Source: Clostridia bacterium (GTDB lineage Bacteria > Bacillota > Peptococcia > DRI-13 > SM3-B62). Taken from it: a DNA stretch of 64,000 nucleotides. Positions within the stretch are counted from its first letter, which is position 1. Every line of letters starts with the position of its first letter. A program made the position numbers and the translations under genes. Location of the stretch: positions 1 through 64,000 of the forward strand of contig JAHDSQ010000014.1 in assembly GCA_018432615.1 (NCBI GenBank), in the 5' to 3' direction. Below are positions 1-64,000 of this stretch, piece after piece. The notes beneath the pieces are model-generated. The model was given only the letters and a program-made list of their open reading frames with translations. It was not told the origin of the DNA and did no database searches.

Positions 1-156
1 ATTTTTACCACCCCTGACGATGTTGTTATGTGCAAGCTTTTTTAGCCATATCGTACATTTCCTTTGCACTTAATTATATCATTTTTCAGGGGAAAAGTCT
101 TATTTCATGCGGTTTTGCGGGTTATTCATCAGCCCCTAAATAAGGTTACAGGAATC

Positions 157-396
157 ATGGAGGCAATTGCCAGCTCCTTTCTTACAGGAATGGTTCAGTT
201 GATGGTTGAGTATTGTAATTTAAAGGTATGGGAGATTGTATTTAATAAAGGTTTTGACATAATATTCAGCAATGAAACATTGACTCTCTTTATTTTTTCA
301 ATACAAATAATGTTCCTGATTATGATTTCCGTTTTCCTTCACAAGAAGAGAATAGCAATATTTTCGAGGGAAGAGAAAAATGAAAATTTTAAATGA
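157..396 (+). pseudogene. Possible N-terminal membrane piece of the agrC-like sensor, in a different frame
   Basis: An 80-codon open frame with two hydrophobic stretches (about residues 7-18 and 52-69), the second followed by basic residues, as at the end of a membrane helix. It runs into the next gene, overlapping its start by 17 bases in another frame. AgrC-type sensors normally carry about six membrane helices before the kinase core, but the downstream kinase ORF has only two. This piece may therefore be part of the same sensor, separated by a frameshift or split into a coupled second ORF. The frame is open back to base 46 but has no good start before the ATG at 157. It could instead be a stand-alone small membrane protein. 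Confidence 0.4.
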
Positions 397-1279
397 ATTA
401 ACAAGGGATTACTATAAGGCGATTGTTTTGATTTTTGCCTCTCAGTTCATTTTGTTGAGCGTATTTTTTAATAATACCATCATGGCGAGGCATAATTTCT
501 TTCAGCCCGAAAATGAGCTCCAGTTTGAATTCTCAATGGGGATGTTCATCTTCGCCTTGAATTTCACCGCTGCGATGATTTGCAGGGGTATGTACAAAAA
601 GAGCAGAAAAGAACAGGAATACAAGGCAAATGAACTGAGAATTCAACATATTGAAGAGCAGAACCAGGTATATCGCCAGCACCATCATGACTCAAGGAAC
701 CATCTGACTATCATCGCTCTGATGGCGGGACTTGACAAGACAAATGAACTCAAGAGATACGTTTCTGTCTATTCCGATGTTATTGATATCAGCGGTAACG
801 ATATTGATACGGGAATAGTGGAACTGGATTTGCTTTTGTATGCCAAGGTATGCGACGCAAAGGCTAAGAAAATAGAGGTTAAATATGAGTGCAATGTCAA
901 GCTGTCTTGTCCGACATATTATGTGGTTATCCTCGTTTCTATTTTTGGAAATGTCTTTGATAACGCCATTGAAGCAGCGTCCAAGGTGGAAGAAGGGAAG
1001 CTAAAGGAAATAGAGTTCTTCATAGAGGACGACCCCTGTGACATCGTTTTTTGTGTGATGAATACATATACCGGGGAGAAAATCGCACCGGAAAAACTGG
1101 AAGAGGGGGGCTTTACCAGTAAGGAGGAAGGGGATCATGGGCATGGCTTGAAGATAATCTCTCGCCTGGTGAAGAAGATGGGGGGAATTGTGAGATTTGA
1201 GATGAATGATACGCATTTCATTACGGAAATCCAAATCCCGACACACATTTTAAAGGATGTGAAACAATGCCAAGTTTAG
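380..1279 (+). CDS. agrC: AgrC-like GHKL sensor histidine kinase
   Basis: 299-residue sensor kinase expected to detect a cyclic peptide signal and phosphorylate a LytTR response regulator, which is not in the window. Two membrane segments (about residues 14-31 and 51-68) precede a linker. The phospho-acceptor region is HHHDSRNHL (residues 101-109; the His before Asp is the likely site). The N-box is GNVFDNAIEAA near residue 191 and the G-box is GHGLKII near 255, typical of HATPase_c_5 kinases of the AgrC/FsrC type. It is short for the family (about 430 residues), lacking most membrane helices; see the upstream fragment. The 3' end overlaps agrB by 13 bases, so the two are translationally coupled. 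The agrC symbol is by homology of type, not proven orthology. Confidence 0.85.
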   Translation: MKILNELTRDYYKAIVLIFASQFILLSVFFNNTIMARHNFFQPENELQFEFSMGMFIFALNFTAAMICRGMYKKSRKEQEYKANELRIQHIEEQNQVYRQHHHDSRNHLTIIALMAGLDKTNELKRYVSVYSDVIDISGNDIDTGIVELDLLLYAKVCDAKAKKIEVKYECNVKLSCPTYYVVILVSIFGNVFDNAIEAASKVEEGKLKEIEFFIEDDPCDIVFCVMNTYTGEKIAPEKLEEGGFTSKEEGDHGHGLKIISRLVKKMGGIVRFEMNDTHFITEIQIPTHILKDVKQCQV

Positions 1280-1848
1280 AGGAAATCTCTCATAGGATAA
1301 TTGTCCGGATGTATCGAGGGAGGGAAGCTGATGAAAAAGAAAAGGCCCAGGCGGAATTCGGTCTCAGCATAATAATGGGAACAGGGTTGGAAATCCTGGC
1401 GGTCATCTTGGCTTCTTTCCTTTTGATGGGAACCGCATTTTACGCTTTTTTCGTGATGGTAGGGTTTTTTCTCTTGAGAACATACACGGGAGGAGCGCAT
1501 TGCACGACGTATCTTCGCTGTTTTTTAGTTACCCTGTTTATCTTTGTTCCGGCTTCATTTTTAGCACGGTTCCTTCATTTTCAAAGCCTTGATGAACCAT
1601 TTGTTTTGCTCCTTCTGGTTGTTCTTTCCCTTCTTTCCGTTATTCTGATTGTGGGAAAGAAGAGGTTTGTTGCAACAATATTTGCCTTGTCAAGTGCTGT
1701 GCTTTTGGCGATTGTCTCGATGTTTCCTGATTTTCCCTCCTTAAGAGGTATTGCCGTATCAATCGTATTGGGAGGTTTTATTCAGGCCGTATCACAGACA
1801 GGACAAGGGAAGGCAGTGATCTCTTTTTTAGACAGTAAAATCAAATAA
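1267..1848 (+). CDS. agrB: AgrB-like autoinducer-processing membrane peptidase
   Basis: 193-residue integral membrane cysteine peptidase that would cleave the AgrD pro-peptide and form the thiolactone. The catalytic pair is visible in RTYTGGAHCTTYLRC: His78 and Cys85, seven residues apart, matching His77 and Cys84 of Staphylococcus AgrB. An amphipathic N-terminus is followed by several membrane helices to the C-terminus, and the length is normal for the family. It starts inside the kinase gene and is followed after 113 bases by agrD, giving the order C-B-D rather than the staphylococcal B-D-C-A. Confidence 0.93.
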   Translation: MPSLEEISHRIIVRMYRGREADEKEKAQAEFGLSIIMGTGLEILAVILASFLLMGTAFYAFFVMVGFFLLRTYTGGAHCTTYLRCFLVTLFIFVPASFLARFLHFQSLDEPFVLLLLVVLSLLSVILIVGKKRFVATIFALSSAVLLAIVSMFPDFPSLRGIAVSIVLGGFIQAVSQTGQGKAVISFLDSKIK

Positions 1849-1859
1849 GGGAAAGGTGA

Positions 1860-1927
1860 ACATTTTCACTCCAAGAATCGACATTTTTATACCAAAAATT
1901 ACATTTCCCTTTTTATTGAGATACAAT
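1860..1927 (+). promoter_or_regulatory. Phased direct repeats and -10 box upstream of agrD (candidate LytTR operator/promoter)
   Basis: Three copies of ACATTT begin at 1860, 1881 and 1901, spaced 21 and 20 bases apart, so they lie on the same DNA face. The first two extend as ACATTTTCACTCC and ACATTTTTATACC. A TACAAT -10-like hexamer lies at 1922-1927, 35 bases before the agrD ATG. LytTR regulators of the AgrA/VirR type bind paired direct repeats with about 21-bp periodicity just upstream of -35. The repeat sequence itself is not a textbook AgrA box, so this is an inference from spacing and position. Confidence 0.5.
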
Positions 1928-1961
1928 GTAATTGACAGAAGAAGAAGGGGAGTGTTCAGAA

Positions 1962-2096
1962 ATGAAAAAAATTACGACATTCTTGGTTCCTTTCCTGGCT
2001 ATGATATTTGTGACTGTGGGTAATATGGCTTGGCTATCTAGATTATGCTGTTATAGTAGCTTTTACGAACCAAAAAAACCCGCAGGACTGGCTTGA
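1962..2096 (+). CDS. agrD: AgrD-like cyclic lactone autoinducer pro-peptide
   Basis: 44-residue ORF with GAAGAAGGGGAG as ribosome-binding site. It has a hydrophobic amphipathic leader (residues 4-25), a core CCYSSF and an acidic/Pro tail YEPKKPAGLA, the standard AgrD architecture (compare the CSTCDFIM-DEVEVP pattern of staphylococci). The likely signal is a five-residue thiolactone from Cys30 to Phe34 with a short N-terminal extension. It follows agrB directly and sits just ahead of the biosynthetic cluster, which makes it the obvious candidate signal for that cluster. Its small size makes it easy to miss in automatic annotation. Confidence 0.9.
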   Translation: MKKITTFLVPFLAMIFVTVGNMAWLSRLCCYSSFYEPKKPAGLA

Positions 2097-2114
2097 TCAA
2101 ATAATAATTTGACA

Positions 2115-2239
2115 GCATGCCGGCAAAGCTCCTAGGGAGCGATCACAAGGAAGGGGACAAAGCCGGGATTTGTCGCAAAGGACGAATCCCGGCTTACGGC
2201 CCGGCCTATGGACCGAAAAGGTAGCGGAGCCAGCCATGC
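2115..2239 (+). ncRNA. Putative structured leader RNA upstream of the biosynthetic cluster
   Basis: The 237-base gap between agrD and the methyltransferase is rich in base pairing. A closing stem pairs GCATG (2115-2119) with CATGC (2235-2239). Inside are GCTCC/GGAGC (2128-2140), a strong hairpin of GCCGGGATT (2162-2170) with AATCCCGGC (2185-2193), extended by GTC/GAC around GCAAAG, and ACC-GAAAA-GGT near 2211. No T-run follows, so it is not an intrinsic terminator. Fragments such as GACAAAGCC and GGTAGCGG recall the c-di-GMP-I riboswitch, but the full consensus does not fit. It may be a cis-regulatory RNA of unknown class or a 3' part of the agrD transcript. Confidence 0.45.
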
Positions 2240-2333
2240 AATGTTATAAATATACAAAAAGAACAATAAATAAGATTAATGACAAAATTTAATACTTGCT
2301 CGAGGCAAATTTATTAAAAAGGCAGGGATAGAC

Positions 2334-3368
2334 GTGATACTTGAAAATTTGACAGCGGTTCCTGCAACAAACCCGAGTAGACTGATGTCTTTGCGAGATG
2401 GTGTTTATGCCGCCGATTTGTTTACGGTAGCCGTTGGACATTTGAATATTTTTTCCTGGCTATGCCGTAAACCTGCGAAATTTGCAGAAATATGCAGGAA
2501 ATACGGCATAAAAGAAAGACCTACGGATGTTATGCTGACCCTTTTGAAAGCTTATGGTCTGCTGGAGGTAAAGGATGGTCGTTATTCCGTAACAGCATTA
2601 GCGGCGGAGCATCTGACCGATTCTGCGGAATGGAACTTAGGGCCATATATTTCTTCCCAGAAAGGCAGACCTGTTTGCCTGGAAATGCTCCAGGTGCTTA
2701 AGACGGGGGAGCCGGTGGGCTGGGGAGGAGAAAAGGACGAGGAAGAATGGGTTCTGGCTATGGAAAGAGAAGATTTTTCCGAAACTTTCACTGCTGCTAT
2801 GGACAGCAGAGGAGCATATCTTGCTCCGGCTCTTGCCAAAAGGGTAAATTTCAGCGGACATAAAAGGCTGTTAGATATCGGGGGTTCCTCAGGAATATAT
2901 GCGGCAGCGGTCGTTTCTAAGCATGAGCATATGACTGCAGCGGTACTGGACAGGACTCCTGTCGATAAAATAGCCAGATATGCTATAGGAAAAAGGGGTT
3001 TGCAGGATAAGGTTGATGTTATAGCCGGAGATATGTTTGAGGTGGAATTTCCAGGAGACTGTGATATTCATCTCTACTCGAATGTGTTGCATGATTGGGA
3101 TATTACTGAGGTAAGGGCATTGCTGGAAAAGTCGTACCGAGCCTTACCGGAAGGTGGAATGCTACTGATACATGATGCCCATGTGAATTTTGATAAAAAC
3201 GGGCCTCTTGAAATAGCAGAATACTCCGTATTGTTAATGTATTCAACCAGGGGAAAATGCTATTCGTATCAGGAATTGGGAGATATGTTGAATGAAATCG
3301 GGTTTACCGGAATACTGGTTATCCCCACAGTCGCCAAGAGGAGCATTATCTTGGCGAAGAAGATGTGA
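2334..3368 (+). CDS. SAM-dependent O-methyltransferase (HIOMT / Methyltransf_2 type)
   Basis: 344-residue methyltransferase with the two-part layout of small-molecule O-methyltransferases. An N-terminal winged-helix dimerisation domain (about 1-100) is followed by a Rossmann SAM domain with motif I LLDIGGSSGIYA near residue 183. The signature SNVLHDWD near 248 contains the His that acts as base in this family. The start is a GTG after GGCAGGG. It is the first gene of the cluster and the likely tailoring step that methylates a hydroxyl or enol; the substrate is unknown. Eighteen bases separate it from the next gene. Confidence 0.85.
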   Translation: MILENLTAVPATNPSRLMSLRDGVYAADLFTVAVGHLNIFSWLCRKPAKFAEICRKYGIKERPTDVMLTLLKAYGLLEVKDGRYSVTALAAEHLTDSAEWNLGPYISSQKGRPVCLEMLQVLKTGEPVGWGGEKDEEEWVLAMEREDFSETFTAAMDSRGAYLAPALAKRVNFSGHKRLLDIGGSSGIYAAAVVSKHEHMTAAVLDRTPVDKIARYAIGKRGLQDKVDVIAGDMFEVEFPGDCDIHLYSNVLHDWDITEVRALLEKSYRALPEGGMLLIHDAHVNFDKNGPLEIAEYSVLLMYSTRGKCYSYQELGDMLNEIGFTGILVIPTVAKRSIILAKKM

Positions 3369-3394
3369 AATTTATTTAAAAGAGGGTGGTTATA

Positions 3395-3937
3395 TTGTTA
3401 ACAACCGGGAAGAAGAGTATTGTGATATCAACCCTTGGACCGGGCGGAACATGCAGTGAGAACACTGCTAAATGTTACTTAGATGCGCGTAAGCTGGAGG
3501 GGACGATCAAGCTATACGATTCCTTCGAAGAGGCGATCGAAGCCTTAAAAAGAGAAGAGTCGGATTGTGCTCTTGTGCCTGCGGCATACCAGAACTTCGA
3601 TAAAATACTATTTTATAATTCAGAAACAACAAGAATTGTTGATACATTTACATACGAAACACCGCGGCTTATCATTGGCAGCAAAATGAAAGATGCAAGT
3701 GAGATCAAAAAGGTCGCAGGGCATCCGGCACCTAGCAACTGGATTCATAAATATCTTCCTGAGGCTGAAGTGGTTTTCGCAAAAAGCAGCAGTCAGGCGG
3801 CAATAATGGTAGCCGAAGGGAAAGTGGATGCTTGTATGACTAATTCTATCTGTATTGATGAATATGGATTGAATGTCATTAAGGATTGTGGCTCGATTCT
3901 GATGAGTTGGAACGTGTTTGAAAGGAGAGTTTCATGA
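3395..3937 (+). CDS. BacA-like prephenate decarboxylase (prephenate dehydratase fold)
   Basis: About 180 residues with a prephenate-dehydratase-type fold but without the regulatory ACT domain and without the TRF catalytic motif of true dehydratases. Similarity to Bacillus subtilis BacA, recalled from memory, runs along the whole length: TLGPGGTCSE against TLGPEGTSSE, a VPAAY against VPHAY segment, GHPAPSNWIHKY against SHPSPINLIKY, and MSWNVF against MSWSLF at the end. BacA removes CO2 from prephenate without aromatising it, giving dihydro-4-hydroxyphenylpyruvate. A TTG at 3395 after AGAGGGTGG is preferred; GTG 3386 is the alternative. It overlaps the cupin gene by four bases (ATGA), and that pair mirrors bacA-bacB. 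Confidence 0.8.
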   Translation: MLTTGKKSIVISTLGPGGTCSENTAKCYLDARKLEGTIKLYDSFEEAIEALKREESDCALVPAAYQNFDKILFYNSETTRIVDTFTYETPRLIIGSKMKDASEIKKVAGHPAPSNWIHKYLPEAEVVFAKSSSQAAIMVAEGKVDACMTNSICIDEYGLNVIKDCGSILMSWNVFERRVS

Positions 3938-4554
3938 TAAAGGATGTAACGGAGGTCAGGACGGTCAAAAAGGGTTATGAACAGGGATATCTGGTTTCCG
4001 GCAATTATGAAATATTACTTAATGATATTAAAAAAGGGACTGATCTGGATGCTCATTCCCATTATCACAGTCAGTTAGTTTACTGCTTTAAAGGGGAATT
4101 TGATTTCTATATCAAGGGCAAGAGCCATCGTATAGTTCCGGAGTTATCCTTGATTGTTAATTCCCAGGTCATACATGCGGCAGATGCATTGGCGGACTTC
4201 AGGTCACTGGATGTTAAGTATATTCCGACCCCTGAGGAATTATCCAAAGTGGATTTTGTGGTGAGATTCAATGTGTTTTCCGAGAAAATAGCTAATGAGT
4301 TATTGGTGGTCGAAGAGGTTGTACTGAACGAGATAGAGTTAAAGAGGATCAGGAACAAGAAGGAAGGTACAAAGCTGGATGTTCCACAGGATTTGAGGAA
4401 AAAAAGATATTTTGTTACCGGGAAAAGGTGTAAAGTTACGGTTAATGGCAGGGAGTATGATTTACAGCCTATGAGGATATATCTTGTGGAGGATGAAGGT
4501 TTTCGCTTAGTTTTGCAGGAGGAAAACAGCGAATTGTTTATGTTTGAAATATAA
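3934..4554 (+). CDS. BacB-like bicupin protein (candidate dihydro-hydroxyphenylpyruvate isomerase)
   Basis: 206-residue protein with two cupin halves. The first (about residues 20-100) has the metal-binding pattern HSHYH followed by a GEFDFYIKGK strand; the second (about 130-206) is degenerate and lacks an obvious His cluster. In bacilysin synthesis the bicupin BacB isomerises the BacA product from the endocyclic to the exocyclic conjugated diene. Length, domain order and position directly behind a BacA-like gene support the same role here. The ATG has a good AAGGAG site and overlaps the previous stop. A generic cupin regulator or dioxygenase cannot be excluded from sequence alone, and the latter would be odd in an anaerobe. 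Confidence 0.7.
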   Translation: MIKDVTEVRTVKKGYEQGYLVSGNYEILLNDIKKGTDLDAHSHYHSQLVYCFKGEFDFYIKGKSHRIVPELSLIVNSQVIHAADALADFRSLDVKYIPTPEELSKVDFVVRFNVFSEKIANELLVVEEVVLNEIELKRIRNKKEGTKLDVPQDLRKKRYFVTGKRCKVTVNGREYDLQPMRIYLVEDEGFRLVLQEENSELFMFEI

Positions 4555-4573
4555 GGGGTAGGAGTTGAATGTA

Positions 4574-6274
4574 GTGACTAAAGGACTAACAGGAGGAGAA
4601 CTGCTTGCGGAACAAATAAAAAGGGAAGGCATTGATACCATTTTCACACTTATTGGCAACCAGGTATCGCCGACGTTGGTTCATATGTCTGATTACGGCA
4701 TCAAGGTAATCCATGCCCGCAACGAAAAGGGTGTTGTGCACATGGCCGAAGGATGGGCGCAGGTTAAACGCCAAGCGGCTGTAGCCATCGTCAGCGGCGG
4801 GCCGGGGTTTGCGAATTCCCTTACCGGAATTATTAAGGCATATTATGCTCAGACACCGCTTCTTTTGATCACAGGAGGAGTGGTGCCGAGGCAAAGGGAT
4901 ATGGGGGTGCTGGCCGATATTGAACAGGTTTCGTTTGTCAAGCCCTACACCAAATGGTCTTGTACTGTGCATGATGCGGCGAGGATACCTGAATATATCA
5001 GCAGAGGGATACAATTTGCTTCCACCGGACGCAGAGGGCCGGTGGTGCTTGAAATACCCATTGATGTCCTTAAGAAGAGGGTGGAAAGTGAGCCTTTGAG
5101 GTATGATTCTGATTTAACAAGAGAGGATATTTCCTTGGCTGCGCCGGAGAAGGTCGATGCTTTCTTGGAAATGCTTTCTTTAGCCAAGAGACCGGTGATA
5201 ATAGCCGGGGACGAAGTTTACTACGAAGGTGCGGAGAAGGAGCTTGCCGAGTTTGTGGAAAAAACACGGATACCGGCCTTTACCGTCAATAAAGCCAGGG
5301 GTTGCATTGCGGACATACACCCTTTATGTATGGGGTCAGGCCGGGTATTGGAGGCAGGTCCCCAGCTTTATGCTTATCAAAACGCCGATACGGTGATCAC
5401 CATCGGCATGGAAAACGATTACCAGATGGAGTATTTGGGCCCGCCTAATTTTTCAGATGAGCAAAAGTTTATCAGTATAAATAAGGAGGCCTTTAGCCTT
5501 ATCAACGGAAATTATCGGACGGATCTGGCCCTGTTAGGAAGCGTCGGGCGGGTAATGAAACAGATTTCCGAAAGGATAGTCGGGCTATCCATAGACTATA
5601 ACTTTTCCGAGTGGTTAGATCTGCTGAATGAAAACAAAAAGAGATACTGGGAAGAACTGGAGAAGGAGAATAGCAGAAAACCCACCTCGCTGGTCAATCC
5701 CTACAGGTGTATCCGGGAAATACAAAGACTGATAGATGAGGATGCCGTGATTGTTATTGATGGTTCCAACGCCATGTTTTGGGCGACGTTATGTTTTAAT
5801 TGCAACCACCCTGGGCAGGTCATTATCGGCCCCGACGGTGTGTTGGGGCCGATGGGCTCCGGGGTTGCGTTGGCGGTGGGAGCAAAGGCGGCTGCCGGAG
5901 ACAGGGAGGTTGTTTTGTACACGGGGGACGGTTCTTTTGGTTTCAATGCTATTGAGTTTGATACGGCTGTGAGGTTAGACCTGCCGATTAAGGTGTTCAT
6001 TCATAACGATGAGACCTGGGGATTTTGTAAAACAACTCAAGAAATCCTATATAACAAGACGGAGGCAGCCGATTTAGGAATGGTTCATTATGAAAAGATG
6101 GCTAGTGCTTTGGGCGGATATGGAGAGCTCATTTCCGATGAAAAAGACTTAACGGAAGGTATTACAAAGGCGAAAGAGTCTCATCTTCCTGCGTGTTTGA
6201 ACATTATGGTGGATAAATACGCCTACAGCCCCGGCGCGAATGCGTTCAATGAGGCGTTAAAGCTGCAAAAGTAA
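4574..6274 (+). CDS. Thiamine-diphosphate-dependent enzyme, acetolactate synthase-like
   Basis: 566-residue three-domain ThDP enzyme (PYR, central, PP). The catalytic Glu that activates the cofactor is Glu51 in ARNEKGVVHMAEGWA. The ThDP/Mg motif GDGSFGFN lies near residue 456, with the Asn-Asp about 27 residues on. It lacks the His-His pair of pyruvate decarboxylase. Cluster context suggests that it decarboxylates the 2-oxo acid made by the BacA/BacB-like pair, or carries out a carboligation with it; it is not paired with an ilvN regulatory subunit or other ilv genes. GTG 4574 is preferred over TTG 4565 because the GGGGTAGGAG site directly abuts the TTG. Confidence 0.8.
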   Translation: MTKGLTGGELLAEQIKREGIDTIFTLIGNQVSPTLVHMSDYGIKVIHARNEKGVVHMAEGWAQVKRQAAVAIVSGGPGFANSLTGIIKAYYAQTPLLLITGGVVPRQRDMGVLADIEQVSFVKPYTKWSCTVHDAARIPEYISRGIQFASTGRRGPVVLEIPIDVLKKRVESEPLRYDSDLTREDISLAAPEKVDAFLEMLSLAKRPVIIAGDEVYYEGAEKELAEFVEKTRIPAFTVNKARGCIADIHPLCMGSGRVLEAGPQLYAYQNADTVITIGMENDYQMEYLGPPNFSDEQKFISINKEAFSLINGNYRTDLALLGSVGRVMKQISERIVGLSIDYNFSEWLDLLNENKKRYWEELEKENSRKPTSLVNPYRCIREIQRLIDEDAVIVIDGSNAMFWATLCFNCNHPGQVIIGPDGVLGPMGSGVALAVGAKAAAGDREVVLYTGDGSFGFNAIEFDTAVRLDLPIKVFIHNDETWGFCKTTQEILYNKTEAADLGMVHYEKMASALGGYGELISDEKDLTEGITKAKESHLPACLNIMVDKYAYSPGANAFNEALKLQK

Positions 6275-6283
6275 GGAGGAGCC

Positions 6284-7408
6284 ATGTTTAAGTTTAATAA
6301 TGAGCAGTTGGTTTTTAAAGAATCGGCAAGAGAATTAGTTGAAAAGCATATTGAAAAGGGTGCGAATGAGAGGAATAATAATAAGCTCTATCCTACCGAG
6401 GTACTCAAGAAGTTAGGGGAGCTTGGATATAAAGGGCTGTTAATCCCTGAATATTACGAAGGTACAGAATTGGACATCGTATCCGCTTCGTTGATTATCT
6501 ATGAAGTAGCAAAGTCCGATGCTTCCTTGGCCCATCTGCTGGCAACAGCGAACTTTGGCTTTGTCTACCCCATACTAAGGTATGGGAGTGAAGCCCAGCA
6601 TGAAAAATATTTAAGGGCTTGTGCCGCAGGGGAAAAGGAAGGGATCTTCGCCTATGTTGAACCCCAGACAGAAATCAAAACCATTTTGCAGCCCGGCGGT
6701 GAAGCATATGTGCTTAACGGGACGAAATGCATGATCACGAATGCGCCTTATGCCGATTATGCGATGGTGGCGGTAACTAATCATCAACCCGTACCTGAGA
6801 TGGAAAGGCTCACGACGGTCATTGTTGATTTAAAAAACACCCCGGGTGTAGAAATTGGTAAAGCCGAAGAGACCATGGGGTTAAACTCTTTGAAAATAGC
6901 GGAAATATTCTTTAATAATGTTGAGCTTGACGAGGATTCTTTTTTAGGAGAACAAAACCAGGGAGGAGATATCATCATAGATACCACCAACCTGATGAGA
7001 ATCAGTAATTGTGCTATTGCCTTAGGGATTGCAGAGCGGGCCTATGAGGAAGCCTTGGCCTACGCCAGGTTCAGGAAGATTTACAGTACACCCTTGATTG
7101 AGATGCAGGCCATCAAACATAATTTTGCCGATATGAAGGCTGAGTTAGAGGTTATCAAGTTGTTGACTTTTCACACTGCTTCTTGTTTTCGGCAAAAAGC
7201 CTGGGAGGATTTCGATAATTGTGCGATGGCAAAGTATAAGGTGACAGAAAAGGCAAAATCTATCTGTGATTACTGCCTGCAAATCTTTGGGGGATATGGA
7301 TATATACAAGGAAATACCATTGAGCGTCTTTATCGGGATATCAGGGCTATGACCATCTTAGGCGGGGACTCCGATAGGTTGAAGTCCTTCCTTGCGATGG
7401 GTATTTAG
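6284..7408 (+). CDS. Acyl-CoA/acyl-ACP dehydrogenase-like flavoprotein lacking the usual catalytic Glu
   Basis: 374-residue protein with the complete acyl-CoA dehydrogenase fold: N-terminal helical, middle beta (SMITNAPYADYAM-type flavin-binding region near 145) and C-terminal helical with FGGYGYIQGN near 340. At the position of the base in short/medium-chain enzymes (the YEGT motif) it reads LGGDSD, so the Glu is Gly. Isovaleryl- and long-chain-type enzymes place the base elsewhere, so this does not prove inactivity. A strong AGGAGG site lies 10 bases after the ThDP gene. With a carrier protein in the cluster, the substrate may be an ACP-bound acyl group or a cyclohexenyl intermediate. Confidence 0.82.
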   Translation: MFKFNNEQLVFKESARELVEKHIEKGANERNNNKLYPTEVLKKLGELGYKGLLIPEYYEGTELDIVSASLIIYEVAKSDASLAHLLATANFGFVYPILRYGSEAQHEKYLRACAAGEKEGIFAYVEPQTEIKTILQPGGEAYVLNGTKCMITNAPYADYAMVAVTNHQPVPEMERLTTVIVDLKNTPGVEIGKAEETMGLNSLKIAEIFFNNVELDEDSFLGEQNQGGDIIIDTTNLMRISNCAIALGIAERAYEEALAYARFRKIYSTPLIEMQAIKHNFADMKAELEVIKLLTFHTASCFRQKAWEDFDNCAMAKYKVTEKAKSICDYCLQIFGGYGYIQGNTIERLYRDIRAMTILGGDSDRLKSFLAMGI

Positions 7409-7423
7409 GGAAGGGGTGAGGAA

Positions 7424-8401
7424 ATGGTTGAGAAGATAAACCTGCAAAAAGACTGGGAAATTGAGACCCAGGAGATATGTGATAAGATCAAGCAGATTGT
7501 TTATGGATTTTTAAAAAAAGACGGGGTAGTTGTGGGCTTAAGCGGAGGGATCGATTCTTCCGTGACAGCGGCTTTGTGCGTGCGGGCTTTGGGAAAGGAA
7601 AAGGTACTGGGAGTCTTATTGCCGGAAAAGGAATCTAGCCAGGAAAGCGTTCCTTGTGCAAAAATGATTGCTCAGAAGCTGGGAATTGAATATGTCGAAA
7701 GGGATATCACCGGGATGGCTGAAGCCTTTGGTGTATATCAGAAGATTGAAGAAATCATCAGGAAATACTACCCGGAGTATGATAAAAGCCTGCGGTACAA
7801 GATTTCTTTACCCAACAATTTATTGGATAAGCAGGTTTTGAACCTTTACTCTTTATCTGTAGAGAATGAAAAAGGTGAAGAGGTATTCAGAAAGACATTG
7901 TCGTTTTACGATTATCGGGCTTTTCAGGCTGCTTTGAGTGTGAAACTAAGACTGCGTATGATCAACCTTTACTATTATGCGGAACAGCACAACAGGGCGG
8001 TTGCCGGAACAACGAATAGGTCGGAGTTTGAATTGGGCAATTTTTGCAAACATGGCGACGGAGGGATTGACTTTGAAGTGATTTCACATTTATACAAGAC
8101 CCAGGTCTATAAGCTGGCCGAATATTTAGATATTCCAATAGAAATACAGAAGAGGCCGCCTTCGCCGGATACGTGTAGTGCTTATGTCACCGATGAAGAA
8201 TTCTTCTTTTCGCTTCCTTTTAGTATTTTGGATCTGCTGTTGTCGACTCACTCAAAGGGGTACTCGGCGACTGAAGCGGCAGAGGTGCTGGGTCTTGAGG
8301 AACAACAGGTTGCAGCGGTGTTTAGGAATTTCCAAAACAAACAAAACAATACTAAGCATTTGAAAGTACTGCCGCCGATGTGCGGAACGATGGAGCCCTA
8401 A
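7424..8401 (+). CDS. NAD synthetase-like amidating ATP-pyrophosphatase (NadE paralogue)
   Basis: 325 residues of the NadE synthetase fold with the PP-loop VVVGLSGGIDSSVTAA (near 35-50) and the conserved GTTNRSEFELGNF and YKTQVYKLA segments. No glutaminase domain is present. The conserved NadE loop that normally reads PSAxLWxGQTDE is replaced by PSPDTCSAYVTDEE, and there is an insertion near residues 110-160. A full glutamine-dependent NAD synthase is encoded at 21823, so this copy is probably not for NAD supply. It may activate a carboxylate by adenylation and form an amide in the pathway. It could still be an ammonia-dependent NadE. Confidence 0.72.
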   Translation: MVEKINLQKDWEIETQEICDKIKQIVYGFLKKDGVVVGLSGGIDSSVTAALCVRALGKEKVLGVLLPEKESSQESVPCAKMIAQKLGIEYVERDITGMAEAFGVYQKIEEIIRKYYPEYDKSLRYKISLPNNLLDKQVLNLYSLSVENEKGEEVFRKTLSFYDYRAFQAALSVKLRLRMINLYYYAEQHNRAVAGTTNRSEFELGNFCKHGDGGIDFEVISHLYKTQVYKLAEYLDIPIEIQKRPPSPDTCSAYVTDEEFFFSLPFSILDLLLSTHSKGYSATEAAEVLGLEEQQVAAVFRNFQNKQNNTKHLKVLPPMCGTMEP

Positions 8402-8424
8402 AAATAACCTTTTTGGAGGAAAAA

Positions 8425-9450
8425 ATGGTTAAGAGAAATGTTTGCCAAAAATGTTTACTACCGCAAGAGTTTCCGGGGATAACTTTTTCTGCGGAAGGAG
8501 TTTGCAATTACTGTGAGGAGTATCAAAAGGAAGCAGTACAGGAAGACTTCGGCAGCTATGAGAAGCAGTTCTTAGAGTTTTGTGCTTCCCACAAAACAAA
8601 CAGTGAATATGACTGTTTACTGGCTTACAGCGGAGGCAAGGATAGCACATACACGCTGTATCTCTTAAGGGAGAAATATGGTTTAAATGTACTGGCTTAT
8701 ACTTTTGATAATGGTTTCATATCAGATGCGGCCAAGGTCAATATTAAAACAGTGACGGAGAATCTTGATACGGACAGCATCATCTTCTCGCCGCGAATTG
8801 AGCTTCTAAAGGCGATGTTCAAAAATGCTGCGTTGAATGATAAGGTCTATTCCCAGGCGGCTTTGATGAGGGCATCGGCTATTTGTACGACCTGCATAAA
8901 TTTCATTCGCTATAACTCCTTAAAGTTGGCCGTTGAGAAAAGGATCCCGCTCTTGATTTTCGGTTGGGCTCCCGGGCAGGTGGATGCCCGTTCGATAATC
9001 TTAAAGCCCCAGCCTGCATTTATGAAGAAGTCTCAGGATGTTTTTGTAAATGCCAACAAGAATTATCTGGAGAAGTATCAGGATATCTACTTCCTAACGG
9101 CTGAGCAATACAGTGATGGACATGGTATGCCGCACTTTGTCAATCCCTTGCTTTTTAACGAGTATGATATGGGGAAAATAAAGGCGGCCATTGAAGGTCT
9201 GGGTTGGAAAAACCCCCAGGATACGGATTCTAATTCGACCAATTGCTTGTTAAATACCTTTGGCAATTATATGCATCAAAAGAAGCATGGCTATAACCCG
9301 TATGTGCAGGAGATCAGCGAGTTGGTCCGCAGCGGTATCATCACCCGGGAAGAGGGCCTGGCAAGGCTTGAAAAAAGCCTTGATCAAAATATTATTGATG
9401 AGTGTATACGAAAGCTGGGTATTGATCGTGGAGCTTTAGGAGGTAGATGA
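8425..9450 (+). CDS. PP-loop ATPase related to N-acetyl sugar amidotransferases (WbpG/PseA-like)
   Basis: 341-residue protein. The N-terminal treble-clef-like motif CQKCLLPQEFPG...GVCNYC has two CxxC pairs, and the PP-loop LLAYSGGKDSTYTLYLL lies near residue 75, followed by TFDNGF. This is the WbpG/PseA-type arrangement, in which an ATP-activated group receives ammonia, sometimes from a HisH/HisF-like partner; no such partner is nearby. The start ATG 8425 has TTGGAGGA ahead of it. Two successive ATP-pyrophosphatases next to an adenylating ligase and a carrier protein suggest amide, amidine or thioamide chemistry. The true substrate is unknown. Confidence 0.7.
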   Translation: MVKRNVCQKCLLPQEFPGITFSAEGVCNYCEEYQKEAVQEDFGSYEKQFLEFCASHKTNSEYDCLLAYSGGKDSTYTLYLLREKYGLNVLAYTFDNGFISDAAKVNIKTVTENLDTDSIIFSPRIELLKAMFKNAALNDKVYSQAALMRASAICTTCINFIRYNSLKLAVEKRIPLLIFGWAPGQVDARSIILKPQPAFMKKSQDVFVNANKNYLEKYQDIYFLTAEQYSDGHGMPHFVNPLLFNEYDMGKIKAAIEGLGWKNPQDTDSNSTNCLLNTFGNYMHQKKHGYNPYVQEISELVRSGIITREEGLARLEKSLDQNIIDECIRKLGIDRGALGGR

Positions 9451-9451
9451 C

Positions 9452-11008
9452 ATGCTGGTACAGGAGCTGTTGAAAAAAAGCGCAGAGAAATACGGCGATA
9501 AGACCTTTGCTGTTTGTGGAGAGAAACAGGTCACTTACCGGGAACTAGCTCATTATTCCGATATCTTAGCCTTAAAGCTGCGAATGTACGGTAAAGGATT
9601 AACTATGGGTGTCCTGGCGAAGAACTCTTTGGAGTACCTGATTTGTTATTTTGCGGTCATTAAAAGTGGTAACATTTTTGTGGCAATCAATCCATTAAAC
9701 AGAAAGAATGATTTGCAGAAAATAATGACAGATGCGGGGATAAGGGTTTTGTTCGCCGGAAACCAGCAGCTAAAGACAGTTTTGGAGATGGAAGAGGGGT
9801 TTCTACAAAAAATAGAATTGTATAGTCTTGACAACCCGGAGGAAGAAATCGCAGAAAAGGACGGACTGAGGGTTAAGAGTTTTCGGCAGGAGACGTACGT
9901 TGGTAATGTAGATGAAAGTGACAAAGAGATGTTTTATATGCAAGAAGATAATGAAATTGCGCAAATAATCTATACCTCAGGGACGAAAGGTTTTCCTAAT
10001 GGGGTATGCCTGACCCATCAAAATCTCATTGCCAATATGGAGCAGATTAAAGACAGGATAGATATCACGGAGCAGGACAATATGCTGGTTATCTTAGCCT
10101 TTTACTATTCCTATGGGAATTCCTTGATTTTAAGCCATTTGGCCAGTGGCGCAAAGTTGACCATCAATAACAACTCACAGTTGCCGGTATTTATCCTCAA
10201 GGATCTTACGGAGAAGAAATGCACCAGTATTGCCGGAGTCGCCACGAATTTCATTATGATGTTAAAAAGGTCTAAGTTTAAGGAGATGAAGCTGCCTCAT
10301 TTGAGGTATCTTACCTTTGCCGGAGAGCCGGTTGCCGACTGGGTCATTACTGAGCTTGCGTCAATGGGGTTGGATATTTATGTTATGTATGGACAGACTG
10401 AGGCAACAGCAAGAATATCGATCCTTAAGCCAAAGGAGTTGGCCGAAAAGCCAAGTTCGGTAGGCAGGCCGATCAAAGGTGTGGATTTGAAAATAATAGA
10501 TGCTGAGGGAAATGTTTTGCCGCCGGGTGAGTATGGTCAGGTGATAGTGTCCGGGCCTAATGTTATGAAGGGGTACTGGAATGACCCGGAATCGACGGCC
10601 GGCAAGATCAAAGATTCCTACTTGTATACGGGTGATTTTGGCATGCTTGATGAGGATGGTTACCTGTACATTTCCGGCAGAATGGATGAGATGATCAAGA
10701 TAGGAGGGGAAAGGGTTTTTCCTATTGAGATCGAAAAGACGCTTTTGGCACATGAACTGGTTGACGAGGCAGGGGTGCTGGGGGTCAAAGAGGTAAGTGA
10801 TGGGGAATCCTTCAGTGATTACATGGGTCAGACGATATATGCTTTTGTTGTTCCCAAAGAGGGATTGACGAAAAACGAGCTGTTTGTATTCTGCAAGGAG
10901 AATCTGCCGCCTCATAAGGTGCCGGGAAGGATAGTCTTTGTGGAGAATCTGCCCCGAACCAATACCGGTAAACTGAAAAGAAGGGAAATGATTAAATTTG
11001 TGCAGTAA
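9452..11008 (+). CDS. Acyl-AMP ligase (ANL superfamily), probable carrier-protein loading enzyme
   Basis: 518-residue adenylate-forming enzyme with the ordered family motifs: IYTSGTKGFPNGV (near 173), YGQTEAT (near 311), YTGDFG (near 392), a GRMDEMIKIGGERVFP hinge and the terminal NTGKLKR containing the catalytic Lys. It would activate a carboxylic acid with ATP and pass it to CoA or to the free acyl carrier protein three genes downstream. It starts one base after the stop of the previous gene region with an AGGAGGTAG site, so it is in the same operon. Substrate choice cannot be read reliably. Confidence 0.88.
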   Translation: MLVQELLKKSAEKYGDKTFAVCGEKQVTYRELAHYSDILALKLRMYGKGLTMGVLAKNSLEYLICYFAVIKSGNIFVAINPLNRKNDLQKIMTDAGIRVLFAGNQQLKTVLEMEEGFLQKIELYSLDNPEEEIAEKDGLRVKSFRQETYVGNVDESDKEMFYMQEDNEIAQIIYTSGTKGFPNGVCLTHQNLIANMEQIKDRIDITEQDNMLVILAFYYSYGNSLILSHLASGAKLTINNNSQLPVFILKDLTEKKCTSIAGVATNFIMMLKRSKFKEMKLPHLRYLTFAGEPVADWVITELASMGLDIYVMYGQTEATARISILKPKELAEKPSSVGRPIKGVDLKIIDAEGNVLPPGEYGQVIVSGPNVMKGYWNDPESTAGKIKDSYLYTGDFGMLDEDGYLYISGRMDEMIKIGGERVFPIEIEKTLLAHELVDEAGVLGVKEVSDGESFSDYMGQTIYAFVVPKEGLTKNELFVFCKENLPPHKVPGRIVFVENLPRTNTGKLKRREMIKFVQ

Positions 11009-11023
11009 GGGGGCGTCCGGAGG

Positions 11024-12010
11024 ATGATTACGATTAGAGCTGTGCGCCCGGAAGATCTGGTGCAATGGAGCCGGCTGTGGCAAGAGTACTGGGAAGACAA
11101 CAAATATGTGATAAGAAGCCATGATGTCGCCTATTACGAGTATCGCTGCTTTAATAATAAATACACCGATGCCTTTTGCTGTCTTGATGAAAATGGCAAT
11201 ACGATAGGTTTTTGCGGTATTGGCAAGAGAGAACTAATTCGCCATGGAAGACGTTCGTTGGCAGCCGAATTTACAGACTTTATTTTTGACCCGCGCTACA
11301 GAATGCGGGGGCATGTGAAAGAGTTTGCGCGGCGTTTGTTCAGCGGAGCATTGGCAAGGTTTGACTGGTGTGTGTTTTACCCCGTCAACCGGGAGTCCTT
11401 TATCACTTGGCGCTTTATGTTCAAATTCGACCGGATGTATGAGATTAACAAGTGGGCATTACTCTTGGAATATGAGGAGAGAGACGTTCAAGAAATCGGG
11501 TATGAATGTGTTGAACAGGTGTCGCTTAATGCACCGTGTATCAGAAAAAACAGTGCCTATTTGCAATGGCGGTATTTTAAACATCCTTCTTGCTACAAGC
11601 TTGTGGGACTGCAAAGAGGCGGCAGGACAGCAGGATATTTTACTTATCTTGAGGTTGAAATAGACGGTATTTCCGGGGTGGAAATAGGGGGGATATATTA
11701 TGAGGACATTGCAAAGACAGGGTATAAAGGGATGGAGATGTGTCTGGATAGTATAGTGGCATTTATTAAAAGCCGGGGTAGCAAGTTTATGATATTACAG
11801 GCACTAAAAGGTTGCGGCTGGGACCGGTATTTGGCTAATTGGGAACGCAGTAAAAAAACATTTGAAAAAAAATATGCGTTGCTGCTTAACATGAGGAATT
11901 TCAACCGGGGATTGAAGCCGAAAAAAGAAGTGGCACCTGATGCCTTTGCGCTTTTAGGTGAGGAGTTGGATGCTCCGCGCGAGGTTTCATTTGTCACCAA
12001 GATACTATAA
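11024..12010 (+). CDS. GNAT-family acyltransferase-like protein
   Basis: 328 residues. The N-terminal segment IRAVRPEDLVQWSRLW opens like a GNAT fold. A GFCGIGKRELIR beta4-like strand and an EFTDFIFDPRYRMRG acyl-CoA binding-like turn follow. The remainder resembles a second, weaker GNAT half, as in FemX/MSMEG-type double-GNAT proteins. In the cluster it could transfer an acyl group from CoA or ACP to an amine. It sits 15 bases after the ligase with CGGAGG ahead of its ATG. Assignment to family is moderate and substrate is unknown. Confidence 0.6.
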   Translation: MITIRAVRPEDLVQWSRLWQEYWEDNKYVIRSHDVAYYEYRCFNNKYTDAFCCLDENGNTIGFCGIGKRELIRHGRRSLAAEFTDFIFDPRYRMRGHVKEFARRLFSGALARFDWCVFYPVNRESFITWRFMFKFDRMYEINKWALLLEYEERDVQEIGYECVEQVSLNAPCIRKNSAYLQWRYFKHPSCYKLVGLQRGGRTAGYFTYLEVEIDGISGVEIGGIYYEDIAKTGYKGMEMCLDSIVAFIKSRGSKFMILQALKGCGWDRYLANWERSKKTFEKKYALLLNMRNFNRGLKPKKEVAPDAFALLGEELDAPREVSFVTKIL

Positions 12011-12032
12011 TGGCAAAGGGGTAAGGAGATTG

Positions 12033-12290
12033 ATGATGAAACAAAAAAATGTCAGAGAAGAATTAAAAGATTTTATTAAAGAAAGGTTTTTGGCGGGGAG
12101 CACAGGTGAGAACCTGGACTATGATTCTAAGCTGCTGGATGAACAAATTATTGACTCTTCCGGGGTGCTGGTTTTGATTATGCATATTGAGAAGGCATAC
12201 AACATCACAATTGATGATGCCGAACTCATACCGGAGAATTTTAACTCAATATCCTACCTGGCAGGATTAATTGAAAAGAAGGTAAGCTAA
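12033..12290 (+). CDS. Free-standing acyl/peptidyl carrier protein
   Basis: 85-residue acidic helical protein with the phosphopantetheine attachment motif IIDSSGVLVL; Ser42 follows the conserved Asp. It is preceded by GTAAGGAG and lies between the GNAT and a dehydrogenase-like gene. A dedicated discrete carrier protein, separate from the fatty-acid acpP (which normally sits with fabF/plsX), is strong evidence for a secondary-metabolite assembly path. The likely loader is the ligase at 9452 and likely clients are the two aberrant dehydrogenases and the KASIII-like enzyme. Confidence 0.88.
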   Translation: MMKQKNVREELKDFIKERFLAGSTGENLDYDSKLLDEQIIDSSGVLVLIMHIEKAYNITIDDAELIPENFNSISYLAGLIEKKVS

Positions 12291-12320
12291 ACACCTCGGG
12301 GTCCCACAGGAAGGAGTGAA

Positions 12321-13454
12321 ATGATGTCTCAGAATGAAGGCTGTGCCAAGAGGGAGGAAATCAAGGCTTTTATTGAGGAAAAGATTAAACCCTTTGAAAA
12401 AAAACCGCACAATTTTGCTGAAAGCTGGCCGTTGTTCGGTGAGCAAAATCTATTCGGGCTTTTGTCAAGGGCCTGCAGAAATCAAGAACCGGCTCTGTTT
12501 GAGGAACATTTGGTTTTAATTGAGGAATTATCCAAGGTGTCGATCAGCGGGTTATTGATCAGTTTCCTCAGTCAGGGTTGGATTATCGAATGCATTGAGA
12601 GGCTGGCTACCAATGAATACCATCGACAGGCCTTGCAGGAATGCAAAAAGGGCAAGAAGATAGGGGCCTTTTGCCTGACTGAGGCCGATTACGGGTCGAG
12701 CTACAGTAATCTATCGACCTATGCGGTTGAAGAAGATGGTAAGTGGAGGATAGAGGGAGAGAAGGTTTATATAACCAATTCTGCCTTGGCTGATTACTTC
12801 ATTGTGGTGGCTAATACCTCGGATGAAGGCAAGCAGAAGATATCCTTGTTTCTGCTGGACAAGGAAACGGCGGATATCAGCATTGAGGAAAGAATTGGGT
12901 TTATGGGGAATGTTAATTCAGGGATTTCCAAGATTAAGATTTCTTGTCAGGGGCTTGATGAAAAGCACCTGCTCGGCAAGCAAGGTACAGGGTTTTTCCT
13001 TTTGCCGAAGTGTTTGGGCTTTGAAAGAATGGATATTTCCCTGTGCTCGTTATACATTGCTAAAGAAGGGTTGCAACGTACTCTGGCCTTTTTGGGCAAG
13101 AGGAAGAACCAAGAGGAAAAGCTCCTTGATTATCAAGTCATCAGACATAAGATCGTCGATATGTCTGCCAGGTTGGAGTTGGTCAGGACGTATATCTTAA
13201 GCACGGCGGAGAAGCTGTTGGCAAACGAGGAGTGCTCAAGAGAGGTTATCCTTTGTAAGATATTGGCTACCGAAGCGGCCCGAGACATACTTTTACAATC
13301 GATGCAACTGACGGGGGCCTACGGTTTCACGAAGGAAAGCGGCATGATTACGATGTTCAACGATATTGCGCCGTTGACTGTCGGAGGCGGGGCGAATGAT
13401 GCGCTGCGCAATGCTTTATTTGGATTGGCGAGGAGTATGATCAACAGAAAGTAA
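12321..13454 (+). CDS. Divergent acyl-CoA/acyl-ACP dehydrogenase-like flavoprotein
   Basis: 377 residues with the acyl-CoA dehydrogenase order of domains. The N-terminal helical part is unusually divergent; the middle part has FCLTEADYGSS and an ITNSALADYFIVVAN flavin region; the C-terminal part has TGAYGFTKESG. The catalytic Glu motif is replaced by VGGGAND. This is the second such protein in the cluster, and its position immediately after the carrier protein favours an ACP-bound substrate, as in PltE/RedW-type oxidation or FkbI-type enzymes. Electrons could pass to the EtfBA pair downstream. AAGGAG precedes the ATG pair at 12321. Confidence 0.78.
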   Translation: MMSQNEGCAKREEIKAFIEEKIKPFEKKPHNFAESWPLFGEQNLFGLLSRACRNQEPALFEEHLVLIEELSKVSISGLLISFLSQGWIIECIERLATNEYHRQALQECKKGKKIGAFCLTEADYGSSYSNLSTYAVEEDGKWRIEGEKVYITNSALADYFIVVANTSDEGKQKISLFLLDKETADISIEERIGFMGNVNSGISKIKISCQGLDEKHLLGKQGTGFFLLPKCLGFERMDISLCSLYIAKEGLQRTLAFLGKRKNQEEKLLDYQVIRHKIVDMSARLELVRTYILSTAEKLLANEECSREVILCKILATEAARDILLQSMQLTGAYGFTKESGMITMFNDIAPLTVGGGANDALRNALFGLARSMINRK

Positions 13455-13488
13455 AGCAAGTATCCTATGAGATATGAAGGTGATTAGA

Positions 13489-14784
13489 GTGAAGGATATA
13501 CAAAGTAAATACAAGGTGGATTTTGATATTGCGACCAACTTTGATAAGGACTTTACAGATGAGATTGCTGAATATGGTGATTTTAAGTGGGTATACGGGA
13601 AGTTGAACCATGATGTGGTCGGAGGAGGCAGGCCTTCAATCAGGCTGCCGATTATCTCCTGGGAAGAGTTGGGGGATTATGTGGCATACTGCCATGAACG
13701 GGGCATTAAGTTCAATTATCTTCTCAATGCCTTGTGCCTGGGGGGAATGGAACTTCAGAAATCCTTTCATGAAGAGGTTATTGAACTACTAAAGAAGCTG
13801 ACTGAGATAAAGGTTGATGGTGTTACCGTGGCTTCTCCCTACTTGTGTGAAATTATTAAGGAACAGTTTCCGCATTTTTATGTCTCCGTGTCTGTTTACA
13901 ATAAGGTGCAGAGCATACCACCGCTAAAGTATTGGCGCGATATCGGGGCGGATGAGATTACGCTGTTTCATACAGCCAACCGGGACTTTAATTTATTGAG
14001 AAGGATGCTCAGTTACGCCAAAGAGATTGGCTTGGTGATACGGCTGATTGCCAATAACAGTTGTCTTCACGAATGTCCTTTTCATGCCAATCATGCGGTT
14101 ACTCACGCTCATGGCTCCAAAGACGATGAGCAGACGAGGGTGTTTCATATCGACTACCAGGTTTTAAACTGCAATCTTTTTAAGATTAAGAATCCGTATC
14201 GTATTATGGCTTCCGAATGGATCAGGCCGGAAGACATTCATTATTATGAAGAATTATGCGAGGAAATAGGGTATGAGGATTTGACGATCAAGCTGACGGA
14301 ACGCGGCAGGACAAGTGAATGGCTGTTGAGAACCGCCAAGGCTTATCACAACAGATCGTATCAAGGGAATCTGCTCGATATTATCAATTATGTCGGCAAG
14401 GGAGATTTTTACGGCAAACTGCATGATGAAAAATACTGGGACAAGGTAGAGCAGGAAGGTTACAACAAGGAAATGGTCAAGAATTACCGGGAATCGGTTT
14501 TCTACAAGTTGCCTTATGTGGATAATACCAAGCTGGATGGGTTCTTAAAGTTCTTTATCACTAATTATCAGTGCGATCATAAAATCTGTGACGACAGTGA
14601 TTATGACGTAGAAACAGCAACAAAAGATAATGTCAAGGGAGAAGTATGTTCGTACTGTAGGAATTGGGCTAAAAAGGCTATAACGATTGACCCGGAAGAA
14701 AGGCGTCAAATTATTGCTAAGGCCCAGGAAACGCTGGACAATATCAATTCCAGCAGAATATTTTACCGGGAAGAAAGGGGCTAA
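13489..14784 (+). CDS. U32 'peptidase'-family Fe-S protein (UbiU/TrhP/RlhA-like)
   Basis: About 431 residues of the U32 family: a TIM-barrel N-terminal part with SVSVYNKV and the family Cys motif NNSCLHECPFHANH, plus a further Cys in LNCNLFKIKNPY. Additional Cys pairs near the C-terminus (CDHKIC, CSYC) are family-atypical. Biochemically characterised U32 members (UbiU/UbiV, TrhP, RlhA) are oxygen-independent hydroxylation factors with a [4Fe-4S] cluster, and TrhP/RlhA/UbiUV chemistry depends on prephenate. In a cluster that also makes and uses prephenate this is suggestive of anaerobic hydroxylation. GTG 13489 is preferred for its GAAGGTGAT site; ATG 13474 is the alternative. Confidence 0.75.
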   Translation: MKDIQSKYKVDFDIATNFDKDFTDEIAEYGDFKWVYGKLNHDVVGGGRPSIRLPIISWEELGDYVAYCHERGIKFNYLLNALCLGGMELQKSFHEEVIELLKKLTEIKVDGVTVASPYLCEIIKEQFPHFYVSVSVYNKVQSIPPLKYWRDIGADEITLFHTANRDFNLLRRMLSYAKEIGLVIRLIANNSCLHECPFHANHAVTHAHGSKDDEQTRVFHIDYQVLNCNLFKIKNPYRIMASEWIRPEDIHYYEELCEEIGYEDLTIKLTERGRTSEWLLRTAKAYHNRSYQGNLLDIINYVGKGDFYGKLHDEKYWDKVEQEGYNKEMVKNYRESVFYKLPYVDNTKLDGFLKFFITNYQCDHKICDDSDYDVETATKDNVKGEVCSYCRNWAKKAITIDPEERRQIIAKAQETLDNINSSRIFYREERG

Positions 14785-14788
14785 AAGG

Positions 14789-15763
14789 ATGAGACTCTCC
14801 GGGATAAAAAGGATAGGGATAACTTACAGCGATTACTATTTGCCGGCAAGGTTTATGGGTATTGAGGAGTATTTCAGCAGTATTAAAAACTTCACACTCC
14901 CCGCAGGATATGAGGATATAGCCGCTTATTGCGATAACTATTATAAACAGAGGAAGATCAAGGGTATTTACATTGAAGAGGAAAAGAAGGAGATTGAGGT
15001 ATTTGTAGGCTTGATGAACCGGTTTTTCTTAGAAACAGATGTCAAGCCGGAGGATATCGATATTCTCATTTACACCAAGGGTGTTCCTATGCACTCCACC
15101 GATGTCAATGTGCCTTTTTATATCCAAAAGGAGTTCGGGTTAGACAACGTGATCACTTTTAATGTTGATCAGACCTGCGGTGCTTCCTTGATGTCTCTGC
15201 ATATCATTGAGAGGATGATCCAAACCGGAAGGTATAGATCAGGGCTAGTTCTGTCTTCCAGCATTGTACAGGACATGGAAAAGCGCAATGTTCAGCTGAC
15301 CTTGCTTAGTGACGGTCTGGGGTTAATGTACATAGATTCAGATCCCCGCAGATTTTTGATACAGGATTTCTTGGCCAAGACCACCGGAAGTCGTAGTTTT
15401 ACTATGGAAAGCTTCACAAAAAGAGAGAATTACAGGGAACTGGTAAAATACCTGCAAAACGGTGCCGATACGATGAAGGAGCTTTTGGCAAGAAACAACT
15501 TAAGCTTTGAGGACATAAAACTAATTTCACCCCAGAACACCACTTACGGGGGTTGGGAAATTTATGCCAACCTACTGGATATCAGCATGGATAAGATCTT
15601 CCTGGATAACATACCGAGAGGTGCTCATGCAGGGGATGTTGATATAACAAGAAACCTAACGGATATTTACAGAGAGAGGCTCTTAAAAAGAAATGAGCAG
15701 ATGATATCCTACGGGTTAGGATGGGGTACCAGTTGGAATGCCGCATTGCTTAAAATGATGTAA
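14789..15763 (+). CDS. KASIII / FabH-like thiolase-fold enzyme with altered catalytic triad
   Basis: 324-residue thiolase-fold protein. The nucleophile is Cys130 in VDQTCGASLMSL. Where FabH has PHQxN, this protein reads SPQNTT (247-252), so the catalytic His is absent. Where FabH has the second-site Asn (GNxxAAS) there is PRGAHAGDVD with His280. It is therefore unlikely to be a standard decarboxylating condensing enzyme; acyl transfer (CerJ/DpsC-like ester formation) or non-decarboxylative condensation is more likely. The ATG at 14789, four bases after the U32 stop, has GAAAGGGG ahead. The carrier protein is the expected donor or acceptor. Confidence 0.78.
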   Translation: MRLSGIKRIGITYSDYYLPARFMGIEEYFSSIKNFTLPAGYEDIAAYCDNYYKQRKIKGIYIEEEKKEIEVFVGLMNRFFLETDVKPEDIDILIYTKGVPMHSTDVNVPFYIQKEFGLDNVITFNVDQTCGASLMSLHIIERMIQTGRYRSGLVLSSSIVQDMEKRNVQLTLLSDGLGLMYIDSDPRRFLIQDFLAKTTGSRSFTMESFTKRENYRELVKYLQNGADTMKELLARNNLSFEDIKLISPQNTTYGGWEIYANLLDISMDKIFLDNIPRGAHAGDVDITRNLTDIYRERLLKRNEQMISYGLGWGTSWNAALLKMM

Positions 15764-15765
15764 TT

Positions 15766-15885
15766 TTGTCCTGGAGCAAACCGCCACTAAGTAATTGGGT
15801 AGAAAGCAGGGATAAGTGGCGGTAAGCTCTGGGACAAGTTCAATTAAACTTCGGATGGAGCGCGAGGTTCCATCTGAAGAAGTTT
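15766..15885 (+). ncRNA. Putative structured intergenic RNA between the two halves of the cluster
   Basis: The 143-base gap contains two hairpins. In the first, an outer 12-pair stem (15766-15777 with 15826-15837, two G-T pairs) encloses, after small AAA/TAA internal loops, a perfect 8-pair stem CCGCCACT/AGTGGCGG (15781-15788, 15815-15822). In the second, AAACTTC-GATGGA pairs with TCCATC-GAAG-AGTTT (15846-15885). Neither is followed by a T-run. This could be a riboswitch-like switch, an mRNA stabiliser or a processing site that sets the level of the downstream half of the cluster. No known class was recognised. Confidence 0.45.
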
Positions 15886-15906
15886 CCTAATTGTGAGGTG
15901 GAAAGC

Positions 15907-17181
15907 ATGAAAGTGTTAGATGTTGTGTGTTCTGCCAGCAAAACCGGTTTCTTTTTTGACGACCAGCGAGCTATTAAAATCAAGGCTGTACAGGACGGAT
16001 TTTGTTATGTTGGACAGCCGGTCACGCCGGGTTTCAGTAGAATAAGGCACGCCGGTGAAGCGGTCTCTTTTACGCTTGTTCTGGAGGACGGGCAATTGGC
16101 TTGGGGGGATTGTGTTGCAGTTCAGTATTCAGGGAGTGCGGGGAGGGATCCGCTCTTTCTGGCGGAAAAATCCTTACCTCTCATGGAAAAGGAAATAGCA
16201 CCGCGTTTAAGGGGGAGAGAGATCAAGGATTTCCGAGGTTTAGCGGAGGAGATGGATAAGATCACCATCAACGGGAAAAGGTTGCATACTGCTATCCGTT
16301 ATGGAGTAACGCAAGCCATTCTTGATGCCGTCGCTAAGACGAGGAAGCTTACGATGGCCGAAGTGATCCAAGAGGAATATAGAATAACCTCAGGGTTAAA
16401 GCGTGTACCGATCTTAGCCCAATCAGGTGATGACCGTTACATCAATGCCGACAAAATGATTATCAAGGGTGCGGATGTGTTGCCCCATGGATTGTTCAAC
16501 AATATGGAGAAAAAACTGGGCCATAAGGGAGAGATACTCAAGGAATATGTAGCTTGGCTGCGGGAAAGAATTCTGCGCTTGCGGACACAGAAATCGTATA
16601 ACCCCGTGATACACCTGGATGTTTATGGAACGATTGGGCAGGCCTTTAATAATGAGACGGAAGAAATAGCCGTCTATTTAGGAGAGTTAAGGAAGTTGGC
16701 TTCTCCCTTTAAGTTGCTCATTGAAGGGCCTGTGGAAATGGAAAACAAAGCCGAACAGATCCGGGCACTCAAAGATTTGCGTGAAACCCTGAAGGAAAAA
16801 AGAATAGCTGTGGGAATAGTGGCTGATGAATGGTGCAACAGCTTGGAGGATATTAAGTTGTTTGCCGATAAAAAGGCAGTCGATATGATTCATATCAAGA
16901 CCCCTGATTTGGGCGGGGTCAATAATGTCGTTGAAGCTATTCTTTACTGCAAGAGAAAAGGTGTGGCTGCGTACTGCGGGGGGACCTGTAACGGAACTGA
17001 CAAGTCAGCCAGGGTATCGACGAATATCGCGATGGCTTGCGGAGCTGATTTGTGCATGGCGAAACCGGGCATGGGTGTCGACGAAGGCTATATGATCGTT
17101 TATAACGAAATGAATCGTGTTTTAGCCTTGAATAAGGCGAGAGAAAGAATCAACTCTCTTCTGGCAGTTAGCTTCTTGTAG
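15907..17181 (+). CDS. Methylaspartate ammonia-lyase
   Basis: 424-residue enolase-superfamily enzyme interconverting L-threo-3-methylaspartate and mesaconate plus ammonia (EC 4.3.1.2). The C-terminal barrel carries ADEWCNSLEDIK, the catalytic-Lys strand HIKTPDLGGVNNV, AYCGGTCNGTDKSA and AKPGMGVDEG, all as in the Clostridium tetanomorphum enzyme. GTGAGGTGG precedes ATG 15907. No glutamate mutase (glmES) is near, so the normal methylaspartate fermentation pathway is not encoded here. In this setting the enzyme may run toward amination or act on a related diacid. It begins the second transcription block of the cluster, after the structured RNA. Confidence 0.92.
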   Translation: MKVLDVVCSASKTGFFFDDQRAIKIKAVQDGFCYVGQPVTPGFSRIRHAGEAVSFTLVLEDGQLAWGDCVAVQYSGSAGRDPLFLAEKSLPLMEKEIAPRLRGREIKDFRGLAEEMDKITINGKRLHTAIRYGVTQAILDAVAKTRKLTMAEVIQEEYRITSGLKRVPILAQSGDDRYINADKMIIKGADVLPHGLFNNMEKKLGHKGEILKEYVAWLRERILRLRTQKSYNPVIHLDVYGTIGQAFNNETEEIAVYLGELRKLASPFKLLIEGPVEMENKAEQIRALKDLRETLKEKRIAVGIVADEWCNSLEDIKLFADKKAVDMIHIKTPDLGGVNNVVEAILYCKRKGVAAYCGGTCNGTDKSARVSTNIAMACGADLCMAKPGMGVDEGYMIVYNEMNRVLALNKARERINSLLAVSFL

Positions 17182-17217
17182 TGAGTTCGTAGAGAGAAAG
17201 GATCAAGGTAAGTCGTG

Positions 17218-17952
17218 ATGAGGATTGGAGTTTGTATTAAGGGAGTAGTTGAAGACAACGAAGGAAGTAAATGGGTGATAAACACCTTTGATGAGTATGC
17301 CCTGGAGGAGGCAGTGAGGCTTAAGGAAAAGGATGAGAAGACGGAAATCGTGGTAATCACCGTAGGACACAAAGGGTTGAAGGAAATGCTGTATGCAGCC
17401 CTAGCGACCAAAGCGGACAGGGCTGTACATGTGGTTACCCCAGATGAAGACATGAGTGGTTTTGGTATCGCTACCATCTTAAAAAGTGTTGTTAGGCAGG
17501 AAAGAATAGACCTTGTTTTGTTAGGGAAACAAGCGGTTGATAACGCCAGCCATCAGATAGGAGGCATGCTGGCAGGATTGCTGAACTGGGCGCAGGCGAT
17601 AGATGTTATAGAGTTGGATATAGAGGGAGATGAAGCAACTGCGCACAGACTGGCGGAAGGCGGCAAGATAGAGGTGATACGGGCAAGGCTGCCTGTGGTG
17701 ATCGGTGCAGCCAAGGGACTTAATGAGCCGCGTTATCCAGCGCTGCGGGGTATCATTGCTGCCAAGAAGAAGGAGATTAAGGAAATAGCTTTGGAGGAAC
17801 TTGGCCTGGCCAGGGAAGACTTATGCGGGATTAAGGTAGAAAGGGTATTTGCAGCGCCGGAAAAAGAAGCCTGTAAATTCATTGAGGGGGAGCCGGGCAA
17901 AGCGGCCGAGGAAATTGTCAGGTTGTTAAGGGAAGAGGCAAAGGTCATCTAA
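17218..17952 (+). CDS. etfB: Electron transfer flavoprotein beta subunit
   Basis: 244-residue EtfB: nucleotide-binding start IGVCIKGVVEDNEG, then LVLLGKQAVDNASHQIGGMLA and the family motif LPVVIGAAKGLNEPRYPALRGI. It pairs with EtfA downstream (32-base gap) to carry electrons between acyl-CoA dehydrogenases and a quinone oxidoreductase or ferredoxin. GTG 17215 and ATG 17218 are adjacent possible starts. Whether it is a bifurcating Etf cannot be settled by eye. In context it would serve the dehydrogenase at 19025 and perhaps the two divergent ones. Confidence 0.93.
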   Translation: MRIGVCIKGVVEDNEGSKWVINTFDEYALEEAVRLKEKDEKTEIVVITVGHKGLKEMLYAALATKADRAVHVVTPDEDMSGFGIATILKSVVRQERIDLVLLGKQAVDNASHQIGGMLAGLLNWAQAIDVIELDIEGDEATAHRLAEGGKIEVIRARLPVVIGAAKGLNEPRYPALRGIIAAKKKEIKEIALEELGLAREDLCGIKVERVFAAPEKEACKFIEGEPGKAAEEIVRLLREEAKVI

Positions 17953-17983
17953 CATTAACAGCAAAACGGTAAGGGGATTGTTT

Positions 17984-18982
17984 ATGAACGGAAGGATTAT
18001 TGTTTTTTTGGAGGGTAAAAAGAAAGAGGGGCTTAAAAAGAGTGCAAGGGCGCTTCTCAAAGCCGCTTGGCTTCTTTCACAGCAGACGGGAAAGCCGGTT
18101 GAGGCTGTTCTGATGGGAGAAGACCCCAAACAGTACGGTGAGGAAGTATTAAGGAAAGGGCTTAATTGTATTCATTATGTTAAGTCAGCAGCGCTTAAAG
18201 ACTATGATGTTCATCAATACGCACCTGCTTTCTTTTCGGTAGTGAAGGATTTAAACCCCTGGGTAATCATGGGGAATTCTACTTTGGTGGGCAAAGACTT
18301 GTTTCCAAGAGTAGCGGCTATGTTCAGTGTTCCGATGATTTCCGATTGTCAGAAAATTACCTTCGAAGGGCCTGGGTTAAAGGTCGTTAAGGCCTGCTTT
18401 TATGGGAAAAAGCAGGCGGAATTGAGCTTTACGGGCAACCTCCCATATATCGTTACCCTGGTTCCTAATTCGGCGGAGGTTGAAATAGAAGGGCAAGAGG
18501 CGGCAGTAGCGGAAGAGACGAAAGAGAGAGAAATAGAATATATTGCGGATGAGAAGCCGAAGGGCAGGTTAGTCGAGATAATTATGAAAGAAACGGAGAA
18601 GCAGGATGTGCTGGAAGCCGAAGCAATCGTTGCAGGCGGAAGGGCGTTGAAAGAGAAGGCAGATTTCTTGTTGCTGGAGGAGCTGGCGGAAAAACTTGAT
18701 GCTGCCGTCGGTGCATCGCGGGCGGTTGTTGACTCTGATTTGGCCTCTCCTGAAATGCAGATTGGGCAGTCCGGCAAGACGGTTGCTCCAAAATTGTATT
18801 TCGCTTTAGGCATCTCCGGTGCGGCACAGCATATTGCCGGGATGCGGGGAAGCAAAGTGGTTGTGGCGGTGAACAAGGATAAACAAGCCCCGGTCTTTGA
18901 TTACGCTCAGTACGGAATTGTAGGGGATGTCTATCAAATAGTGCCGGAGATAATCAAAGCCCTTACTGATTTAGATGGGTGA
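17984..18982 (+). CDS. etfA: Electron transfer flavoprotein alpha subunit
   Basis: 332-residue EtfA with a variable N-terminal half and the conserved C-terminal FAD domain (GISGAAQHIAGM and VAVNKDKQAPVFDYAQYGIVGD). AAGGGG lies seven bases before ATG 17984; a TTG at 17978 is less likely. No extra N-terminal ferredoxin domain is present. Together with etfB and the acyl-CoA dehydrogenase that follows 42 bases later it forms the usual dehydrogenase-Etf unit, but here it is sandwiched between methylaspartate ammonia-lyase and DAHP synthase genes. Confidence 0.93.
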   Translation: MNGRIIVFLEGKKKEGLKKSARALLKAAWLLSQQTGKPVEAVLMGEDPKQYGEEVLRKGLNCIHYVKSAALKDYDVHQYAPAFFSVVKDLNPWVIMGNSTLVGKDLFPRVAAMFSVPMISDCQKITFEGPGLKVVKACFYGKKQAELSFTGNLPYIVTLVPNSAEVEIEGQEAAVAEETKEREIEYIADEKPKGRLVEIIMKETEKQDVLEAEAIVAGGRALKEKADFLLLEELAEKLDAAVGASRAVVDSDLASPEMQIGQSGKTVAPKLYFALGISGAAQHIAGMRGSKVVVAVNKDKQAPVFDYAQYGIVGDVYQIVPEIIKALTDLDG

Positions 18983-19024
18983 GTTCAGGAATAGAAAAGA
19001 AATATCTAGAAGGGAGTGGCATGG

Positions 19025-20185
19025 ATGGAGCATTTTTTAACCGAAAAGCAGCAGATGATCAAGGAACTGGCGGGGAGGATAGCCAGGGAGAAAATAGCGC
19101 CTCTTGCCGCCAAATATGATGAGGAGCAGGAGTTTCCCCACGAGATAATAAAGGTACTGGCTGGTGCGGATTTGTGCGGAATATACATAGAAGAAAAGTA
19201 TGGGGGATTAGGGGAAGGTATTTTTGAAACCTCTTTGATGGTAGAGGAATTAAGCAAAGCGTGCGGAGGAATAGCGCTGGCTTTTGCGGGCACAGCTTTG
19301 GGCGTTTATCCGATTATCCTGTATGGTACAGAAGAGCAAAAGCAGAAGTATCTTCCTGCTGTTGCTTCCGGAGAAAAGCTGGCTGCCTTCAGTTTGACGG
19401 AAGCTAATGCCGGAAGTGATGCCGCGGGTATTACCACCAGTGCGGTGGAGGACGACGGGGAGTATTTGCTTAACGGGACGAAGCAGTGGGTTACAAATGG
19501 CGGAGAGGCCGATATTTATACTGTAATTGCCTGCACGAACAGGCATAAAGGTACCAGGGGATTTTCGGCTTTCATTGTTGAAAAGGATACTCCGGGCTTT
19601 ACCTTTGGCAAAAAGGAAGATAAGATGGGGATCAGAGCGTCTTCGACCAGGGAGTTGATATTTGACAATTGCAGGATACCTGCGGAGAATTTACTTGGCA
19701 GAGAGGGCTTAGGCTTCATCATTGCTATGAAGACACTGGATTGGACAAGGCCGGGGGTTGCTGCTCAGGCACTGGGAATTGCTCAGGGGGCCTTTGATGA
19801 GGCGGTTAAATACGCGAAGGAGAGGGTGCAGTTTGGGCAGCCTATTGCCTCTTTCCAGGCTATCCAGCATATGCTGGCCGATATGGCAATCCAGTTGGAG
19901 GCAGCGAGGTGTCTTCTTTATCAAACCTGTCGACATATTGACAGCGGGGCTAAGGATATATCCAAGGAATCTGCTATGGCTAAGGTGTTGGCCTCGGATG
20001 TAGCCATGAAGGTTACGGTGGATGCGGTGCAGATTCTCGGTGGCTACGGATATATGAAGGACTATCCGGTGGAAAAGAGGATGAGGGACGCGAAAATCAC
20101 CCAGATTTATGAAGGGACGAATGAGATTCAGCGTAATATAATTGCTCAGGTGGTTATCAAAGAGCAGACAGGCAGAAAATTATAG
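19025..20185 (+). CDS. Acyl-CoA dehydrogenase (short-chain/butyryl type)
   Basis: 386-residue enzyme with all family marks: FSLTEANAGSDAAGI, KQWVTNGGEAD, the helix ARCLLYQTCR, QILGGYGYMKDYPVEK and the catalytic-Glu motif QIYEGTNEIQRN. Unlike the other two homologues in this cluster it keeps the canonical Glu and so should perform ordinary alpha,beta-desaturation or reduction of a CoA thioester. AGAAGGGAG precedes ATG 19025. Its neighbours etfB and etfA are the natural electron partners. No crotonase, thiolase or 3-hydroxybutyryl-CoA dehydrogenase is adjacent, so this is not a butyrate operon. Confidence 0.92.
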   Translation: MEHFLTEKQQMIKELAGRIAREKIAPLAAKYDEEQEFPHEIIKVLAGADLCGIYIEEKYGGLGEGIFETSLMVEELSKACGGIALAFAGTALGVYPIILYGTEEQKQKYLPAVASGEKLAAFSLTEANAGSDAAGITTSAVEDDGEYLLNGTKQWVTNGGEADIYTVIACTNRHKGTRGFSAFIVEKDTPGFTFGKKEDKMGIRASSTRELIFDNCRIPAENLLGREGLGFIIAMKTLDWTRPGVAAQALGIAQGAFDEAVKYAKERVQFGQPIASFQAIQHMLADMAIQLEAARCLLYQTCRHIDSGAKDISKESAMAKVLASDVAMKVTVDAVQILGGYGYMKDYPVEKRMRDAKITQIYEGTNEIQRNIIAQVVIKEQTGRKL

Positions 20186-20198
20186 GGGGGCGGTTTGG

Positions 20199-21272
20199 AT
20201 GAAGAAGAATTTAAAGGGTTTAAGGCAGGAGATAGATAACGTCAACATTTCGATCTTAGAAATGTTAAATAAGCGGGCGGGTTTGTTGAGGGAAGTTGTG
20301 GAGTTGAAGGACGAAGAGGATATCCAGTTTTTTGACGCTGAACGTGAGACGTTAATGACGGAATACATTCTGCAGAACAACAAAGGGCCATTATATAACG
20401 AGTTGGTCAAGCAAGTCTTTGCTGCGATATTTTCCACTTCGTTGAAATTTATGGGGAAAAGTCGGGAGAAGAAGCTTTTGATTAGTTCGGCTTCTCCAGA
20501 GACTTATCCAACCATACAGAAGATGTTCAAGATAGAGGGTGATAATCCCGTAATAATTGCCGGACCGTGTGCGGTGGAAAAGCTGGATTACCTGGAGAAG
20601 GTTGCAGAGTTTCTGAAGGCAAGAGGAATCAAGTTTATGCGAGGCGGAGCATATAAGCCTCGGACCTCGCCCTATGATTTTCAAGGGTTGAGGGCGGACG
20701 GATTAAGGATGCTGCGGGATGTCGCTAAAAGATATGATCTGATTACCGTATCGGAGGTGGTGGATCCCCGGGATGTGGAACTTGTGGCTCAGCATATAGA
20801 TGTCCTGCAGGTGGGAGCACGGAATATGCACAATTACGAATTGTTGAAAGAAATCGGACAAACTCGCCATCCGGTGGTGTTAAAAAGAGGCATGAGTTCT
20901 ACAATTTCAGAGTTTATGTTTGCGGCGGAATACATCGTTTTGCGAGGCAATAAAAACGTAATCATGTGCGAGCGGGGTATCCGGACCTATGAGACGAAAA
21001 CCCGCAACACGCTGGATATTTCTTCTATCCCTATCGTTAAGAAGGAGACAAATTTACCGGTAATTGCCGATGTCAGTCATTCTTTAGGGAGAAAGGACAT
21101 TGTGAACAGTATTGCCGGAGCCGTTTTGGCCGCAGGGGCTGACGGCATCATGGTAGAGGTCCATCCCTTCCCCGAGCTGGCCCTTTCCGACAGTAAGCAG
21201 CAGCTTTCAATGGATGAATTCGATAAGATGCTGAAGCATTTGGAAAAACACAATAATTACGTCATAGGATAG
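20199..21272 (+). CDS. aroA: Chorismate mutase-DAHP synthase fusion (AroQ + type I-beta AroA)
   Basis: 357-residue bifunctional protein. Residues 1-90 are an AroQ chorismate mutase (LRQEIDNVNISILEMLNKRA, then the RETLMTEYI and NELVKQVF helices). Residues about 105-355 are DAHP synthase with AGPCAVE, GGAYKPRTSPYDFQG, GARNMHNYELL and DVSHSLGRKDIV. It makes both the first shikimate intermediate and prephenate, as in Bacillus AroA(G). Inside this cluster it would raise the supply of prephenate for the BacA-like decarboxylase. The start is ATG 20199 after GGGGGGCGG. A general housekeeping role is possible, but no other aro gene is adjacent. Confidence 0.92.
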   Translation: MKKNLKGLRQEIDNVNISILEMLNKRAGLLREVVELKDEEDIQFFDAERETLMTEYILQNNKGPLYNELVKQVFAAIFSTSLKFMGKSREKKLLISSASPETYPTIQKMFKIEGDNPVIIAGPCAVEKLDYLEKVAEFLKARGIKFMRGGAYKPRTSPYDFQGLRADGLRMLRDVAKRYDLITVSEVVDPRDVELVAQHIDVLQVGARNMHNYELLKEIGQTRHPVVLKRGMSSTISEFMFAAEYIVLRGNKNVIMCERGIRTYETKTRNTLDISSIPIVKKETNLPVIADVSHSLGRKDIVNSIAGAVLAAGADGIMVEVHPFPELALSDSKQQLSMDEFDKMLKHLEKHNNYVIG

Positions 21273-21728
21273 ATGGCTATGAAGAGGTTAAAAATTAACC
21301 CCAACCTGTGTATTGGCTGTAATGAATGTGAATTAATATGCTCGTTGCTGCATGAAGGGGAGTTTAATCCTGCCAGAGCACGGATCAAGGTTAACTATGA
21401 CAAGGAAACAAACAGCTATTCTCCTAATGTCTGTCGTAACTGCGCTGTGCCTAAGTGCAAGGAGGCGTGTTGCCACGATGCCCTGGTTTTTGATGAAAGA
21501 ATAGGCACGCTTGTTTGCGATGAGAATAAATGTGCAAGATGTTATGCCTGTGTGGAGGCTTGTTCCTTTAGCGCGATTAGAATCGGTCCGGAGGGGAATA
21601 TCCTTAAATGCGACTTGTGCGGGGATGAGCCCTTGTGTGTGGTTGTATGTTCGAGGAGGTCCGGTAATAGCAGTCAGTTGATGGACAACGAAGAAGGAGC
21701 ACATGCCTTGAATTATGTGGATGTATGA
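21273..21728 (+). CDS. 4Fe-4S dicluster/polyferredoxin electron carrier
   Basis: 151-residue protein of the CooF/HycB-type ferredoxin family with four Cys groups: CIGCNECELIC, CRNCAVPKCKEAC, CARCYACVEAC and CDLCGDEPLCVVVC, enough for up to four [4Fe-4S] clusters. Such proteins serve as electron-transfer subunits for partner oxidoreductases. It abuts the DAHP synthase stop, so it belongs to the same transcript. It may supply low-potential electrons to the U32 protein or accept them from the Etf/dehydrogenase pair; no direct partner is identifiable. Confidence 0.88.
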   Translation: MAMKRLKINPNLCIGCNECELICSLLHEGEFNPARARIKVNYDKETNSYSPNVCRNCAVPKCKEACCHDALVFDERIGTLVCDENKCARCYACVEACSFSAIRIGPEGNILKCDLCGDEPLCVVVCSRRSGNSSQLMDNEEGAHALNYVDV

Positions 21729-21822
21729 GCTGATTGCCCGGGTCTTGACTTGAAATATCCAACATTTTCTGTAAGAATAGGGGGAGGATAATCAAATACT
21801 TATGATAGGGTAGTGGTCATAT

Positions 21823-23775
21823 ATGAATAATCACGGTTTTATCAGGGCTGCGGCTGCTTCACCGAAATTAAAGGTTGCCAACCCGGATTACAATGTCAGG
21901 GAAATTGCGGGAATGATTAAAGAGGCAGATGAAAAGGGTGCCGCATTTGTTGTGTTTCCGGAGCTTTCTTTAACCGGGTATACGTGTGGGGATTTGTTTC
22001 GACAGGCTTTCCTGCTTAGAGGGACACTCGAGGCTCTGGAAAAGCTGTTGGATATGACAAAAGATGCCTCTGTCCTTGCTTTGGTAGGGGCACCTCTTCG
22101 TATCGGTGATAAATTATATAATTGTGGTATTGCCCTGCAGGAAGGCAGGGTAAAGGGCGTGGTGCCCAAGATGTACCTGCCCAACTATAAGGAGTTTTAC
22201 GAAAAACGGTGGTTTGCCTCCGGTCAAAAGATATGCGGAAAAAAGGATGAAATCGAGTTGCTTTCCGGGGAAAAAGTTCCTTTCGGTAAGCTTATTTTTA
22301 AGTCGAAAGAAGCGGGCTTTTCTTTGGGGATGGAAATCTGCGAAGACCTCTGGGCCCCGATACCTCCCAGCTCTTATCTGGCCTTAAACGGGGCCAATGT
22401 GATTGCCAATCTGTCGGCCAGCAATGAACTGGTGGGGAAATCGAATTATCGGCGGCAGTTGGTCGCACAGCAGAGCGCACGGACGATATGCGCTTATGTT
22501 TACGCCTCGGCAGGAGTGCATGAATCCACTACGGATTTAGTCTACGGCGGGGATTGTATTGCTTGCGAAAACGGCGTAATTCTCGGGCGTTCGGCAAGAT
22601 TTCAGCGGGAAGGTGAGATCTTGTTCGCCGAGATAGACTTGGACAAGCTGGAGCATGACCGCCTTGTTAATAATAATTTCACCGACAGGCTGGATTTTGC
22701 TGACGGTGAAGGAGTATACAGGGTCGTTGAAATATCGAAACACCGGGGGTTTGCTTTGGATGACGGGAGCTTTGGCAGGAAGATTGAAAAAATGCCCTTT
22801 GTCCCGGATGACCCTGCAACGGTAGAAGAAAGATGCGCCGAGATATTCAACATTCAGGTTGCCGGTTTGGCCAAGAGGATGGAGCACATTGGTTCGCCGC
22901 GTTTGGTGTTGGGGGTTTCGGGAGGATTGGATTCCACGCTGGCTTTGATTGTTGCCGGAAAAACCTGCGAGTTGTTAGGCATGTCACCGCAAAATATTAC
23001 GGCGTGCACGATGCCCGGTTTTGGAACGACCGAGGGAACTCGTGATAACGCCGTAGAATTGATGAATGCTTTGGGTGTAACCATACGGGAAATTGATATT
23101 CGAGAGTCATGTCTTCGTCATTTTCAGGACATCAAGCATAATCCGGATACTTGGGATGTTACTTATGAAAACGTACAGGCTAGGGAAAGGATGCAGGTTT
23201 TGATGGATATCGCCAATAAGATAGGCGGTATTGTCGTGGGGACAGGGGATTTGTCCGAACTGGCTTTGGGTTGGTGCACATATAACGGAGACCACATGTC
23301 CATGTACGCCGTTAACAGCGGTATTCCTAAAACTCTGGTGAGATTTTTGGTGAAATGGGCCGCCGATAATGTTATGGCTGAAGACGTCAAGGAAACACTC
23401 TACAGGATTATCGATACGCCGATTAGCCCGGAACTCTTGCCACCTGACGAACAGGGCAGGATACGGCAGGAAACGGAAGATTTGATTGGGCCGTATGAAC
23501 TGCACGACTTTTTCCTTTTTTATACTCTGCGTTATGGAATGACGCCCGAGAAGATCTTGTTCCTGGCCGAAGTGGCCTTTAAGGGGAACTATTCAGGGGC
23601 GGAAATTAAAAAGTGGCTGCAGTTGTTCTATAAAAGGTTTTTCAGCCAGCAGTTTAAACGTTCCTGTATGCCCGATGGGCCTAAAGTGGGTTCGGTGAAT
23701 CTTTCACCCCGTGGTGATTGGCGGATGCCAAGTGATGCGGATGTGACCATGTGGCTTAAAACAATTAGTAGGTAA
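21823..23775 (+). CDS. nadE: Glutamine-dependent NAD+ synthase
   Basis: 650-residue two-domain enzyme. The N-terminal nitrilase-type glutaminase (1-290) has Glu/Lys/Cys sites in VVFPELSLTGY, KMYLPNYKEFYE and GMEICEDLW. The C-terminal synthetase has the PP-loop VLGVSGGLDSTLAL (near 366) and GTGDLSELALGWCTYNGDHMSMY. It makes NAD+ from deamido-NAD+ with glutamine-derived ammonia. The ORF is 95 bases after the ferredoxin. It is probably housekeeping rather than part of the cluster, but its presence shows that the NadE-like gene at 7424 is a second copy. Its 3' end overlaps the convergent degV gene by 11 bases. Confidence 0.95.
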   Translation: MNNHGFIRAAAASPKLKVANPDYNVREIAGMIKEADEKGAAFVVFPELSLTGYTCGDLFRQAFLLRGTLEALEKLLDMTKDASVLALVGAPLRIGDKLYNCGIALQEGRVKGVVPKMYLPNYKEFYEKRWFASGQKICGKKDEIELLSGEKVPFGKLIFKSKEAGFSLGMEICEDLWAPIPPSSYLALNGANVIANLSASNELVGKSNYRRQLVAQQSARTICAYVYASAGVHESTTDLVYGGDCIACENGVILGRSARFQREGEILFAEIDLDKLEHDRLVNNNFTDRLDFADGEGVYRVVEISKHRGFALDDGSFGRKIEKMPFVPDDPATVEERCAEIFNIQVAGLAKRMEHIGSPRLVLGVSGGLDSTLALIVAGKTCELLGMSPQNITACTMPGFGTTEGTRDNAVELMNALGVTIREIDIRESCLRHFQDIKHNPDTWDVTYENVQARERMQVLMDIANKIGGIVVGTGDLSELALGWCTYNGDHMSMYAVNSGIPKTLVRFLVKWAADNVMAEDVKETLYRIIDTPISPELLPPDEQGRIRQETEDLIGPYELHDFFLFYTLRYGMTPEKILFLAEVAFKGNYSGAEIKKWLQLFYKRFFSQQFKRSCMPDGPKVGSVNLSPRGDWRMPSDADVTMWLKTISR

Positions 23776-24610
23776 AGGCTAAGCCCAGTGTGCCGGGGCC
23801 GGTGTGAACTCCGATAACCGGACCGGTTTCCCGAAAAAGGGAGATATCCATCTGTAGCTTTTCCTTTACTAGGTCGACAAGACACTGTGCCGCTTCCTCC
23901 GAAGCGCCGTGAGCAATACCTACGTGCCGAGGCTTATTGTCACCCAGGATTTCCAGTACGTGCTCTACTGTTCTTTTGATGGCTTGCTTTTGATTGCGGA
24001 CCTTATCTAAAGGTATGTACACACCGTTTTCGACACGGACGATGGGTTTGATATTAAGGATGGTGCCGAGAAGAGAGGAAACTTTACCGATTCGTCCTCC
24101 TTTATGCAGGTATTCTAGGGTATCAAGTGAAAACAGTACCTCTGTGCGCTGCCTGATTTCTTGCAGGCGGTGCATTATTTTTTCGGCATTAAGGTTTTGC
24201 TTAATCATATCGATTGTTTCTAACACCTGCAGTCCGATTCCCAGGCTAATGGATTTGGAGTCAAAAACGTGAATTTTGCCGTTTAATGTTTTGGCTGCGG
24301 CTTCTGCGATGGAAACAGTACCGCTTAGACCTGAAGAGATGTGGATGGAGATGATTTCAAATCCCTTTTCGACCAGGGGTTTGTAGACATCGATAAAATC
24401 GTTGATTGACGGTGTTGACGTACGGGGCAGGTCGTTTTTTGCCTCTTTCAACAGAGGGTAGAATTCCTGTGGGTGGAGATCCACACCGTCCTGATAGGTC
24501 TTGTCCTTGAAATTGACGTAAAGGGGAACGACCTGTACGTTGTGTTGGTCGATGAATTCCTTTGGCAGGTCGGCCGTACTGTCGGTAATTACCATTAGTC
24601 TGTTTTCCAT
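23765..24610 (-). CDS. DegV family fatty-acid-binding protein
   Basis: 281-residue DegV protein starting VITDSTADLP, with the fatty-acid pocket motif SGLSGTVSIAEAAAK and the terminal ETGPVIGVHTGPGTLGLAF. DegV/FakB proteins bind single fatty acids and present them to the fatty acid kinase FakA for phospholipid synthesis. Transcribed convergently to nadE with an 11-base overlap of stops. ATG 24610 is preferred. No fakA is nearby. Confidence 0.93.
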   Translation of the reverse strand: MENRLMVITDSTADLPKEFIDQHNVQVVPLYVNFKDKTYQDGVDLHPQEFYPLLKEAKNDLPRTSTPSINDFIDVYKPLVEKGFEIISIHISSGLSGTVSIAEAAAKTLNGKIHVFDSKSISLGIGLQVLETIDMIKQNLNAEKIMHRLQEIRQRTEVLFSLDTLEYLHKGGRIGKVSSLLGTILNIKPIVRVENGVYIPLDKVRNQKQAIKRTVEHVLEILGDNKPRHVGIAHGASEEAAQCLVDLVKEKLQMDISLFRETGPVIGVHTGPGTLGLAFTY

Positions 24611-24794
24611 AGCAAACAACCTTTCAATTTATGATTATGTAATGGTATTTTGTTTTAATGCGGTATATCGACAGTTTATAGGAAATAGCTATGAATAACA
24701 AGATATTTTAAAAAATTTACAGCGAAAGGTTACATGACTATTATCCAGTATTCTCTAGCATGTTAATGACTAACACGCATTTCAGGCTTACATA

Positions 24795-24823
24795 TTGACA
24801 TTATTCGATATGAACAATATACT
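24795..24823 (+). promoter_or_regulatory. Promoter with an ArsR-type palindrome for the thioredoxin-ccdA-arsC unit
   Basis: TTGACA (24795-24800), a 17-base spacer and TATACT (24818-24823) form a near-consensus sigma-A promoter 41 bases before the thioredoxin ATG. The spacer carries the palindrome ATTATTCGATATGAACAAT (24800-24818), half-sites ATTxTTC/GAAxAAT, in a position where a bound repressor would block RNA polymerase. The ArsR-family gene at 26522-26902 is the natural candidate. Confidence 0.7.
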
Positions 24824-24864
24824 ATAGGAACCAACAGAGTAATAATATTTTATGGAGGGAATGG

Positions 24865-25377
24865 ATGCCGCTTATGGACAAAGAAAAGCTTATGAAAATT
24901 ATCATACCTGTGTTAATGATAATCGTGGTGGCGGGGATTTGGTTTTATAAAAACTCCAACACTGATACCTATGATGAAGGTTTTGCCTTTGAGGTAACCT
25001 CCGTTGATTTAGACGACCTGGCCTCATATGAGTTACCCATCATAATAGACTTCGGAGCGGATTCTTGCGCCCCATGCAAGGAGATGGAGCCTGTCTTGAT
25101 AGCAATTAATGCTGAAATGCAGGGCAAAGCCATTATTAGGTTTGTTGACGTATGGAAGAACAGCAAGGCTGCTGACGGTTTCCCTGTACAGGTTATTCCC
25201 ACTCAGCTTTTCATTAACGCCGACGGAACGCCCTATGTTCCCAGTGAAGATATGGGGATCGAATTTACAATGTACAGCTACCAGGACACCGGCGAGCATG
25301 CTTTTACAGTTCATCAAGGTGGATTGAACGAAGAACAGATGCGGGAGATTCTTGCCGATATGGGGGTGGACGAGTGA
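24865..25377 (+). CDS. Membrane-anchored thioredoxin-like protein
   Basis: 170 residues: one N-terminal membrane segment (about 11-28) acting as anchor, then an extracytoplasmic thioredoxin domain with the redox site DSCAPCKEM (CxxC near 72) and the cis-Pro region VQVIPTQLFINADG. Expected to receive electrons from the CcdA protein encoded next (start overlaps by four bases, GTGA) and reduce an exported disulfide or metalloid target. TGGAGGGA precedes ATG 24865. Confidence 0.88.
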   Translation: MPLMDKEKLMKIIIPVLMIIVVAGIWFYKNSNTDTYDEGFAFEVTSVDLDDLASYELPIIIDFGADSCAPCKEMEPVLIAINAEMQGKAIIRFVDVWKNSKAADGFPVQVIPTQLFINADGTPYVPSEDMGIEFTMYSYQDTGEHAFTVHQGGLNEEQMREILADMGVDE

Positions 25378-26063
25378 CAGAAGTGCTTGAGACCTTATCA
25401 AAAATGATGACCGAGAGTAGCTGGCTAGCTCCTTTTCTTGCTTTTGCCGCTGGGGTTATTACCTCGTTTACACCTTGTTCTTTGTCCGGAATTCCGCTTG
25501 TCATAGGTTATGTGGGAGGAACCGGTCAACGGGATGCAAAAAAAGCCTTCTGGCTTTCTGTCACTTTCGCAGTGGGAACCGCCGTGACTTTCACAATACT
25601 GGGGGTTATCGCTTCCCTGGCCGGTCGTTTAATAGGGACTTCCGCTTCCTGGTGGTATATCATCCTTGGTATTTTTATGATGCTTATGGCTTTGCAGGTG
25701 TGGGATATCTTTGAAATCATTCCTTCCAGTTATCTTATTTCGAAGAATACAAAAACAGGCTTTATCGGTGCTTTTATCGCAGGCGTACTCGGTGGTGTGT
25801 TTTCCTCGCCCTGTTCAACTCCGGTATTGATTGCTCTGCTTGCCATCGTTGCAGGTAAAGCCAGTATCATTTGGGGGATACTACTTTTACTGATGTATTC
25901 AATAGGCCACGGTATTCTTGCTGTTGTTGCCGGAACTTCCGTAGGGTTTGTACAAAGGTTAGCGGGCAGTGAAAAGTACGGTAAGACAAGCTTGATACTG
26001 AAAACTATCATGGGTGTGCTGATAATGTTAATAGGATTTTATATGTTCTATCTCGGGTTTTGA
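25374..26063 (+). CDS. ccdA: CcdA-type thiol:disulfide transmembrane electron carrier
   Basis: 229-residue six-helix membrane protein with the paired Cys-Pro motifs of the CcdA/DsbD core: FTPCSLSGIPLVIGY (helix 1) and FSSPCSTPVLIALL (helix 4). It moves reducing equivalents from cytoplasmic thioredoxin to the anchored thioredoxin encoded just upstream. The start is GTG 25374. In this context (arsC, arsR, permease) it probably supports metalloid or thiol-stress handling rather than cytochrome c maturation. Confidence 0.9.
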   Translation: MTEVLETLSKMMTESSWLAPFLAFAAGVITSFTPCSLSGIPLVIGYVGGTGQRDAKKAFWLSVTFAVGTAVTFTILGVIASLAGRLIGTSASWWYIILGIFMMLMALQVWDIFEIIPSSYLISKNTKTGFIGAFIAGVLGGVFSSPCSTPVLIALLAIVAGKASIIWGILLLLMYSIGHGILAVVAGTSVGFVQRLAGSEKYGKTSLILKTIMGVLIMLIGFYMFYLGF

Positions 26064-26137
26064 GGCAGGCGGCTTCCGTGTACCATTCTTAGGGGAAGTC
26101 TTTGAAAGTACTTTTTTAGTGGGGGGTGTTGAGACTG

Positions 26138-26536
26138 ATGCTGAAAAAAGTAGCATTCATATGTGTTCATAACTCCTGTCGCAGTCAGATAGCAGAGGCG
26201 TTAGGGAAACATCTGGCTTCCGACGTATTTGAAAGTTACTCTGCAGGTACGGAATTAAAAGACCGCATCAATCCAGATGCGGTACGCCTGATGAAAAAGA
26301 TTTACGGTATTGATATGGAGCAAAACCAACGTCCCAAGTTGCTTGCGGACATTCCACCCGTGGATGTGGTTATCACGATGGGCTGTAATGTCCAGTGCCC
26401 ATATCTTCCTTGTACACACCGTGAGGATTGGGGGTTGGATGATCCAACAGGGAAACCCGATGAGGAGTTTGAAAAGGTCATATCAAATATTGAAATAAAG
26501 TTAAGAGAATTAAAGGATAGGTTATTTTTCCTTTGA
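26138..26536 (+). CDS. arsC: Thioredoxin-coupled arsenate reductase
   Basis: 132-residue low-molecular-weight-phosphatase-fold protein. The P-loop is CVHNSCRSQ (C-x5-R) near the N-terminus, and the resolving cysteines lie in GCNVQCPYLPC, followed by DDPTGKPDEEF. Reduces arsenate to arsenite with thioredoxin. Third gene of the thioredoxin-ccdA unit after a 75-base gap. Its 3' end overlaps the convergent arsR gene by 15 bases. Confidence 0.9.
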   Translation: MLKKVAFICVHNSCRSQIAEALGKHLASDVFESYSAGTELKDRINPDAVRLMKKIYGIDMEQNQRPKLLADIPPVDVVITMGCNVQCPYLPCTHREDWGLDDPTGKPDEEFEKVISNIEIKLRELKDRLFFL

Positions 26537-26902
26537 TTTTTTAATTTGCTCTTTTGTGTCCTTGATGCGTTGGGAACAGTCTGCATTATCCATACGCTTG
26601 ACTACATCGCTAAAATCAGCCATGGTCTTAAGGTCGGCATCCAGGAAAGCCATAAAATCATACCATAAACGGTGAATGGCTTCCTTCTCCAGAGAATAGT
26701 AAACCCAGTAGCCTTCCCGGTTTTCTCTGACCAAGCCCTCGTCTTTGAGAATCTTAAGGTGCTGAGAGATACGTGGCTGTAACATGCCTAGGTATTCGCT
26801 GAGTTCACACACACAGTAACTGGAATGAGAAAGCATTTTGATAAGCTTTAGTCTGGTTGGTTCTCCAATCGCCTTAAAGGCGTTAGATAGCTTTTTATCC
26901 AC
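26522..26902 (-). CDS. arsR: ArsR-family metalloregulatory repressor
   Basis: 126-residue winged-helix regulator. The metal-site motif is CVCELSEYLGM (Cys pair in helix 3), followed by the recognition helix QPRISQHLKILKDEGLV and the wing EGYWVYYSL. Last gene of the minus-strand unit thioredoxin-like protein, permease, arsR. Likely represses both divergent units through the palindromes at 24800 and 28470 and is released by As(III)/Sb(III) or related soft metals. Confidence 0.9.
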   Translation of the reverse strand: MDKKLSNAFKAIGEPTRLKLIKMLSHSSYCVCELSEYLGMLQPRISQHLKILKDEGLVRENREGYWVYYSLEKEAIHRLWYDFMAFLDADLKTMADFSDVVKRMDNADCSQRIKDTKEQIKKSKEK

Positions 26903-26938
26903 TGTAGATGCTCCTTGTCAAAGTATTTTAGTGCTATC

Positions 26939-28105
26939 TTAGAAGATACTGCCGAAAACAATACCGCTGATAGTAGCCATAATAATAACCAGGAGAACGT
27001 AAGTCAACGTTTTTTTTGTCCCCATGACACTGCGGATGACCAGCATATTAGGCAGGCTTAAAGCCGGACCGGCTAATAAGAGCGCCAAGACAGGGCCTTT
27101 GCCCATGCCGGCTCCCATCAAGCCCTGGATAATCGGAACTTCGGTCAGAGTGGCAAAGTACATAAATGCACCAACAATGGATGCTAAAAGGTTAGCTGTC
27201 AGGGAATTGCCTCCCACTAAGGCGGAAATCCATTGGGACGGGATGATTCCTCCGTCAGTACCCGGACGTCCCATCAGGAAACCGGCCACCAATACCCCTC
27301 CAAAGAGAAGGGGAAGTATTTTTTGGGCGAAATCCCAAGAGGAATCGACCCATTGCCGGAGTTCTTCTTTTTGGAACCAACGTACCAGGATGTAAGCCAG
27401 TATTGCTAATAAGATAAAGGTTATCGGCCAGTGAATTTGATAAACAGAATACCAGAGACCCTCTGTGGATTGGGGCTTAGCCCAGGCTGCGAAGATTAAA
27501 ATGAAGACAAGGTTAGCGAAATAGATAAGGTTTTGCCAGCCCGTTCTTTTTTCTTCTTCCTCGTTACCACCAATTACAAGACCTTCCCGGTTAGCATCAT
27601 CCTTACCGTAAAGTAGGGCCATAATCAGGCCTATTATTACTGCAAATAAGACGGCACCTACTGCCCGGGCTACCCCGAACTCCCAGCCCAGAATCCGGGC
27701 GGTTAAGATGATGGCCAACACGTTAATTGCCGGGCCGGAATAAAGGAAGGCCACTGCGGGACCGATCCCAGCTCCCCTTCGATAGATACCGGCAAAAAGA
27801 GGCAGGACTGTGCAGGAGCATACGGCCAATACTGCGCCTGAGACGGAAGCAACAGAGTAGGAGAGCCATTTTTTTGCTCCTGGTCCGAAATACTTCAACA
27901 CTGCATTCTGCGAGACGAAAATGGCAATAGCGCCGGCGATAAAGAAAGCAGGAACAAGACAGAAAAGGACATGCTCTCTGGCATACTCATTTAACATTTT
28001 AAAAGCTTCCAGGGTGGCGGTAGCCACGGCAGGGTTACTAAACGGCACCAGATATGCGGCTAAAAAAACACCCAGGTAAAGCAGGAATTTCTGCCACTCT
28101 TTCAT
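26939..28105 (-). CDS. Predicted permease, ArsP/DUF318 family
   Basis: 388-residue polytopic membrane protein of the PF03773-type permeases with the Cys-containing helix SCTVLPLFAGIYRRGAG near residue 100 and many glycine-rich helices. Family members export organoarsenicals, or copper/zinc by proposal (SO_0444 type). ATG 28105 with AAAGGAGC is chosen; the frame extends 21 codons further upstream without a better site. It lies between the thioredoxin-like gene and arsR. Confidence 0.88.
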   Translation of the reverse strand: MKEWQKFLLYLGVFLAAYLVPFSNPAVATATLEAFKMLNEYAREHVLFCLVPAFFIAGAIAIFVSQNAVLKYFGPGAKKWLSYSVASVSGAVLAVCSCTVLPLFAGIYRRGAGIGPAVAFLYSGPAINVLAIILTARILGWEFGVARAVGAVLFAVIIGLIMALLYGKDDANREGLVIGGNEEEEKRTGWQNLIYFANLVFILIFAAWAKPQSTEGLWYSVYQIHWPITFILLAILAYILVRWFQKEELRQWVDSSWDFAQKILPLLFGGVLVAGFLMGRPGTDGGIIPSQWISALVGGNSLTANLLASIVGAFMYFATLTEVPIIQGLMGAGMGKGPVLALLLAGPALSLPNMLVIRSVMGTKKTLTYVLLVIIMATISGIVFGSIF

Positions 28106-28183
28106 TTTCAAACGCTCCTTTGCGTGAATATATTCGTAAATACTAATATGAACTTCCTTAAAAAACACCCATAAGGATGTTTT

Positions 28184-28426
28184 TTAAGGAAGAGAGGCTG
28201 TGATGATTTTAGTTACCTCTTCTTTGGAAGGGACTTTCCCGGAAAGCTTAACTTTCCCGTCAATAATCAGCCCGGGGGTTATTAAGATACCGGTTTCGGC
28301 GATTTCTTTGATGTCAGAGATTTTGCCAATTTCCGCGTCCACACTTAGTTCTTGTGCCACCATGCGTACAGTATCCTCAAGCTTTTTACATTTGGCACAT
28401 CCTGAACCTACAATTTTAATATCCAC
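28184..28426 (-). CDS. Thioredoxin-like protein of the TM0996/MTH895 type
   Basis: 80-residue small thioredoxin-fold protein with active site GSGCAKCKKLEDTV near the N-terminus and the cis-Pro region ITPGLIIDGKV. Such 'redox-active disulfide protein 2' genes are regularly found next to ArsP-like permeases and ArsR. The start is GTG 28426 after AGGAGGTG. Confidence 0.9.
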   Translation of the reverse strand: MDIKIVGSGCAKCKKLEDTVRMVAQELSVDAEIGKISDIKEIAETGILITPGLIIDGKVKLSGKVPSKEEVTKIITASLP

Positions 28427-28469
28427 AATTACACCTCCTAGGGTTATTTTAATAAATTATGATACAGTT

Positions 28470-28499
28470 TAAACATATAAGGATATTCTTATATGTTTA
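28470..28499 (-). promoter_or_regulatory. 12-bp inverted repeat, candidate ArsR operator for the permease unit
   Basis: TAAACATATAAG and CTTATATGTTTA are perfect 12-base arms separated by six bases, 43 bases upstream of the GTG of the thioredoxin-like gene. AT-rich 12-base palindromes of this kind are standard ArsR/SmtB operators. Its sequence differs from the palindrome at 24800, so a shared regulator is plausible but not shown. Confidence 0.6.
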
Positions 28500-28748
28500 T
28501 ATTACTCAGTCACATAAAGAATTGCAAATGCTTTCGGCGGAGCAAAATGAATGAAAAATGGGCGATTGCTTTAAATATGGCTGATTATTGGAGCATTACT
28601 TCTGATATCGAGATTAAGGTCTAAAGAATGAGCAAAGATGTTTTGGTGAGAAGGCGGAATTCCGTTTATCAGGACTTTTTATCGGAGAAATCAGTAATAT
28701 TTTTCGCGTTTTGCGAAGAATTCTTCTTGAATTCTGGTTTAGATTGGT
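28500..28748. other. Intergenic stretch with no recognised gene
   Basis: Between the ArsR-type palindrome and the antitoxin promoter no start/ribosome-site combination with a credible reading frame, and no strong hairpin followed by a T-run, was found. Confidence 0.5.
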
Positions 28749-28880
28749 TATAATATAGTAAAGGGTCGGTGCTGGATACACCAACCCTTGAGGATAATAG
28801 GGTACTCGAATTTACTTCGTTATCCTGGTTGGACTTAGTTTGTTTTAATTGGACTCTGTTTTAGGCAGAGTTCTATTTCT
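28727..28880 (+). ncRNA. Predicted antisense antitoxin RNA of a type I toxin-antitoxin module
   Basis: Promoter TTGAAT (28727-28732), 16-base spacer, TATAAT (28749-28754) predicts transcription from about 28761. The RNA would contain the stem AGGATAA/TTATCCT and end at a terminator hairpin GGACTCTG/CAGAGTTC (28851-28858, 28866-28873) followed by TATTTCTTT. It lies opposite the 3' end and downstream region of the small toxin gene, the layout of the txpA/RatA and bsrG/SR4 systems. No open reading frame of note is present in it. Confidence 0.65.
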
Positions 28881-28947
28881 TTGTTAGGGCAATTATCATA
28901 ACCACTACAGCAATTAGCTGTAAAACAATTGCTGTTTCCACAGGCAT
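28873..28947 (-). CDS. Putative holin-like toxin peptide (type I toxin-antitoxin)
   Basis: 24-residue peptide starting MPVETAIVLQ, a single hydrophobic helix, ending in ALTKK. This matches the 'putative holin-like toxin' family common in Firmicutes, in which the ATG directly follows a GAGGTG ribosome site, as it does here. The peptide would insert into the membrane and depolarise it if not silenced by the opposing RNA. Too short for routine gene finders. Confidence 0.75.
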   Translation of the reverse strand: MPVETAIVLQLIAVVVMIIALTKK

Positions 28948-29008
28948 CACCTCGCTACTGTAAAATCCAGAGTAACAAAGTGCATTCTCCCATATTAATC
29001 CTACGAAC

Positions 29009-29038
29009 ATTATGGCAATTTATGTTGGCATTTGTCAA
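29009..29038 (-). promoter_or_regulatory. Promoter of the holin-like toxin gene
   Basis: On the minus strand TTGACA (29033-29038), an 18-base spacer and CATAAT (29009-29014) lie about 60 bases ahead of the toxin ATG, giving a leader of roughly 55 bases. This completes a convergent toxin/antitoxin transcription pair. Confidence 0.6.
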
Positions 29039-29150
29039 TATGTTATGAAGAATATACAATGTTTCAAAGAATATTATTTAGGGTTGTTACTTTGCAAATA
29101 ACAATTACTGGAAGATGGTGATGTGAGGGAAAAATATGAGAGAAAAACAC

Positions 29151-29178
29151 TTTCATAATGAGAAAAATGTGGTATAAT
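29151..29178 (+). promoter_or_regulatory. Promoter of the pyr operon
   Basis: TATAAT at 29173-29178 with a weak -35 (TTTCAT, 29151-29156, 16-base spacer), about 45 bases ahead of the PyrR-binding element. Confidence 0.65.
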
Positions 29179-29223
29179 GTTAGCAGTAATCAGGCGAGAA
29201 GGGCCTGTGACAAATGAATATAG

Positions 29224-29330
29224 TTCCCTTGAAGTTAGTCCTGTGAGGCTAGTAAGGGTCTTTGTATACGCATGGTATATTTGTATATAAACATACCTCC
29301 TGGTTTCGCGCGGAAATCAGGAGGTTTTTT
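29224..29330 (+). promoter_or_regulatory. PyrR-dependent attenuator of the pyr operon
   Basis: TTCCCTT...AGTCCTGTGAGGCT...AAGGG (29224-29258) is a close match to the PyrR-binding hairpin with its AGUCC/GAGGCU loop. An intrinsic terminator follows: CCTCCTG-G-TTTC pairs with GAAA-T-CAGGAGG (29296-29324), then TTTTTT. In the known mechanism UMP-bound PyrR stabilises the anti-antiterminator and shuts off transcription when pyrimidines are plentiful. pyrR itself is not in the window. Confidence 0.9.
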
Positions 29331-29394
29331 GGTGCCCGGGAGATAAACAGGAAATAATAATGAACAAAATAAATTTTACATGGGAGGGAAGAAT

Positions 29395-30321
29395 ATGGGG
29401 CTTTGTGCTAAGGACCTGTTGGACATGGGTCAGTTATCGCCGGAAGAAATTGAGTTGATACTCCAGACCGGGAAGGAAATGAAGACCATCATTAAGAGGG
29501 ACATTAAAAAGGTACCTACTCTGAGGGGCAAGACGATGGTGACGCTGTTTTATGAGCCCAGTACCCGTACCAGGACATCCTTTGAACTGGCCGGTAAGTA
29601 CATGAGTGCCGATGTGGTGAATATCAGTACTTCGGCAAGCAGTGTTGTCAAGGGAGAGAGCATTAAGGATACCGGCATGACCTTGCAGATGATGGGTATG
29701 GATTTGGTGGTTATCCGGCATAACATGGCGGGGGCTCCACATTTGTTGGCAAAGAACCTGAAAGCCCGGGTCATTAACGGAGGGGACGGCTTTCATGAGC
29801 ATCCCACCCAGGCGCTTTTAGATATGATGACTATAAAAGATAAATTAGGGGGTTTTGCCGGTTTAAAGGTGGCCATAATCGGAGATATTCTTCACAGTCG
29901 CGTAGCACGTTCTAATTTGTCCGGTCTGATCAAAATGGGTGCCCAGGTCTGGATTTGCGGCCCTCCTACGCTAATACCGCCCGGTTTGGAAAAGCTTGGG
30001 GCCAAAGTGACCTACAGCATGGAGGAAGCGTTGAGGGGTGCTCAGGTAGTGATGATGCTGCGGATACAGTTAGAGAGACAGAAGGCCGGAATGTTTCCGA
30101 CCCTGCGGGAGTATAGCCGGATTTTCGGATTGAACAGTCAAAATTTGAAGCTTGCGGATAAGGATTGCCTTGTAATGCATCCGGGCCCGATAAATCGTGG
30201 GTTGGAACTATCCGGAGAGGTTGCCGACTGCTCGCAGTCTCTGATTAATGAACAGGTAACCAACGGGGTATCCGTGCGGATGGCCCTGCTGTATCTGATG
30301 CTGGGACAGAAGGGGGAGTAA
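29395..30321 (+). CDS. pyrB: Aspartate carbamoyltransferase catalytic subunit
   Basis: 308-residue enzyme joining carbamoyl phosphate and aspartate to N-carbamoyl-aspartate. The signature [16 protein letters not shown] binds carbamoyl phosphate; HPTQALLDM and the C-terminal [11 protein letters not shown] are conserved. First gene of the pyr operon. ATG 29395 after GGGAGGGAAG is chosen over ATG 29380. No pyrI regulatory subunit follows, as in Bacillus. Confidence 0.97.
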
Positions 30322-30324
30322 GAA

Positions 30325-31617
30325 ATGGAATATATCCTCAAAGGTGGAGTAGTGATAGACCCGAAGGCGGGATTGGAAAAGGAACTGGATGTTCATGTTA
30401 AGGATGGAAGAATAGCGGCTTTAGGCGAAAATCTTGTTGCAAAAGGGATAGAAACTTTTGACTTGCAGGGAAAGCTGGTAGCGCCGGGTTTTATCGATAT
30501 GCATGTTCACTTGCGTGAACCGGGCGGAGAGGCACATGAAACCATTGCAACAGGCTGCCGGGCGGCGGCGGCAGGTGGTTTTGCTACGGTCGCTGCGATG
30601 CCCAATACTAATCCCTGTGTAGATAATGAAGGTGTGGTCGAACTTATCAAATCCAAGGCACAGAAGGCGGGGTTGAGCCGTGTGCTGCCCATAGGGACGA
30701 TCAGCAAGGGGCAGTTGGGACAGGAAATGGCCGAAATCGGAATGCTATATGAGGCCGGGGTTGTTGCCATCTCAGATGATGGGAAGCCGGTGGTCAGCAG
30801 TGAAGTGATGCGCCGGGCGCTGGAATACAGTAAGATGTATGCCTGCCCGGTTATTTCACACTGTGAAGATCCGTCATTGGTGGCGGGAGGTGTCATGAAC
30901 GAGGGATACTGGTCTACTGTGCTGGGTTTGAAGGGGATTCCCGGAGAGGCAGAGGAGATCATGGTCATCCGGGATATTCTGTTGGCGCGGCTAACGGGAG
31001 GAAGATTGCATTTAGCCCATATCAGTACAAAAGGCAGTGTGGAACTTCTGAGGTTTGCCCGTACTCAGGGGATTGCGGTCACCGCGGAGGCCACGCCCCA
31101 CCACATTCTACTGACTGACGAAGAGGTTAAGGGGTACGACACCAGTACAAAAGTTAATCCTCCGCTGCGTGCCGCGGAGGATGTGGAGGCGGTAAGAGAG
31201 GCGGTCATGGAAGGATTGATACCATGTATTGTTACGGATCACGCCCCCTGGTCCCAGGAAGAAAAGGAGCAAGAATATGCTAAAGCCCCCAACGGTATTT
31301 CCGGGCTGGAAACGGCGGTGCCTGTTTGCTGGAATACCCTGGTGGTCAAGGGAGGCATGAGTCGCTTGGATTTTGTCGCCCGCTTTACAACAGGGCCGGC
31401 AAAAGCTTTAGGTGTACCCTACGGTTCATTAGAAGTCGGCGGTACGGCCGATATTACGGTAATAGACCCGAATATGAAAAAACGGGTAAGTACGGATACC
31501 TTCTATTCCAAGGGCAAGAACAGTCCGTTAAACGGGCGTGTTTTTCAGGGCTGGCCTGTCATGACGGTGGTAGACGGGAAAATAGTGATGCAGGACGGAA
31601 AGATAAGGGAGGTATAA
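30325..31617 (+). CDS. pyrC: Dihydroorotase
   Basis: 430-residue amidohydrolase closing N-carbamoyl-aspartate to dihydroorotate. The zinc site is in FIDMHVHLREPG near residue 57, with further ligands in SHCEDPSL, HLAHIST and the Asp of VTDHAPW. Class I dihydroorotase length. Starts three bases after the pyrB stop. Confidence 0.97.
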   Translation: MEYILKGGVVIDPKAGLEKELDVHVKDGRIAALGENLVAKGIETFDLQGKLVAPGFIDMHVHLREPGGEAHETIATGCRAAAAGGFATVAAMPNTNPCVDNEGVVELIKSKAQKAGLSRVLPIGTISKGQLGQEMAEIGMLYEAGVVAISDDGKPVVSSEVMRRALEYSKMYACPVISHCEDPSLVAGGVMNEGYWSTVLGLKGIPGEAEEIMVIRDILLARLTGGRLHLAHISTKGSVELLRFARTQGIAVTAEATPHHILLTDEEVKGYDTSTKVNPPLRAAEDVEAVREAVMEGLIPCIVTDHAPWSQEEKEQEYAKAPNGISGLETAVPVCWNTLVVKGGMSRLDFVARFTTGPAKALGVPYGSLEVGGTADITVIDPNMKKRVSTDTFYSKGKNSPLNGRVFQGWPVMTVVDGKIVMQDGKIREV

Positions 31618-31622
31618 AGAGA

Positions 31623-32711
31623 TTGAAAGCATATCTTTGTTTGGCAGACGGCAAAGTATTTGCAGGAGAGTCCATCGGCATGATAGGGGAAACAGCGGGA
31701 GAGGTGGTTTTCAATACGAGCATGACGGGATATCAGGAAATCTTGACTGACCCGTCATATGCCGGACAGATCATTACTTTGACGTATCCCTTAATCGGCA
31801 ATTACGGTATTAATAAAAATGACGAGGAGGCTTCCCGGATAGCAGCCAGGGGTTTGGTTATCAAGGAGCTATGCAACATGCCCAGTAATTTCAGGTCGGA
31901 AAAGAACCTGCATAAGTATCTGGTCACCCACGGCATAGTGGGGATCAGAGATGTAGATACCAGAACCCTTACTAAGCACTTGCGCTTATCGGGCACCATG
32001 CCGGGTCTGATCAGTGTGGACTCCGATTTGGATAGGCTTAAGGCGAAGGCCGCAGAGTTAAAAGGAATAAGCGGGTTGAATCTGGTTCAAACGGTTACTT
32101 CCCAAGAAGCTTACAGCTTGGAGGGAGGGGAATATCGGGTCGTTTTGATGGATTTTGGGGCCAAGGGGAACATAGCTAAATCGCTGCAAGCCTTGGGGTG
32201 CCGGGTGACGATAGTTCCGGCCCGGGCAACGGCCGGTGAAATATTAAGATATAAACCGTGGGGTGTGGTGTTGTCCAACGGCCCGGGAGATCCTCAGGAT
32301 GTTGATTATGTCTTGCCGGTTATCAGAGAGGTATTGCAGTCGGGGGTACCGGTGCTGGGAATCTGTCTGGGACACCAGCTTTTCGGCATGGCTTTGGGAG
32401 GCACTACCTACAAGCTGAAGTTTGGGCATCGGGGAGGAAACCATCCGGTCAAGGAGTTGAAAAACCAAAGGGTCTATATAACCTCGCAAAATCATGGGTA
32501 TGCCTTGGATAGAGATAGCTTGGCAAACAGTGAGGTTGAGGTATCCCATGTCAACCTGCACGACGGTACTGTGGAGGGTCTGGAATATAGGGAGAAAGGG
32601 TCTTTTTCGGTGCAGTTTCACCCTGAAGCGGCTCCGGGGCCGCAAGATACATTCTATCTGTTTGAACGGTTTGTCAAAACAATCAAGGAGAGGGGTGGAA
32701 TACATGCCTAA
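31623..32711 (+). CDS. carA: Carbamoyl-phosphate synthase small (glutaminase) subunit
   Basis: 362-residue subunit releasing ammonia from glutamine for CarB. The class I amidotransferase triad is Cys in [15 protein letters not shown] with His-x-Glu in [11 protein letters not shown]. Start inferred as TTG 31623, nine bases after GGGAGGT; the frame is open much further upstream, but that overlaps pyrC and lacks a site. It overlaps carB by eight bases. Encoded in the pyr operon, so it is under PyrR control. Confidence 0.95.
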
Positions 32712-35700
32712 GAGACAGGATTTAAAAAAGGTTCTTGTTATCGGTTCAGGCCCAATCGTAATCGGGCAGGCCGCCGAGTTTGATTATGCAGGGACCCAGG
32801 CCTGCCGTTCTTTACGGGAGGAAGGCATTGAGGTGGTTTTGGTCAATTCTAACCCCGCTACTATCATGACCGATGCGGACATCGCTGACCGAACCTACCT
32901 GGAGCCTTTGACACCGGAGGCTTTGGAGGAAATAATCATTAAGGAGAAGCCTCAGGGTGTTGTGGCGACTCTGGGAGGACAGGTTGGTCTTAACTTGGCC
33001 TTGGCTTTGGCTCAAAAGGGAGTATTGCAGCGGGAGAATGTCAAGCTGCTGGGAACTCCTTTAAGCGCTATCGAAAAGGCCGAAGACCGTGAAATTTTCA
33101 AGCGCACCATGCAGGAGATCGGCGAGCCTATCCCGGAGAGTGACGTCGTTGACAGCATAGATGGTGCGTTATCTTTTGCCGAGAGTATTGGTTATCCTGT
33201 CATTGTGCGGCCAGGGTATACTTTGGGCGGTACCGGTGGTGGGGTGGCTCACAATGAGAAGGAACTGAAGGAAATTGCCGCCAAGGGCTTGATATACAGT
33301 GTGAACAAGCAGCTTCTGGTCGAGCGCAGTGTTGCCGGCTGGAAAGAGATAGAGTATGAGGTGATGCGGGATGCTAACGATAATTGTATTACGGTCTGTT
33401 CCATGGAAAACATTGACCCCGTAGGTATTCATACCGGGGATAGCATCGTCGTGGCCCCGACACAAACCCTTTCCGACCGGGACTATCAAATGCTGAGGAC
33501 AGGCGCGCTGAAAATAATCAGAGCCTTGGGGATCGAAGGTGGCTGTAATATTCAGTATGCCCTGGACCCCCAGAGCAGTAAATATTATGTAATCGAGGTC
33601 AATCCCAGGGTAAGCCGGTCCAGTGCCTTGGCATCTAAGGCTACGGGTTATCCGATCGCAAAAGTTGCCGCTAAGATTGCCTTAGGACTTACTCTCGATG
33701 AGATTGCCAACAGCGTGACCAAAGATACGTCGGCTTGTTTTGAACCGGCTCTTGATTACGTGGTCATCAAGGTACCCCGTTGGCCTTTTGATAAGTTTGC
33801 CCGCGCTAAGCGGACTTTAGGTTCGCAAATGAAGGCCACCGGTGAGGTGATGGCCTTGGGGAGGAACTTTTCTGCTGCGCTGCTCAAGGCAGTACGTTCA
33901 TTGGAGATGAGTTTCACTACTTTAACAATACCGTCTTTTAGTAAGCTTAACTGGCATGAGCTTTTGGAGAAAATGGAGCTGACCGACGATGAACGGATTT
34001 TTGCGGTGGCGGAGTGTTTGCGCCGCGGATTTTCTATGGAACAGATTTCCGGCATCACGGGTATAGATATGTTCTTTTTGGAAGGCATTAAGAACATCGT
34101 AGATATGGAGACTTACTTAAAGCAAAAAAGACAGTGGAACCGTGAGGACTGGCTGACCGCCAAAAAGATGGGTTTTGGCGACGTGCAGTTGGCTGAAATA
34201 CTGGGACAAACCGAACCAGAAGTGCGGGAGAAGAGGAAAGCTCTGGGAATTGAGGCTTGTTACCATATGGTCGATACCTGTGCCGGGGAGTTTGACGCCT
34301 CCACCCCCTATTATTATTCCGCCTACGGGGAGGAAACGGAATACACAGAGAGCGAAAAACAGAAGGTGGTCGTTTTGGGTTCCGGGCCGATTAGAATCGG
34401 GCAGGGCATAGAATTCGATTATTGTTCGGTGCATTCGTCCTGGGCTATCAGGGAGAGCGGCAGGGAATCCATTGTTATCAATAACAACCCGGAAACGGTC
34501 AGTACTGACCCTGATACTTCCGACCGCCTGTATTTTGAGCCCCTCACCTTAGACAGTGTTCTCGATGTTCTCGAGGTGGAAAAACCCCGGGGTGTGGTGG
34601 TACAGTTCGGTGGGCAGACCGCCATAAACTTGGCTAAACCCTTAGCCGAACGGGGGGTTACGATTCTGGGGACGGCAATTGACGATATTGATAGGGCAGA
34701 GGATCGGGAAAGGTTTGATGAGTTCCTGGAGGGTTTGAAGATTCCCAGACCTCTAGGCAGTATGGCCTTTAATAAGGATGAGGCGAAGGGTATTGCGGCC
34801 AAACTCGGCTTTCCCGTACTGGTCAGGCCGTCGTACGTGTTAGGCGGCAGGGCTATGGAAATAGTGGATAACGAGCAGGATTTGACCACGTATCTTGAGG
34901 AGGCCGTGCGGGTCTCGCCGGAGCATCCGGTGCTGGTAGATCGATATTTCCAGGGTAAAGAAGTGGAGGTCGATGCTTTATGCGACGGAAAAGATGTGTT
35001 GATTCCCGGTATTATGGAGCATTTGGAAAGGGCGGGAATACATTCCGGAGATAGCACGGCGATTTATCCCTCTCAGACCATCGAACAGCCTTTACTGGAT
35101 AGGATTGTTGATTATACGACGAGGATTGCTTTGGGTTTAAACACCATCGGGATTTTGAATATCCAATATGTTATCAAGGACAATGTACTTTATGTCATTG
35201 AGGTCAATCCTCGGGCCAGCCGTACGGTACCGTTTTTAAGCAAGGTCACAGGCATCCCGATGGCGAAGGTTGCTACGAAAATAATGTTGGGAGAAACATT
35301 GGAAAAACAGGGCTATTCCTCCGGATTATTCAAGCCAAAAGAGTTGGTAGCTATTAAGATTCCGGTGTTTTCCTTTAATAAGCTGACAGATGTTGAACCG
35401 TCCCTCGGTCCGGAAATGAAGTCTACCGGCGAGGTGCTGGGCTTGGCCTCCGATTATGTTACGGCGCTGCGCAAGGCTTTTTTGGCTGCCGGATACAAGA
35501 TACCGGTAGAGGGGGAAGTGTTGGCAACGATTGCCGATCAGGATAAAGAGGAAGCGCTGCCGCTTTTGCGGGAATTTGTGCAGCTCGGATATAAGCTTTG
35601 GGCCACGGAAGGGACAGCAAGCTTTTTGCGCAAAAACGATGTGCCGGTACGGGAGGTATATAAGCTGGAGCAGGGTTCTCCCCATGTTTGCGATTTGATC

Positions 35701-35910
35701 AGGAGCGGGAGGATTGACTTTGTCGTCAATACCCTGACCAGGAGCAAGCGGCCCCTGCGCGACGGTTTTCAGATTAGGCGGGCTGCTGTGGAGTTCAACA
35801 TACCCTGCATGACCTCCCTGGATACCTGCAGAGGACTCTTAAAGGCCATTGCTATCAAGCGGGAAGAAGGCGGGGTCAGGGAGGTTAAAGCCCTGCAGGA
35901 ATATCTCTAG
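32704..35910 (+). CDS. carB: Carbamoyl-phosphate synthase large subunit
   Basis: 1068-residue synthase with the internal duplication of two ATP-grasp halves: [21 protein letters not shown] at the N-terminus and [18 protein letters not shown] near residue 557. An oligomerisation segment separates them, and a C-terminal MGS-type regulatory domain starts about 935 ([12 protein letters not shown]). Real start ATG 32704 (MPKRQDLKK). Full length with no interruption. Confidence 0.97.
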
Positions 35911-35953
35911 TATATCCTTGGGACAACATCAGGCACATATCTTGCGCATTTGG

Positions 35954-35983
35954 TTACCTAAAAGTGCCGAATACTGGTATAAT
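35954..35983 (+). promoter_or_regulatory. Possible internal promoter before pyrK
   Basis: The 120-base gap between carB and pyrK, the largest in this otherwise tight operon, holds TTACCT (35954-35959), an 18-base spacer and TATAAT (35978-35983), and a second TATAAT nearby at 35989. This could give pyrKDFE some expression independent of the PyrR attenuator. Confidence 0.4.
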
Positions 35984-36030
35984 GCTGATATAATCAATTG
36001 GACAATTTACGATACCGGGGGTAATTGCTT

Positions 36031-36828
36031 ATGAAATACCATGTGCCGCAAGCCTTGGTGGCAGGGCATGAACAAACGGGCAGAGGATTGTTTTTTCTCG
36101 CTCTTAACGCACCACAGATAACACAAGCGGCAGTGCCGGGTCAGTTTTTGCACATTCGGTGTGGGAAAGGAGACGACCCTTTGCTGCGCAGACCAATCAG
36201 TATTTGCAGGGTAGATAAGGAGAAAGGCAATGTCATGCTTTGGTATCAGGTGGTCGGGAAAGGTACAAGTCTTCTGAGCCAAGTTAGGCGGGGGGACTGT
36301 TTGGATATCGTTGGCCCTCTGGGCAGAGGCTTTGAACCTGTTACTGCGGGGAAAACCGTCTTTCTGGTGGGAGGCGGAGTGGGCAGTGCCCCGCTGGTTT
36401 TTCTGGGGAATGAATTAGCGCCGGAGAAGGAGGTTGTTGCTTTTTTCGGCGGGGCAAGTGAGGAAATGCTTTTGATGCCTTGCTTGACGAGGCTGGAGAA
36501 TTGTGAATACGCAACGGATGACGGCAGCTTCGGATATCCGGGGACAGTAATCGGTTTATTAGAGGAGCAGATGAAAGGCAAGATGCCTGATATTCTTTAT
36601 GCCTGCGGACCTCAGGGGATGTTACGAGAGGTCGTGAGGATTGCCGAAGAAAACAGCATTCCACTGCAGGTTTCTCTTGAGGCCAGAATGGCTTGCGGGG
36701 TTGGGGCTTGTTTGGGGTGCAGTTTTCCCCGGAGTAAAAAAAGCGGCGGAGGATGGGCGAGAGTCTGTCAGGATGGGCCGGTCTTTTGGGATTGGGAGGT
36801 GGCATGGGATGACGGCGAAGAACAGTGA
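36031..36828 (+). CDS. pyrK: Dihydroorotate dehydrogenase B electron transfer subunit
   Basis: 265-residue ferredoxin-reductase-like subunit with FAD (RRPISICRVD) and NAD (VGGGVGSAPLVFLGNEL) sites. The C-terminal [2Fe-2S] Cys group is CGVGACLGCSFP with a later Cys in RVCQDGP. Transfers electrons from PyrD to NAD+. ATG 36031 after GGGGG; it overlaps pyrD by 20 bases. Confidence 0.95.
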   Translation: MKYHVPQALVAGHEQTGRGLFFLALNAPQITQAAVPGQFLHIRCGKGDDPLLRRPISICRVDKEKGNVMLWYQVVGKGTSLLSQVRRGDCLDIVGPLGRGFEPVTAGKTVFLVGGGVGSAPLVFLGNELAPEKEVVAFFGGASEEMLLMPCLTRLENCEYATDDGSFGYPGTVIGLLEEQMKGKMPDILYACGPQGMLREVVRIAEENSIPLQVSLEARMACGVGACLGCSFPRSKKSGGGWARVCQDGPVFWDWEVAWDDGEEQ

Positions 36829-37759
36829 GATGGAGCCTTTACTAGGGGTTGAGATAGCCGGGATAAGGATGAAGAATCCGGTCATGACGGCGTCGGGAAC
36901 CTTTGGCTTTGGGGAAGCCTACACCGATTTTTTTGAGTTGGCCGAGTTGGGGGCGGTTGTGATTAAAGGGGTTACCCCTGAGCCAAGAATTGGCAATCCG
37001 CCGCCGCGTCTGGCGGAAACTTCTGCCGGGATGCTTAATTCCATCGGTTTGGAGAATCCCGGGGTGGAAAAGGTACTGGGGGAGTACCTGCCAAGCCTTG
37101 AAGAGGTCGGGACTTCCGTGATTGTCAATATCGCGGGCAGTACGGTCGAAGATTACTGTCTGGTGGCGGAGCGGCTGAGTGCAAGTAAAGTAGTCAAGGG
37201 TTTGGAGGTCAATATTTCCTGTCCTAATGTCAAGGCGGGCGGTATAGCCTTTGGCAGCAAGCCCGAGATGGCTGCCCAGGTGATACGGGCGGTTAAAAAG
37301 CATACTTCTTTGCCGCTGATTGCCAAGCTTTCTCCTAATGTGACGGATATTACGGAAATGGCCTTGGCTGTGGAAGAGGCCGGAGCCTCCGCTGTTTCTC
37401 TTATCAATACCCTTTTGGGGATGGCAATTGATGTGAGAACAAGGAAACCGAAGCTTAAGAATGTTATGGGCGGTCTTTCCGGGCCGGCCGTTCGCCCTGT
37501 GGCGGTGCGGATGGTCTGGCAGGTTTCGCAAGTGCTGAAGGTGCCGGTGATTGGAATGGGGGGGATTGCTACGGCCGAGGATGCTCTGGAATTCATCCTG
37601 GCGGGAGCGACGGCAGTGGCTGTGGGGACGGGACAGTTTGTCAACCCTCGTTGCTGTCCGGAGATAATAGCCGGAATAAAGGCGTACTGTGAGGAAAATG
37701 AGGTATCTGCCGTTGCCGAGCTTGTGGGAGCGGCTTGGAAGGAGGAGGCACGTGGATAA
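36809..37759 (+). CDS. pyrD: Dihydroorotate dehydrogenase B catalytic subunit
   Basis: 316-residue class 1B flavoprotein: NPVMTASGTFGFGEAY, KGVTPEPRIGNPPPR, the catalytic-Cys segment LEVNISCPNVKAGG and FMN-binding GMGGIATAEDALEFILAGA. Oxidises dihydroorotate to orotate in complex with PyrK. The start ATG 36809 lies inside pyrK after GGGAGG. Confidence 0.96.
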   Translation: MTAKNSEMEPLLGVEIAGIRMKNPVMTASGTFGFGEAYTDFFELAELGAVVIKGVTPEPRIGNPPPRLAETSAGMLNSIGLENPGVEKVLGEYLPSLEEVGTSVIVNIAGSTVEDYCLVAERLSASKVVKGLEVNISCPNVKAGGIAFGSKPEMAAQVIRAVKKHTSLPLIAKLSPNVTDITEMALAVEEAGASAVSLINTLLGMAIDVRTRKPKLKNVMGGLSGPAVRPVAVRMVWQVSQVLKVPVIGMGGIATAEDALEFILAGATAVAVGTGQFVNPRCCPEIIAGIKAYCEENEVSAVAELVGAAWKEEARG

Positions 37760-38471
37760 CGCTGCGCAAAGGTTGATAGTGGCCCTTGATTATCCCCACT
37801 GGGATGAGGCTGAAGCGGTTGTGAAGGATTTGCGGGAAGTCTTGTTTTTCAAGGTGGGGCTTGAGCTCTATTTATCCAGCGGGGGCAGGGCAGTAGAAAA
37901 ATTGAGGGAGCTGGGAAAAGAGGTCTTTTTGGATTTGAAGTTCCATGATATCCCTAACACTGTTGCTCAGGCCTGTCGTCAAGCCGTGAAGCATGGGGCT
38001 GCACTTTTTAATGTCCACGGGTCCGGAGGCAGGATGATGATGAAAGGGGCTGCTGAGGCTACAAAGGAGCAGGCGCAAGCTTTGGGGGTAAGGAAGCCCT
38101 TGTTGTTGGCGGTGACTGTGCTGACGAGTATGAATGAGAAGGATTTAGAGGAAATTGGTATGTATGGGGTGCAAGAAGGTGTGGTCAGGTTGGCTAAGCT
38201 GGCCCAAGAAACGGGATTGGACGGTGTGGTCGCTTCACCCCGGGAAATTGGGTTAATCAGAGCCTCTTGCGGAGCGGATTTTAAAATCGTTTGTCCCGGG
38301 GTACGTCCAAGCTGGGCAGCGACAGGGGATCAGAAGCGGGTCATGACACCAAAAGAGGCCGTCTTGGCCGGAGCCGATTATTTGGTGGTGGGCAGGCCAA
38401 TCACCAAGGCCAAATCCCCTCGTGAGGCGGCTTTGAAAGTATTAGAGGAAATGAAGGAGGCACAGCAATGA
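37752..38471 (+). CDS. pyrF: Orotidine 5'-phosphate decarboxylase
   Basis: 239-residue TIM barrel with [11 protein letters not shown] and the catalytic [11 protein letters not shown] (Asp-x-Lys-x-x-Asp). Last step to UMP. Start GTG 37752, overlapping the pyrD stop by eight bases after GGAGGA. Confidence 0.96.
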
Positions 38472-39040
38472 ATAAGGATGAGATTATAGCGATATTTAAA
38501 GAAAACGGGGCGATGTTGGAGGGGCATTTTCTTTTAACTTCTGGACGGCACAGCAATCGTTACCTTCAATGTGCTCTGGTTTTGCAAAACCCGGCTACTG
38601 CGGAACAACTTTGCCGGGAGCTGATAAAAAAAATACCCGGGGAGCGTCCGGATATGGTGATCGGACCGGCCCTGGGTGGGGTAACGCTGGCTTATGAAAT
38701 GGCTCGGCAGCTTGGGGTACAGGCCTTGTTTGCGGAGAGGGAAAATGGTGTTATGACGTTGCGGCGGGGATTTGGCATACCGCCGGGGAAAAAGGTGCTG
38801 GTGGTGGAGGATGTGGTAACCACCGGAGGTTCCGTGCGTGAAGTGATTAAGGTGGTGGAAGAACTGGGCGGAAAAGTAGTTGGGGCGGCTTCCTTGGTGG
38901 ACAGGAGCAACGGTAAGGTGGATTTTGGTTGTCCCTTTTACAGCCTGCTTCCCTTAGAGGTGGTTTCCTATCTTCCGACAGAATGCCCCTTGTGCAAGGA
39001 AGGGCTTCCCTTGGTAAAACCGGGTTCCCGGAAAGTATAA
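38468..39040 (+). CDS. pyrE: Orotate phosphoribosyltransferase
   Basis: 190-residue PRTase with the PRPP loop [17 protein letters not shown] and [13 protein letters not shown] near the N-terminus; resembles the longer archaeal/actinobacterial-like PyrE forms ending in a CPLC-type Cys pair. Last gene of the operon, overlapping pyrF by four bases (ATGA). The 62-base palindrome that follows probably ends the transcript. Confidence 0.95.
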
Positions 39041-39052
39041 GAACGTAAGAAC

Positions 39053-39114
39053 GGGGTCAGGCTTGAAATATTCCCTTATTCCTAGGAATAAGGGAATATT
39101 TCAAGCCTGACCCC
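39053..39114. repeat. 62-bp perfect palindrome (REP/RAYT-like, shares arms with the copy at 52637)
   Basis: Two perfect 31-base arms meet at CCTAGG (centre 39083/39084) with no spacer. The outer part GGGGTCAGGCTTGAAA is the same as in the palindrome at 52637, whereas the inner part (TATTCCCTTATTCC) differs. Located between the convergent pyrE and DUF401 genes, only four bases before the latter's stop. There is no T-run on the + strand. Such GGGGTCAGG-ended palindromes recall repeats associated with Y1/RAYT transposases; it may also work as a terminator. Confidence 0.85.
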
Positions 39115-39117
39115 ATG

Positions 39118-40320
39118 TTAAAAGAGGCTGCTGTAGCCTAATACGGTGATGAACAGCAAAAGTTCCGGTATAAGCATCATTATATAAGTGCGGGGGAAAT
39201 CGGCATGGAAGTGTTCCACCGACATGATGAAGCAAAGGTGCAGGGGAGAGAGGAGTACTCCGATAAAGTTAGAAATAATGGCTAAGACCGCCATGCTGAG
39301 GAGTTGACCGTCTCCTGTTATGGAAAGGATGACCGGAAGGGTCAGTGATATTCCGACCAATGTATCGCCGGTTAAAAGACCGATAACCAAAGGGAAAACA
39401 ATTGCTATGATGAGGGTGTTTAATCCTATTGTGTTGAAAACGTTTAACATGCTACCAATTGTACCGCTGTTTTCTAAGACGTAGCGTAAAAACATGGCGG
39501 CAAACACCATATAAAACAGGCGCGGCTCAAGGGCTTGCTTCAGTAAGGAGAGGATACGTTTCGGTTTAAGCCTGTAATAGACCAGCATAGTAAGATCGAC
39601 AATTGTCAGGGCAGGAATGATGCTCATATGGAAGAGGACTACCAGCACCATGGTGGCTAAAACAGGGGAAAGACCTTCGATAATGTCTTTCCTGGTTTGA
39701 GCAGATGGTGCTTTGATATGTTGTTGGGTTGTTTTCGGTGGGAATTTGCGAAAGAGGATGAGGCCGAAGAGACTGATAAATATGAATAAGGGAAACATAA
39801 TCAGCATGTATGTGTTTAAGGGAATCTGCAGTATTTCAACTGCTATCAGGCAACTGGGATGGAGCGGTACGAAAAATTCCCAGAGATGACGATAATAGTA
39901 GTTGATGGCAGCCTTCTTTTCCTTAGATATTGCTAATTCTTTAGAGGCCTCTTCAACCATTGGGGCAGAGAATTTTGCCCCGCCGGGTGCAGGCAAGAGC
40001 CCTATAATAGCAGGTAGTATGATCATAGAAAGACGAGGGTCACCCAGGGTATTTTGCAGACCGAGGACAAGTCGGCTTTGGCTGCCGGCTTGCTGCATGA
40101 TTTTGTCCATCAGGTTGATTAGATAAAGGGCGGGAAACAGCAGTAAAGAGGAGGGTGAGGTCAAAGTCATAAGAAGGATATCCCCGAATTGGGCGATGCC
40201 CACATGGTGCAGGATACCAAAAAGCAAGGCGGTGACGGTCAAGACATGTCCGACGTTTATATGTTTTTTGAACATTATCACCATTACTAAGAGTACAAAT
40301 AATATTTTGAGGATTTCCAT
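39118..40320 (-). CDS. DUF401 family integral membrane protein (copy 2)
   Basis: 400-residue polytopic membrane protein starting MEILKILFVLLVMVIMFKK. It contains the conserved GLLPAPGGAKFSAPMVEEA loop near 105 and INYYYRHLWEFFVPLHPS near 138. DUF401 proteins resemble gluconate/TRAP-like permeases of unknown substrate. Second of a tandem pair with about 50-60 percent apparent identity by eye to its upstream neighbour, 32 bases apart, pointing to local duplication or a two-protein transporter. Confidence 0.88.
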   Translation of the reverse strand: MEILKILFVLLVMVIMFKKHINVGHVLTVTALLFGILHHVGIAQFGDILLMTLTSPSSLLLFPALYLINLMDKIMQQAGSQSRLVLGLQNTLGDPRLSMIILPAIIGLLPAPGGAKFSAPMVEEASKELAISKEKKAAINYYYRHLWEFFVPLHPSCLIAVEILQIPLNTYMLIMFPLFIFISLFGLILFRKFPPKTTQQHIKAPSAQTRKDIIEGLSPVLATMVLVVLFHMSIIPALTIVDLTMLVYYRLKPKRILSLLKQALEPRLFYMVFAAMFLRYVLENSGTIGSMLNVFNTIGLNTLIIAIVFPLVIGLLTGDTLVGISLTLPVILSITGDGQLLSMAVLAIISNFIGVLLSPLHLCFIMSVEHFHADFPRTYIMMLIPELLLFITVLGYSSLF

Positions 40321-40352
40321 CCGGGTTCACTTCTCTTTCTTTCGGGTTTCCT

Positions 40353-41552
40353 TTACAAGAGGGTGACGCAGACCAGGACTATGGCAAAAAGCAATGCTTC
40401 CGGGAGGAGCAATTTGCGATAGGTACGGAAAAAGTCGGCTTTAAAATGTTCGACACTCATAAGCAGACAAAGGTGAACCGGAGAGAGCATTTGTCCGATA
40501 TAACCTGATATAATTGCTAAGACAGCCGTATTGAGGACCCCGGCGGGATCGGACAGGGAGACGATAACGGGAAGGGCGATAGCTACGTGTGCTATGGAAA
40601 CGCCGGTTAAAAACCCGATCATAAAGGGGAAAATAATTGCAATTTGAGTGATATTCAAGCCTAAGGATTGAAAGGTGGAGAGCAATTGTTCCGTTCCGCC
40701 GCTTCCTTCCAAAACAAAGCGTAAAAAAATGGCGGAAAAAATCATGTATAACAACCGGGGTTCAAAGGCTTTTTTAAGCATCGGTGGGATTTTTGTCGGA
40801 CTGATTCTATAGAGTATAAACATTGCGACATCAACGATCAGTAAAGATATTACTATGTTTAACTGCAAGACGAGGGCCAGCAGCATTGTTGCCAGTACCG
40901 GAGCTAGTCCCTCTAAAATCCCTTTGGTGTTTGCGTTGGTGAGTTTCTTTTGTTGTTTGTTAGCCTGTTTTGGGAAGTTTCTGTAGAGAATAATACCGAG
41001 AAGGATTACCAGGATACTCAAGGGGAACATGAACAACATGTATTGATATAACGGGATTCCAATGGTCTCAATAGCTAAAAGGGTAGCAGGGTATAGGGGT
41101 AGGAAGAATTCCCACACGTGTCTGTAGTAATAATTGATTGAGGCTTTTTCCTCGTTTGATATTTCAAGGTTTTTGGAGGCTTCTTCCACCATGGGTGCGG
41201 AAAATCTGGCACCGCCGGGGGAAGGTAAGAAACCAATGATAGCCGGGAGGACTGCCATCGAAAGGCGCGGGCTTCCTAAGGTAGCCTGCAGTCCGGCTAC
41301 AAGTCTGGCTTGGCTGCCGGCGTGGCGCATGATCCTTTCCATGAGGGTGATCAAATACAGGGCGAAAATGATGGTCAGGGTTGAGGCGGAAGTAAGGGCA
41401 TCAAGAAAAATGCGGGCTAAAGGCAAGGGTGGGACGCGGTACAAGACGGCGAAAAGGAGCGCACAGGTGAAGAGGACATGACCAACCTGAATCTTCTTTT
41501 TAAACATGATAACCATCACTATGAGTACTGTCACTATCTTAAGTATTTCCAT
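40353..41552 (-). CDS. DUF401 family integral membrane protein (copy 1)
   Basis: 399-residue paralogue of the following gene with the same landmarks: FLPSPGGARFSAPMVEEA, INYYYRHVWEFFLPLYPA and a terminal MSVEHFKADFFRTY. First gene of the minus-strand pair; ATG 41552 chosen to match the start of the paralogue (MEILKI). Function unknown. Conserved PPGG and histidine-rich end motifs shared by both copies suggest that both are functional. Confidence 0.88.
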   Translation of the reverse strand: MEILKIVTVLIVMVIMFKKKIQVGHVLFTCALLFAVLYRVPPLPLARIFLDALTSASTLTIIFALYLITLMERIMRHAGSQARLVAGLQATLGSPRLSMAVLPAIIGFLPSPGGARFSAPMVEEASKNLEISNEEKASINYYYRHVWEFFLPLYPATLLAIETIGIPLYQYMLFMFPLSILVILLGIILYRNFPKQANKQQKKLTNANTKGILEGLAPVLATMLLALVLQLNIVISLLIVDVAMFILYRISPTKIPPMLKKAFEPRLLYMIFSAIFLRFVLEGSGGTEQLLSTFQSLGLNITQIAIIFPFMIGFLTGVSIAHVAIALPVIVSLSDPAGVLNTAVLAIISGYIGQMLSPVHLCLLMSVEHFKADFFRTYRKLLLPEALLFAIVLVCVTLL

Positions 41553-41660
41553 CTGTGTCACTTCACTTTCGGTTGACTTGATGCTAAGATTAAGTTATGT
41601 ATCTTACCATTCTATATCCATTCATGTGTTTTTGGCAAGGAAGTTTTAAGGAGGTAGTTT

Positions 41661-42605
41661 ATGATGAGTATTGCGGGGGATTTGACTGCCCTGATTGGTA
41701 ATACCCCTTTATTGGAGTTGAAGCGTTATGCCGAGGAAAAACGGCTCTTGGCAACATTGGTAGCAAAGCTGGAGTATTTTAATCCCGGAGGCAGTGCCAA
41801 GGATAGGATTGCCTGGGCGATGATTGAGGAAGCTGAAAAGAAGGGGCTTCTGAAAAAGGGAGGTACGATTATTGAGCCCACTAGCGGCAATACGGGTATT
41901 GGCTTGGCTCTTGTGGCAGCGGCAAGAGGATATAATTTAATTCTGACCATGCCTGAGACGATGAGTGAGGAAAGGCAGAATTTTCTAAGGGCTTTGGGGG
42001 CCGAGGTTGTTTTGACCTCAGGTCATGAAGGTATGATGGGTGCCATAGATAAGGCCGAGGAACTGGACGCGAGCCTTCCGGGGGCATTCCTGCCCCGGCA
42101 ATTTACTAATTCCGCTAACCCGGCTGTTCACAAGCGGACGACAGGTGAGGAGATATGGCGGGATACCGGGGGCAAGGTTGATGTCTTTGTCGCCTGCGTA
42201 GGTACGGGCGGAACGCTTACGGGATGTGGTGAGGCCTTAAAAGAAAAGAATCCGGACATAAAGGTAATAGCTGTGGAACCTGCCGGATCGGCCGTCTTAT
42301 CCGGGAAGGAGCCGGGGTCTCATAATATCCAAGGGATAGGAGCAGGTTTTGTTCCTGAGGTGTTGAACCGGGAGATTTATGATGAGGTTGTCACTGTGAC
42401 GGATGAGGAGGCATATCATGCTTGTCGGGAACTGGTAAGGACGGAGGGGTTGCTTGTCGGCATATCTTCCGGAGCTGCCGCGTCGGCTGCTTTGAAAATT
42501 GCTGAGGGCCGGGAGTATAAAGATAAGATGATTGTGGTTTTATTTCCCGATACGGGAGAGCGGTATTTATCGGTTAAGGGATTATTCTTCGGAGCGGAGA
42601 TTTGA
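41661..42605 (+). CDS. cysK: Cysteine synthase A (O-acetylserine sulfhydrylase)
   Basis: 314-residue PLP enzyme with the cofactor Lys in [27 protein letters not shown] and the glycine loop [13 protein letters not shown]. Makes cysteine from O-acetylserine and sulfide. AAGGAGG precedes the ATG pair at 41661. Four bases before the radical SAM gene, so probably co-transcribed. Confidence 0.95.
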
Positions 42606-42608
42606 AAG

Positions 42609-43568
42609 ATGGTAGAAACACATGATTTATACAGGGATTACGCCGGATATTTGAGGCGAAAATATGGGGAAAAGGTTTATAAGCTGCCGGTCAATCTTGC
42701 GGGGACTTGTCCTAATCGGGACGGAACGGTTGGTGTAGGGGGCTGCGTTTTTTGTGACGAAAAGGGAGCGGGTTTTGAATGCCTTTCCGGTGCTTTGTCC
42801 GTAGAAGAACAGCTGGAAAGGAATATGGCCTTTTTCAGTAAGCGCTTCAATGTGGATAAGTTCATTGCCTATTTTCAAGCCTTCACGAATACCTATCTAC
42901 CTTTAGAGGAGTTTAAAGAGAACATTCTTGCCGCCGGCAGACAGGAAAAACTAGTAGGCATAGCGGTCTCGACCAGGCCGGATTGTGTCGGGGATGGCTA
43001 TCTGGCTTTTTTGCAGGAAATTGCGGAGAAAACGGGGCTGGATATAACTGTTGAACTGGGGTTGCAAACAGTTAATTACCATACATTGAAGAAAATCAAC
43101 AGGGGCCATACTTTGGCTGAATTTGTTGATGCCGTTTTGCGAACAAAAAGATACGGTTTGGATGTCTGTGCCCATGTGATACTTAATCTGCCCTGGGATG
43201 ATGAAACAGACGTGTCGGAGAATGCTAAAATTCTCTCGGCCCTTGAGGTGGATGCCGTCAAGCTCCATTCTTTGTATGTTGTGCGGGACACGGTCTTGGG
43301 AGATATGTATGAACGGGGCGAGGTGAATGTGATTTCCTTGTCTGAGTACATAGATAGGGTTATTCTGTTTTTAGAGCATGTCGATCCTCGGATGGTGATA
43401 CAGCGTTTGATCGGTAAAGGGCCCCAGGGACAATTGTTGTTTTGCAATTGGAATACCAGTTGGTGGAAAATAAAGAACATGATCGAGGCTGAAATGACGA
43501 AAAGGAATACATACCAGGGTAAAAGATTTGATTATCTGTATGGGAGTGCGCTAAAAGGAGTGCGGTGA
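42609..43568 (+). CDS. Radical SAM protein, YhcC/TIGR01212 family
   Basis: 319-residue radical SAM enzyme with the expanded family motif TCPNRDGTVGVGGCVFC (Cys x14 Cys x2 Cys), then FQAFTNTYLP, ELGLQTVNYHTLKKINRGH and ICHVILNLPWD-type barrel segments. The family's role is not firmly established. It ends near a weak terminator-like hairpin. Confidence 0.92.
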   Translation: MVETHDLYRDYAGYLRRKYGEKVYKLPVNLAGTCPNRDGTVGVGGCVFCDEKGAGFECLSGALSVEEQLERNMAFFSKRFNVDKFIAYFQAFTNTYLPLEEFKENILAAGRQEKLVGIAVSTRPDCVGDGYLAFLQEIAEKTGLDITVELGLQTVNYHTLKKINRGHTLAEFVDAVLRTKRYGLDVCAHVILNLPWDDETDVSENAKILSALEVDAVKLHSLYVVRDTVLGDMYERGEVNVISLSEYIDRVILFLEHVDPRMVIQRLIGKGPQGQLLFCNWNTSWWKIKNMIEAEMTKRNTYQGKRFDYLYGSALKGVR

Positions 43569-43588
43569 AAAAGAGGGATTATTGTAAT

Positions 43589-43624
43589 ATCCGGCGAATA
43601 CTTTAAGGTAAGCGCCGGATTTTG
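43589..43624 (+). terminator. Terminator-like hairpin after the radical SAM gene
   Basis: ATCCGGCG (43589-43596) pairs with CGCCGGAT (43613-43620), followed by TTTTG. The tail is short, so the call is tentative. Confidence 0.45.
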
Positions 43625-43708
43625 ATGTTAGTTTTTTCGATGCAGCAAAGGGTGGCGTTTGTAAGGAAGCTGTTTTTCCTGTATCTTGCAAAGAAAGGGG
43701 AGATTGGT

Positions 43709-44287
43709 ATGCAGGAACATCAGCCCTGGAATGAAAACTGGCAGCAACAAATAGTCTATGTATTAATTGCCCATAATGCGGACGCGCCGGTGAAAATGCC
43801 ATTTGGATTTACTTATCCCCTGTTTTTGGGAAGTGCAAAGCAGCAGGTCAAAGGGGAACAGTTATGGGATAATATTGCCGATGCCATGGTATATGTGTTA
43901 GGGCACCAGCCTGATCATTCTCAGGCAAAGGGGTATATCTATTGGTTGAATGCTTATAATTCAAGTATTCCCCAGGAAACTTTGGCAAAGGGTATAGAAA
44001 AAGCAACACAGGGTTACCTGGAAAATGCGATATGGTTGTTCCAGGCAGCAGTGCTGCTTAATCCTCAGATGGTTGAGGGACATTTTAATCTCGGTCTGGC
44101 ATATTACCGATTAGGAATGATAAGAGAACAAAAAGGGAATGTACGCGAGGGCGCATATTATCTGCAACAGACTATTCAATATTTGGAAAATACCGTTGAA
44201 TTGGACCCGAATATGAGGCTTGCTCGTTCTTTGCTTAAGGATGCTCAGGAGAGGAGCAATTCGCCTACGGAAGAAAAAAGTATCTAG
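43709..44287 (+). CDS. Tetratricopeptide-repeat protein of unknown function
   Basis: 192-residue soluble protein. The C-terminal half shows two TPR-like units (YLENAIWLFQAAVLLNPQ and GAYYLQQTIQYLENTVELDPN). The N-terminal half (LWDNIADAMVYVLGHQPDHSQ) has the look of another degenerate repeat. ATG 43709 with GAAAGGGGAG is taken as the start, although the frame is open further upstream. It precedes cobO by 19 bases; no functional link is known. Confidence 0.75.
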   Translation: MQEHQPWNENWQQQIVYVLIAHNADAPVKMPFGFTYPLFLGSAKQQVKGEQLWDNIADAMVYVLGHQPDHSQAKGYIYWLNAYNSSIPQETLAKGIEKATQGYLENAIWLFQAAVLLNPQMVEGHFNLGLAYYRLGMIREQKGNVREGAYYLQQTIQYLENTVELDPNMRLARSLLKDAQERSNSPTEEKSI

Positions 44288-44306
44288 GAAAAGGAGAAGG
44301 TTTATC

Positions 44307-44894
44307 TTGAGGTCAAAAGGCTATCTTCAGGTGTATACAGGAAACGGTAAAGGAAAGACTACGGCGGCGATTGGCCTTGCCTTACGTGCCCTTGGGGCAG
44401 GTAAGAAGGTTTTATTTCTGCAATTCATGAAGTCGAAGGCATACAGTGAACACAATATTTTACCGGAGCTTTCGCCAAACTTGACGTTGGAGACAATCGG
44501 CAAGCCGTTTTTTGTTATCAAAGAAGGGAGTATGTCGCAAGAGGAATTAGATAGATGGCGGGAGACGGCGGTCATTTTTCCGCCCGGGCAGCCTCCGCGT
44601 GAGTATATGGAACTGGTGGAAGAAGGTATAAAAAAAGCAGAGAGGGCCTTAACCTGCGGAGAATATGATTTGGTAATCCTGGATGAGTTGGTAGTAGCTT
44701 TGCATTTCGAATTGGTAAGCTGGGAACGGGTCAAGGAGTTAATCGAAAAAAAGGATGAAGGGGTCGAGCTTGTGCTTACAGGACGCGGTGCTACACCTGA
44801 GTTGATTGAGGTGGCCGATCTGGTTACGGAAATGCGGGAAATAAAACACTATTACACGCAGGGCGTAATGGCCAGGAAGGGAATTGAGAATTAA
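44307..44894 (+). CDS. cobO: Cob(I)yrinic acid a,c-diamide adenosyltransferase
   Basis: 195-residue P-loop enzyme: YTGNGKGKTTAAIGLALRA at the N-terminus, LVILDELVVALHFEL and TGRGATPELIEVADLVTEM. Adenosylates corrinoids in cobalamin synthesis or salvage. Start inferred as TTG 44307 behind AAAGGAGAAGG. It has a three-base overlap with the stop of a small convergent ORF. Confidence 0.92.
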   Translation: MRSKGYLQVYTGNGKGKTTAAIGLALRALGAGKKVLFLQFMKSKAYSEHNILPELSPNLTLETIGKPFFVIKEGSMSQEELDRWRETAVIFPPGQPPREYMELVEEGIKKAERALTCGEYDLVILDELVVALHFELVSWERVKELIEKKDEGVELVLTGRGATPELIEVADLVTEMREIKHYYTQGVMARKGIEN

Positions 44895-45022
44895 GGCAAA
44901 GTGCGTTGAGATGTTTTGCATGTATAGATCCAGTCCTCAGAAGTTAAAACCGGTATGTTCCTAGCGGGAATGCAATATTTCTTTATAATCCAGGTGGAAT
45001 CTTTAAGGTCGCGGTCTTTCAT
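44891..45022 (-). CDS. Small hypothetical protein (43 residues)
   Basis: Minus-strand ORF with a perfect AAGGAGG ribosome site seven bases before its ATG, starting MKDRDLKDSTWIIKKYC and containing two Cys. The strong translation signal and clean frame support a real gene. Not recognised; no membrane segment. It ends on the stop codon of cobO and is transcribed away from the trp promoter. Confidence 0.55.
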   Translation of the reverse strand: MKDRDLKDSTWIIKKYCIPARNIPVLTSEDWIYTCKTSQRTLP

Positions 45023-45126
45023 TGCAGTTCCTCCTTAAATTAATGATTGGTTTTGAGATGAGGCAATTACTGCTTCATTAGTATTATATGTGTAGGGAAA
45101 AGAACAGGGACAACCAAAATATACCA

Positions 45127-45155
45127 TTTACTAATGTGTCAGAGCGTTGTATAAT
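45127..45155 (+). promoter_or_regulatory. Promoter of the trp operon
   Basis: TTTACT (45127-45132), 17-base spacer, TATAAT (45150-45155); transcription would start about 45162, some 70 bases before the TRAP-type repeats. Confidence 0.65.
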
Positions 45156-45232
45156 ACCCAATAATTACCCAATATTAAGATAAAAGATTTTCAAGAAAAA
45201 AAGAGTTTGCTTGAAAAGTGGTAAGAAAAACT

Positions 45233-45275
45233 GAGTTGAGCCTAGATGAGTTGAGCCGAGAAGAGTTTAGTTTAG
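45233..45275 (+). promoter_or_regulatory. TRAP-binding NAG-repeat tract in the trpE leader
   Basis: Nine triplets GAG, GAG, TAG, GAG, GAG, GAG, GAG, TAG, TAG occur at an exact five-base period (two-base spacers), with two more AAG triplets at 45284 and 45290. This is the textbook RNA target of the 11-subunit TRAP (MtrB) ring, in which tryptophan-bound TRAP wraps the RNA and prevents an antiterminator from forming. An intrinsic terminator follows 73 bases later, before trpE. Confidence 0.9.
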
Positions 45276-45294
45276 CGAATGGGAAGGCGAAGGT

Positions 45295-45318
45295 ATGTGG
45301 TTATACCTTTGTTTGTAA
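45295..45318 (+). other. Possible seven-codon leader ORF
   Basis: ATG TGG TTA TAC CTT TGT TTG TAA follows GGCGAAGG directly after the NAG repeats. It contains one Trp codon. It may be incidental, since TRAP attenuation does not need a leader peptide. Confidence 0.2.
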
Positions 45319-45347
45319 TTCCTGTTTGCGGACTCCATCGTCGAGAG

Positions 45348-45379
45348 GATCCGGGACATTCAGTCTCGGGTCTTTTTTT
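45348..45379 (+). terminator. trp leader intrinsic terminator (attenuator)
   Basis: GATCCGGGAC (45348-45357), five-base loop, GTCTCGGGTC (45363-45372) form a 10-pair stem followed by seven T, 34 bases before the trpE ATG. It works with the NAG-repeat tract as the on/off switch of the operon. Confidence 0.9.
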
Positions 45380-45413
45380 ATACTGCGTGCCTGGGCTATG
45401 AAAGGGAGGAGAA

Positions 45414-46898
45414 ATGAGGGTGTTCCCACGAAATGTCGAGGAATTTATTAAAATGGCAGGGAAAGGCCTGCTTGTTCCGGTTTATCATGAGTTATCAGCG
45501 TCTTTTGAAACCCCGTTATCTGTTTATTTGAAGGTAAGGCAAGGGCCGTACAGTTATCTGTTGGAGAGTGTGGAAAGAGGAGTACAGGTGGGGAGGTATT
45601 CTTTTATCGGGCCGGGTTGTTCTACGGTGTTAAGTGTTGCCGAGGGCGAGGTCACGGTGTCCAAAGAAGGAAAGGCGCAGGTGTATGAGACGGCAGATCC
45701 TTTATTTATACTCAATGAAATGGTGTCGAAAGGTTGTGCCGCAAAGATGCCGGCATTACCCGGGTTCTGGGGTGGTGCGGTAGGATATATGGGTTATGAT
45801 ATGGTGCGTTATTTTGAAAAGCTGCCGCCGGCAAAGGAAAATGCGGAGGGTATTCCTGATTGTGTGTTCATGTTTTCCGATGTTGTTTTGATATATGATC
45901 ATGTGCGGCAGGTCATTCAGACGGTGGTAAATGTTGAGGTGGGTGATGAGCCGACTGAGGATTATCACAGGGCGGTTGAGGAAATCAAGAGAATTGAGAG
46001 AAGATTGCAAGAGGGATTGCCTGAGTTGTTGGGGCAAGAGGGTGAAACCTTCTTGGGGGATGAGGAGATTTTTTGCTCGGTTACTGAAAAAGAATACCAA
46101 GGTATGGTGAGTCGGGCAAAGGAATATATCAGGGCGGGGGACATTTTTCAAGTGGTATTGTCGCAACAGTACCACAAGCGGCTGAAGTCTTCACCCTTGG
46201 AGGTTTACAGGAACTTACGTTCCATTAATCCGTCTCCATATATGTTCTATTTAGAGATGGACGAATTAAAGCTGGTGGGTTCTTCCCCGGAAATACTTGT
46301 CAGGGCGGAGGACAGAGAAGTTGAACTTAGACCGATTGCCGGGACGAGACCTCGTGGAAAGGATGCGAAGGAGGAGGAAGAGCTGAGAAGGGATTTGTCA
46401 TCCGACGAAAAGGAAAGGGCGGAGCATTTGATGCTGGTCGATTTGGGACGTAACGACCTTGGCAGAGTTTGTGATTATGGGAGTGTGGAAGTTACGGATT
46501 TTATGGAGGTTGAAAAATATTCACATGTCATACACCTTGTTTCACGTATTAAGGGAAGGTTGAGGGCAGGTGTCGATAATTTTGACGTAATGCGGGCCTG
46601 TTTTCCCGCCGGAACAGTATCAGGGGCTCCAAAGATACGGGCGATGGAGATTATTGATGAATTGGAACCGGTGCACAGGGGGCCGTACGCCGGAGCTGTC
46701 GGATATTTTGGCTATAACGGGAACATGGATACTTGCATAACGATTCGCACCATTGTCATTAATAACGACAAAGCATATATTCAGGCTGGTGCCGGTATTG
46801 TCGCAGATTCCGATCCCCGTAAAGAATATCTTGAGTGTCGGAACAAAGCCAGGGCACTGTTTCAAGCCATAGAAGCCGCAGAGGGGAGCGAAGAGTGA
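45414..46898 (+). CDS. trpE: Anthranilate synthase component I
   Basis: 494-residue chorismate-utilising enzyme. The N-terminal part has the feedback-site-like LLESVERGVQVGRYSF. The C-terminal catalytic domain has GDIFQVVLSQ, GSSPEILVR, RPIAGTRPRG, HLMLVDLGRNDLGRV and ACFPAGTVSGAPK. GGGAGGAG precedes the ATG. First gene of trpEGDCF. Confidence 0.96.
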   Translation: MRVFPRNVEEFIKMAGKGLLVPVYHELSASFETPLSVYLKVRQGPYSYLLESVERGVQVGRYSFIGPGCSTVLSVAEGEVTVSKEGKAQVYETADPLFILNEMVSKGCAAKMPALPGFWGGAVGYMGYDMVRYFEKLPPAKENAEGIPDCVFMFSDVVLIYDHVRQVIQTVVNVEVGDEPTEDYHRAVEEIKRIERRLQEGLPELLGQEGETFLGDEEIFCSVTEKEYQGMVSRAKEYIRAGDIFQVVLSQQYHKRLKSSPLEVYRNLRSINPSPYMFYLEMDELKLVGSSPEILVRAEDREVELRPIAGTRPRGKDAKEEEELRRDLSSDEKERAEHLMLVDLGRNDLGRVCDYGSVEVTDFMEVEKYSHVIHLVSRIKGRLRAGVDNFDVMRACFPAGTVSGAPKIRAMEIIDELEPVHRGPYAGAVGYFGYNGNMDTCITIRTIVINNDKAYIQAGAGIVADSDPRKEYLECRNKARALFQAIEAAEGSEE

Positions 46899-47464
46899 TG
46901 ATTATTGTCATTGATAATTATGACTCCTTTACGTATAATCTGGTGCAGTATTTAGGGATGCTCGGTGCAAAAATAACTGTGTTTCGTAATGACCAGGTCG
47001 GCATAAAGGATATTGAGAAGATGAGCTTTCAGGGGCTGGTTATCTCTCCCGGGCCCGGTGTGCCTGAAAAAGCCGGGATATGCAGGGGGTTGATCCGGAA
47101 AATGTCAGGGAGGGTCCCTATTCTTGGTGTTTGTTTGGGACACCAATGTATTGGGGAGGTATTTGGCTTGTCTGTCGTGCAAGCGCAAGAGCCGATGCAC
47201 GGCAAAACATGTTTAATCGATCATGTTAAGCAAGGTTTGTTTAAAGGAATACCGCAGGGAATAAGGGTCGCCCGTTATCATTCTCTTGTTCTGGAGGAAC
47301 GAGAAGGGCTGAGTTCGCTGGCGGTAACCGCCAAAACGTCGGAGGGAACAGTCATGGCTGTGCAACACAGAACTCATCCGACATTTGGTGTGCAATTCCA
47401 TCCGGAGTCAATCGCCACTGAATATGGTTTTGAGGTTTTGCAAAACTTTTTGTCCTGCTGTTAA
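46898..47464 (+). CDS. trpG: Anthranilate synthase component II (glutamine amidotransferase)
   Basis: 188-residue class I amidotransferase: IDNYDSFTYNLVQYLG, SPGPGVPEKAG, the nucleophile loop GVCLGHQCIGEVFG and the FHPESIATEYG His/Glu. Start codon overlaps the trpE stop (TGATG). Unlike Bacillus, trpG is inside the trp operon, so a folate-shared role is not implied. Confidence 0.95.
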   Translation: MIIVIDNYDSFTYNLVQYLGMLGAKITVFRNDQVGIKDIEKMSFQGLVISPGPGVPEKAGICRGLIRKMSGRVPILGVCLGHQCIGEVFGLSVVQAQEPMHGKTCLIDHVKQGLFKGIPQGIRVARYHSLVLEEREGLSSLAVTAKTSEGTVMAVQHRTHPTFGVQFHPESIATEYGFEVLQNFLSCC

Positions 47465-47469
47465 GAAAT

Positions 47470-47507
47470 GAGTAGAGTAAAGTGGAGTTAAGCGGAGAGG
47501 AGAAGAG
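47470..47507 (+). promoter_or_regulatory. Second TRAP-binding NAG-repeat tract, overlapping the trpD ribosome-binding site
   Basis: Between trpG and trpD eight triplets GAG, GAG, AAG, GAG, AAG, GAG, GAG, GAG run at an exact five-base period, ending four bases before ATG 47512, so the last repeats are also the Shine-Dalgarno sequence. Bound TRAP would block ribosome access, as known for Bacillus trpG and trpP. The gap is otherwise empty. Confidence 0.85.
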
Positions 47508-47511
47508 AGGT

Positions 47512-48570
47512 ATGATGAAAACTGTTATCGGTAAGGTTGTACAGGGTGAAAGCCTGAATTATGAAGAGGCGCAAGCGGCTATGCTATATATCATGGAAGG
47601 GAAGGCAAGTGATGCACAGATCGGCAGTTTCCTGACGGCTTTGCGGATTAAGGGGGAAACGGCTGAGGAGATAGCGGGCTGCGCGGCAGCGATGAGGAGG
47701 AAGGCGCTCCAAATCAACAGTGATTGTGCGGATTTGGTCGATACCTGCGGAACAGGCGGCGATGGCAGCGGAACTTTTAATATATCGACAACGGCTGCTT
47801 TTGTTGTGGCGGGTGCCGGGGTGCCGGTAGCCAAACACGGCAACCGGGCCGTGTCCGGAAAGAGCGGCAGTGCCGACCTTTTGGAGGCCTTGGGGGCGAA
47901 ACTGGATTTGCCGTCCCAAGAAGTAGAAAGAATAATGAACACGGTGGGTATCGGCTTCTTGTATGCGCCGGCTTTTCACCAGGCAATGAAGTATGCCGCC
48001 GGACCAAGGCGGGAAATAGGGATCCGCAGCATTTTTAACGTATTAGGGCCTTTGGCTAATCCGGCACGGGCCAGTGCTCATCTTTTAGGGGTATATGAAC
48101 CGGAGTTGACGGAGACCATAGCCGGGGTACTGAATCGTTTGGGGGTCAAAAGGGCTTTTGTTGTTCATGGTTTGGGTGGTTTGGATGAGCTTTCTACTAT
48201 CGGGCCCACGAAAATAAGCCGTTTGGAAGAGGGTTCAATCAAAACATATCTGATTCGACCGCAGGATTTTGGTTTACCGCAGGTTAAGCTTGAAGAGCTG
48301 CAGGGGGGAGATGCCCTGCAAAATGCGGCGATTACGCGTGAAATTCTGGATGGAAAAAAGGGACCAAAGAGAGATATTGTGCTCTTAAATGCGGCTGCTG
48401 CTTTTGTCGTATGCGGCAGGGCTAAAGACCTGACAGAAGGTATCAGAGTCGCTGCCGAGAGTATTGATACAGGTATGGCGGCGGAAAAAATGAAAGAGTT
48501 CGTCAAGGCGACAAATAATGCTGCGCTGAATAATGCGGTAGGTTTGCAGTATCGGGTGGTGGAGAATTGA
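47512..48570 (+). CDS. trpD: Anthranilate phosphoribosyltransferase
   Basis: 352-residue enzyme with the PRPP-binding DTCGTGGDGSGTFNISTTAA, KHGNRAVSGKSGSADLLEALG and GPLANPARA motifs. Its ribosome site (GGAGAGGAGAAGAGAGG) is made of the TRAP-type repeats. It overlaps trpC by one base (TGATG). Confidence 0.96.
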   Translation: MMKTVIGKVVQGESLNYEEAQAAMLYIMEGKASDAQIGSFLTALRIKGETAEEIAGCAAAMRRKALQINSDCADLVDTCGTGGDGSGTFNISTTAAFVVAGAGVPVAKHGNRAVSGKSGSADLLEALGAKLDLPSQEVERIMNTVGIGFLYAPAFHQAMKYAAGPRREIGIRSIFNVLGPLANPARASAHLLGVYEPELTETIAGVLNRLGVKRAFVVHGLGGLDELSTIGPTKISRLEEGSIKTYLIRPQDFGLPQVKLEELQGGDALQNAAITREILDGKKGPKRDIVLLNAAAAFVVCGRAKDLTEGIRVAAESIDTGMAAEKMKEFVKATNNAALNNAVGLQYRVVEN

Positions 48571-49355
48571 TGTTGGAACGAATCGTTGCACAGAAGAAAA
48601 AGGAGCTCGCTCTAATAAAAGATCAAATACCCCTAGAAGTATTGGAAAACAAGAGCGAAGAAAAAAGTACAAATGGATTCGGCAAGAGAATGAGCTTTAG
48701 CGGAGCGATTCAAGGTAAAGGAGTAAGCCTGATTGCTGAGATGAAAAAGGCTTCGCCGTCAAAAGGGCTTTTGAAGAGTGAGTATGAACCTGCAAGGATT
48801 GCTCGTTGCTATGAAGAAAACGGGGCGGCGGCAATATCTGTTCTCACAGAATCGGCGTTCTTTCTGGGAAGCTTGCAGCACCTGCGGGAGGTTCGGGAAA
48901 CAGTCGAAATACCTCTATTGCGAAAGGATTTCGTTATTGATTCCTACCAGATATATGAGGCTTTTGCTTGTGGGGCGGATGCTGTTTTGTTGATTGCGGC
49001 TCTGTTGGAGGAAAAAGAATTGTTGCGGCTTAGGGAACTGGCTTTTGCTTTAGGGATGGAGTCACTGGTAGAGGTTCATACAGAAGACGAACTCAAAAAA
49101 GCAGTAGCCTGCGGGGCGAGGTTGCTGGGCATTAATAACCGGGATCTTACTACGTTCCAAACCGATTTAAACGTGACGTTGAGGTTAGCGGAGATAGTGC
49201 CGGATTCCTGTTTGCTGGTAAGCGAGAGCGGCATTGCCCGTGCTGCGGAGATCAAGCTTTTGGGAGAGGCGGGAGTAGATGCTGTCCTGGTGGGAGAGGC
49301 AATTATGAAAAGTCGCGACCTTTGCGCAAAGGTTCGGGAACTGTCGGGAAGGTGA
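48570..49355 (+). CDS. trpC: Indole-3-glycerol phosphate synthase
   Basis: 261-residue TIM barrel: SLIAEMKKASPSKG (catalytic Lys), LLRKDFVIDSYQIYEAFACGADA, LLGINNRDLTTFQ and ESGIARAAEI. Closes the indole ring after Trp D and F steps. Confidence 0.96.
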   Translation: MLERIVAQKKKELALIKDQIPLEVLENKSEEKSTNGFGKRMSFSGAIQGKGVSLIAEMKKASPSKGLLKSEYEPARIARCYEENGAAAISVLTESAFFLGSLQHLREVRETVEIPLLRKDFVIDSYQIYEAFACGADAVLLIAALLEEKELLRLRELAFALGMESLVEVHTEDELKKAVACGARLLGINNRDLTTFQTDLNVTLRLAEIVPDSCLLVSESGIARAAEIKLLGEAGVDAVLVGEAIMKSRDLCAKVRELSGR

Positions 49356-49360
49356 CGGGG

Positions 49361-50017
49361 ATGCTTTGGATCAAGGTTTGCGGAATCACAAATATACAGG
49401 ATGCTCAGGATGCGGTGGCTGCGGGCACTGATGCCGTGGGTTTTGTTTTTGCAGCAAGTAAAAGGAAGGTGACCGCAGATACCGTCCGGGAGATTATCAA
49501 GGAACTGCCTGACGGTATCGAAAAGATCGGTGTTTTTGTTGATGAAAAAGAGGAGACGGTAAAAAGACTTGCTTCTTATTGCGGTTTGACCGGCATACAA
49601 TTGCATGGGGAGGAGTCTTTCGAGTATTGTCGAATGTTAAGCGAAGACGGATATAATGTAATTAAAGCTGTACGGGTCAAGGATAAAATCGATGAGAAGC
49701 AGCTTAAGCCTTATCTTGATTTAAACGCTATCTTACTTGATACTTATAAAACAGGGCAACCGGGCGGAACCGGAGAGGCTTTTGACTGGAAGGCGGTTTT
49801 AGAATATAATTGGGAAAATACGTCATACATCCTGGCCGGAGGTCTTCATGCCGGAAACGTCGCAGAGGCTGTGAGGATCACTAAACCATTTGGGGTCGAT
49901 GTGAGCAGCGGAGTGGAAAAGGAACCTGGGAAAAAGGATGGTGAGAAATTAAGGGAATTTATTCGTCAAGCAAGACGGGGAGGAAAGAAATGTAAAGGCC
50001 GTGAAGGGAGAGAATGA
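49361..50017 (+). CDS. trpF: Phosphoribosylanthranilate isomerase
   Basis: 218-residue TIM barrel starting IKVCGITNIQDA (catalytic Cys), VGVFV-type strand, IQLHGEE, LLDTYKTGQPGGTGEAFDW and GVDVSSGVEKEPGKKD. ATG 49361, five bases after the trpC stop. Overlaps the next gene by four bases. Confidence 0.95.
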   Translation: MLWIKVCGITNIQDAQDAVAAGTDAVGFVFAASKRKVTADTVREIIKELPDGIEKIGVFVDEKEETVKRLASYCGLTGIQLHGEESFEYCRMLSEDGYNVIKAVRVKDKIDEKQLKPYLDLNAILLDTYKTGQPGGTGEAFDWKAVLEYNWENTSYILAGGLHAGNVAEAVRITKPFGVDVSSGVEKEPGKKDGEKLREFIRQARRGGKKCKGREGRE

Positions 50018-50538
50018 GAATGAAAAAATTTGATATCAGGGAGCTTGTTGCTGCGGGGTTAATGGCTGCCTTAGTGGTTGTCGGTACGATGTTGATCCAA
50101 GTTCCTACTCCTACCAGAGGATATATCCATATTGGCGATAGCATGGTCTATCTTTGCGGTGTGTTGTTAAATCCTGCAGCCGGATTTCTTGCCGCAGCGG
50201 CGGGTTCCCTTATGGCCGATGTTTTTTCGGGTTACGGTGTGTATGCTCCGGTGAGTTTTGTTATTAAGGGGCTTGATGCATTAGTAGTGGGCTTTTGCTA
50301 CAAGAGGGTTGTAGCGGTTTATGGTGATAAAACGATAAAAAAGGCTTGGGCTTTTGCTGCCGGTGTTTTGCTGGGAGGGAGTATTATGGTTTTGGGATAT
50401 CTTGCATATGAAACTTTTCTTTATGGTTTTTACGTTGCAATATTAGGAATAGCGGGGAATATCACGCAGGCCTTAGGCGGCGGTTTATTGGCCTTTCCTT
50501 TGGTTCTGGCCTTGGGGAAAATAGGAGAGAGGTTTTAG
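50014..50538 (+). CDS. ECF transporter substrate-binding S component
   Basis: 174-residue membrane protein with about five to six helices and the S-component features: the N-terminal AALVVVGTMLIQVPTP, GYIHIGDSMVYLCGVLLNP and FLAAAAGSLMADVFSGY. It is translationally coupled to trpF (ATGA), sits where trpB/trpA are usually found and shares TRAP control, so tryptophan, indole or a related compound is the most likely ligand. It would need the shared EcfAA'T module from elsewhere. Confidence 0.82.
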   Translation: MRMKKFDIRELVAAGLMAALVVVGTMLIQVPTPTRGYIHIGDSMVYLCGVLLNPAAGFLAAAAGSLMADVFSGYGVYAPVSFVIKGLDALVVGFCYKRVVAVYGDKTIKKAWAFAAGVLLGGSIMVLGYLAYETFLYGFYVAILGIAGNITQALGGGLLAFPLVLALGKIGERF

Positions 50539-51747
50539 CCCCAGCATCTTAGAACCTATACTTTGCTGTCTGCCACCGTTATAAAACACTCCCGCTTCAA
50601 GGAGAAAGCTGGCGCGTAAAAGGCAGGATTCTCCAAATTGGTCTTTTACTTTATCAATGGCCTCGTAGAGCTTTTCTTCAGGATCAAAGAGGGAAAGCTG
50701 TCGGAACTTAGGTTGAACGAGTTTGCCCAGGGCAACTCCTAAGAGGCGTACGGGTTTGTTCGCCGGCCAGTGACGGCGAAAAAGCTTTTGAGCATGACAG
50801 TAAACGGGCCAGGGATAGTTTGTAGCATTTGCGAAAGTATGGGAGCGTGTCAGACCGGAAAAATCATCTCCCCGGACATAAAGGGAGACGGTTCTGCCTT
50901 CGTAATTTCCGAGTCTGGCTCGCCTGCAGACTGCTTCGGACAGTTCCAGCAGGACGATGTCAATATCCTTTAAGCTGGTATAATCTTTAGGCAGAGTGAT
51001 TTGATGTCCGATACTTTTGACCATCTCCGGTGTTTGAGGTTCTACCGGACTGCCGTCGCGGCCGCAAGCGAATTCGTGCAGGCGTGTGCCGACAATACCA
51101 AAACGTTGACAGAGGAGACCTACCGGTGTTTTCGCTAAATCGCCGATGGTTCTGATACCCATGCTCCGCAGGTGTTTTTCCATGCGACGACCGACGCCGA
51201 AGAGATTTCCGATATCTAAAGGCCAGAGGGTCTGAGGGATGTCATTTTCGTTAATAATGGTCAAACCATCCGGCTTTTGCAGCTCGGCTGCCATTTTGGC
51301 AACAACCTTAGAAGGGCCTATTCCTACGGAACAGAGGATGCCGATTTCGTTTTTGATACGTTCTTTTATCGAACGCCCGATTTTTAAAGGTGAACCCAAA
51401 ATTTTTTCAGTTCCCGTAAGTTCGACGAATGCTTCGTCTATACTGTAGGGTTCTACCTGAGGACTGAAATCTTTCAGGATTGCGATGATACGGTTAGAAA
51501 AGTCGAGATAGGCGGAGTAGTCGGGAGGACGAAGGATGGCTTCCGGACAGTAAAGTTTAGCCTCCCAAATGGCCATGCCTGTCTTGACCCCTTTGTTTTT
51601 AGCCTCATAGCTGGCAGTAAGGATGATGCCATGACGTTTTTGCGGGTCTCCGGCAATCAAGACAGGTAAACCCTGTAATTGAGGTTCCAGTACCTGGGTA
51701 ACGCTGGCGAAAAAGGCGTTCATATCAGCTAAAAGCACGGTACGCAT
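50485..51747 (-). CDS. dinB: DNA polymerase IV (Y-family)
   Basis: 420-residue translesion polymerase: LLADMNAFFASV (first metal Asp), YSIDEAFVELTG (catalytic Asp/Glu), SVGIGPSKVVAKMAAELQKP and a helix-hairpin-helix NLFGVGRRMEKHL. The last 54 bases overlap the convergent ECF gene. The C-terminus has no clear beta-clamp motif. Y-family enzymes copy damaged templates. Confidence 0.94.
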   Translation of the reverse strand: MRTVLLADMNAFFASVTQVLEPQLQGLPVLIAGDPQKRHGIILTASYEAKNKGVKTGMAIWEAKLYCPEAILRPPDYSAYLDFSNRIIAILKDFSPQVEPYSIDEAFVELTGTEKILGSPLKIGRSIKERIKNEIGILCSVGIGPSKVVAKMAAELQKPDGLTIINENDIPQTLWPLDIGNLFGVGRRMEKHLRSMGIRTIGDLAKTPVGLLCQRFGIVGTRLHEFACGRDGSPVEPQTPEMVKSIGHQITLPKDYTSLKDIDIVLLELSEAVCRRARLGNYEGRTVSLYVRGDDFSGLTRSHTFANATNYPWPVYCHAQKLFRRHWPANKPVRLLGVALGKLVQPKFRQLSLFDPEEKLYEAIDKVKDQFGESCLLRASFLLEAGVFYNGGRQQSIGSKMLGLKPLSYFPQGQNQRKGQ

Positions 51748-51860
51748 AGGCTACGCTCCTTAAGATGCTTAAAATGAAAGGTGAAGAGAGTAATCTTAGC
51801 TTAGCACCGCGAACACATGTTCGTCAAGAGAACAAATATGGTAAAGAAGGGGTTTTTGCG

Positions 51861-52619
51861 ATGAAAATAGCTCGTTTTGAGGTTGAAGGGCGGATTGAAT
51901 ATGGGGAAGTTAAGGAGAACAAGGTTTATCTAATAGAGGGAAATATTTTTGAGGATTACCGGGTTACAGATAAATATTATGGTTTGAAAGAGGTAAGGTT
52001 GCTTACCCCTGTAGTGCCAGGCAAAGTCATTTGCGTAGGTTTGAATTTTTTGTCGCATATCGGTGAGTATTCAAAAAACCCGAAAATCCCAGAAGAACCT
52101 GTGCTTTTCTTGGTTTCGCCTTCAGCTGTTATCGGGCCGGAGGAAAGCATTGTTTTGCCTTATCCTCGGCATGAAAACCATCACGAGGTGGAGTTAGCCG
52201 TTGTTATCGGCAAAGAGTGCAGAGATATCACAGAAGAGGGGGCTGCAAGCTACATTTTAGGTTATACCTGCGGTAATGATGTATCAGACAGGGATTTGCA
52301 AAAGAAGGATAGGCAGTGGGGCCGGGCTAAGTCTTATCACACCTTTAAACCCTTAGGACCATACATTGATACTACTGTAAATCCGAATGACTGTAGGCTG
52401 ACATGCAGGGTAAACGGCGAGGTGCGACAAGATGGGACGACACGTGACATCATTAGAAATGCCCATTTTCTGGTAAGCTTTATTTCCCGGGTAATGACAT
52501 TAAACCCCGGGGACGTTATTATGACGGGCACTCCGGATGGGGTGGGACCGCTCGTGCCGGGGGATGTTTGTGAGGTAGAGATAGAAGGCATAGGGATTTT
52601 GAGGAACCCTGTGAAGTAA
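51861..52619 (+). CDS. Fumarylacetoacetate hydrolase family protein
   Basis: 252-residue protein with the FAH C-terminal fold: ICVGLNFLSHIGEY, the metal ligands of HEVELAVVIG, GYTCGNDVSDRDLQ and MTGTPDGVGPLVPGD. Members hydrolyse or decarboxylate beta-dicarbonyl acids (for example acylpyruvase or 2-hydroxyhepta-diene-dioate isomerase). ATG 51861 with AAAGAAGGGG. Confidence 0.92.
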   Translation: MKIARFEVEGRIEYGEVKENKVYLIEGNIFEDYRVTDKYYGLKEVRLLTPVVPGKVICVGLNFLSHIGEYSKNPKIPEEPVLFLVSPSAVIGPEESIVLPYPRHENHHEVELAVVIGKECRDITEEGAASYILGYTCGNDVSDRDLQKKDRQWGRAKSYHTFKPLGPYIDTTVNPNDCRLTCRVNGEVRQDGTTRDIIRNAHFLVSFISRVMTLNPGDVIMTGTPDGVGPLVPGDVCEVEIEGIGILRNPVK

Positions 52620-52636
52620 CGGAAGGGAAGAAGAAG

Positions 52637-52700
52637 GGGGTCAGGCTTGAAAAATTCACTTATTCTAGAATAAGTGAATTTTTCAAGCCTGACCCCTTTT
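52637..52700. repeat. 60-bp perfect palindrome sharing its outer arms with the copy at 39053; also a terminator
   Basis: Perfect 30-base arms centred at 52666/52667 (CTAG). The outer 16 bases GGGGTCAGGCTTGAAA match those at 39053; the inner arm AATTCACTTATTCT is different but has the same CTTATTC core. The + strand continues with a T-run (52697-52702), so here it can end transcription of the FAH gene and, with the A-rich left flank, also of the convergent gene. Confidence 0.88.
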
Positions 52701-52708
52701 TTACATCA

Positions 52709-53104
52709 TCAAAGATCAAGATAAAGGAGTCTCATGGCATTGGACTGGTGTTCGACTATGCAGCCGAAAATCGAGTGATGGTGACAGGATTCGGTTGCCA
52801 GATACAGTTCTTTGAGTAAATGAATTACCTGAAGTTCTTCTTTGAAGGCGTAACGCGCTGCTTCCATAAATTCGGCGAAAACGGGGATTTCCTCCAATAT
52901 TTCGCCCATGAGAGGCAGGGAGTCCCCTGTTAAGTCGTTATACATCTTCGTTAAAATATCTTTGGTGTTTCTGACGGTCATAAGGTTTAACTCAGTCATT
53001 CTGCGGGCTTCTTCGGTGGGTGCGTTTAACAGCATGTAGCCGTAAACAACCTCCAGTTCCATCAGTTCTTTTAAAAGGTATTTGACGGGTGAGCAGTTGG
53101 TCAC
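52709..53104 (-). CDS. Hypothetical helical protein, possibly ferritin-like
   Basis: 131 residues, strongly helical. Glu-containing helices (LLKELMELEVVYGYML and FKEELQVIHLLKELYLATESCHHHS) resemble the metal-ligand pattern of ferritin-like four-helix bundles, but the ExxH pair is not clear. Preceded by GGAAGGAGG-like sequence (53103-53113). Divergent from the ger operon. Family not recognised with confidence; a spore-related function is possible from location only. Confidence 0.6.
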   Translation of the reverse strand: MTNCSPVKYLLKELMELEVVYGYMLLNAPTEEARRMTELNLMTVRNTKDILTKMYNDLTGDSLPLMGEILEEIPVFAEFMEAARYAFKEELQVIHLLKELYLATESCHHHSIFGCIVEHQSNAMRLLYLDL

Positions 53105-53174
53105 CTTTTATCCTCCTTCCCTGATAGGTTTATCGTTTAAACCTGTATTTTAGGTACGTCCTCTTTATATGTTT

Positions 53175-53207
53175 ATGCGGCATTAGAAAAAGAGTGAGGG
53201 CATATTT
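53175..53207 (+). promoter_or_regulatory. Possible sigma-G-type promoter of the ger operon
   Basis: GCATT (53180-53184) and CATATTT (53201-53207) are separated by 16 bases, resembling the forespore sigma-G pattern expected for germination receptor genes. Weak by eye. Confidence 0.3.
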
Positions 53208-53261
53208 TTATTTAGTCTGTCAAAGAATAAAGGAAACACTTTAACCCGCTAAGGAGAAGAA

Positions 53262-55148
53262 ATGGGCAATAGACAAGATAATGGAGGGGAAGGATCAAGT
53301 CAGCAAAAAGAAAGAGACCAACAAGAAAAACAAGGAGGCCTATTTTTTGAGGGGATTAAAGCAGGCTTAAGTCTTTTGGTTTTTAAAGAAAAAACACCTG
53401 TAGATAACTTTATCCTTGAGGGTGTTGATGAAAGAAAACAGGAGAAAAGACAAAAAGAAGATGTGGCTGCTATCCGTACGGGGGAAGGTGATAAGCTCGG
53501 GAAAGAGGCGCGCGGTAGGGAGAGAAAGTTACGGAAGAAAGAAAGTAGAATGAATAAAAAACCGATGCGGGTCAAACGCTTGTCTGAACCGGGGGAAGTG
53601 ATTACCCTAGCCAATTTACTTGTTTCTCCGGAACTAAAGGTTAATAAGGAATATCTTGAGACGATATTTTCTCTGCCGGAAAATAAGGATTTTGTCCTCA
53701 GGGAATTTAAAATATTTTCAGATAAACCTACAGATGCCTTCGTCTTGTTCATGGAAGGCATGGCGGAAAGAAGGACTGTTAATGAAGGGGTTTTAAAACC
53801 CTTGATGCTGTTTGCCGGAGGAAAGGATAGCAATATCGATATTACCGGTAGTAAGATGGCTGAGTACATAAAAGAGCATGTTGTTTACGGAAATCAGGTC
53901 GATATCGAAGAAAAGTACGAAGATATTGTTGAGAAGGTCAATTACGGTGGTACCGCTGTTTTTATCGATGGATGTCCTCGCTGTATTCTGGTAGAAACGA
54001 AGGGATGGGATAGAAGACCCATTGGGAAGTCTGAAACGGAACAGATTATTTGGGGCCCCCAAGAGGCTTTCAACGAAACGTTGCGGAGTAATACTGGTTT
54101 AATAAGGAAGTCCATTAGGAATACGAATTTAATGACGGAATTGATTAAGGTAGGGGTACAAAACAGGACAGACGTAGCCGTGATGTATATGAAAAATATT
54201 GCTAATCCTCGTTTGGTCGAGGAGGTAAAACGCCGTATCGAAGCGGTGAGTTCCGATTATGTGGGGGAGTCCGGAATGTTGGAACAGTTTATTGAAGACC
54301 ACCCCTTTATGCCTGTTCCTCAGATTATGGCTACGGAAAGACCGGATCGTGTTGTTGCTTTTTTGTTAGAGGGAAAAGTAGCGATTCTGATTGACGGCAA
54401 CCCTCATGTTCTGATAGTACCGACAACCTTCTTTTCTTTGCTGCAAACACCGGAGGATTATTACCTGCGATTGCCCTACGGGAATTTACTGCGTTTGTTG
54501 AGGATTGTGGCAATGTTTATTGCTACGACATTACCTGCTGTGTATGTAGCTATAACAACCTTTCACCAGGAGATGATTCCAACGGATTTAATACTGGCTA
54601 TTGCCGCAGCAAGGGAAACTGTTCCCCTTCCGACGGTGGTTGAGGTGTTTATGATGGAATTTGCTTTTGAGTTGATTCGGGAAGCAGGGTTGCGCGTTCC
54701 CGGTGTTATTGGGAATACCTTGGGGATTGTAGGTGCTCTGATCTTGGGGCAGGCCGCGGTCCAAGCCGGGATTGTCAGTCCTATTTTAATAATAATCGTG
54801 GCCGTGACAGGGCTAGCCTCGTTTTCCATACCAAACTATTCGATGGCCTTTGCTCTGCGGGGTATTCGCTTTTTATTTACCATTCTGGCGGCTGCCTTTG
54901 GATTTTTAGGAGTTTCAGCAGTCTTTTTTATTATTTTATCTTCCCTGTCAAGTATGAAGTCCTTTGGGGTTCCCCTTCTTGTTCCAAAAGGTCCTAAAAC
55001 CAAGACGGAAAGCGATGTTGTCCTACGGGGCCCTGTGTGGTCTATGGAAGAAAGGCCAGATTATCTGGATACCTTAAACAGGAGGAGACAGCCTAGAATC
55101 AGCAGAAAGTGGACGGTGGAAAGTGAGAAAAGGGGTGATGATAATTAA
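53262..55148 (+). CDS. gerAA: GerA-type spore germination receptor A subunit
   Basis: 628-residue protein of the GerA family. An unusually long, highly charged N-terminal region (1-130, rich in Lys/Glu) precedes the soluble domain. The membrane domain at about 400-560 includes LVPTTFFSLLQTPEDYYLR and the hallmark PTVVEVFMMEFAFELIREAG with GNTLGIVGALILGQAAV. A subunits help sense germinants in the inner spore membrane. AAGGAGAAG precedes the ATG. It overlaps gerAB by 11 bases. Confidence 0.93.
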   Translation: MGNRQDNGGEGSSQQKERDQQEKQGGLFFEGIKAGLSLLVFKEKTPVDNFILEGVDERKQEKRQKEDVAAIRTGEGDKLGKEARGRERKLRKKESRMNKKPMRVKRLSEPGEVITLANLLVSPELKVNKEYLETIFSLPENKDFVLREFKIFSDKPTDAFVLFMEGMAERRTVNEGVLKPLMLFAGGKDSNIDITGSKMAEYIKEHVVYGNQVDIEEKYEDIVEKVNYGGTAVFIDGCPRCILVETKGWDRRPIGKSETEQIIWGPQEAFNETLRSNTGLIRKSIRNTNLMTELIKVGVQNRTDVAVMYMKNIANPRLVEEVKRRIEAVSSDYVGESGMLEQFIEDHPFMPVPQIMATERPDRVVAFLLEGKVAILIDGNPHVLIVPTTFFSLLQTPEDYYLRLPYGNLLRLLRIVAMFIATTLPAVYVAITTFHQEMIPTDLILAIAAARETVPLPTVVEVFMMEFAFELIREAGLRVPGVIGNTLGIVGALILGQAAVQAGIVSPILIIIVAVTGLASFSIPNYSMAFALRGIRFLFTILAAAFGFLGVSAVFFIILSSLSSMKSFGVPLLVPKGPKTKTESDVVLRGPVWSMEERPDYLDTLNRRRQPRISRKWTVESEKRGDDN

Positions 55149-56259
55149 GATCACAAAGTTGGGCTATTCCGAGGCTGCGGGGTTGGCTTTGGTGTTCATT
55201 GGAACAAAGGCTTTTTTGGGTTACCCTCGGTTGATTTCCCAACTCGGTTTTACGGCAGGATGGCTGATTATCTTAATAAGTGTGTTTGTGAGTATGGGTT
55301 TTTGGTTGATTCTCAGTGCCCTTTTGGCGAAATATCCGGGAGAATCCTTGCTTGCAATCAATGAAAAGGTAATGGGGTCCAAAATAGGGCTGGGCATTAA
55401 TATGTTATTGTTCGTTTACATTATGTTGAGTACAGGTTCCTTATTAAGGCAATTCAGTGAGGCGGTCATCTTAACGGCTTTGCCGGAAGCACCGGTTAGC
55501 GCTGTAGCCGTTCTTTTTCTTATTCCGGCTTGGATGGCGGCTCATTTGGGATTAGAGGCGATAAGCCGCAGTACTTACATTTCTCTACCGTTCATTCTTG
55601 TCGGTGTATTGGTTGTCTTGCTTTCCCTGTATCCTTATTGGAATATTGAAGAGTTGTATCCTATTTTAGGAGCAGGGTTGGGTCCTGTCGTCAAGTACGG
55701 ATTTTTGAATTCGTCTGTCTTTGGCGAGGTAATTATTCTTGCGATTTTAGCCTCATATTTTTCCTTTCGAACGAAGACTTTGAGAAAAGTGGGGCTCTTT
55801 TCCCTCGTTTTTGTTGGTATCTATTTTATTCTGATCACTGTTGTTCATTTGATGGTCATTCCCATGCCAATGGCAACCGAAAGCATAACTCCGTTTTACC
55901 AGTTGTCACGTGCGATTTATTTGGGCAGATACTATCAGCGGTTGGAGTCCGTCTTTGTCATCTTTTGGACCTTTACGGCCTATTTAAGACTTGCTATCGG
56001 GGTGATGGTCGTGGCACTCATTATTCGTGATTCGTTTAAAATACCTTATTATCAGCCTATCCTGCCGGCAATATCCCTGATTATTTTCAGTTTAGCTCTT
56101 ACTCCTACTGATGTTTTAAAGGCTGTAGCCTTTGAAAGAGATTTCAGGCTACCCTATGGTTGGGTTGTAAATTTTGCTGTTCCATGTGCGGTGTGGGGTG
56201 TTGCTGTACTGACGGGAAAGAAGGGAAGGAGGAGTAGGTATAATGGGGAAAGGGAGTAA
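55138..56259 (+). CDS. gerAB: GerA-type germination receptor B subunit (amino-acid-permease-like)
   Basis: 373-residue ten-helix membrane protein of the APC superfamily: ITKLGYSEAAGLALVFIGTKAFLGYP opens helix 1, and PYWNIEELYPILGAGLG is the conserved mid-protein loop. Thought to bind the amino-acid germinant. ATG 55138 (or GTG 55135). Overlaps gerAC by 17 bases. Confidence 0.93.
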   Translation: MIIKITKLGYSEAAGLALVFIGTKAFLGYPRLISQLGFTAGWLIILISVFVSMGFWLILSALLAKYPGESLLAINEKVMGSKIGLGINMLLFVYIMLSTGSLLRQFSEAVILTALPEAPVSAVAVLFLIPAWMAAHLGLEAISRSTYISLPFILVGVLVVLLSLYPYWNIEELYPILGAGLGPVVKYGFLNSSVFGEVIILAILASYFSFRTKTLRKVGLFSLVFVGIYFILITVVHLMVIPMPMATESITPFYQLSRAIYLGRYYQRLESVFVIFWTFTAYLRLAIGVMVVALIIRDSFKIPYYQPILPAISLIIFSLALTPTDVLKAVAFERDFRLPYGWVVNFAVPCAVWGVAVLTGKKGRRSRYNGERE

Positions 56260-57478
56260 AATGGTTTTGCTGTTGGTGTGTCTCTTTTCCTTACTCATCA
56301 CAGCCGGATGTTGGGGGGCAAGGGAGACTGACGAATTGGGATATGTATTGTCCTTGGGGATTGATAAAGGAGTTGAAAACGTAATTCAGGTTACCTTTCA
56401 GATTGCCATACCACAGTCACCGGAAGGTGGAGGAGGAGGCGATAAAGAGAACAATATAGTAGTTTCGGTAGAGGCGGCTTCCCTTTTTGGTGCGTTGCAG
56501 TTAGCAAATTCCTTTGTCAGCAGAGAGCTTACTCTTATTCATAACAGGGCGGTGATAGTTTCTGAAGAGATCGCCAGGGAAGGTATTAGCAAATATCTTG
56601 AGCCTTTAGTTAGGAGCAGGGATATCAGAAGGAACACTTTTTTTCTTGTGACTAGGGGCAAGGCTAAGGAGTTTGTCGAAAGCAATCAACCCTTACTGGA
56701 AAGAAATGCGGCCCGAGACTTTGAACTCCTTCTGGCCGGGCGAAAAGTCGTCGGGTTTATTCCCGATTCTATAATTAATGATATCCATAGATCCGTAAAT
56801 GATTACGGCAGAGAAGCGATTATTGCCCTTGTCGGTGTTAATAATGGTAAAGAGGGAGAGGAAAAGCAAGAGGATTATCAAACTATAGTAAAAAGTGAGA
56901 TGGCCCTTTCCCCCAACGAAGTTCCCCGCGAGGGTGGCAATAAAATAGAGGCTATCGGCTTAGCGGCTTTTCGCGGGGATAGGCTCAAGGGTTACCTTAA
57001 CGGATTAGAAACAGGGTACTACCAGATGATAACAGGCGACTTCAAGAGCGCGATTTATTCCTTTCCTGACCCGGAGAAGTCGGATGAATACCTGATTGTT
57101 GTAAAGGTAACAAAAGGACGCAATCCACAATTTAAGGTCGTCTTTGAAGAGGGGAAGGTTGTTCCCTCTTTTGAGGTTACCCTCGTTTTGGAAGGAGAAA
57201 TCCTCAGTATACAAAGTGGTCTTGAATACGAAAAAGGCAGTAAAGAAAAAGAACTGGAGGAATATCTGGCAAGGTATCTGGCCTCTGGTGCCAACGATGT
57301 AATTAAAAAGACACAGAATGAATTGGCCTGCGATATTTTTGGACTGGGTGATAAACTGCGCAAGTATTTTTGGACCTTTCAAGAATGGAAGGATTACAAC
57401 TGGTTGGAAAAGTACCCGTCCGCTGAGGTCAATGTTAAGGTCAACTTCATGATACGGAGGACAGGGCTTTTATCTTAA
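56243..57478 (+). CDS. gerAC: GerA-type germination receptor C subunit (lipoprotein)
   Basis: 411 residues with a lipoprotein signal peptide ending in the lipobox LITAGC, then the Ger(x)C N-terminal start WGARETDELGYVLSLGIDKG. Completes the receptor triplet and should be exported and lipid-anchored. The C-terminal third (ELEEYLARYLASGANDVIKKTQ) is the conserved Spore_GerAC domain. Confidence 0.94.
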   Translation: MGKGSKMVLLLVCLFSLLITAGCWGARETDELGYVLSLGIDKGVENVIQVTFQIAIPQSPEGGGGGDKENNIVVSVEAASLFGALQLANSFVSRELTLIHNRAVIVSEEIAREGISKYLEPLVRSRDIRRNTFFLVTRGKAKEFVESNQPLLERNAARDFELLLAGRKVVGFIPDSIINDIHRSVNDYGREAIIALVGVNNGKEGEEKQEDYQTIVKSEMALSPNEVPREGGNKIEAIGLAAFRGDRLKGYLNGLETGYYQMITGDFKSAIYSFPDPEKSDEYLIVVKVTKGRNPQFKVVFEEGKVVPSFEVTLVLEGEILSIQSGLEYEKGSKEKELEEYLARYLASGANDVIKKTQNELACDIFGLGDKLRKYFWTFQEWKDYNWLEKYPSAEVNVKVNFMIRRTGLLS

Positions 57479-57503
57479 CTAGTAATGCAGGAGGCGAAAG
57501 ATA

Positions 57504-57686
57504 ATGGAATCCAATATTTACGATTATGTATTAATGCTTATTCCTTTGGCGGTAGGAGTTTATACGATGAGTTATGCAAGGTGGTTATGGCAAAAAAAAT
57601 TAAGGCGTGGGGCTGTTGGTGTTTTTTGTATTGCCTTGTTTGCTGTAATATATCCCGGTATAGTGTTGTTTTTAGTTCATGTTTGA
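57504..57686 (+). CDS. Small two-helix membrane protein in the ger operon (GerD-like position)
   Basis: 60 residues with membrane segments at about 8-24 and 39-57 separated by a basic loop (WLWQKKLRRG). AGGAGG lies nine bases before ATG 57504, and the gene starts 25 bases after gerAC. Short membrane 'D' proteins accompany some ger operons and modulate receptor function; whether this is one is inferred from position and topology. Confidence 0.7.
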   Translation: MESNIYDYVLMLIPLAVGVYTMSYARWLWQKKLRRGAVGVFCIALFAVIYPGIVLFLVHV

Positions 57687-57848
57687 ATTTAATATAAAGT
57701 ATACTGTATACATAACACAGTATAAAAAAAAATATGATATAATATGGACTAGGCTATTTTATGGAAATAAAAGGATGGTCTCATTTTTATTGGCTAATTA
57801 GTATTTTAAAACTAATGTAAGATTTCAAAGACGAGGAGGAGTAAAAAA
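57687..57848 (+). promoter_or_regulatory. Promoter region of glutamate dehydrogenase
   Basis: Very AT-rich leader. Palindromic GTATACTGTATAC with a further ACAGTATA copy lies around 57700-57723, and the hexamer TATAAT is within GATATAATATGG (about 57739-57744), followed by a roughly 105-base leader. The repeats may be an operator. GAGGAGGAG ends seven bases before the gdh ATG. Confidence 0.5.
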
Positions 57849-59096
57849 ATGAACAATGACCTTTTTTGTCAAAGGTCCATTAGTCTGGTTAAAAAGGCTT
57901 GTGAGATTCTGGAACTGGATGAAACCACGGAGCAAATCATTTGTGAGCCCAAGAGGGCGATTGAAGTGACTTTACCTGTCAAGATGGACGATGGATCTAT
58001 TCGTACATTTAAAGGATGGAGGATTTTGCATACGGATGCTCCAGGTCCGGGTAAGGGTGGTTTGCGTTTTCATCCTGAAACGAATTACGATGAAGTCAGG
58101 GCGCTGGCTACATTGATGACCTTTAAGTGCTCTGTTGCCGGGATACCCTACGGGGGTGGCAAGGGCGGAATTCGCGTTAACCCAAAAGAACTTTCAAAGA
58201 TGGAGTTAGAGAGGCTCAGCCGCGCTTATATGCGGGCTATTGCCCAATTTGTTGGTGTCGACATAGATATTCCGGCTCCTGACGTTTATACTAATCCTCA
58301 GATAATGGCCTGGATGATGGACGAGCTTTCGGTCATCAGGCAATATAACGAATTTGGGTGTATTACCGGTAAGCCTTTATCAGTGGGAGGTTCAAAAGGA
58401 CGTTCTACCGCTACCGGACAGGGTAATCTTTATGTGACCAGGGCAGCGCTTAGGTATATGGGTAAAGAAATTGAAGGTGCTAAGGTATGTATTCATGGGT
58501 GTGGTAATGCCGGTGCTACTGCCGCTAAAATTTTTGCTGCCGCCGGGGCGAAAATTGTCGCTATTTGCGACAGTAAAACGGCTGTTTATGATCCGGAGGG
58601 AATCGATATAGATTTAATTAGTGAAATAAAAGAAAAAACCGGCAATTTGCATGGATACACAAAAGGAAAACAAATCTCCCCGGATGAAGTATTAGCTGTG
58701 CCGTGTGATATTTTCTTGCCGGCCTCACTGGAAGGGATTATTAATGAGGATAATGCGGATAAGATTCAAGCAAGTCTTATTTCCGAGATGGCTAACGGTC
58801 CTATTACGCCGGAAGCCGACGCAATATTAAGCAAAAAGGGAATAATAATTCTTCCTGATATATTAGCAAGCGCCGGTGGAGTTATCGTCAGCTACTTTGA
58901 ATGGGTTCAAAATAGAGGTGGGTACTACTGGTCTGATGCCGAGGTGCAGGAAAAGTTGGAGACAAAGCTGGTTGAAGCCCTCGACGAAATCAAGAAATTT
59001 AAAGAGGAATACAAGCTTGACAGTTGGCGTCATGCAGCGTTCGGCATAGCCGTGGCCAGGGTAGCACAATCAATGAAGGATAGAGGCTGGTGCTAA
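57849..59096 (+). CDS. gdhA: Glutamate dehydrogenase (NAD-type)
   Basis: 415-residue Glu/Leu/Phe/Val dehydrogenase: PGPGKGGLRFHPE, IPYGGGKGGIRVNP (catalytic Lys), DIDIPAPDVYTNPQIMAWMMD and the Rossmann CIHGCGNAGATAAKIFAAAGAK. Length and motifs fit clostridial/Bacillus RocG-type catabolic enzymes. Interconverts glutamate and 2-oxoglutarate. Monocistronic by spacing. Confidence 0.94.
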   Translation: MNNDLFCQRSISLVKKACEILELDETTEQIICEPKRAIEVTLPVKMDDGSIRTFKGWRILHTDAPGPGKGGLRFHPETNYDEVRALATLMTFKCSVAGIPYGGGKGGIRVNPKELSKMELERLSRAYMRAIAQFVGVDIDIPAPDVYTNPQIMAWMMDELSVIRQYNEFGCITGKPLSVGGSKGRSTATGQGNLYVTRAALRYMGKEIEGAKVCIHGCGNAGATAAKIFAAAGAKIVAICDSKTAVYDPEGIDIDLISEIKEKTGNLHGYTKGKQISPDEVLAVPCDIFLPASLEGIINEDNADKIQASLISEMANGPITPEADAILSKKGIIILPDILASAGGVIVSYFEWVQNRGGYYWSDAEVQEKLETKLVEALDEIKKFKEEYKLDSWRHAAFGIAVARVAQSMKDRGWC

Positions 59097-59183
59097 GAAC
59101 GGTTCAGTCGTGAACAATAACAAAAAGGCCCGCATAAACATATCATATTAGAGCAAATTCCTTTGCAAAGGAGATGTTCTTTT

Positions 59184-60260
59184 ATGCAGTATGTTGTTCA
59201 GACGGGCGATACGCTATATACGATTGCCCAGAAGTTTAACACAACTGTCGATGTGCTCACCAGGTTGAATAACATAAGCGATCCCAATGTAATCTATGTG
59301 GGTCAGGTGCTTACAATCCCTGAAGATGGTGTTCCTTCGCCGCCCCCTTCTGTGCCGACACCTCCCACCGTGCCATCTCCTCCCGCGGCTTCAACCTGCC
59401 CGGAGCTCAGAATAGGATCTCGAGGGCCAGCGGTAAGAAGATTGCAGGAGCTCTTGCAGGCAAGGGGCTTTGAGCCTGGTCTGCTTGACGGTGTTTTCGG
59501 TATAAGAACTCAAACGTCGGTGAGGTCTGTTCAAAGGCAGAATAATCTGCCCGTTACCGGAATTGTTGATGTGGCAACGTGGAGGGCTTTGGGAGAAACA
59601 TGTATTGACGTTACCCCTCCATCCCAGGAATACCATTGTCCTGTGCTGAGAGTGGGTAATACAGGACCAGCAGTGAGGTTTTTGCAGACGCTGTTAAGAA
59701 GAAGGGGCATTTACAGGGGCGAGATCGACGGAATTTTTGGAAGCAGAACACAGCAGGCTGTGCGCGAGTTTCAACGCCGGCAAGGTCTTATGGTGACAGG
59801 TGTTGTTAACGTGGCAACCTGGGAAGCGTTGGGAGTAAAATGTATTAGCGAGCCAAGGCCACCTGTTGATTCGCCGGTCAGTACTAGGGTAGGAAGAGGA
59901 ATCAGACATATCTTTTACACCGACAAGCGCGTTTATAGCCGGGGCGAAAGAATTAAAATGTCCTTGATTAAGACTAACATCACAGACAGCGAGATAGATT
60001 TACGCTATAGAACAAGTCAGATAGTGGAAATTACAGCTGCGAATTCTAGCGGCAATATCGTCTGGCGTTATTCGACCAATCAAAATTTCGCTCAGTTCAC
60101 CAGGATAATCACCATTTTTCCGGGTGGGACACAGTTGATTAATGAGTATTGGGATCAGCGCAACGATGCCGGCAGGCAAGTGCTACCCGGCAATTATACT
60201 CTGACGATTACTAACTTAGCTACCAATGTCAGTGTATCAGTACAAATACAGATAAGATAA
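59184..60260 (+). CDS. LysM - double peptidoglycan-binding - BsuPI-domain protein
   Basis: 358 residues: LysM at 1-44 (YVVQTGDTLYTIAQKF), a Pro-rich linker (about 50-75), two PG_binding_1 domains (about 80-140 and 160-220, each with the GPAVRRLQ/GPAVRFLQ start and TGxVDVATWxALG end), and a C-terminal BsuPI (proteinase-inhibitor-like) domain from about 245 (YSRGERIKMSL). No signal peptide, as in several spore coat/cortex-associated LysM proteins such as SafA; a spore role is inferred. ATG 59184 with AAAGGAG. Confidence 0.9.
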   Translation: MQYVVQTGDTLYTIAQKFNTTVDVLTRLNNISDPNVIYVGQVLTIPEDGVPSPPPSVPTPPTVPSPPAASTCPELRIGSRGPAVRRLQELLQARGFEPGLLDGVFGIRTQTSVRSVQRQNNLPVTGIVDVATWRALGETCIDVTPPSQEYHCPVLRVGNTGPAVRFLQTLLRRRGIYRGEIDGIFGSRTQQAVREFQRRQGLMVTGVVNVATWEALGVKCISEPRPPVDSPVSTRVGRGIRHIFYTDKRVYSRGERIKMSLIKTNITDSEIDLRYRTSQIVEITAANSSGNIVWRYSTNQNFAQFTRIITIFPGGTQLINEYWDQRNDAGRQVLPGNYTLTITNLATNVSVSVQIQIR

Positions 60261-60272
60261 TGCAAAAGAAAG

Positions 60273-60330
60273 AAAAAACAAGCGAGAAAGCCGATTTGTT
60301 GTATTACAAATGGCCTCGCTTGTTTTTTTT
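60273..60330. terminator. Bidirectional terminator between the LysM gene and the GGDEF gene
   Basis: AAAAAACAAGCGAG (60273-60286) pairs with CTCGCTTGTTTTTT (60315-60328), extended inward by GCC/ATTTGT pairs. A-run and T-run on either side allow termination on both strands; the genes are convergent. Confidence 0.85.
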
Positions 60331-60337
60331 GAGAGGA

Positions 60338-61300
60338 TTAGTAGACAAATACGCAGTTCTTACCCAATTCCTTTGCTTTATAGAGTGCTTCATCGGCTTT
60401 TTGTAAAATTATATCTTCAGTATCACCGTTTTCAGGGAAAGAGGCTATGCCGATGGAAATGCTCAGGTCAGGATATGGCAGAAGTTTGGGACTGATCAAG
60501 ACGTTATTTCTTATTCTTTCGGCGATGTTACGACTTACTTCTTTTGAGGTTTTTGGGAGAATAATAGCGAATTCGTCACCACCGTATCTGGTAACGAAAT
60601 CATCTGTCCTGGTGGATTCTTTCAAGATACTGGCTATTATTTTCAAGACATAATCTCCGTGGTGATGGCCCTGGGTATCGTTGAGATTTTTAAAGTTATC
60701 AAGGTCTATTAAAACAAGATTAAAGGGTTCTTTGTCACCGACAAGCTTCTTTAGAACAGTGCTAAACAGACGTCTGTTAAAAATCTTGGTTAAACTGTCC
60801 TGGTTCGCCTGCTTGTAGTAGGCTTGCTGGACATGATGTACTAAAAATCTGGTAAAATATGCGGTTATGAAAAAAAATATTATCTGGATAATAACAGGAG
60901 GCAGTGGGTAATTGCGTAGGTAGGCAACAATAAGGTAGCTGGCTCCTGCAAAGATGGCTCCGGCGAAGGGAAAATAAGGCTTTCCAATGAAAGAAAGCGC
61001 AATTACAGGGAAAAGATAGATGTCGGCGAGCACTGTCGAATATTTTTGACAATAATATACCATCAGGCTGATAACCATCATGTCAAATATCAAGGGAATA
61101 GGCAACAATATACAAAGCCAATAATTAAGCCGCGGCAGTGCAAAGAGGAGAGTTGAATACAACAACGCAAAACCGGCAATATAATAAAGCTGTTGCGGTA
61201 AGGCTCTATCCAGTAACAGCAAGAAGGGAAAAAACAGGACAAAGGTCATAAGGCGCAGAAAAGGGAGGGTGTCGCGATTGCCGAGTTGTTTATACGGCAT
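60338..61300 (-). CDS. Membrane-bound GGDEF diguanylate cyclase
   Basis: 320 residues. The N-terminal half (about 15-155) is five to six membrane helices. The C-terminal GGDEF domain starts ANQDSLTKIFNRRLF and has active site RYGGDEFAIILP, with an inhibitory RxxD site (RTDD) five residues before it. It would make cyclic di-GMP from GTP. The membrane sensor part is of unknown ligand. Confidence 0.92.
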   Translation of the reverse strand: MPYKQLGNRDTLPFLRLMTFVLFFPFLLLLDRALPQQLYYIAGFALLYSTLLFALPRLNYWLCILLPIPLIFDMMVISLMVYYCQKYSTVLADIYLFPVIALSFIGKPYFPFAGAIFAGASYLIVAYLRNYPLPPVIIQIIFFFITAYFTRFLVHHVQQAYYKQANQDSLTKIFNRRLFSTVLKKLVGDKEPFNLVLIDLDNFKNLNDTQGHHHGDYVLKIIASILKESTRTDDFVTRYGGDEFAIILPKTSKEVSRNIAERIRNNVLISPKLLPYPDLSISIGIASFPENGDTEDIILQKADEALYKAKELGKNCVFVY

Positions 61301-61529
61301 AAGGATTTCTCCTTCTAATTAGAAGCTATTAGGATATATTATTCTATAAGTTTTGGCGAGTACCTTTTAGAAATCAGAAAAAGGTATTAAATTAGTACTT
61401 GTATAATACAATAGGGAGTCATTCATATTTTAAGCTGGGCGCTGTTAAAATGGTAAAATAAAGTGACAAATGTTATAATCAACCTGGGTTTGTTTAACAA
61501 AACGAATAAGAATAGTGGGAGGAATTAAT

Positions 61530-62381
61530 ATGACAAGACAAATTAGTATACAGGTGCTTTCTGAAAATAGTGCCGGTCGCGGTAAATTCATTGCTGAACA
61601 CGGTCTTGCTTATTTGTTGGAATGTAATGGGGAGAAAATACTCTTTGACACCGGACAAGGACTGACACTGGAACATAATATGAGGGTACTTGGTGTTGAT
61701 ATGCGCGAAATAAAGAAGGTCGTTATTAGCCACGGCCATTATGATCATACCGGAGGTTTAATGGTTTTTGCAGAAAACAGTGGAGGGGCAGAGGTCTTTG
61801 CCCATTCCGATATTTTCACAAAGAGGTATGCGGTTAAGGACAAGGACAGGCGTGTTGTTGGTATTCCTTTTGAAAGGCAGGATTTGGAGGGTAAAGGATT
61901 GAAGTTTGTTTTTGACCGGAAGCCCCGGGAGATAAGCAGCGGCTTGATGTCGGCAGGTGAGGTTGAAAGGTTCACTGAGATACCTCCACATAATTTTGTC
62001 AGGGAGAGTGAAAACGGTGAAGAGCCTGATCCATTCTGGGATGATCAATTCATGTTGGCTTCAACACCATGGGGTGATGTATTGATTTTGGGCTGTACCC
62101 ATTCGGGACTAGGCAATGCCTTATTGCACGCTCAAAAAATGAATGGCGGCAAGAAAATCAGGATGGTCTTGGGAGGCATGCACTTAATTGATATGGGTGA
62201 TGCAGAGGTGAAAAAGAATATCGAGTTGTTAAAGGAAATGGAAGTTGAGTATGCAGCCCCCATGCATTGCAGTGGTTTCCCGGCCCGGTGTATGGCCAGG
62301 GAGATGTTTGGGAAAAAGTATCTTGAACTTAAGGTAGGGACAAAAATGACGTTTAGCGAGGACGGTTTGCTCGTTAGCTAG
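61530..62381 (+). CDS. Metallo-beta-lactamase fold hydrolase (MJ0301/RFAP-synthase-like)
   Basis: 283-residue MBL protein with the zinc motif VISHGHYDHTGG near 70, then GCTHSGLGNALLHA and VLGGMHLIDMGDAEV. Closest in layout to the archaeal/bacterial group annotated as 7,8-dihydropterin-methyltransferase-like MBL proteins. GGGAGG precedes ATG 61530. Upstream 61400-61530 shows a promoter-like GTTATAAT but no riboswitch that I recognise. Probably co-transcribed with queT. Confidence 0.88.
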   Translation: MTRQISIQVLSENSAGRGKFIAEHGLAYLLECNGEKILFDTGQGLTLEHNMRVLGVDMREIKKVVISHGHYDHTGGLMVFAENSGGAEVFAHSDIFTKRYAVKDKDRRVVGIPFERQDLEGKGLKFVFDRKPREISSGLMSAGEVERFTEIPPHNFVRESENGEEPDPFWDDQFMLASTPWGDVLILGCTHSGLGNALLHAQKMNGGKKIRMVLGGMHLIDMGDAEVKKNIELLKEMEVEYAAPMHCSGFPARCMAREMFGKKYLELKVGTKMTFSEDGLLVS

Positions 62382-62394
62382 TGAGAGGTGTGGC

Positions 62395-62853
62395 GTGAAT
62401 ACCAGAAAATTAGTACGCATTGCCGTAATAGCAGCGCTGTACGCAGCTATTACGATTGTACTGCATCCCCTCAGTTATGGTGTAGTACAAGTACGAGTCT
62501 CCGAAGCATTGACGGTGGTGCCTTTTATTTTTCCGGAAAGCATTCTAGGTTTGTTTTTGGGGTGTTTAATAGCTAATATTTATGGCGGATTAGGGATGAT
62601 CGATATTGTTTTTGGCAGCATGGCAACCCTTATTGCCGGTTATTTAACCCGGAAAATGCCCGGCGTGTGGCTCGCACCCTTGCCGCCGGTGTTGGTAAAT
62701 GCTATCGTTGTAGCCTTTATACTCAGGTTAGTGATTGGTGCACCGCTTGTATTAAGCATGGTTTACGTTGGAGTGGGACAGGCTTTAGCTTGTTATGGAT
62801 TGGGGCTCCCACTCCTTTATTTGCTCAGGAAATATAGGTGGGATGAGTATTAA
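62395..62853 (+). CDS. queT: QueT family queuosine-precursor transporter
   Basis: 152-residue membrane protein of the QueT ECF S-component family: IAALYAAITIVLHPLSYGVVQVRVSEAL and ESILGLFLGCLIANIYGG are the conserved opening. Takes up a queuosine precursor (queuine/preQ0/preQ1). GTG start 62395 after GAGAGGTG, 13 bases after the MBL gene. No preQ1 riboswitch was seen upstream of either gene. Confidence 0.9.
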   Translation: MNTRKLVRIAVIAALYAAITIVLHPLSYGVVQVRVSEALTVVPFIFPESILGLFLGCLIANIYGGLGMIDIVFGSMATLIAGYLTRKMPGVWLAPLPPVLVNAIVVAFILRLVIGAPLVLSMVYVGVGQALACYGLGLPLLYLLRKYRWDEY

Positions 62854-62908
62854 AGGATTTATTTTGTGTCGAAGATTATCTTGCTGATATGGTTAAGGGG
62901 AGAAAATA

Positions 62909-63907
62909 ATGAAAAAAGACCTTGTCGATAGATTTGGACGCAAGCACGACTATTTAAGGGTCTCGGTAACGGATCGTTGTAATCTGAGATGTGTCTACTG
63001 TATGGGACCGGAAGGTATACAGCTTATTGATCATAAGGATATCCTGCGCTATGAGGAGATAGTTAAAGTTATTAATGCTGCTGCTGAGTTGGGTATTGAG
63101 CGAATCAGGCTGACCGGGGGAGAGCCGCTGGTAAGGTTAGGAATAGAAGAACTTGTGGCGAAAATCGCGGCAATACCGGGTATCAAAGATGTTGCTATGA
63201 CTACAAACGGCATTTTTTTGGCGGATAAGGCCAAAGTGTTGAAAGAAGCCGGATTAAATAGGGTCAATATCAGTATGGATTCTCTTAAAGCGGAGGTTTA
63301 TCGTGGAATTACCCGCGGGGGAGACTTGGACAAGGTCTGGGCAGGGATCAAAGCTGCCCTCGCTTGCGGATTATCTCCTGTCAAAATCAATGTAGTGTTG
63401 ATGAAGAATGTAAATGATAATGAAATCGAGGATTTTTTACGGCTGGCCTTAGAATATCCTCTGCATTTGAGATTTATCGAATACATGCCGCTGGATTTTC
63501 ATGACGAAGACTGGAGGGGAAAGTATCTGCCGCTGGAGGTGGTTTTAGAGAAGGCGGAGGCGTTGGGTCTTCCCCTACAACCTGTGGAGGAAAATGACTC
63601 TTCAGGCCCGGCGGAAATGTATCGCCTGTCGGGTGCGCCGGGGATGGTTGGGCTGATCCATCCGGTAAGCCGTCATTTTTGCGATAAATGCAAAAGGCTG
63701 CGTTTGACGGCAGACGGCTTTATTAAACCCTGTTTGTATTGGCAGGGAGAGTTTTCCGTGTTGCCCTTTCTCCATGATAATGTGGAATTAAAGTGTATTT
63801 TGCAGAAGGCACTTGATTATAAGAAGGAGAGGCATGCCATGTATACGGAAAACCAGGGCAGACAAGAAAATGGTATAGTGCGCGGCATGTCCAAAATCGG
63901 AGGATAA
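62909..63907 (+). CDS. moaA: GTP 3',8-cyclase
   Basis: 332-residue radical SAM enzyme: DRCNLRCVYCMGPEG ([4Fe-4S] for SAM), RLTGGEPLVR, RVNISMDSL and the second Cys group RHFCDKCKRLRLTADGFIKPCLY. Lacks nothing essential except that the C-terminal GG of MoaA is replaced by SKIGG, which still ends in Gly-Gly. First step of molybdopterin synthesis. Confidence 0.95.
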   Translation: MKKDLVDRFGRKHDYLRVSVTDRCNLRCVYCMGPEGIQLIDHKDILRYEEIVKVINAAAELGIERIRLTGGEPLVRLGIEELVAKIAAIPGIKDVAMTTNGIFLADKAKVLKEAGLNRVNISMDSLKAEVYRGITRGGDLDKVWAGIKAALACGLSPVKINVVLMKNVNDNEIEDFLRLALEYPLHLRFIEYMPLDFHDEDWRGKYLPLEVVLEKAEALGLPLQPVEENDSSGPAEMYRLSGAPGMVGLIHPVSRHFCDKCKRLRLTADGFIKPCLYWQGEFSVLPFLHDNVELKCILQKALDYKKERHAMYTENQGRQENGIVRGMSKIGG

Positions 63908-63921
63908 GAGGGGGAGTAGCG

Positions 63922-64000
63922 ATGAAACCGCCTGTTCAATCGCCCGCCGGGGAGATAAAAGGTGGGTTTACTCATTTTGATGACCAGGGAAGGGCCAAGA
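63922..64000 (+). CDS. moaC: Cyclic pyranopterin monophosphate synthase, start only (window edge)
   Basis: 26 codons are visible before the window ends: a start MKPPVQSPAG followed by FTHFDDQGRAK, the typical MoaC opening 'FTHLDEQGRA'. It follows moaA by 14 bases with GGGGGAG as ribosome site. Partial at the window edge only. Confidence 0.8.
   Translation, partial: MKPPVQSPAGEIKGGFTHFDDQGRAK

Follow-up and report, generated by a model that had tools for sequence, protein, structure and literature searches.

The 64,000-nt window analysed here (the whole stretch of DNA, positions 1 to 64,000 of contig JAHDSQ010000014.1 from a Clostridia bacterium) probably carries the entry genes of an anaerobic natural-product cluster that is uncharacterised and probably under agr control, in which prephenate, an aromatic amino-acid pathway intermediate, would be decarboxylated without aromatisation, isomerised and handed to a ThDP-dependent carboligation. 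At its core are two ORFs that overlap by 4 bases and resemble the bacilysin pair, in which BacA decarboxylates prephenate in a non-aromatising manner and BacB isomerises the product (PMC9147277). They belong to a series of 19 genes on one strand (positions 2334–21728; Table 1), no more than 33 bases apart save for one gap of 134, that is probably a single operon. The cluster is apparently unusual and undescribed; a literature search returned nothing on it, which is weak evidence as subscription papers lay mostly beyond its reach.

Table 1. Features of the gene cluster and of the upstream agr locus (positions in the window; percentages are protein identities).
Feature	Position	Strand	Basis
AgrC-like histidine kinase, presumed cluster sensor	380..1279	+	ORF; inspection and position next to AgrB
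AgrB peptide-processing protease	1267..1848	+	Pfam AgrB 3e-19
AgrD-like pro-peptide MKKITTFLVPFLAMIFVTVGNMAWLSRLCCYSSFYEPKKPAGLA	1962..2096	+	architecture only, read from sequence
O-methyltransferase (Methyltransf_2)	2334..3368	+	Pfam 1e-28; 63% in G010
BacA-like stand-alone PDT-fold protein, probable non-aromatising prephenate decarboxylase	3395..3937	+	Pfam PDT 55 bits; motifs; tree
BacB-like cupin, probable H2HPP olefin isomerase	3934..4554	+	Cupin_2 above cut-off; family profile; hhalign
ThDP-dependent carboligase/decarboxylase-like enzyme (acetolactate synthase/benzaldehyde lyase superfamily)	4565..6274	+	three TPP domains; PDB relatives
Acyl-CoA dehydrogenase 1, nearest model acryloyl-CoA reductase	6284..7408	+	
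NAD synthase-like (PRK00876) ATP-PP-loop enzyme	7424..8401	+	369 bits, above cut-off 313
WbuX-like amidotransferase (PP-loop)	8428..9450	+	164 bits, below 203-bit cut-off
AMP-dependent acyl/aryl ligase	9452..11008	+	Pfam 9e-72
GNAT-like acyltransferase	11024..12010	+	weak, sub-cut-off Pfam GNAT match (E 0.001)
Acyl carrier protein	12033..12290	+	PP-binding 20.2 bits vs cut-off 20.8; 70% in G010
Acyl-CoA dehydrogenase 2	12321..13454	+	
U32-family protein, possible prephenate-dependent anaerobic hydroxylase	13474..14784	+	Pfam U32 35.7 bits over 65 residues
KASIII-like acyltransferase	14783..15763	+	TCGAS Cys retained; usual His and Asn replaced
Methylaspartate ammonia-lyase	15898..17181	+	E 2e-174 to solved MALs
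EtfB and EtfA electron-transfer flavoprotein subunits	17215..18982	+	
Acyl-CoA dehydrogenase 3	19016..20185	+	
Fused chorismate mutase (type II)–DAHP synthase (CM-DAHPS)	20199..21272	+	CM_2 4e-16, DAHP_synth_1 9e-78
4Fe-4S ferredoxin-type protein	21273..21728	+	

The bacA-like ORF initiates from a TTG codon preceded by AGAGGGTGG and encodes 180 aa; the BacB-like product comprises 206 aa. Relative to the sister species G012, dN/dS amounts to 0.016 for the bacA-like gene and to 0.06 for its neighbour, both indicative of strong purifying selection, and in two further genera of the order the proteins are 60–67% and 39–41% identical, respectively. Given this conservation and selection, both are genuine genes rather than chance ORFs. 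The first-pass annotation, made from the letters alone, had matched them to the bacilysin pair in order, size and key segments. Gene order is indeed kept in four genomes of the order, and the key segments are present (STLGPGGT near the N-terminus and MSWNVF near the C-terminus of the first protein, HSHYHSQ in the second). The sizes disagree, the counterparts in G162 having 203 and 235 aa; this genome, with the locus MFS-bacA-bacB-bacC-bacD-bacF plus a reverse SDR gene, served as bacilysin reference in our tree.

The BacA-like protein is a single PDT-fold domain without an ACT domain, PDT being its only Pfam domain. Residue comparison revealed that the threonine of TRF, the EN pair and the glutamine of SHPQxxxQC are missing and that HPAP and MSWxxF are present. 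Among 16 true dehydratases compared, the EN pair occurs in all (E. coli PheA among them), S-H-x-(Q/S)-A/P-x-x-Q-C in nearly all, and TRF in every one whose compared stretch extends to that site, a count that excludes one row (L008) trimmed ahead of it. In the stand-alone proteins, HP(A/S)P and M-x-(W/F) replace the dehydratase motifs, with two odd rows reading HPAT and HHAP. As prephenate dehydratase is the name of its best-scoring Pfam and NCBIfam models, the protein might be a duplicated dehydratase feeding phenylpyruvate to the ThDP enzyme. This is very unlikely, however, since it scores 55–56 bits (55.8 against the NCBIfam model, whose cut-off is 219) compared to 150–204 bits for real dehydratases of the order, and lacks the above residues as well as the ACT domain. 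The genome encodes a separate true dehydratase on contig C62 (194 bits, TRF, ACT-containing length). In a search of the phylum, BacA-type matches extended to residue ~176 and true PDTs ended at ~164, or ~169 in a few Clostridium-like rows. An AlphaFold model (mean pLDDT ~50, from a 3-sequence alignment) matched the fold of the PDT 3mwb, which is supportive only.

A maximum-likelihood tree split stand-alone proteins from dehydratases at 100/100, with the BacA-like protein on the BacA side. An ordinary dehydratase of phenylalanine synthesis was ruled out by the diagnostic residues together with this tree. The counter-evidence named in the first-pass annotation, a best profile match to true prephenate dehydratase with a TRF-type motif, did not emerge. 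The four proteins of the order form their own deep branch (89/95), which stands beside the bacilysin-type clade and a DUF6421/ATP-grasp/TdaC-type clade and represents a third lineage, outside the bacilysin/anticapsin branch. Plasmid-encoded proteins annotated as BacA share 30–34% identity with the BacA-like protein over 92–97%. Based on residue comparison and tree placement, we assign the protein to the wider BacA-type family, and not as a bacilysin BacA. At this level of the wider family, the first-pass interpretation appears right: by sequence, the relation to BacA holds, and those to BacB and AerE hold distantly. Because the lineage is deep and lies outside the bacilysin clade, the identity of its reaction is presumptive, and both substrate and reaction could differ from those of bacilysin BacA. 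The protein might act on a prephenate-like compound instead of prephenate or catalyse another non-aromatising step, as TdaC-type and DUF6421-linked relatives maybe do, in which case the product of the pair would not be dihydro-4-hydroxyphenylpyruvate (H2HPP). The deep branching and the many stand-alone relatives in dissimilar clusters would fit either case, but the dedicated CM-DAHPS and the neighbouring BacB-like cupin speak for prephenate and a diene isomerisation, rendering this alternative rather unlikely.

The second protein had been described as a bicupin, which is unproven. A metal site H-x-H-x3-Q...H (H41, H43, Q47, H81), invariant in the four genomes, lies in an N-terminal cupin that aligns to the C-terminal cupin of BacB and its metal site (hhalign, 97%). 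The C-terminal 106 residues contain no metal ligands and no cupin detectable by profile (best E 0.19), so that, as a difference from BacB, the one recognisable metal cupin is N-terminal. BacB was the second-best PDB match of the family profile (E 4.8e-9) and AerE (5zbe, 216 aa) matched at E 0.0037 over positions 34–179; identity to BacB is ~21%, across one cupin. A low-confidence structural model (mean pLDDT ~50, 3-sequence alignment) is beta-rich and matched BacB/AerE over ~200 columns, which is suggestive only. Matches to plasmid-encoded proteins were generic cupin fragments only, and the protein is thus not placeable among BacB relatives.

The pair was found in four of 46 genomes of the class, all within one order and belonging to three families. 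The full cluster is common to two genera of one order, the complete gene set being present in G012 (87–99% identity) and, on one contig, in G010 (40–75%), and a reduced form exists in a third genus. In the latter (G014), the locus consists of BacA–BacB–ThDP enzyme–ligase (truncated to 315 residues)–CM-DAHPS, beside what we read as a phosphopantetheinyl transferase-like ORF. Given the truncated ligase, this block may be a decaying remnant; by keeping them together, it ties the pair to both the ThDP enzyme and the supply of prephenate. In the phylum (398 genomes), the strong matches elsewhere were two BacA proteins from a single genus, of which at least one is encoded in a bacilysin locus. When 84,980 species genomes were scanned with two peptide patterns, the MAGs SM3-B6.2 (Clostridia) and UBA5318 (Peptococcaceae) were the sole hits. 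IMG/VR viral contigs contained no relative.

Within positions 2334–21728 there is no ATP-grasp, aminotransferase, SDR or MFS gene, in agreement with the initial remark that bacC–bacG are absent. From this absence, it had been argued that the product of the pair must take a route other than anticapsin. Its diversion through the adjacent ThDP enzyme, as then proposed, is plausible, as this enzyme survives in the reduced G014 cluster with only the pair, the truncated ligase and the prephenate-supply enzyme. The ThDP enzyme possesses a catalytic-type Glu in RNEKG (starting at residue 52) and GDG at 454–456, motifs that are superfamily-wide and not specific to the ScyA type. Besides the CM-DAHPS, the genome has one other DAHP synthase, which resides beside the true dehydratase on contig C62, and the cluster copy is predicted to be a dedicated prephenate supply. 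In the pathway that we infer, from both reactions of the pair through the ThDP step to regulation and the later steps, the CM-DAHPS would raise prephenate, which the BacA-like protein would convert to H2HPP by decarboxylation without aromatisation, and the BacB-like metal cupin would shift the double bonds of H2HPP into conjugation. The ThDP enzyme would decarboxylate the 2-oxo acid and couple its acyl unit with another carbonyl compound, in the manner of ScyA acting on 2-oxo acids; by this analogy, it would be the natural consumer of the dihydro analogue of p-hydroxyphenylpyruvate. Later elaboration might involve the AMP ligase and acyl carrier protein, the KASIII-like protein, the acyl-CoA dehydrogenases with Etf, the U32 protein and the O-methyltransferase.

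The U32 protein contains ten conserved cysteines (including C197-x3-C201, C233, C367, C372, C392 and C395), and its gene is, within the order, confined to genomes with the full cluster. As U32 proteins hydroxylate in a prephenate-dependent manner (PMC6599085, PMC11574389), it is a possible second prephenate user. This dependence, and the presence of the U32 gene in the same operon, could also mean that CM-DAHPS-derived prephenate serves mainly as oxygen donor for the U32 protein, with the BacA/BacB pair recycling or processing spent prephenate instead of making a skeleton. We consider this highly improbable, since G014 has the pair, the ThDP enzyme and the CM-DAHPS but no homologue of the U32 gene. 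Extending the favoured route from prephenate via the pair to ThDP carboligation, the cluster might typify a new, oxygen-free and quorum-regulated class of natural-product pathway that uses prephenate twice, once for a carbon skeleton passed from a third-lineage decarboxylase to a ThDP carboligase, and once as the source of oxygen for a small-molecule U32 hydroxylase; this broader proposal is an unlikely one.

To our knowledge, the BacA/BacB-type pairs characterised so far belong to aerobic or facultative organisms, and the amino acids to which they lead are incorporated into peptides. With bacilysin BacA/BacB of Bacillus, the present pair shares the adjacency of the genes, a stand-alone PDT-like domain, HPAP/MSWxxF-type motifs and the neighbouring metal cupin; it differs in its ~30–35% identity, its separate lineage and the lack of bacC–bacG homologues. 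Streptomyces sp. Mg1 holds an anticapsin-like cluster with a gene set similar to that of G162. In aeruginosin synthesis, AerD accounts for prephenate decarboxylation as the first step (PMC3252866). The likeness to AerD is by description, and AerE is similar in size to the BacB-like protein; the cluster here has neither NRPS nor AerF. In the scytonemin pathway, the ThDP enzyme ScyA couples p-hydroxyphenylpyruvate and indole-pyruvate, and the cluster (scyA-scyB-scyC) duplicates aromatic-pathway genes (PMC4870267). Duplicated aromatic-pathway genes and a ThDP enzyme that forms, or here would form, an acyloin from a shikimate-derived 2-oxo acid are the parallels, ScyA being compared by description; unlike here, its substrates are aromatic, its host is aerobic and BacA/BacB are absent. 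The O2-independent U32 hydroxylases TrhP, RlhA and UbiU/UbiV, a family with known prephenate dependence, partly resemble the cluster protein in their U32 domain with conserved cysteines, whereas the cluster protein has C-x3-C compared to the E162/C170/C177 spacing of TrhP, and is encoded in a small-molecule cluster with no second U32 partner.

A deep sister lineage of BacA thus resides in the cluster of an anaerobe that has no transaminase, ATP-grasp or NRPS genes and comprises acyl-carrier, acyl-CoA dehydrogenase and ThDP chemistry with a predicted dedicated prephenate supply instead. If active, it would open prephenate decarboxylation to products of a new kind and allow a U32 enzyme to be tested on small molecules besides ubiquinone, with bearing on how prephenate donates oxygen, an open question (PMC11574389).

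The agrC-like, agrB and agrD-like genes directly upstream make quorum control of the cluster likely; the AgrC-like kinase is 98% identical in G012. Between the agrD-like ORF and the operon lies a leader (2110–2246) with a folding energy of –62.7 kcal/mol (z –6.7 vs shuffles), which is single-copy in the genome, present in G012 and not recognisable in G010. Its hairpins showed no clear compensation in G012, and an Rfam search over 1840–2345, where a riboswitch was suspected by eye, gave no match; it may be either a structured leader or a remnant element. Further downstream, an ordinary PyrR binding site (29223–29332; Rfam 58.2 bits) precedes the pyr operon.

The methylaspartate ammonia-lyase is encoded without a glutamate mutase in the operon, and a second genome copy adjoins glutamate mutase on contig C15; the G014 ammonia-lyase gene is likewise located elsewhere, beside glutamate mutase. 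The cluster enzyme keeps the active-site Lys and His of solved MALs and has Met at what we take to be the Leu384 position. A wide-pocket type was considered and is unproven, given this Met.

BacA-type proteins were also observed in other gene settings. At L063 (6567–7238; G376, same phylum), a divergent one (HPSP, MLFTF) accompanies an aminotransferase, a radical-SAM-type protein and an ATP-grasp enzyme. AgrB-like genes flank this locus, which is a possible second agr-linked prephenate cluster. A Pseudoalteromonas plasmid (L029, 5995–12486) combines a BacA-type protein with DUF6421, two ATP-grasp enzymes and its own DAHP synthase/chorismate mutase, and related sets occur on plasmids of Pantoea (L027) and Staphylococcus xylosus (L026; ATP-grasp only). 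On the Pseudomonas aeruginosa plasmid pNY8709-IMP (L023, 3572–8160), a BacA-type gene lies with aminotransferase, AMP ligase and ornithine cyclodeaminase-like genes, a set that is syntenic with Pantoea plasmid L022.

Follow-up and report, generated by a model that had tools for sequence, protein, structure and literature searches.

The window, the whole stretch of 64,000 nucleotides analysed here (on contig C58 of a 3.16 Mb genome in 70 contigs), contains between positions 2334 and 21728 a conserved cluster of genes, all of which lie on the forward strand. The first gene encodes an O-methyltransferase (PF00891; 2334-3368) with orthologues in L149 and L150, and it is followed by genes for a prephenate dehydratase (PDT)-like protein that lacks the TRF motif and the C-terminal part (3386-3937), a BacB-like cupin (3934-4554; weak match to BacB 3h7j, E 3e-4), an acetolactate synthase-like thiamine-diphosphate enzyme (4565-6274), acyl-CoA dehydrogenase-like protein 1 (6284-7408), an NAD synthase-like ATP-pyrophosphatase (7424-8401), a WbuX-like (N-acetyl sugar amidotransferase-like) ATP-pyrophosphatase (8380-9450), an AMP-forming acid ligase (9452-11008), a putative GNAT-type acyltransferase (11024-12010; a weak match under the Pfam cut-off), a stand-alone carrier protein (12036-12290) and acyl-CoA dehydrogenase-like protein 2 (12321-13454). 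The U32-family gene (13474-14784) comes next, and downstream of it are genes for a KAS III-like condensing enzyme (14789-15763), a methylaspartate ammonia-lyase (15898-17181; TIGR01502, 574 bits, cut-off 286), the beta (17215-17952) and alpha (17978-18982) subunits of an electron transfer flavoprotein (ETF), acyl-CoA dehydrogenase 3 (19016-20185), a bifunctional chorismate mutase-DAHP synthase (DAHPS-CM; 20142-21272; NF009239, 496 bits, cut-off 279) and a ferredoxin-like 4Fe-4S protein (21273-21728). No glutamate mutase was noticed to accompany the methylaspartate ammonia-lyase among the ORFs read. Histidine kinase-like and AgrB-like genes lie just upstream of the cluster (window 380-1848; L149:2305-6339), and in G404 such genes precede a series of short membrane-type ORFs, alike and each about 165 amino acids long. 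Further downstream in the window, at 26126-28168, genes for a low-molecular-weight phosphatase/arsenate reductase-like protein, an ArsR-like regulator and a permease were recognised by eye.

The U32 open frame starts with ATG and encodes 436 amino acids; GTG at 13489, the start used in an earlier sequence-only reading of this DNA, is an alternative, with AAGGTG just 5' of it. That reading's claim that a U32 protein is encoded here holds up by sequence and by predicted structure. PF01136 (Peptidase_U32) matches at 35.7 bits (cut-off 22.4), although over residues 100-164 only, and a PDB sequence search that admitted E values up to 10 had a single match, 5D88 (E 1.6e-5), itself a U32 protein. AlphaFold2, run on the window protein with 52 relatives, gave a confident model (pLDDT 89.1, pTM 0.89) whose top match among solved structures is again 5D88 (232 residues aligned at Z 22.1, the runner-up having Z 14.1), with the structural matches mostly spanning residues 1-303, so the modelled protein has the U32 barrel fold and belongs to the U32 superfamily. 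The gene is under purifying selection (dN 0.013 and dS 0.346 between the window and its same-genus orthologue in G404), and a search of a plasmid collection for relatives of the window protein gave no match.

Several neighbours point to chemistry on a carrier protein. The 84-residue carrier scores 20.3 bits with the PP-binding model PF00550, 0.5 bit under the cut-off of 20.8; its counterparts in G402 and G022 score above that cut-off and the one in Cellulosilyticum below it, and its PDB matches include the peptidyl carrier proteins 2my5, PigG and PltL. With this protein and an activating ligase near the U32 gene, the run classes as a carrier-protein-dependent biosynthetic cluster. The top NCBIfam match of acyl-CoA dehydrogenase-like protein 2 is L-prolyl-[peptidyl-carrier protein] dehydrogenase (under the cut-off), and such an enzyme beside the U32 protein and a peptidyl-carrier-like protein suggests tailoring of a carrier-bound acyl group.

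The cluster is kept in four genomes, those of the window, G404, G402 and Cellulosilyticum ruminicola. All four have the AMP ligase, GNAT, carrier protein and U32 genes in that order, with the acyl-CoA dehydrogenase-like gene 2 before U32 where it is present, and then KAS III within 1.6 kb. G404, from the same genus as the window, has the same gene order and a 97% identical U32 protein; G402, from another family of the same order, also has this gene order and a 70% identical U32 protein, and acyl-CoA dehydrogenase-like gene 2 is missing there. The C. ruminicola U32 protein is 66% identical over its first part and the PDT-like and cupin proteins are fused; no methylaspartate ammonia-lyase, DAHPS-CM or ferredoxin gene adjoins the cluster, and the sole DAHP synthase (DAHPS) is encoded elsewhere in that genome. 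Several Cellulosilyticum cluster genes are split into overlapping frames (L063:10001-11253 and other L063 and L148 genes), probably through draft-assembly errors. The two adjacent ATP-pyrophosphatase genes (window 7424-9450) are kept in all four versions, and amidation or thioamide chemistry is possible for them. A haem-copper oxidase (COX1) was looked for in the four cluster-bearing genomes and found in none.

The sequence-only reading had placed the U32 gene between a prephenate-consuming module and a prephenate producer; both are present in the same co-directional gene run, but several genes away, the PDT-like/cupin pair at about 9 kb and DAHPS-CM at about 5 kb. The cluster PDT-like and DAHPS-CM genes are second copies, the housekeeping copies being on contig C62. 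Where the housekeeping PheA shows NQTRF, the cluster PDT-like proteins show MSWN-VFER and then end or run into the cupin. The window protein combines a PDT fold with the absence of both the TRF motif and an ACT domain, which we take to be the marks of the protein named BacA, and from these features it and the cupin are likely a BacA/BacB-type pair in which the PDT-like member is likely a prephenate decarboxylase. The DAHPS-CM may serve this BacA-like enzyme alone, and since the PDT-like protein explains its presence and Cellulosilyticum has no adjacent DAHPS, the local DAHPS-CM is not proof that the U32 protein uses prephenate. The local part of the argument from a "prephenate-rich cluster" is therefore weak, Cellulosilyticum having kept U32 and the PDT-cupin protein with no DAHPS beside them; the linkage across the family, described below, is stronger.

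The sequence-only reading also supposed that the protein carries the four cluster cysteines of characterised U32 proteins, and here it has to be replaced. The motif CX6CX15CX3C, given as the four-Cys motif of characterised U32 oxidases in a review (PMC11574389), is absent from the window protein, which has a CX3C, H207 and C233 instead. Among 89 family sequences (five of 90 U32 ORFs were dropped, three as over-long and two as partial, and four were added from other genomes), C197 is conserved in 88, and C201, H207 and C233 in all 89; near the C terminus, C367 and C372 are conserved in 88, and C392 and C395 in all 89. The family was collected with the patterns WIRPED[IL][HA] and N[NQS][STG]CL[HYG][EF]CP, so part of the conservation seen for WIRPED, C197 and C201 follows from the search itself, and H207, C233, C367, C372, C392 and C395 lie outside the patterns. 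The barrel set C197/C201/H207/C233 and the four C-terminal cysteines suggest two putative Fe-S sites in the family, unlike the single motif of known U32 oxidases; the term "Fe-S" is thus applied to the window protein from Cys/His conservation. A profile alignment with canonical U32 proteins (probability 99.2) covers residues 37-194 and stops just before the cysteines and, with the canonical motif absent, any transfer of mechanism from TrhP or UbiUV is by homology of the first half of the barrel only.

Searching 84,980 species genomes turned up 317 relatives, and the analysis used the best 80 hits among them (79 loci); by sequence, the window protein is a member of a large, deep and apparently uncharacterised U32 family. 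The nearest relatives outside the cluster lie beside PKS-NRPS genes in Desulfoluna (L064) and beside NRPS genes in Eubacterium (L065) and Ruminococcus (L066). The Desulfoluna locus also has, 8 kb downstream of U32, a gene for the ADH synthase of the alternative shikimate entry (309 bits, cut-off 299). In G022 a carrier protein gene follows U32 directly, with NRPS and carbamoyltransferase genes further on. Eight of the 14 rows of the window clade, from seven loci in Ruminococcus and other Oscillospiraceae, have no recognised biosynthetic partner, with the exception of L095, where a ligase-like frame was seen by eye downstream of U32; the partnerless loci are neutral, neither for nor against an oxygenase. 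Type III PKS genes occur near U32-family genes in L103 (11157-12964), L117, L135 (11263-12306), L137 and L140; they are within 300 bp of U32 in four of the 79 loci (best 80 of 317), in L103 with a methyltransferase gene between, and these U32 proteins could possibly hydroxylate without O2 in the making of phenolic lipids. In 14 of the same 79 loci from the best 80 of 317, a gene for a B12-binding radical SAM protein is no more than 300 bp from U32, often with more than one U32 copy (L069, L080, L084, L085, L087, L088, L089, L091, L097, L106, L110, L126, L127 and L132). At L008:456-3628 (- strand), genes for a radical SAM-SPASM protein, a U32 protein with the CX3C motif and a 258-amino-acid Tyr/Asn/Trp-rich repeat protein stand in a row that looks like a peptide-modification cluster.

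In 12 of the 79 family loci (best 80 of 317), U32 has a co-directional DAHPS gene no more than 300 bp away, versus none of 42 canonical-U32 loci (Fisher value 0.004, with relatedness ignored), a count that is exploratory because the adjacency was noticed first and counted afterwards. Anywhere in those 79 loci from the best 80 of 317, DAHPS occurs 13 times, the thirteenth being in the orthologous cluster L062. The chorismate mutase (CM) domain is in the same protein in ten of the 12 by BLAST and in L083 by NCBIfam models, and the L082 gene is cut by the contig end. CM-DAHPS lies upstream of U32 in Myxococcota and related loci and DAHPS-CM downstream in L078 and L083, and these differing domain orders suggest more than one origin of the link. 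The adjacent cases come mainly from relatives in Myxococcota and Bacteroidota, which fall outside the 14-row clade of the window. A replication sample of 235 Myxococcota genomes, small and from one phylum, had 11 with a strong family member, nine of these with an adjacent DAHPS; five of the 11 had already been counted in the first set and were dropped, and five of the six further members have the adjacent gene versus none of the 11 canonical loci of that sample. Eight weak or unclassified loci (L167, L168, L169, L170, L173, L174, L175 and L183) fell in neither group, and in L174, which was thus not counted, DAHPS is 656 bp away. The simplest reading of the adjacency is that these genes would supply prephenate to the U32 family.

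One branch of the family is associated with triterpene cyclases. Oxidosqualene cyclase-like genes are present in 13 of the 79 loci (best 80 of 317), nine of them within 300 bp of U32 (examples are L081:1362-3386, L092:11378-13345, L108:2508-4505, L120:12392-14362, L123, L160 and others), and some of these loci also carry DAHPS-CM, prenyl synthase and mevalonate genes. All 12 of the cyclase-like proteins examined contain DCTAE, which we take to be the oxidosqualene cyclase signature; the 2,3-oxidosqualene cyclase model gives 718 bits for L120 and 711 bits for L108, both under its cut-off of 851. The normal substrate of such a cyclase needs an inserted oxygen. A search with PF08491 found squalene epoxidase in none of the 13 genomes with these loci, mostly draft metagenome genomes, and matched E. 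coli and Caulobacter (presumably UbiH-like proteins), the controls being ones other than genomes with a known squalene epoxidase. Squalene/phytoene synthase is present in nine of 12 of these genomes. A COX1-family protein in 11 of the 13 counts against an anaerobic story. An oxidosqualene cyclase with no recognisable squalene epoxidase gives indirect support to oxygen insertion by the family, and the linked U32 proteins are candidates, and a strong lead, for O2-independent squalene epoxidation. Wei et al. (PMC4919349) report no anaerobe among the Osc-bearing bacteria that they found, and allow that another pathway may yet come to light.

From the gene context and the conserved residues, we think it probable, with some reserve, that the window U32 protein performs O2-independent oxygenation of a carrier-bound natural-product intermediate with prephenate as the oxygen donor. 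It would be a dedicated oxygenase (hydroxylase or epoxidase) built on the U32 barrel, in a family apart from the U32 enzymes of RNA and ubiquinone. The AMP ligase would adenylate an acid made by the cluster for transfer to the stand-alone carrier protein, where an acyl-CoA dehydrogenase-like enzyme may desaturate it, and the U32 enzyme would then put one oxygen atom into the carrier-bound acyl group. Prephenate would be bound or activated at the putative barrel iron-sulfur site (C197, C201, C233 and perhaps H207), the oxygen coming from its hydroxyl, and the second site (C367, C372, C392 and C395) may pass electrons, perhaps from the cluster ferredoxin or ETF. DAHPS-CM would maintain a pool of prephenate on which this step and the BacA-like prephenate decarboxylase would both draw. 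The fold in the model, the family, the conserved residues, the conservation of the cluster and the family-wide linkage to DAHPS-CM and biosynthetic genes are observations; the Fe-S clusters, prephenate as donor, the carrier-bound substrate and the order of steps are what we infer from them.

The best-supported competitor is that the U32 protein carries out some other Fe-S-dependent reaction in the pathway (for example the reduction, dehydration or isomerisation of a carrier-bound intermediate), with prephenate uninvolved and DAHPS-CM supplying the BacA-like enzyme only. The cysteine set does differ from that of the known hydroxylases, the PDT-like and cupin proteins alone explain the local DAHPS-CM, and the Cellulosilyticum U32 gene, like 67 of the 79 loci of relatives (best 80 of 317), has no DAHPS beside it. 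The window cluster cannot separate this reading from oxygenation, because the BacA-like enzyme also accounts for its DAHPS-CM; what bears on the choice comes from the relatives, where DAHPS adjoins U32 in the 12 of 79 loci (best 80 of 317) and five of six further loci with no BacA-like gene noticed there, and where U32 adjoins DCTAE-containing oxidosqualene cyclases, with their need for an oxygenated substrate. We consider another Fe-S reaction unlikely on balance but well worth keeping in mind.

Two further readings are much less probable. A displaced housekeeping RNA hydroxylase of the TrhP or RlhA type, the case that would have undone the sequence-only reading, agrees with the PF01136 match and with a weak match to the TrhP equivalog NF011996 (NCBIfam), but the latter is 20.5 bits against a cut-off of 534, and the genome encodes, elsewhere, a 408-amino-acid TrhP-like and an 893-amino-acid RlhA-like protein, both with CX6CX15CX3C. 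In a 100-row phylogeny, the canonical proteins (11 rows, namely E. coli TrhP, RlhA, UbiU and UbiV, the two paralogues from the window's own genome and five others) split from the 89 family rows with an SH-aLRT of 98, on a tree with several very long branches, which places the window protein outside the TrhP/RlhA/UbiU/UbiV clade. On the TrhP cut-off, the paralogues, the profile and motif comparison and this split, a displaced TrhP or RlhA was rejected, and we rate it as the least probable reading of all. Of the dedicated natural-product role that the sequence-only reading proposed, what stands is a conserved small-molecule cluster, a protein that is not TrhP, RlhA, UbiU or UbiV, and a wider family repeatedly found next to a prephenate-supply gene and next to NRPS, type III PKS or oxidosqualene cyclase genes. 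The other reading, in which the U32 protein is a peptidase or maturation protease acting on a peptide made by the cluster, would suit the family name and fold, and the solved structure that matches best, 5D88, carries the annotation of a collagenase-family protease; it is nonetheless improbable, given that the window ORFs, including those of the gene run, contain no recognised peptide precursor, that the conserved Cys/His residues occupy places resembling the Fe-S sites of U32 oxidases, and that relatives adjoin genes for triterpene cyclases and type III PKSs, where no peptide is involved.

More widely, we raise tentatively, as a proposal we consider possible though rather more doubtful than not, that the window protein and its family form an unrecognised class of prephenate-fuelled, O2-independent oxygenases of NRPS/PKS carrier-bound intermediates, type III polyketides and triterpenes, and that its branch in oxidosqualene cyclase operons (sometimes with DAHPS-CM) epoxidises squalene without O2. 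Hydroxylation without O2 is rare. If the oxygenase reading is true, it would explain how anaerobes decorate natural products and would extend to many small-molecule pathways, and a compact operon with a prephenate-supply gene and carrier-bound substrates would offer tractable in vitro systems; a squalene-epoxidising branch would uncouple the sterol pathway from molecular oxygen, and the oxidosqualene cyclase branch matters for the question whether rock sterols can be taken as proof of oxygen. Searches of open-access papers in PMC found neither a U32 protein described as acting in natural-product or triterpene biosynthesis nor the link to DAHPS-CM. What appears new here are putative U32 oxidases whose cysteine architecture and field of action both differ from those known before.

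Parts of the locus resemble known systems. Prodiginine-type prolyl-carrier modules (RedW, PigA, PigG) likewise combine an AMP ligase, a stand-alone carrier protein and an acyl-CoA dehydrogenase-like enzyme, but the window matches fall under the family cut-offs and the window adds a U32 protein. As in bacilysin synthesis, where BacA and BacB are the counterparts, a TRF-less PDT-like protein and a cupin stand side by side (or are fused, in Cellulosilyticum), but the BacB match is weak and the rest of the window cluster differs from what we take to be the content of the bacilysin operon. TrhP (YegQ) and RlhA (YdcP) share with the window protein the U32 barrel and the alignment over residues 37-194; TrhP- and RlhA-dependent hydroxylation requires prephenate (PMC6599085), and the genomic link of the window protein's family to prephenate supply would be a possible parallel. 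Unlike these two, the window protein lacks CX6CX15CX3C, falls in a separate clade and is encoded inside a biosynthetic cluster; TrhP has no C-terminal four-Cys set such as that of the window protein, and the C-terminal cysteines of RlhA have another spacing. UbiU and UbiV differ from it in acting as a pair, in falling in another clade and in their cysteine sets (E. coli sequences). They offer a functional parallel to the oxygenase reading, as U32 proteins proposed to hydroxylate a small molecule in anaerobic ubiquinone synthesis, for which prephenate is described as the oxygen source in the review (PMC11574389).
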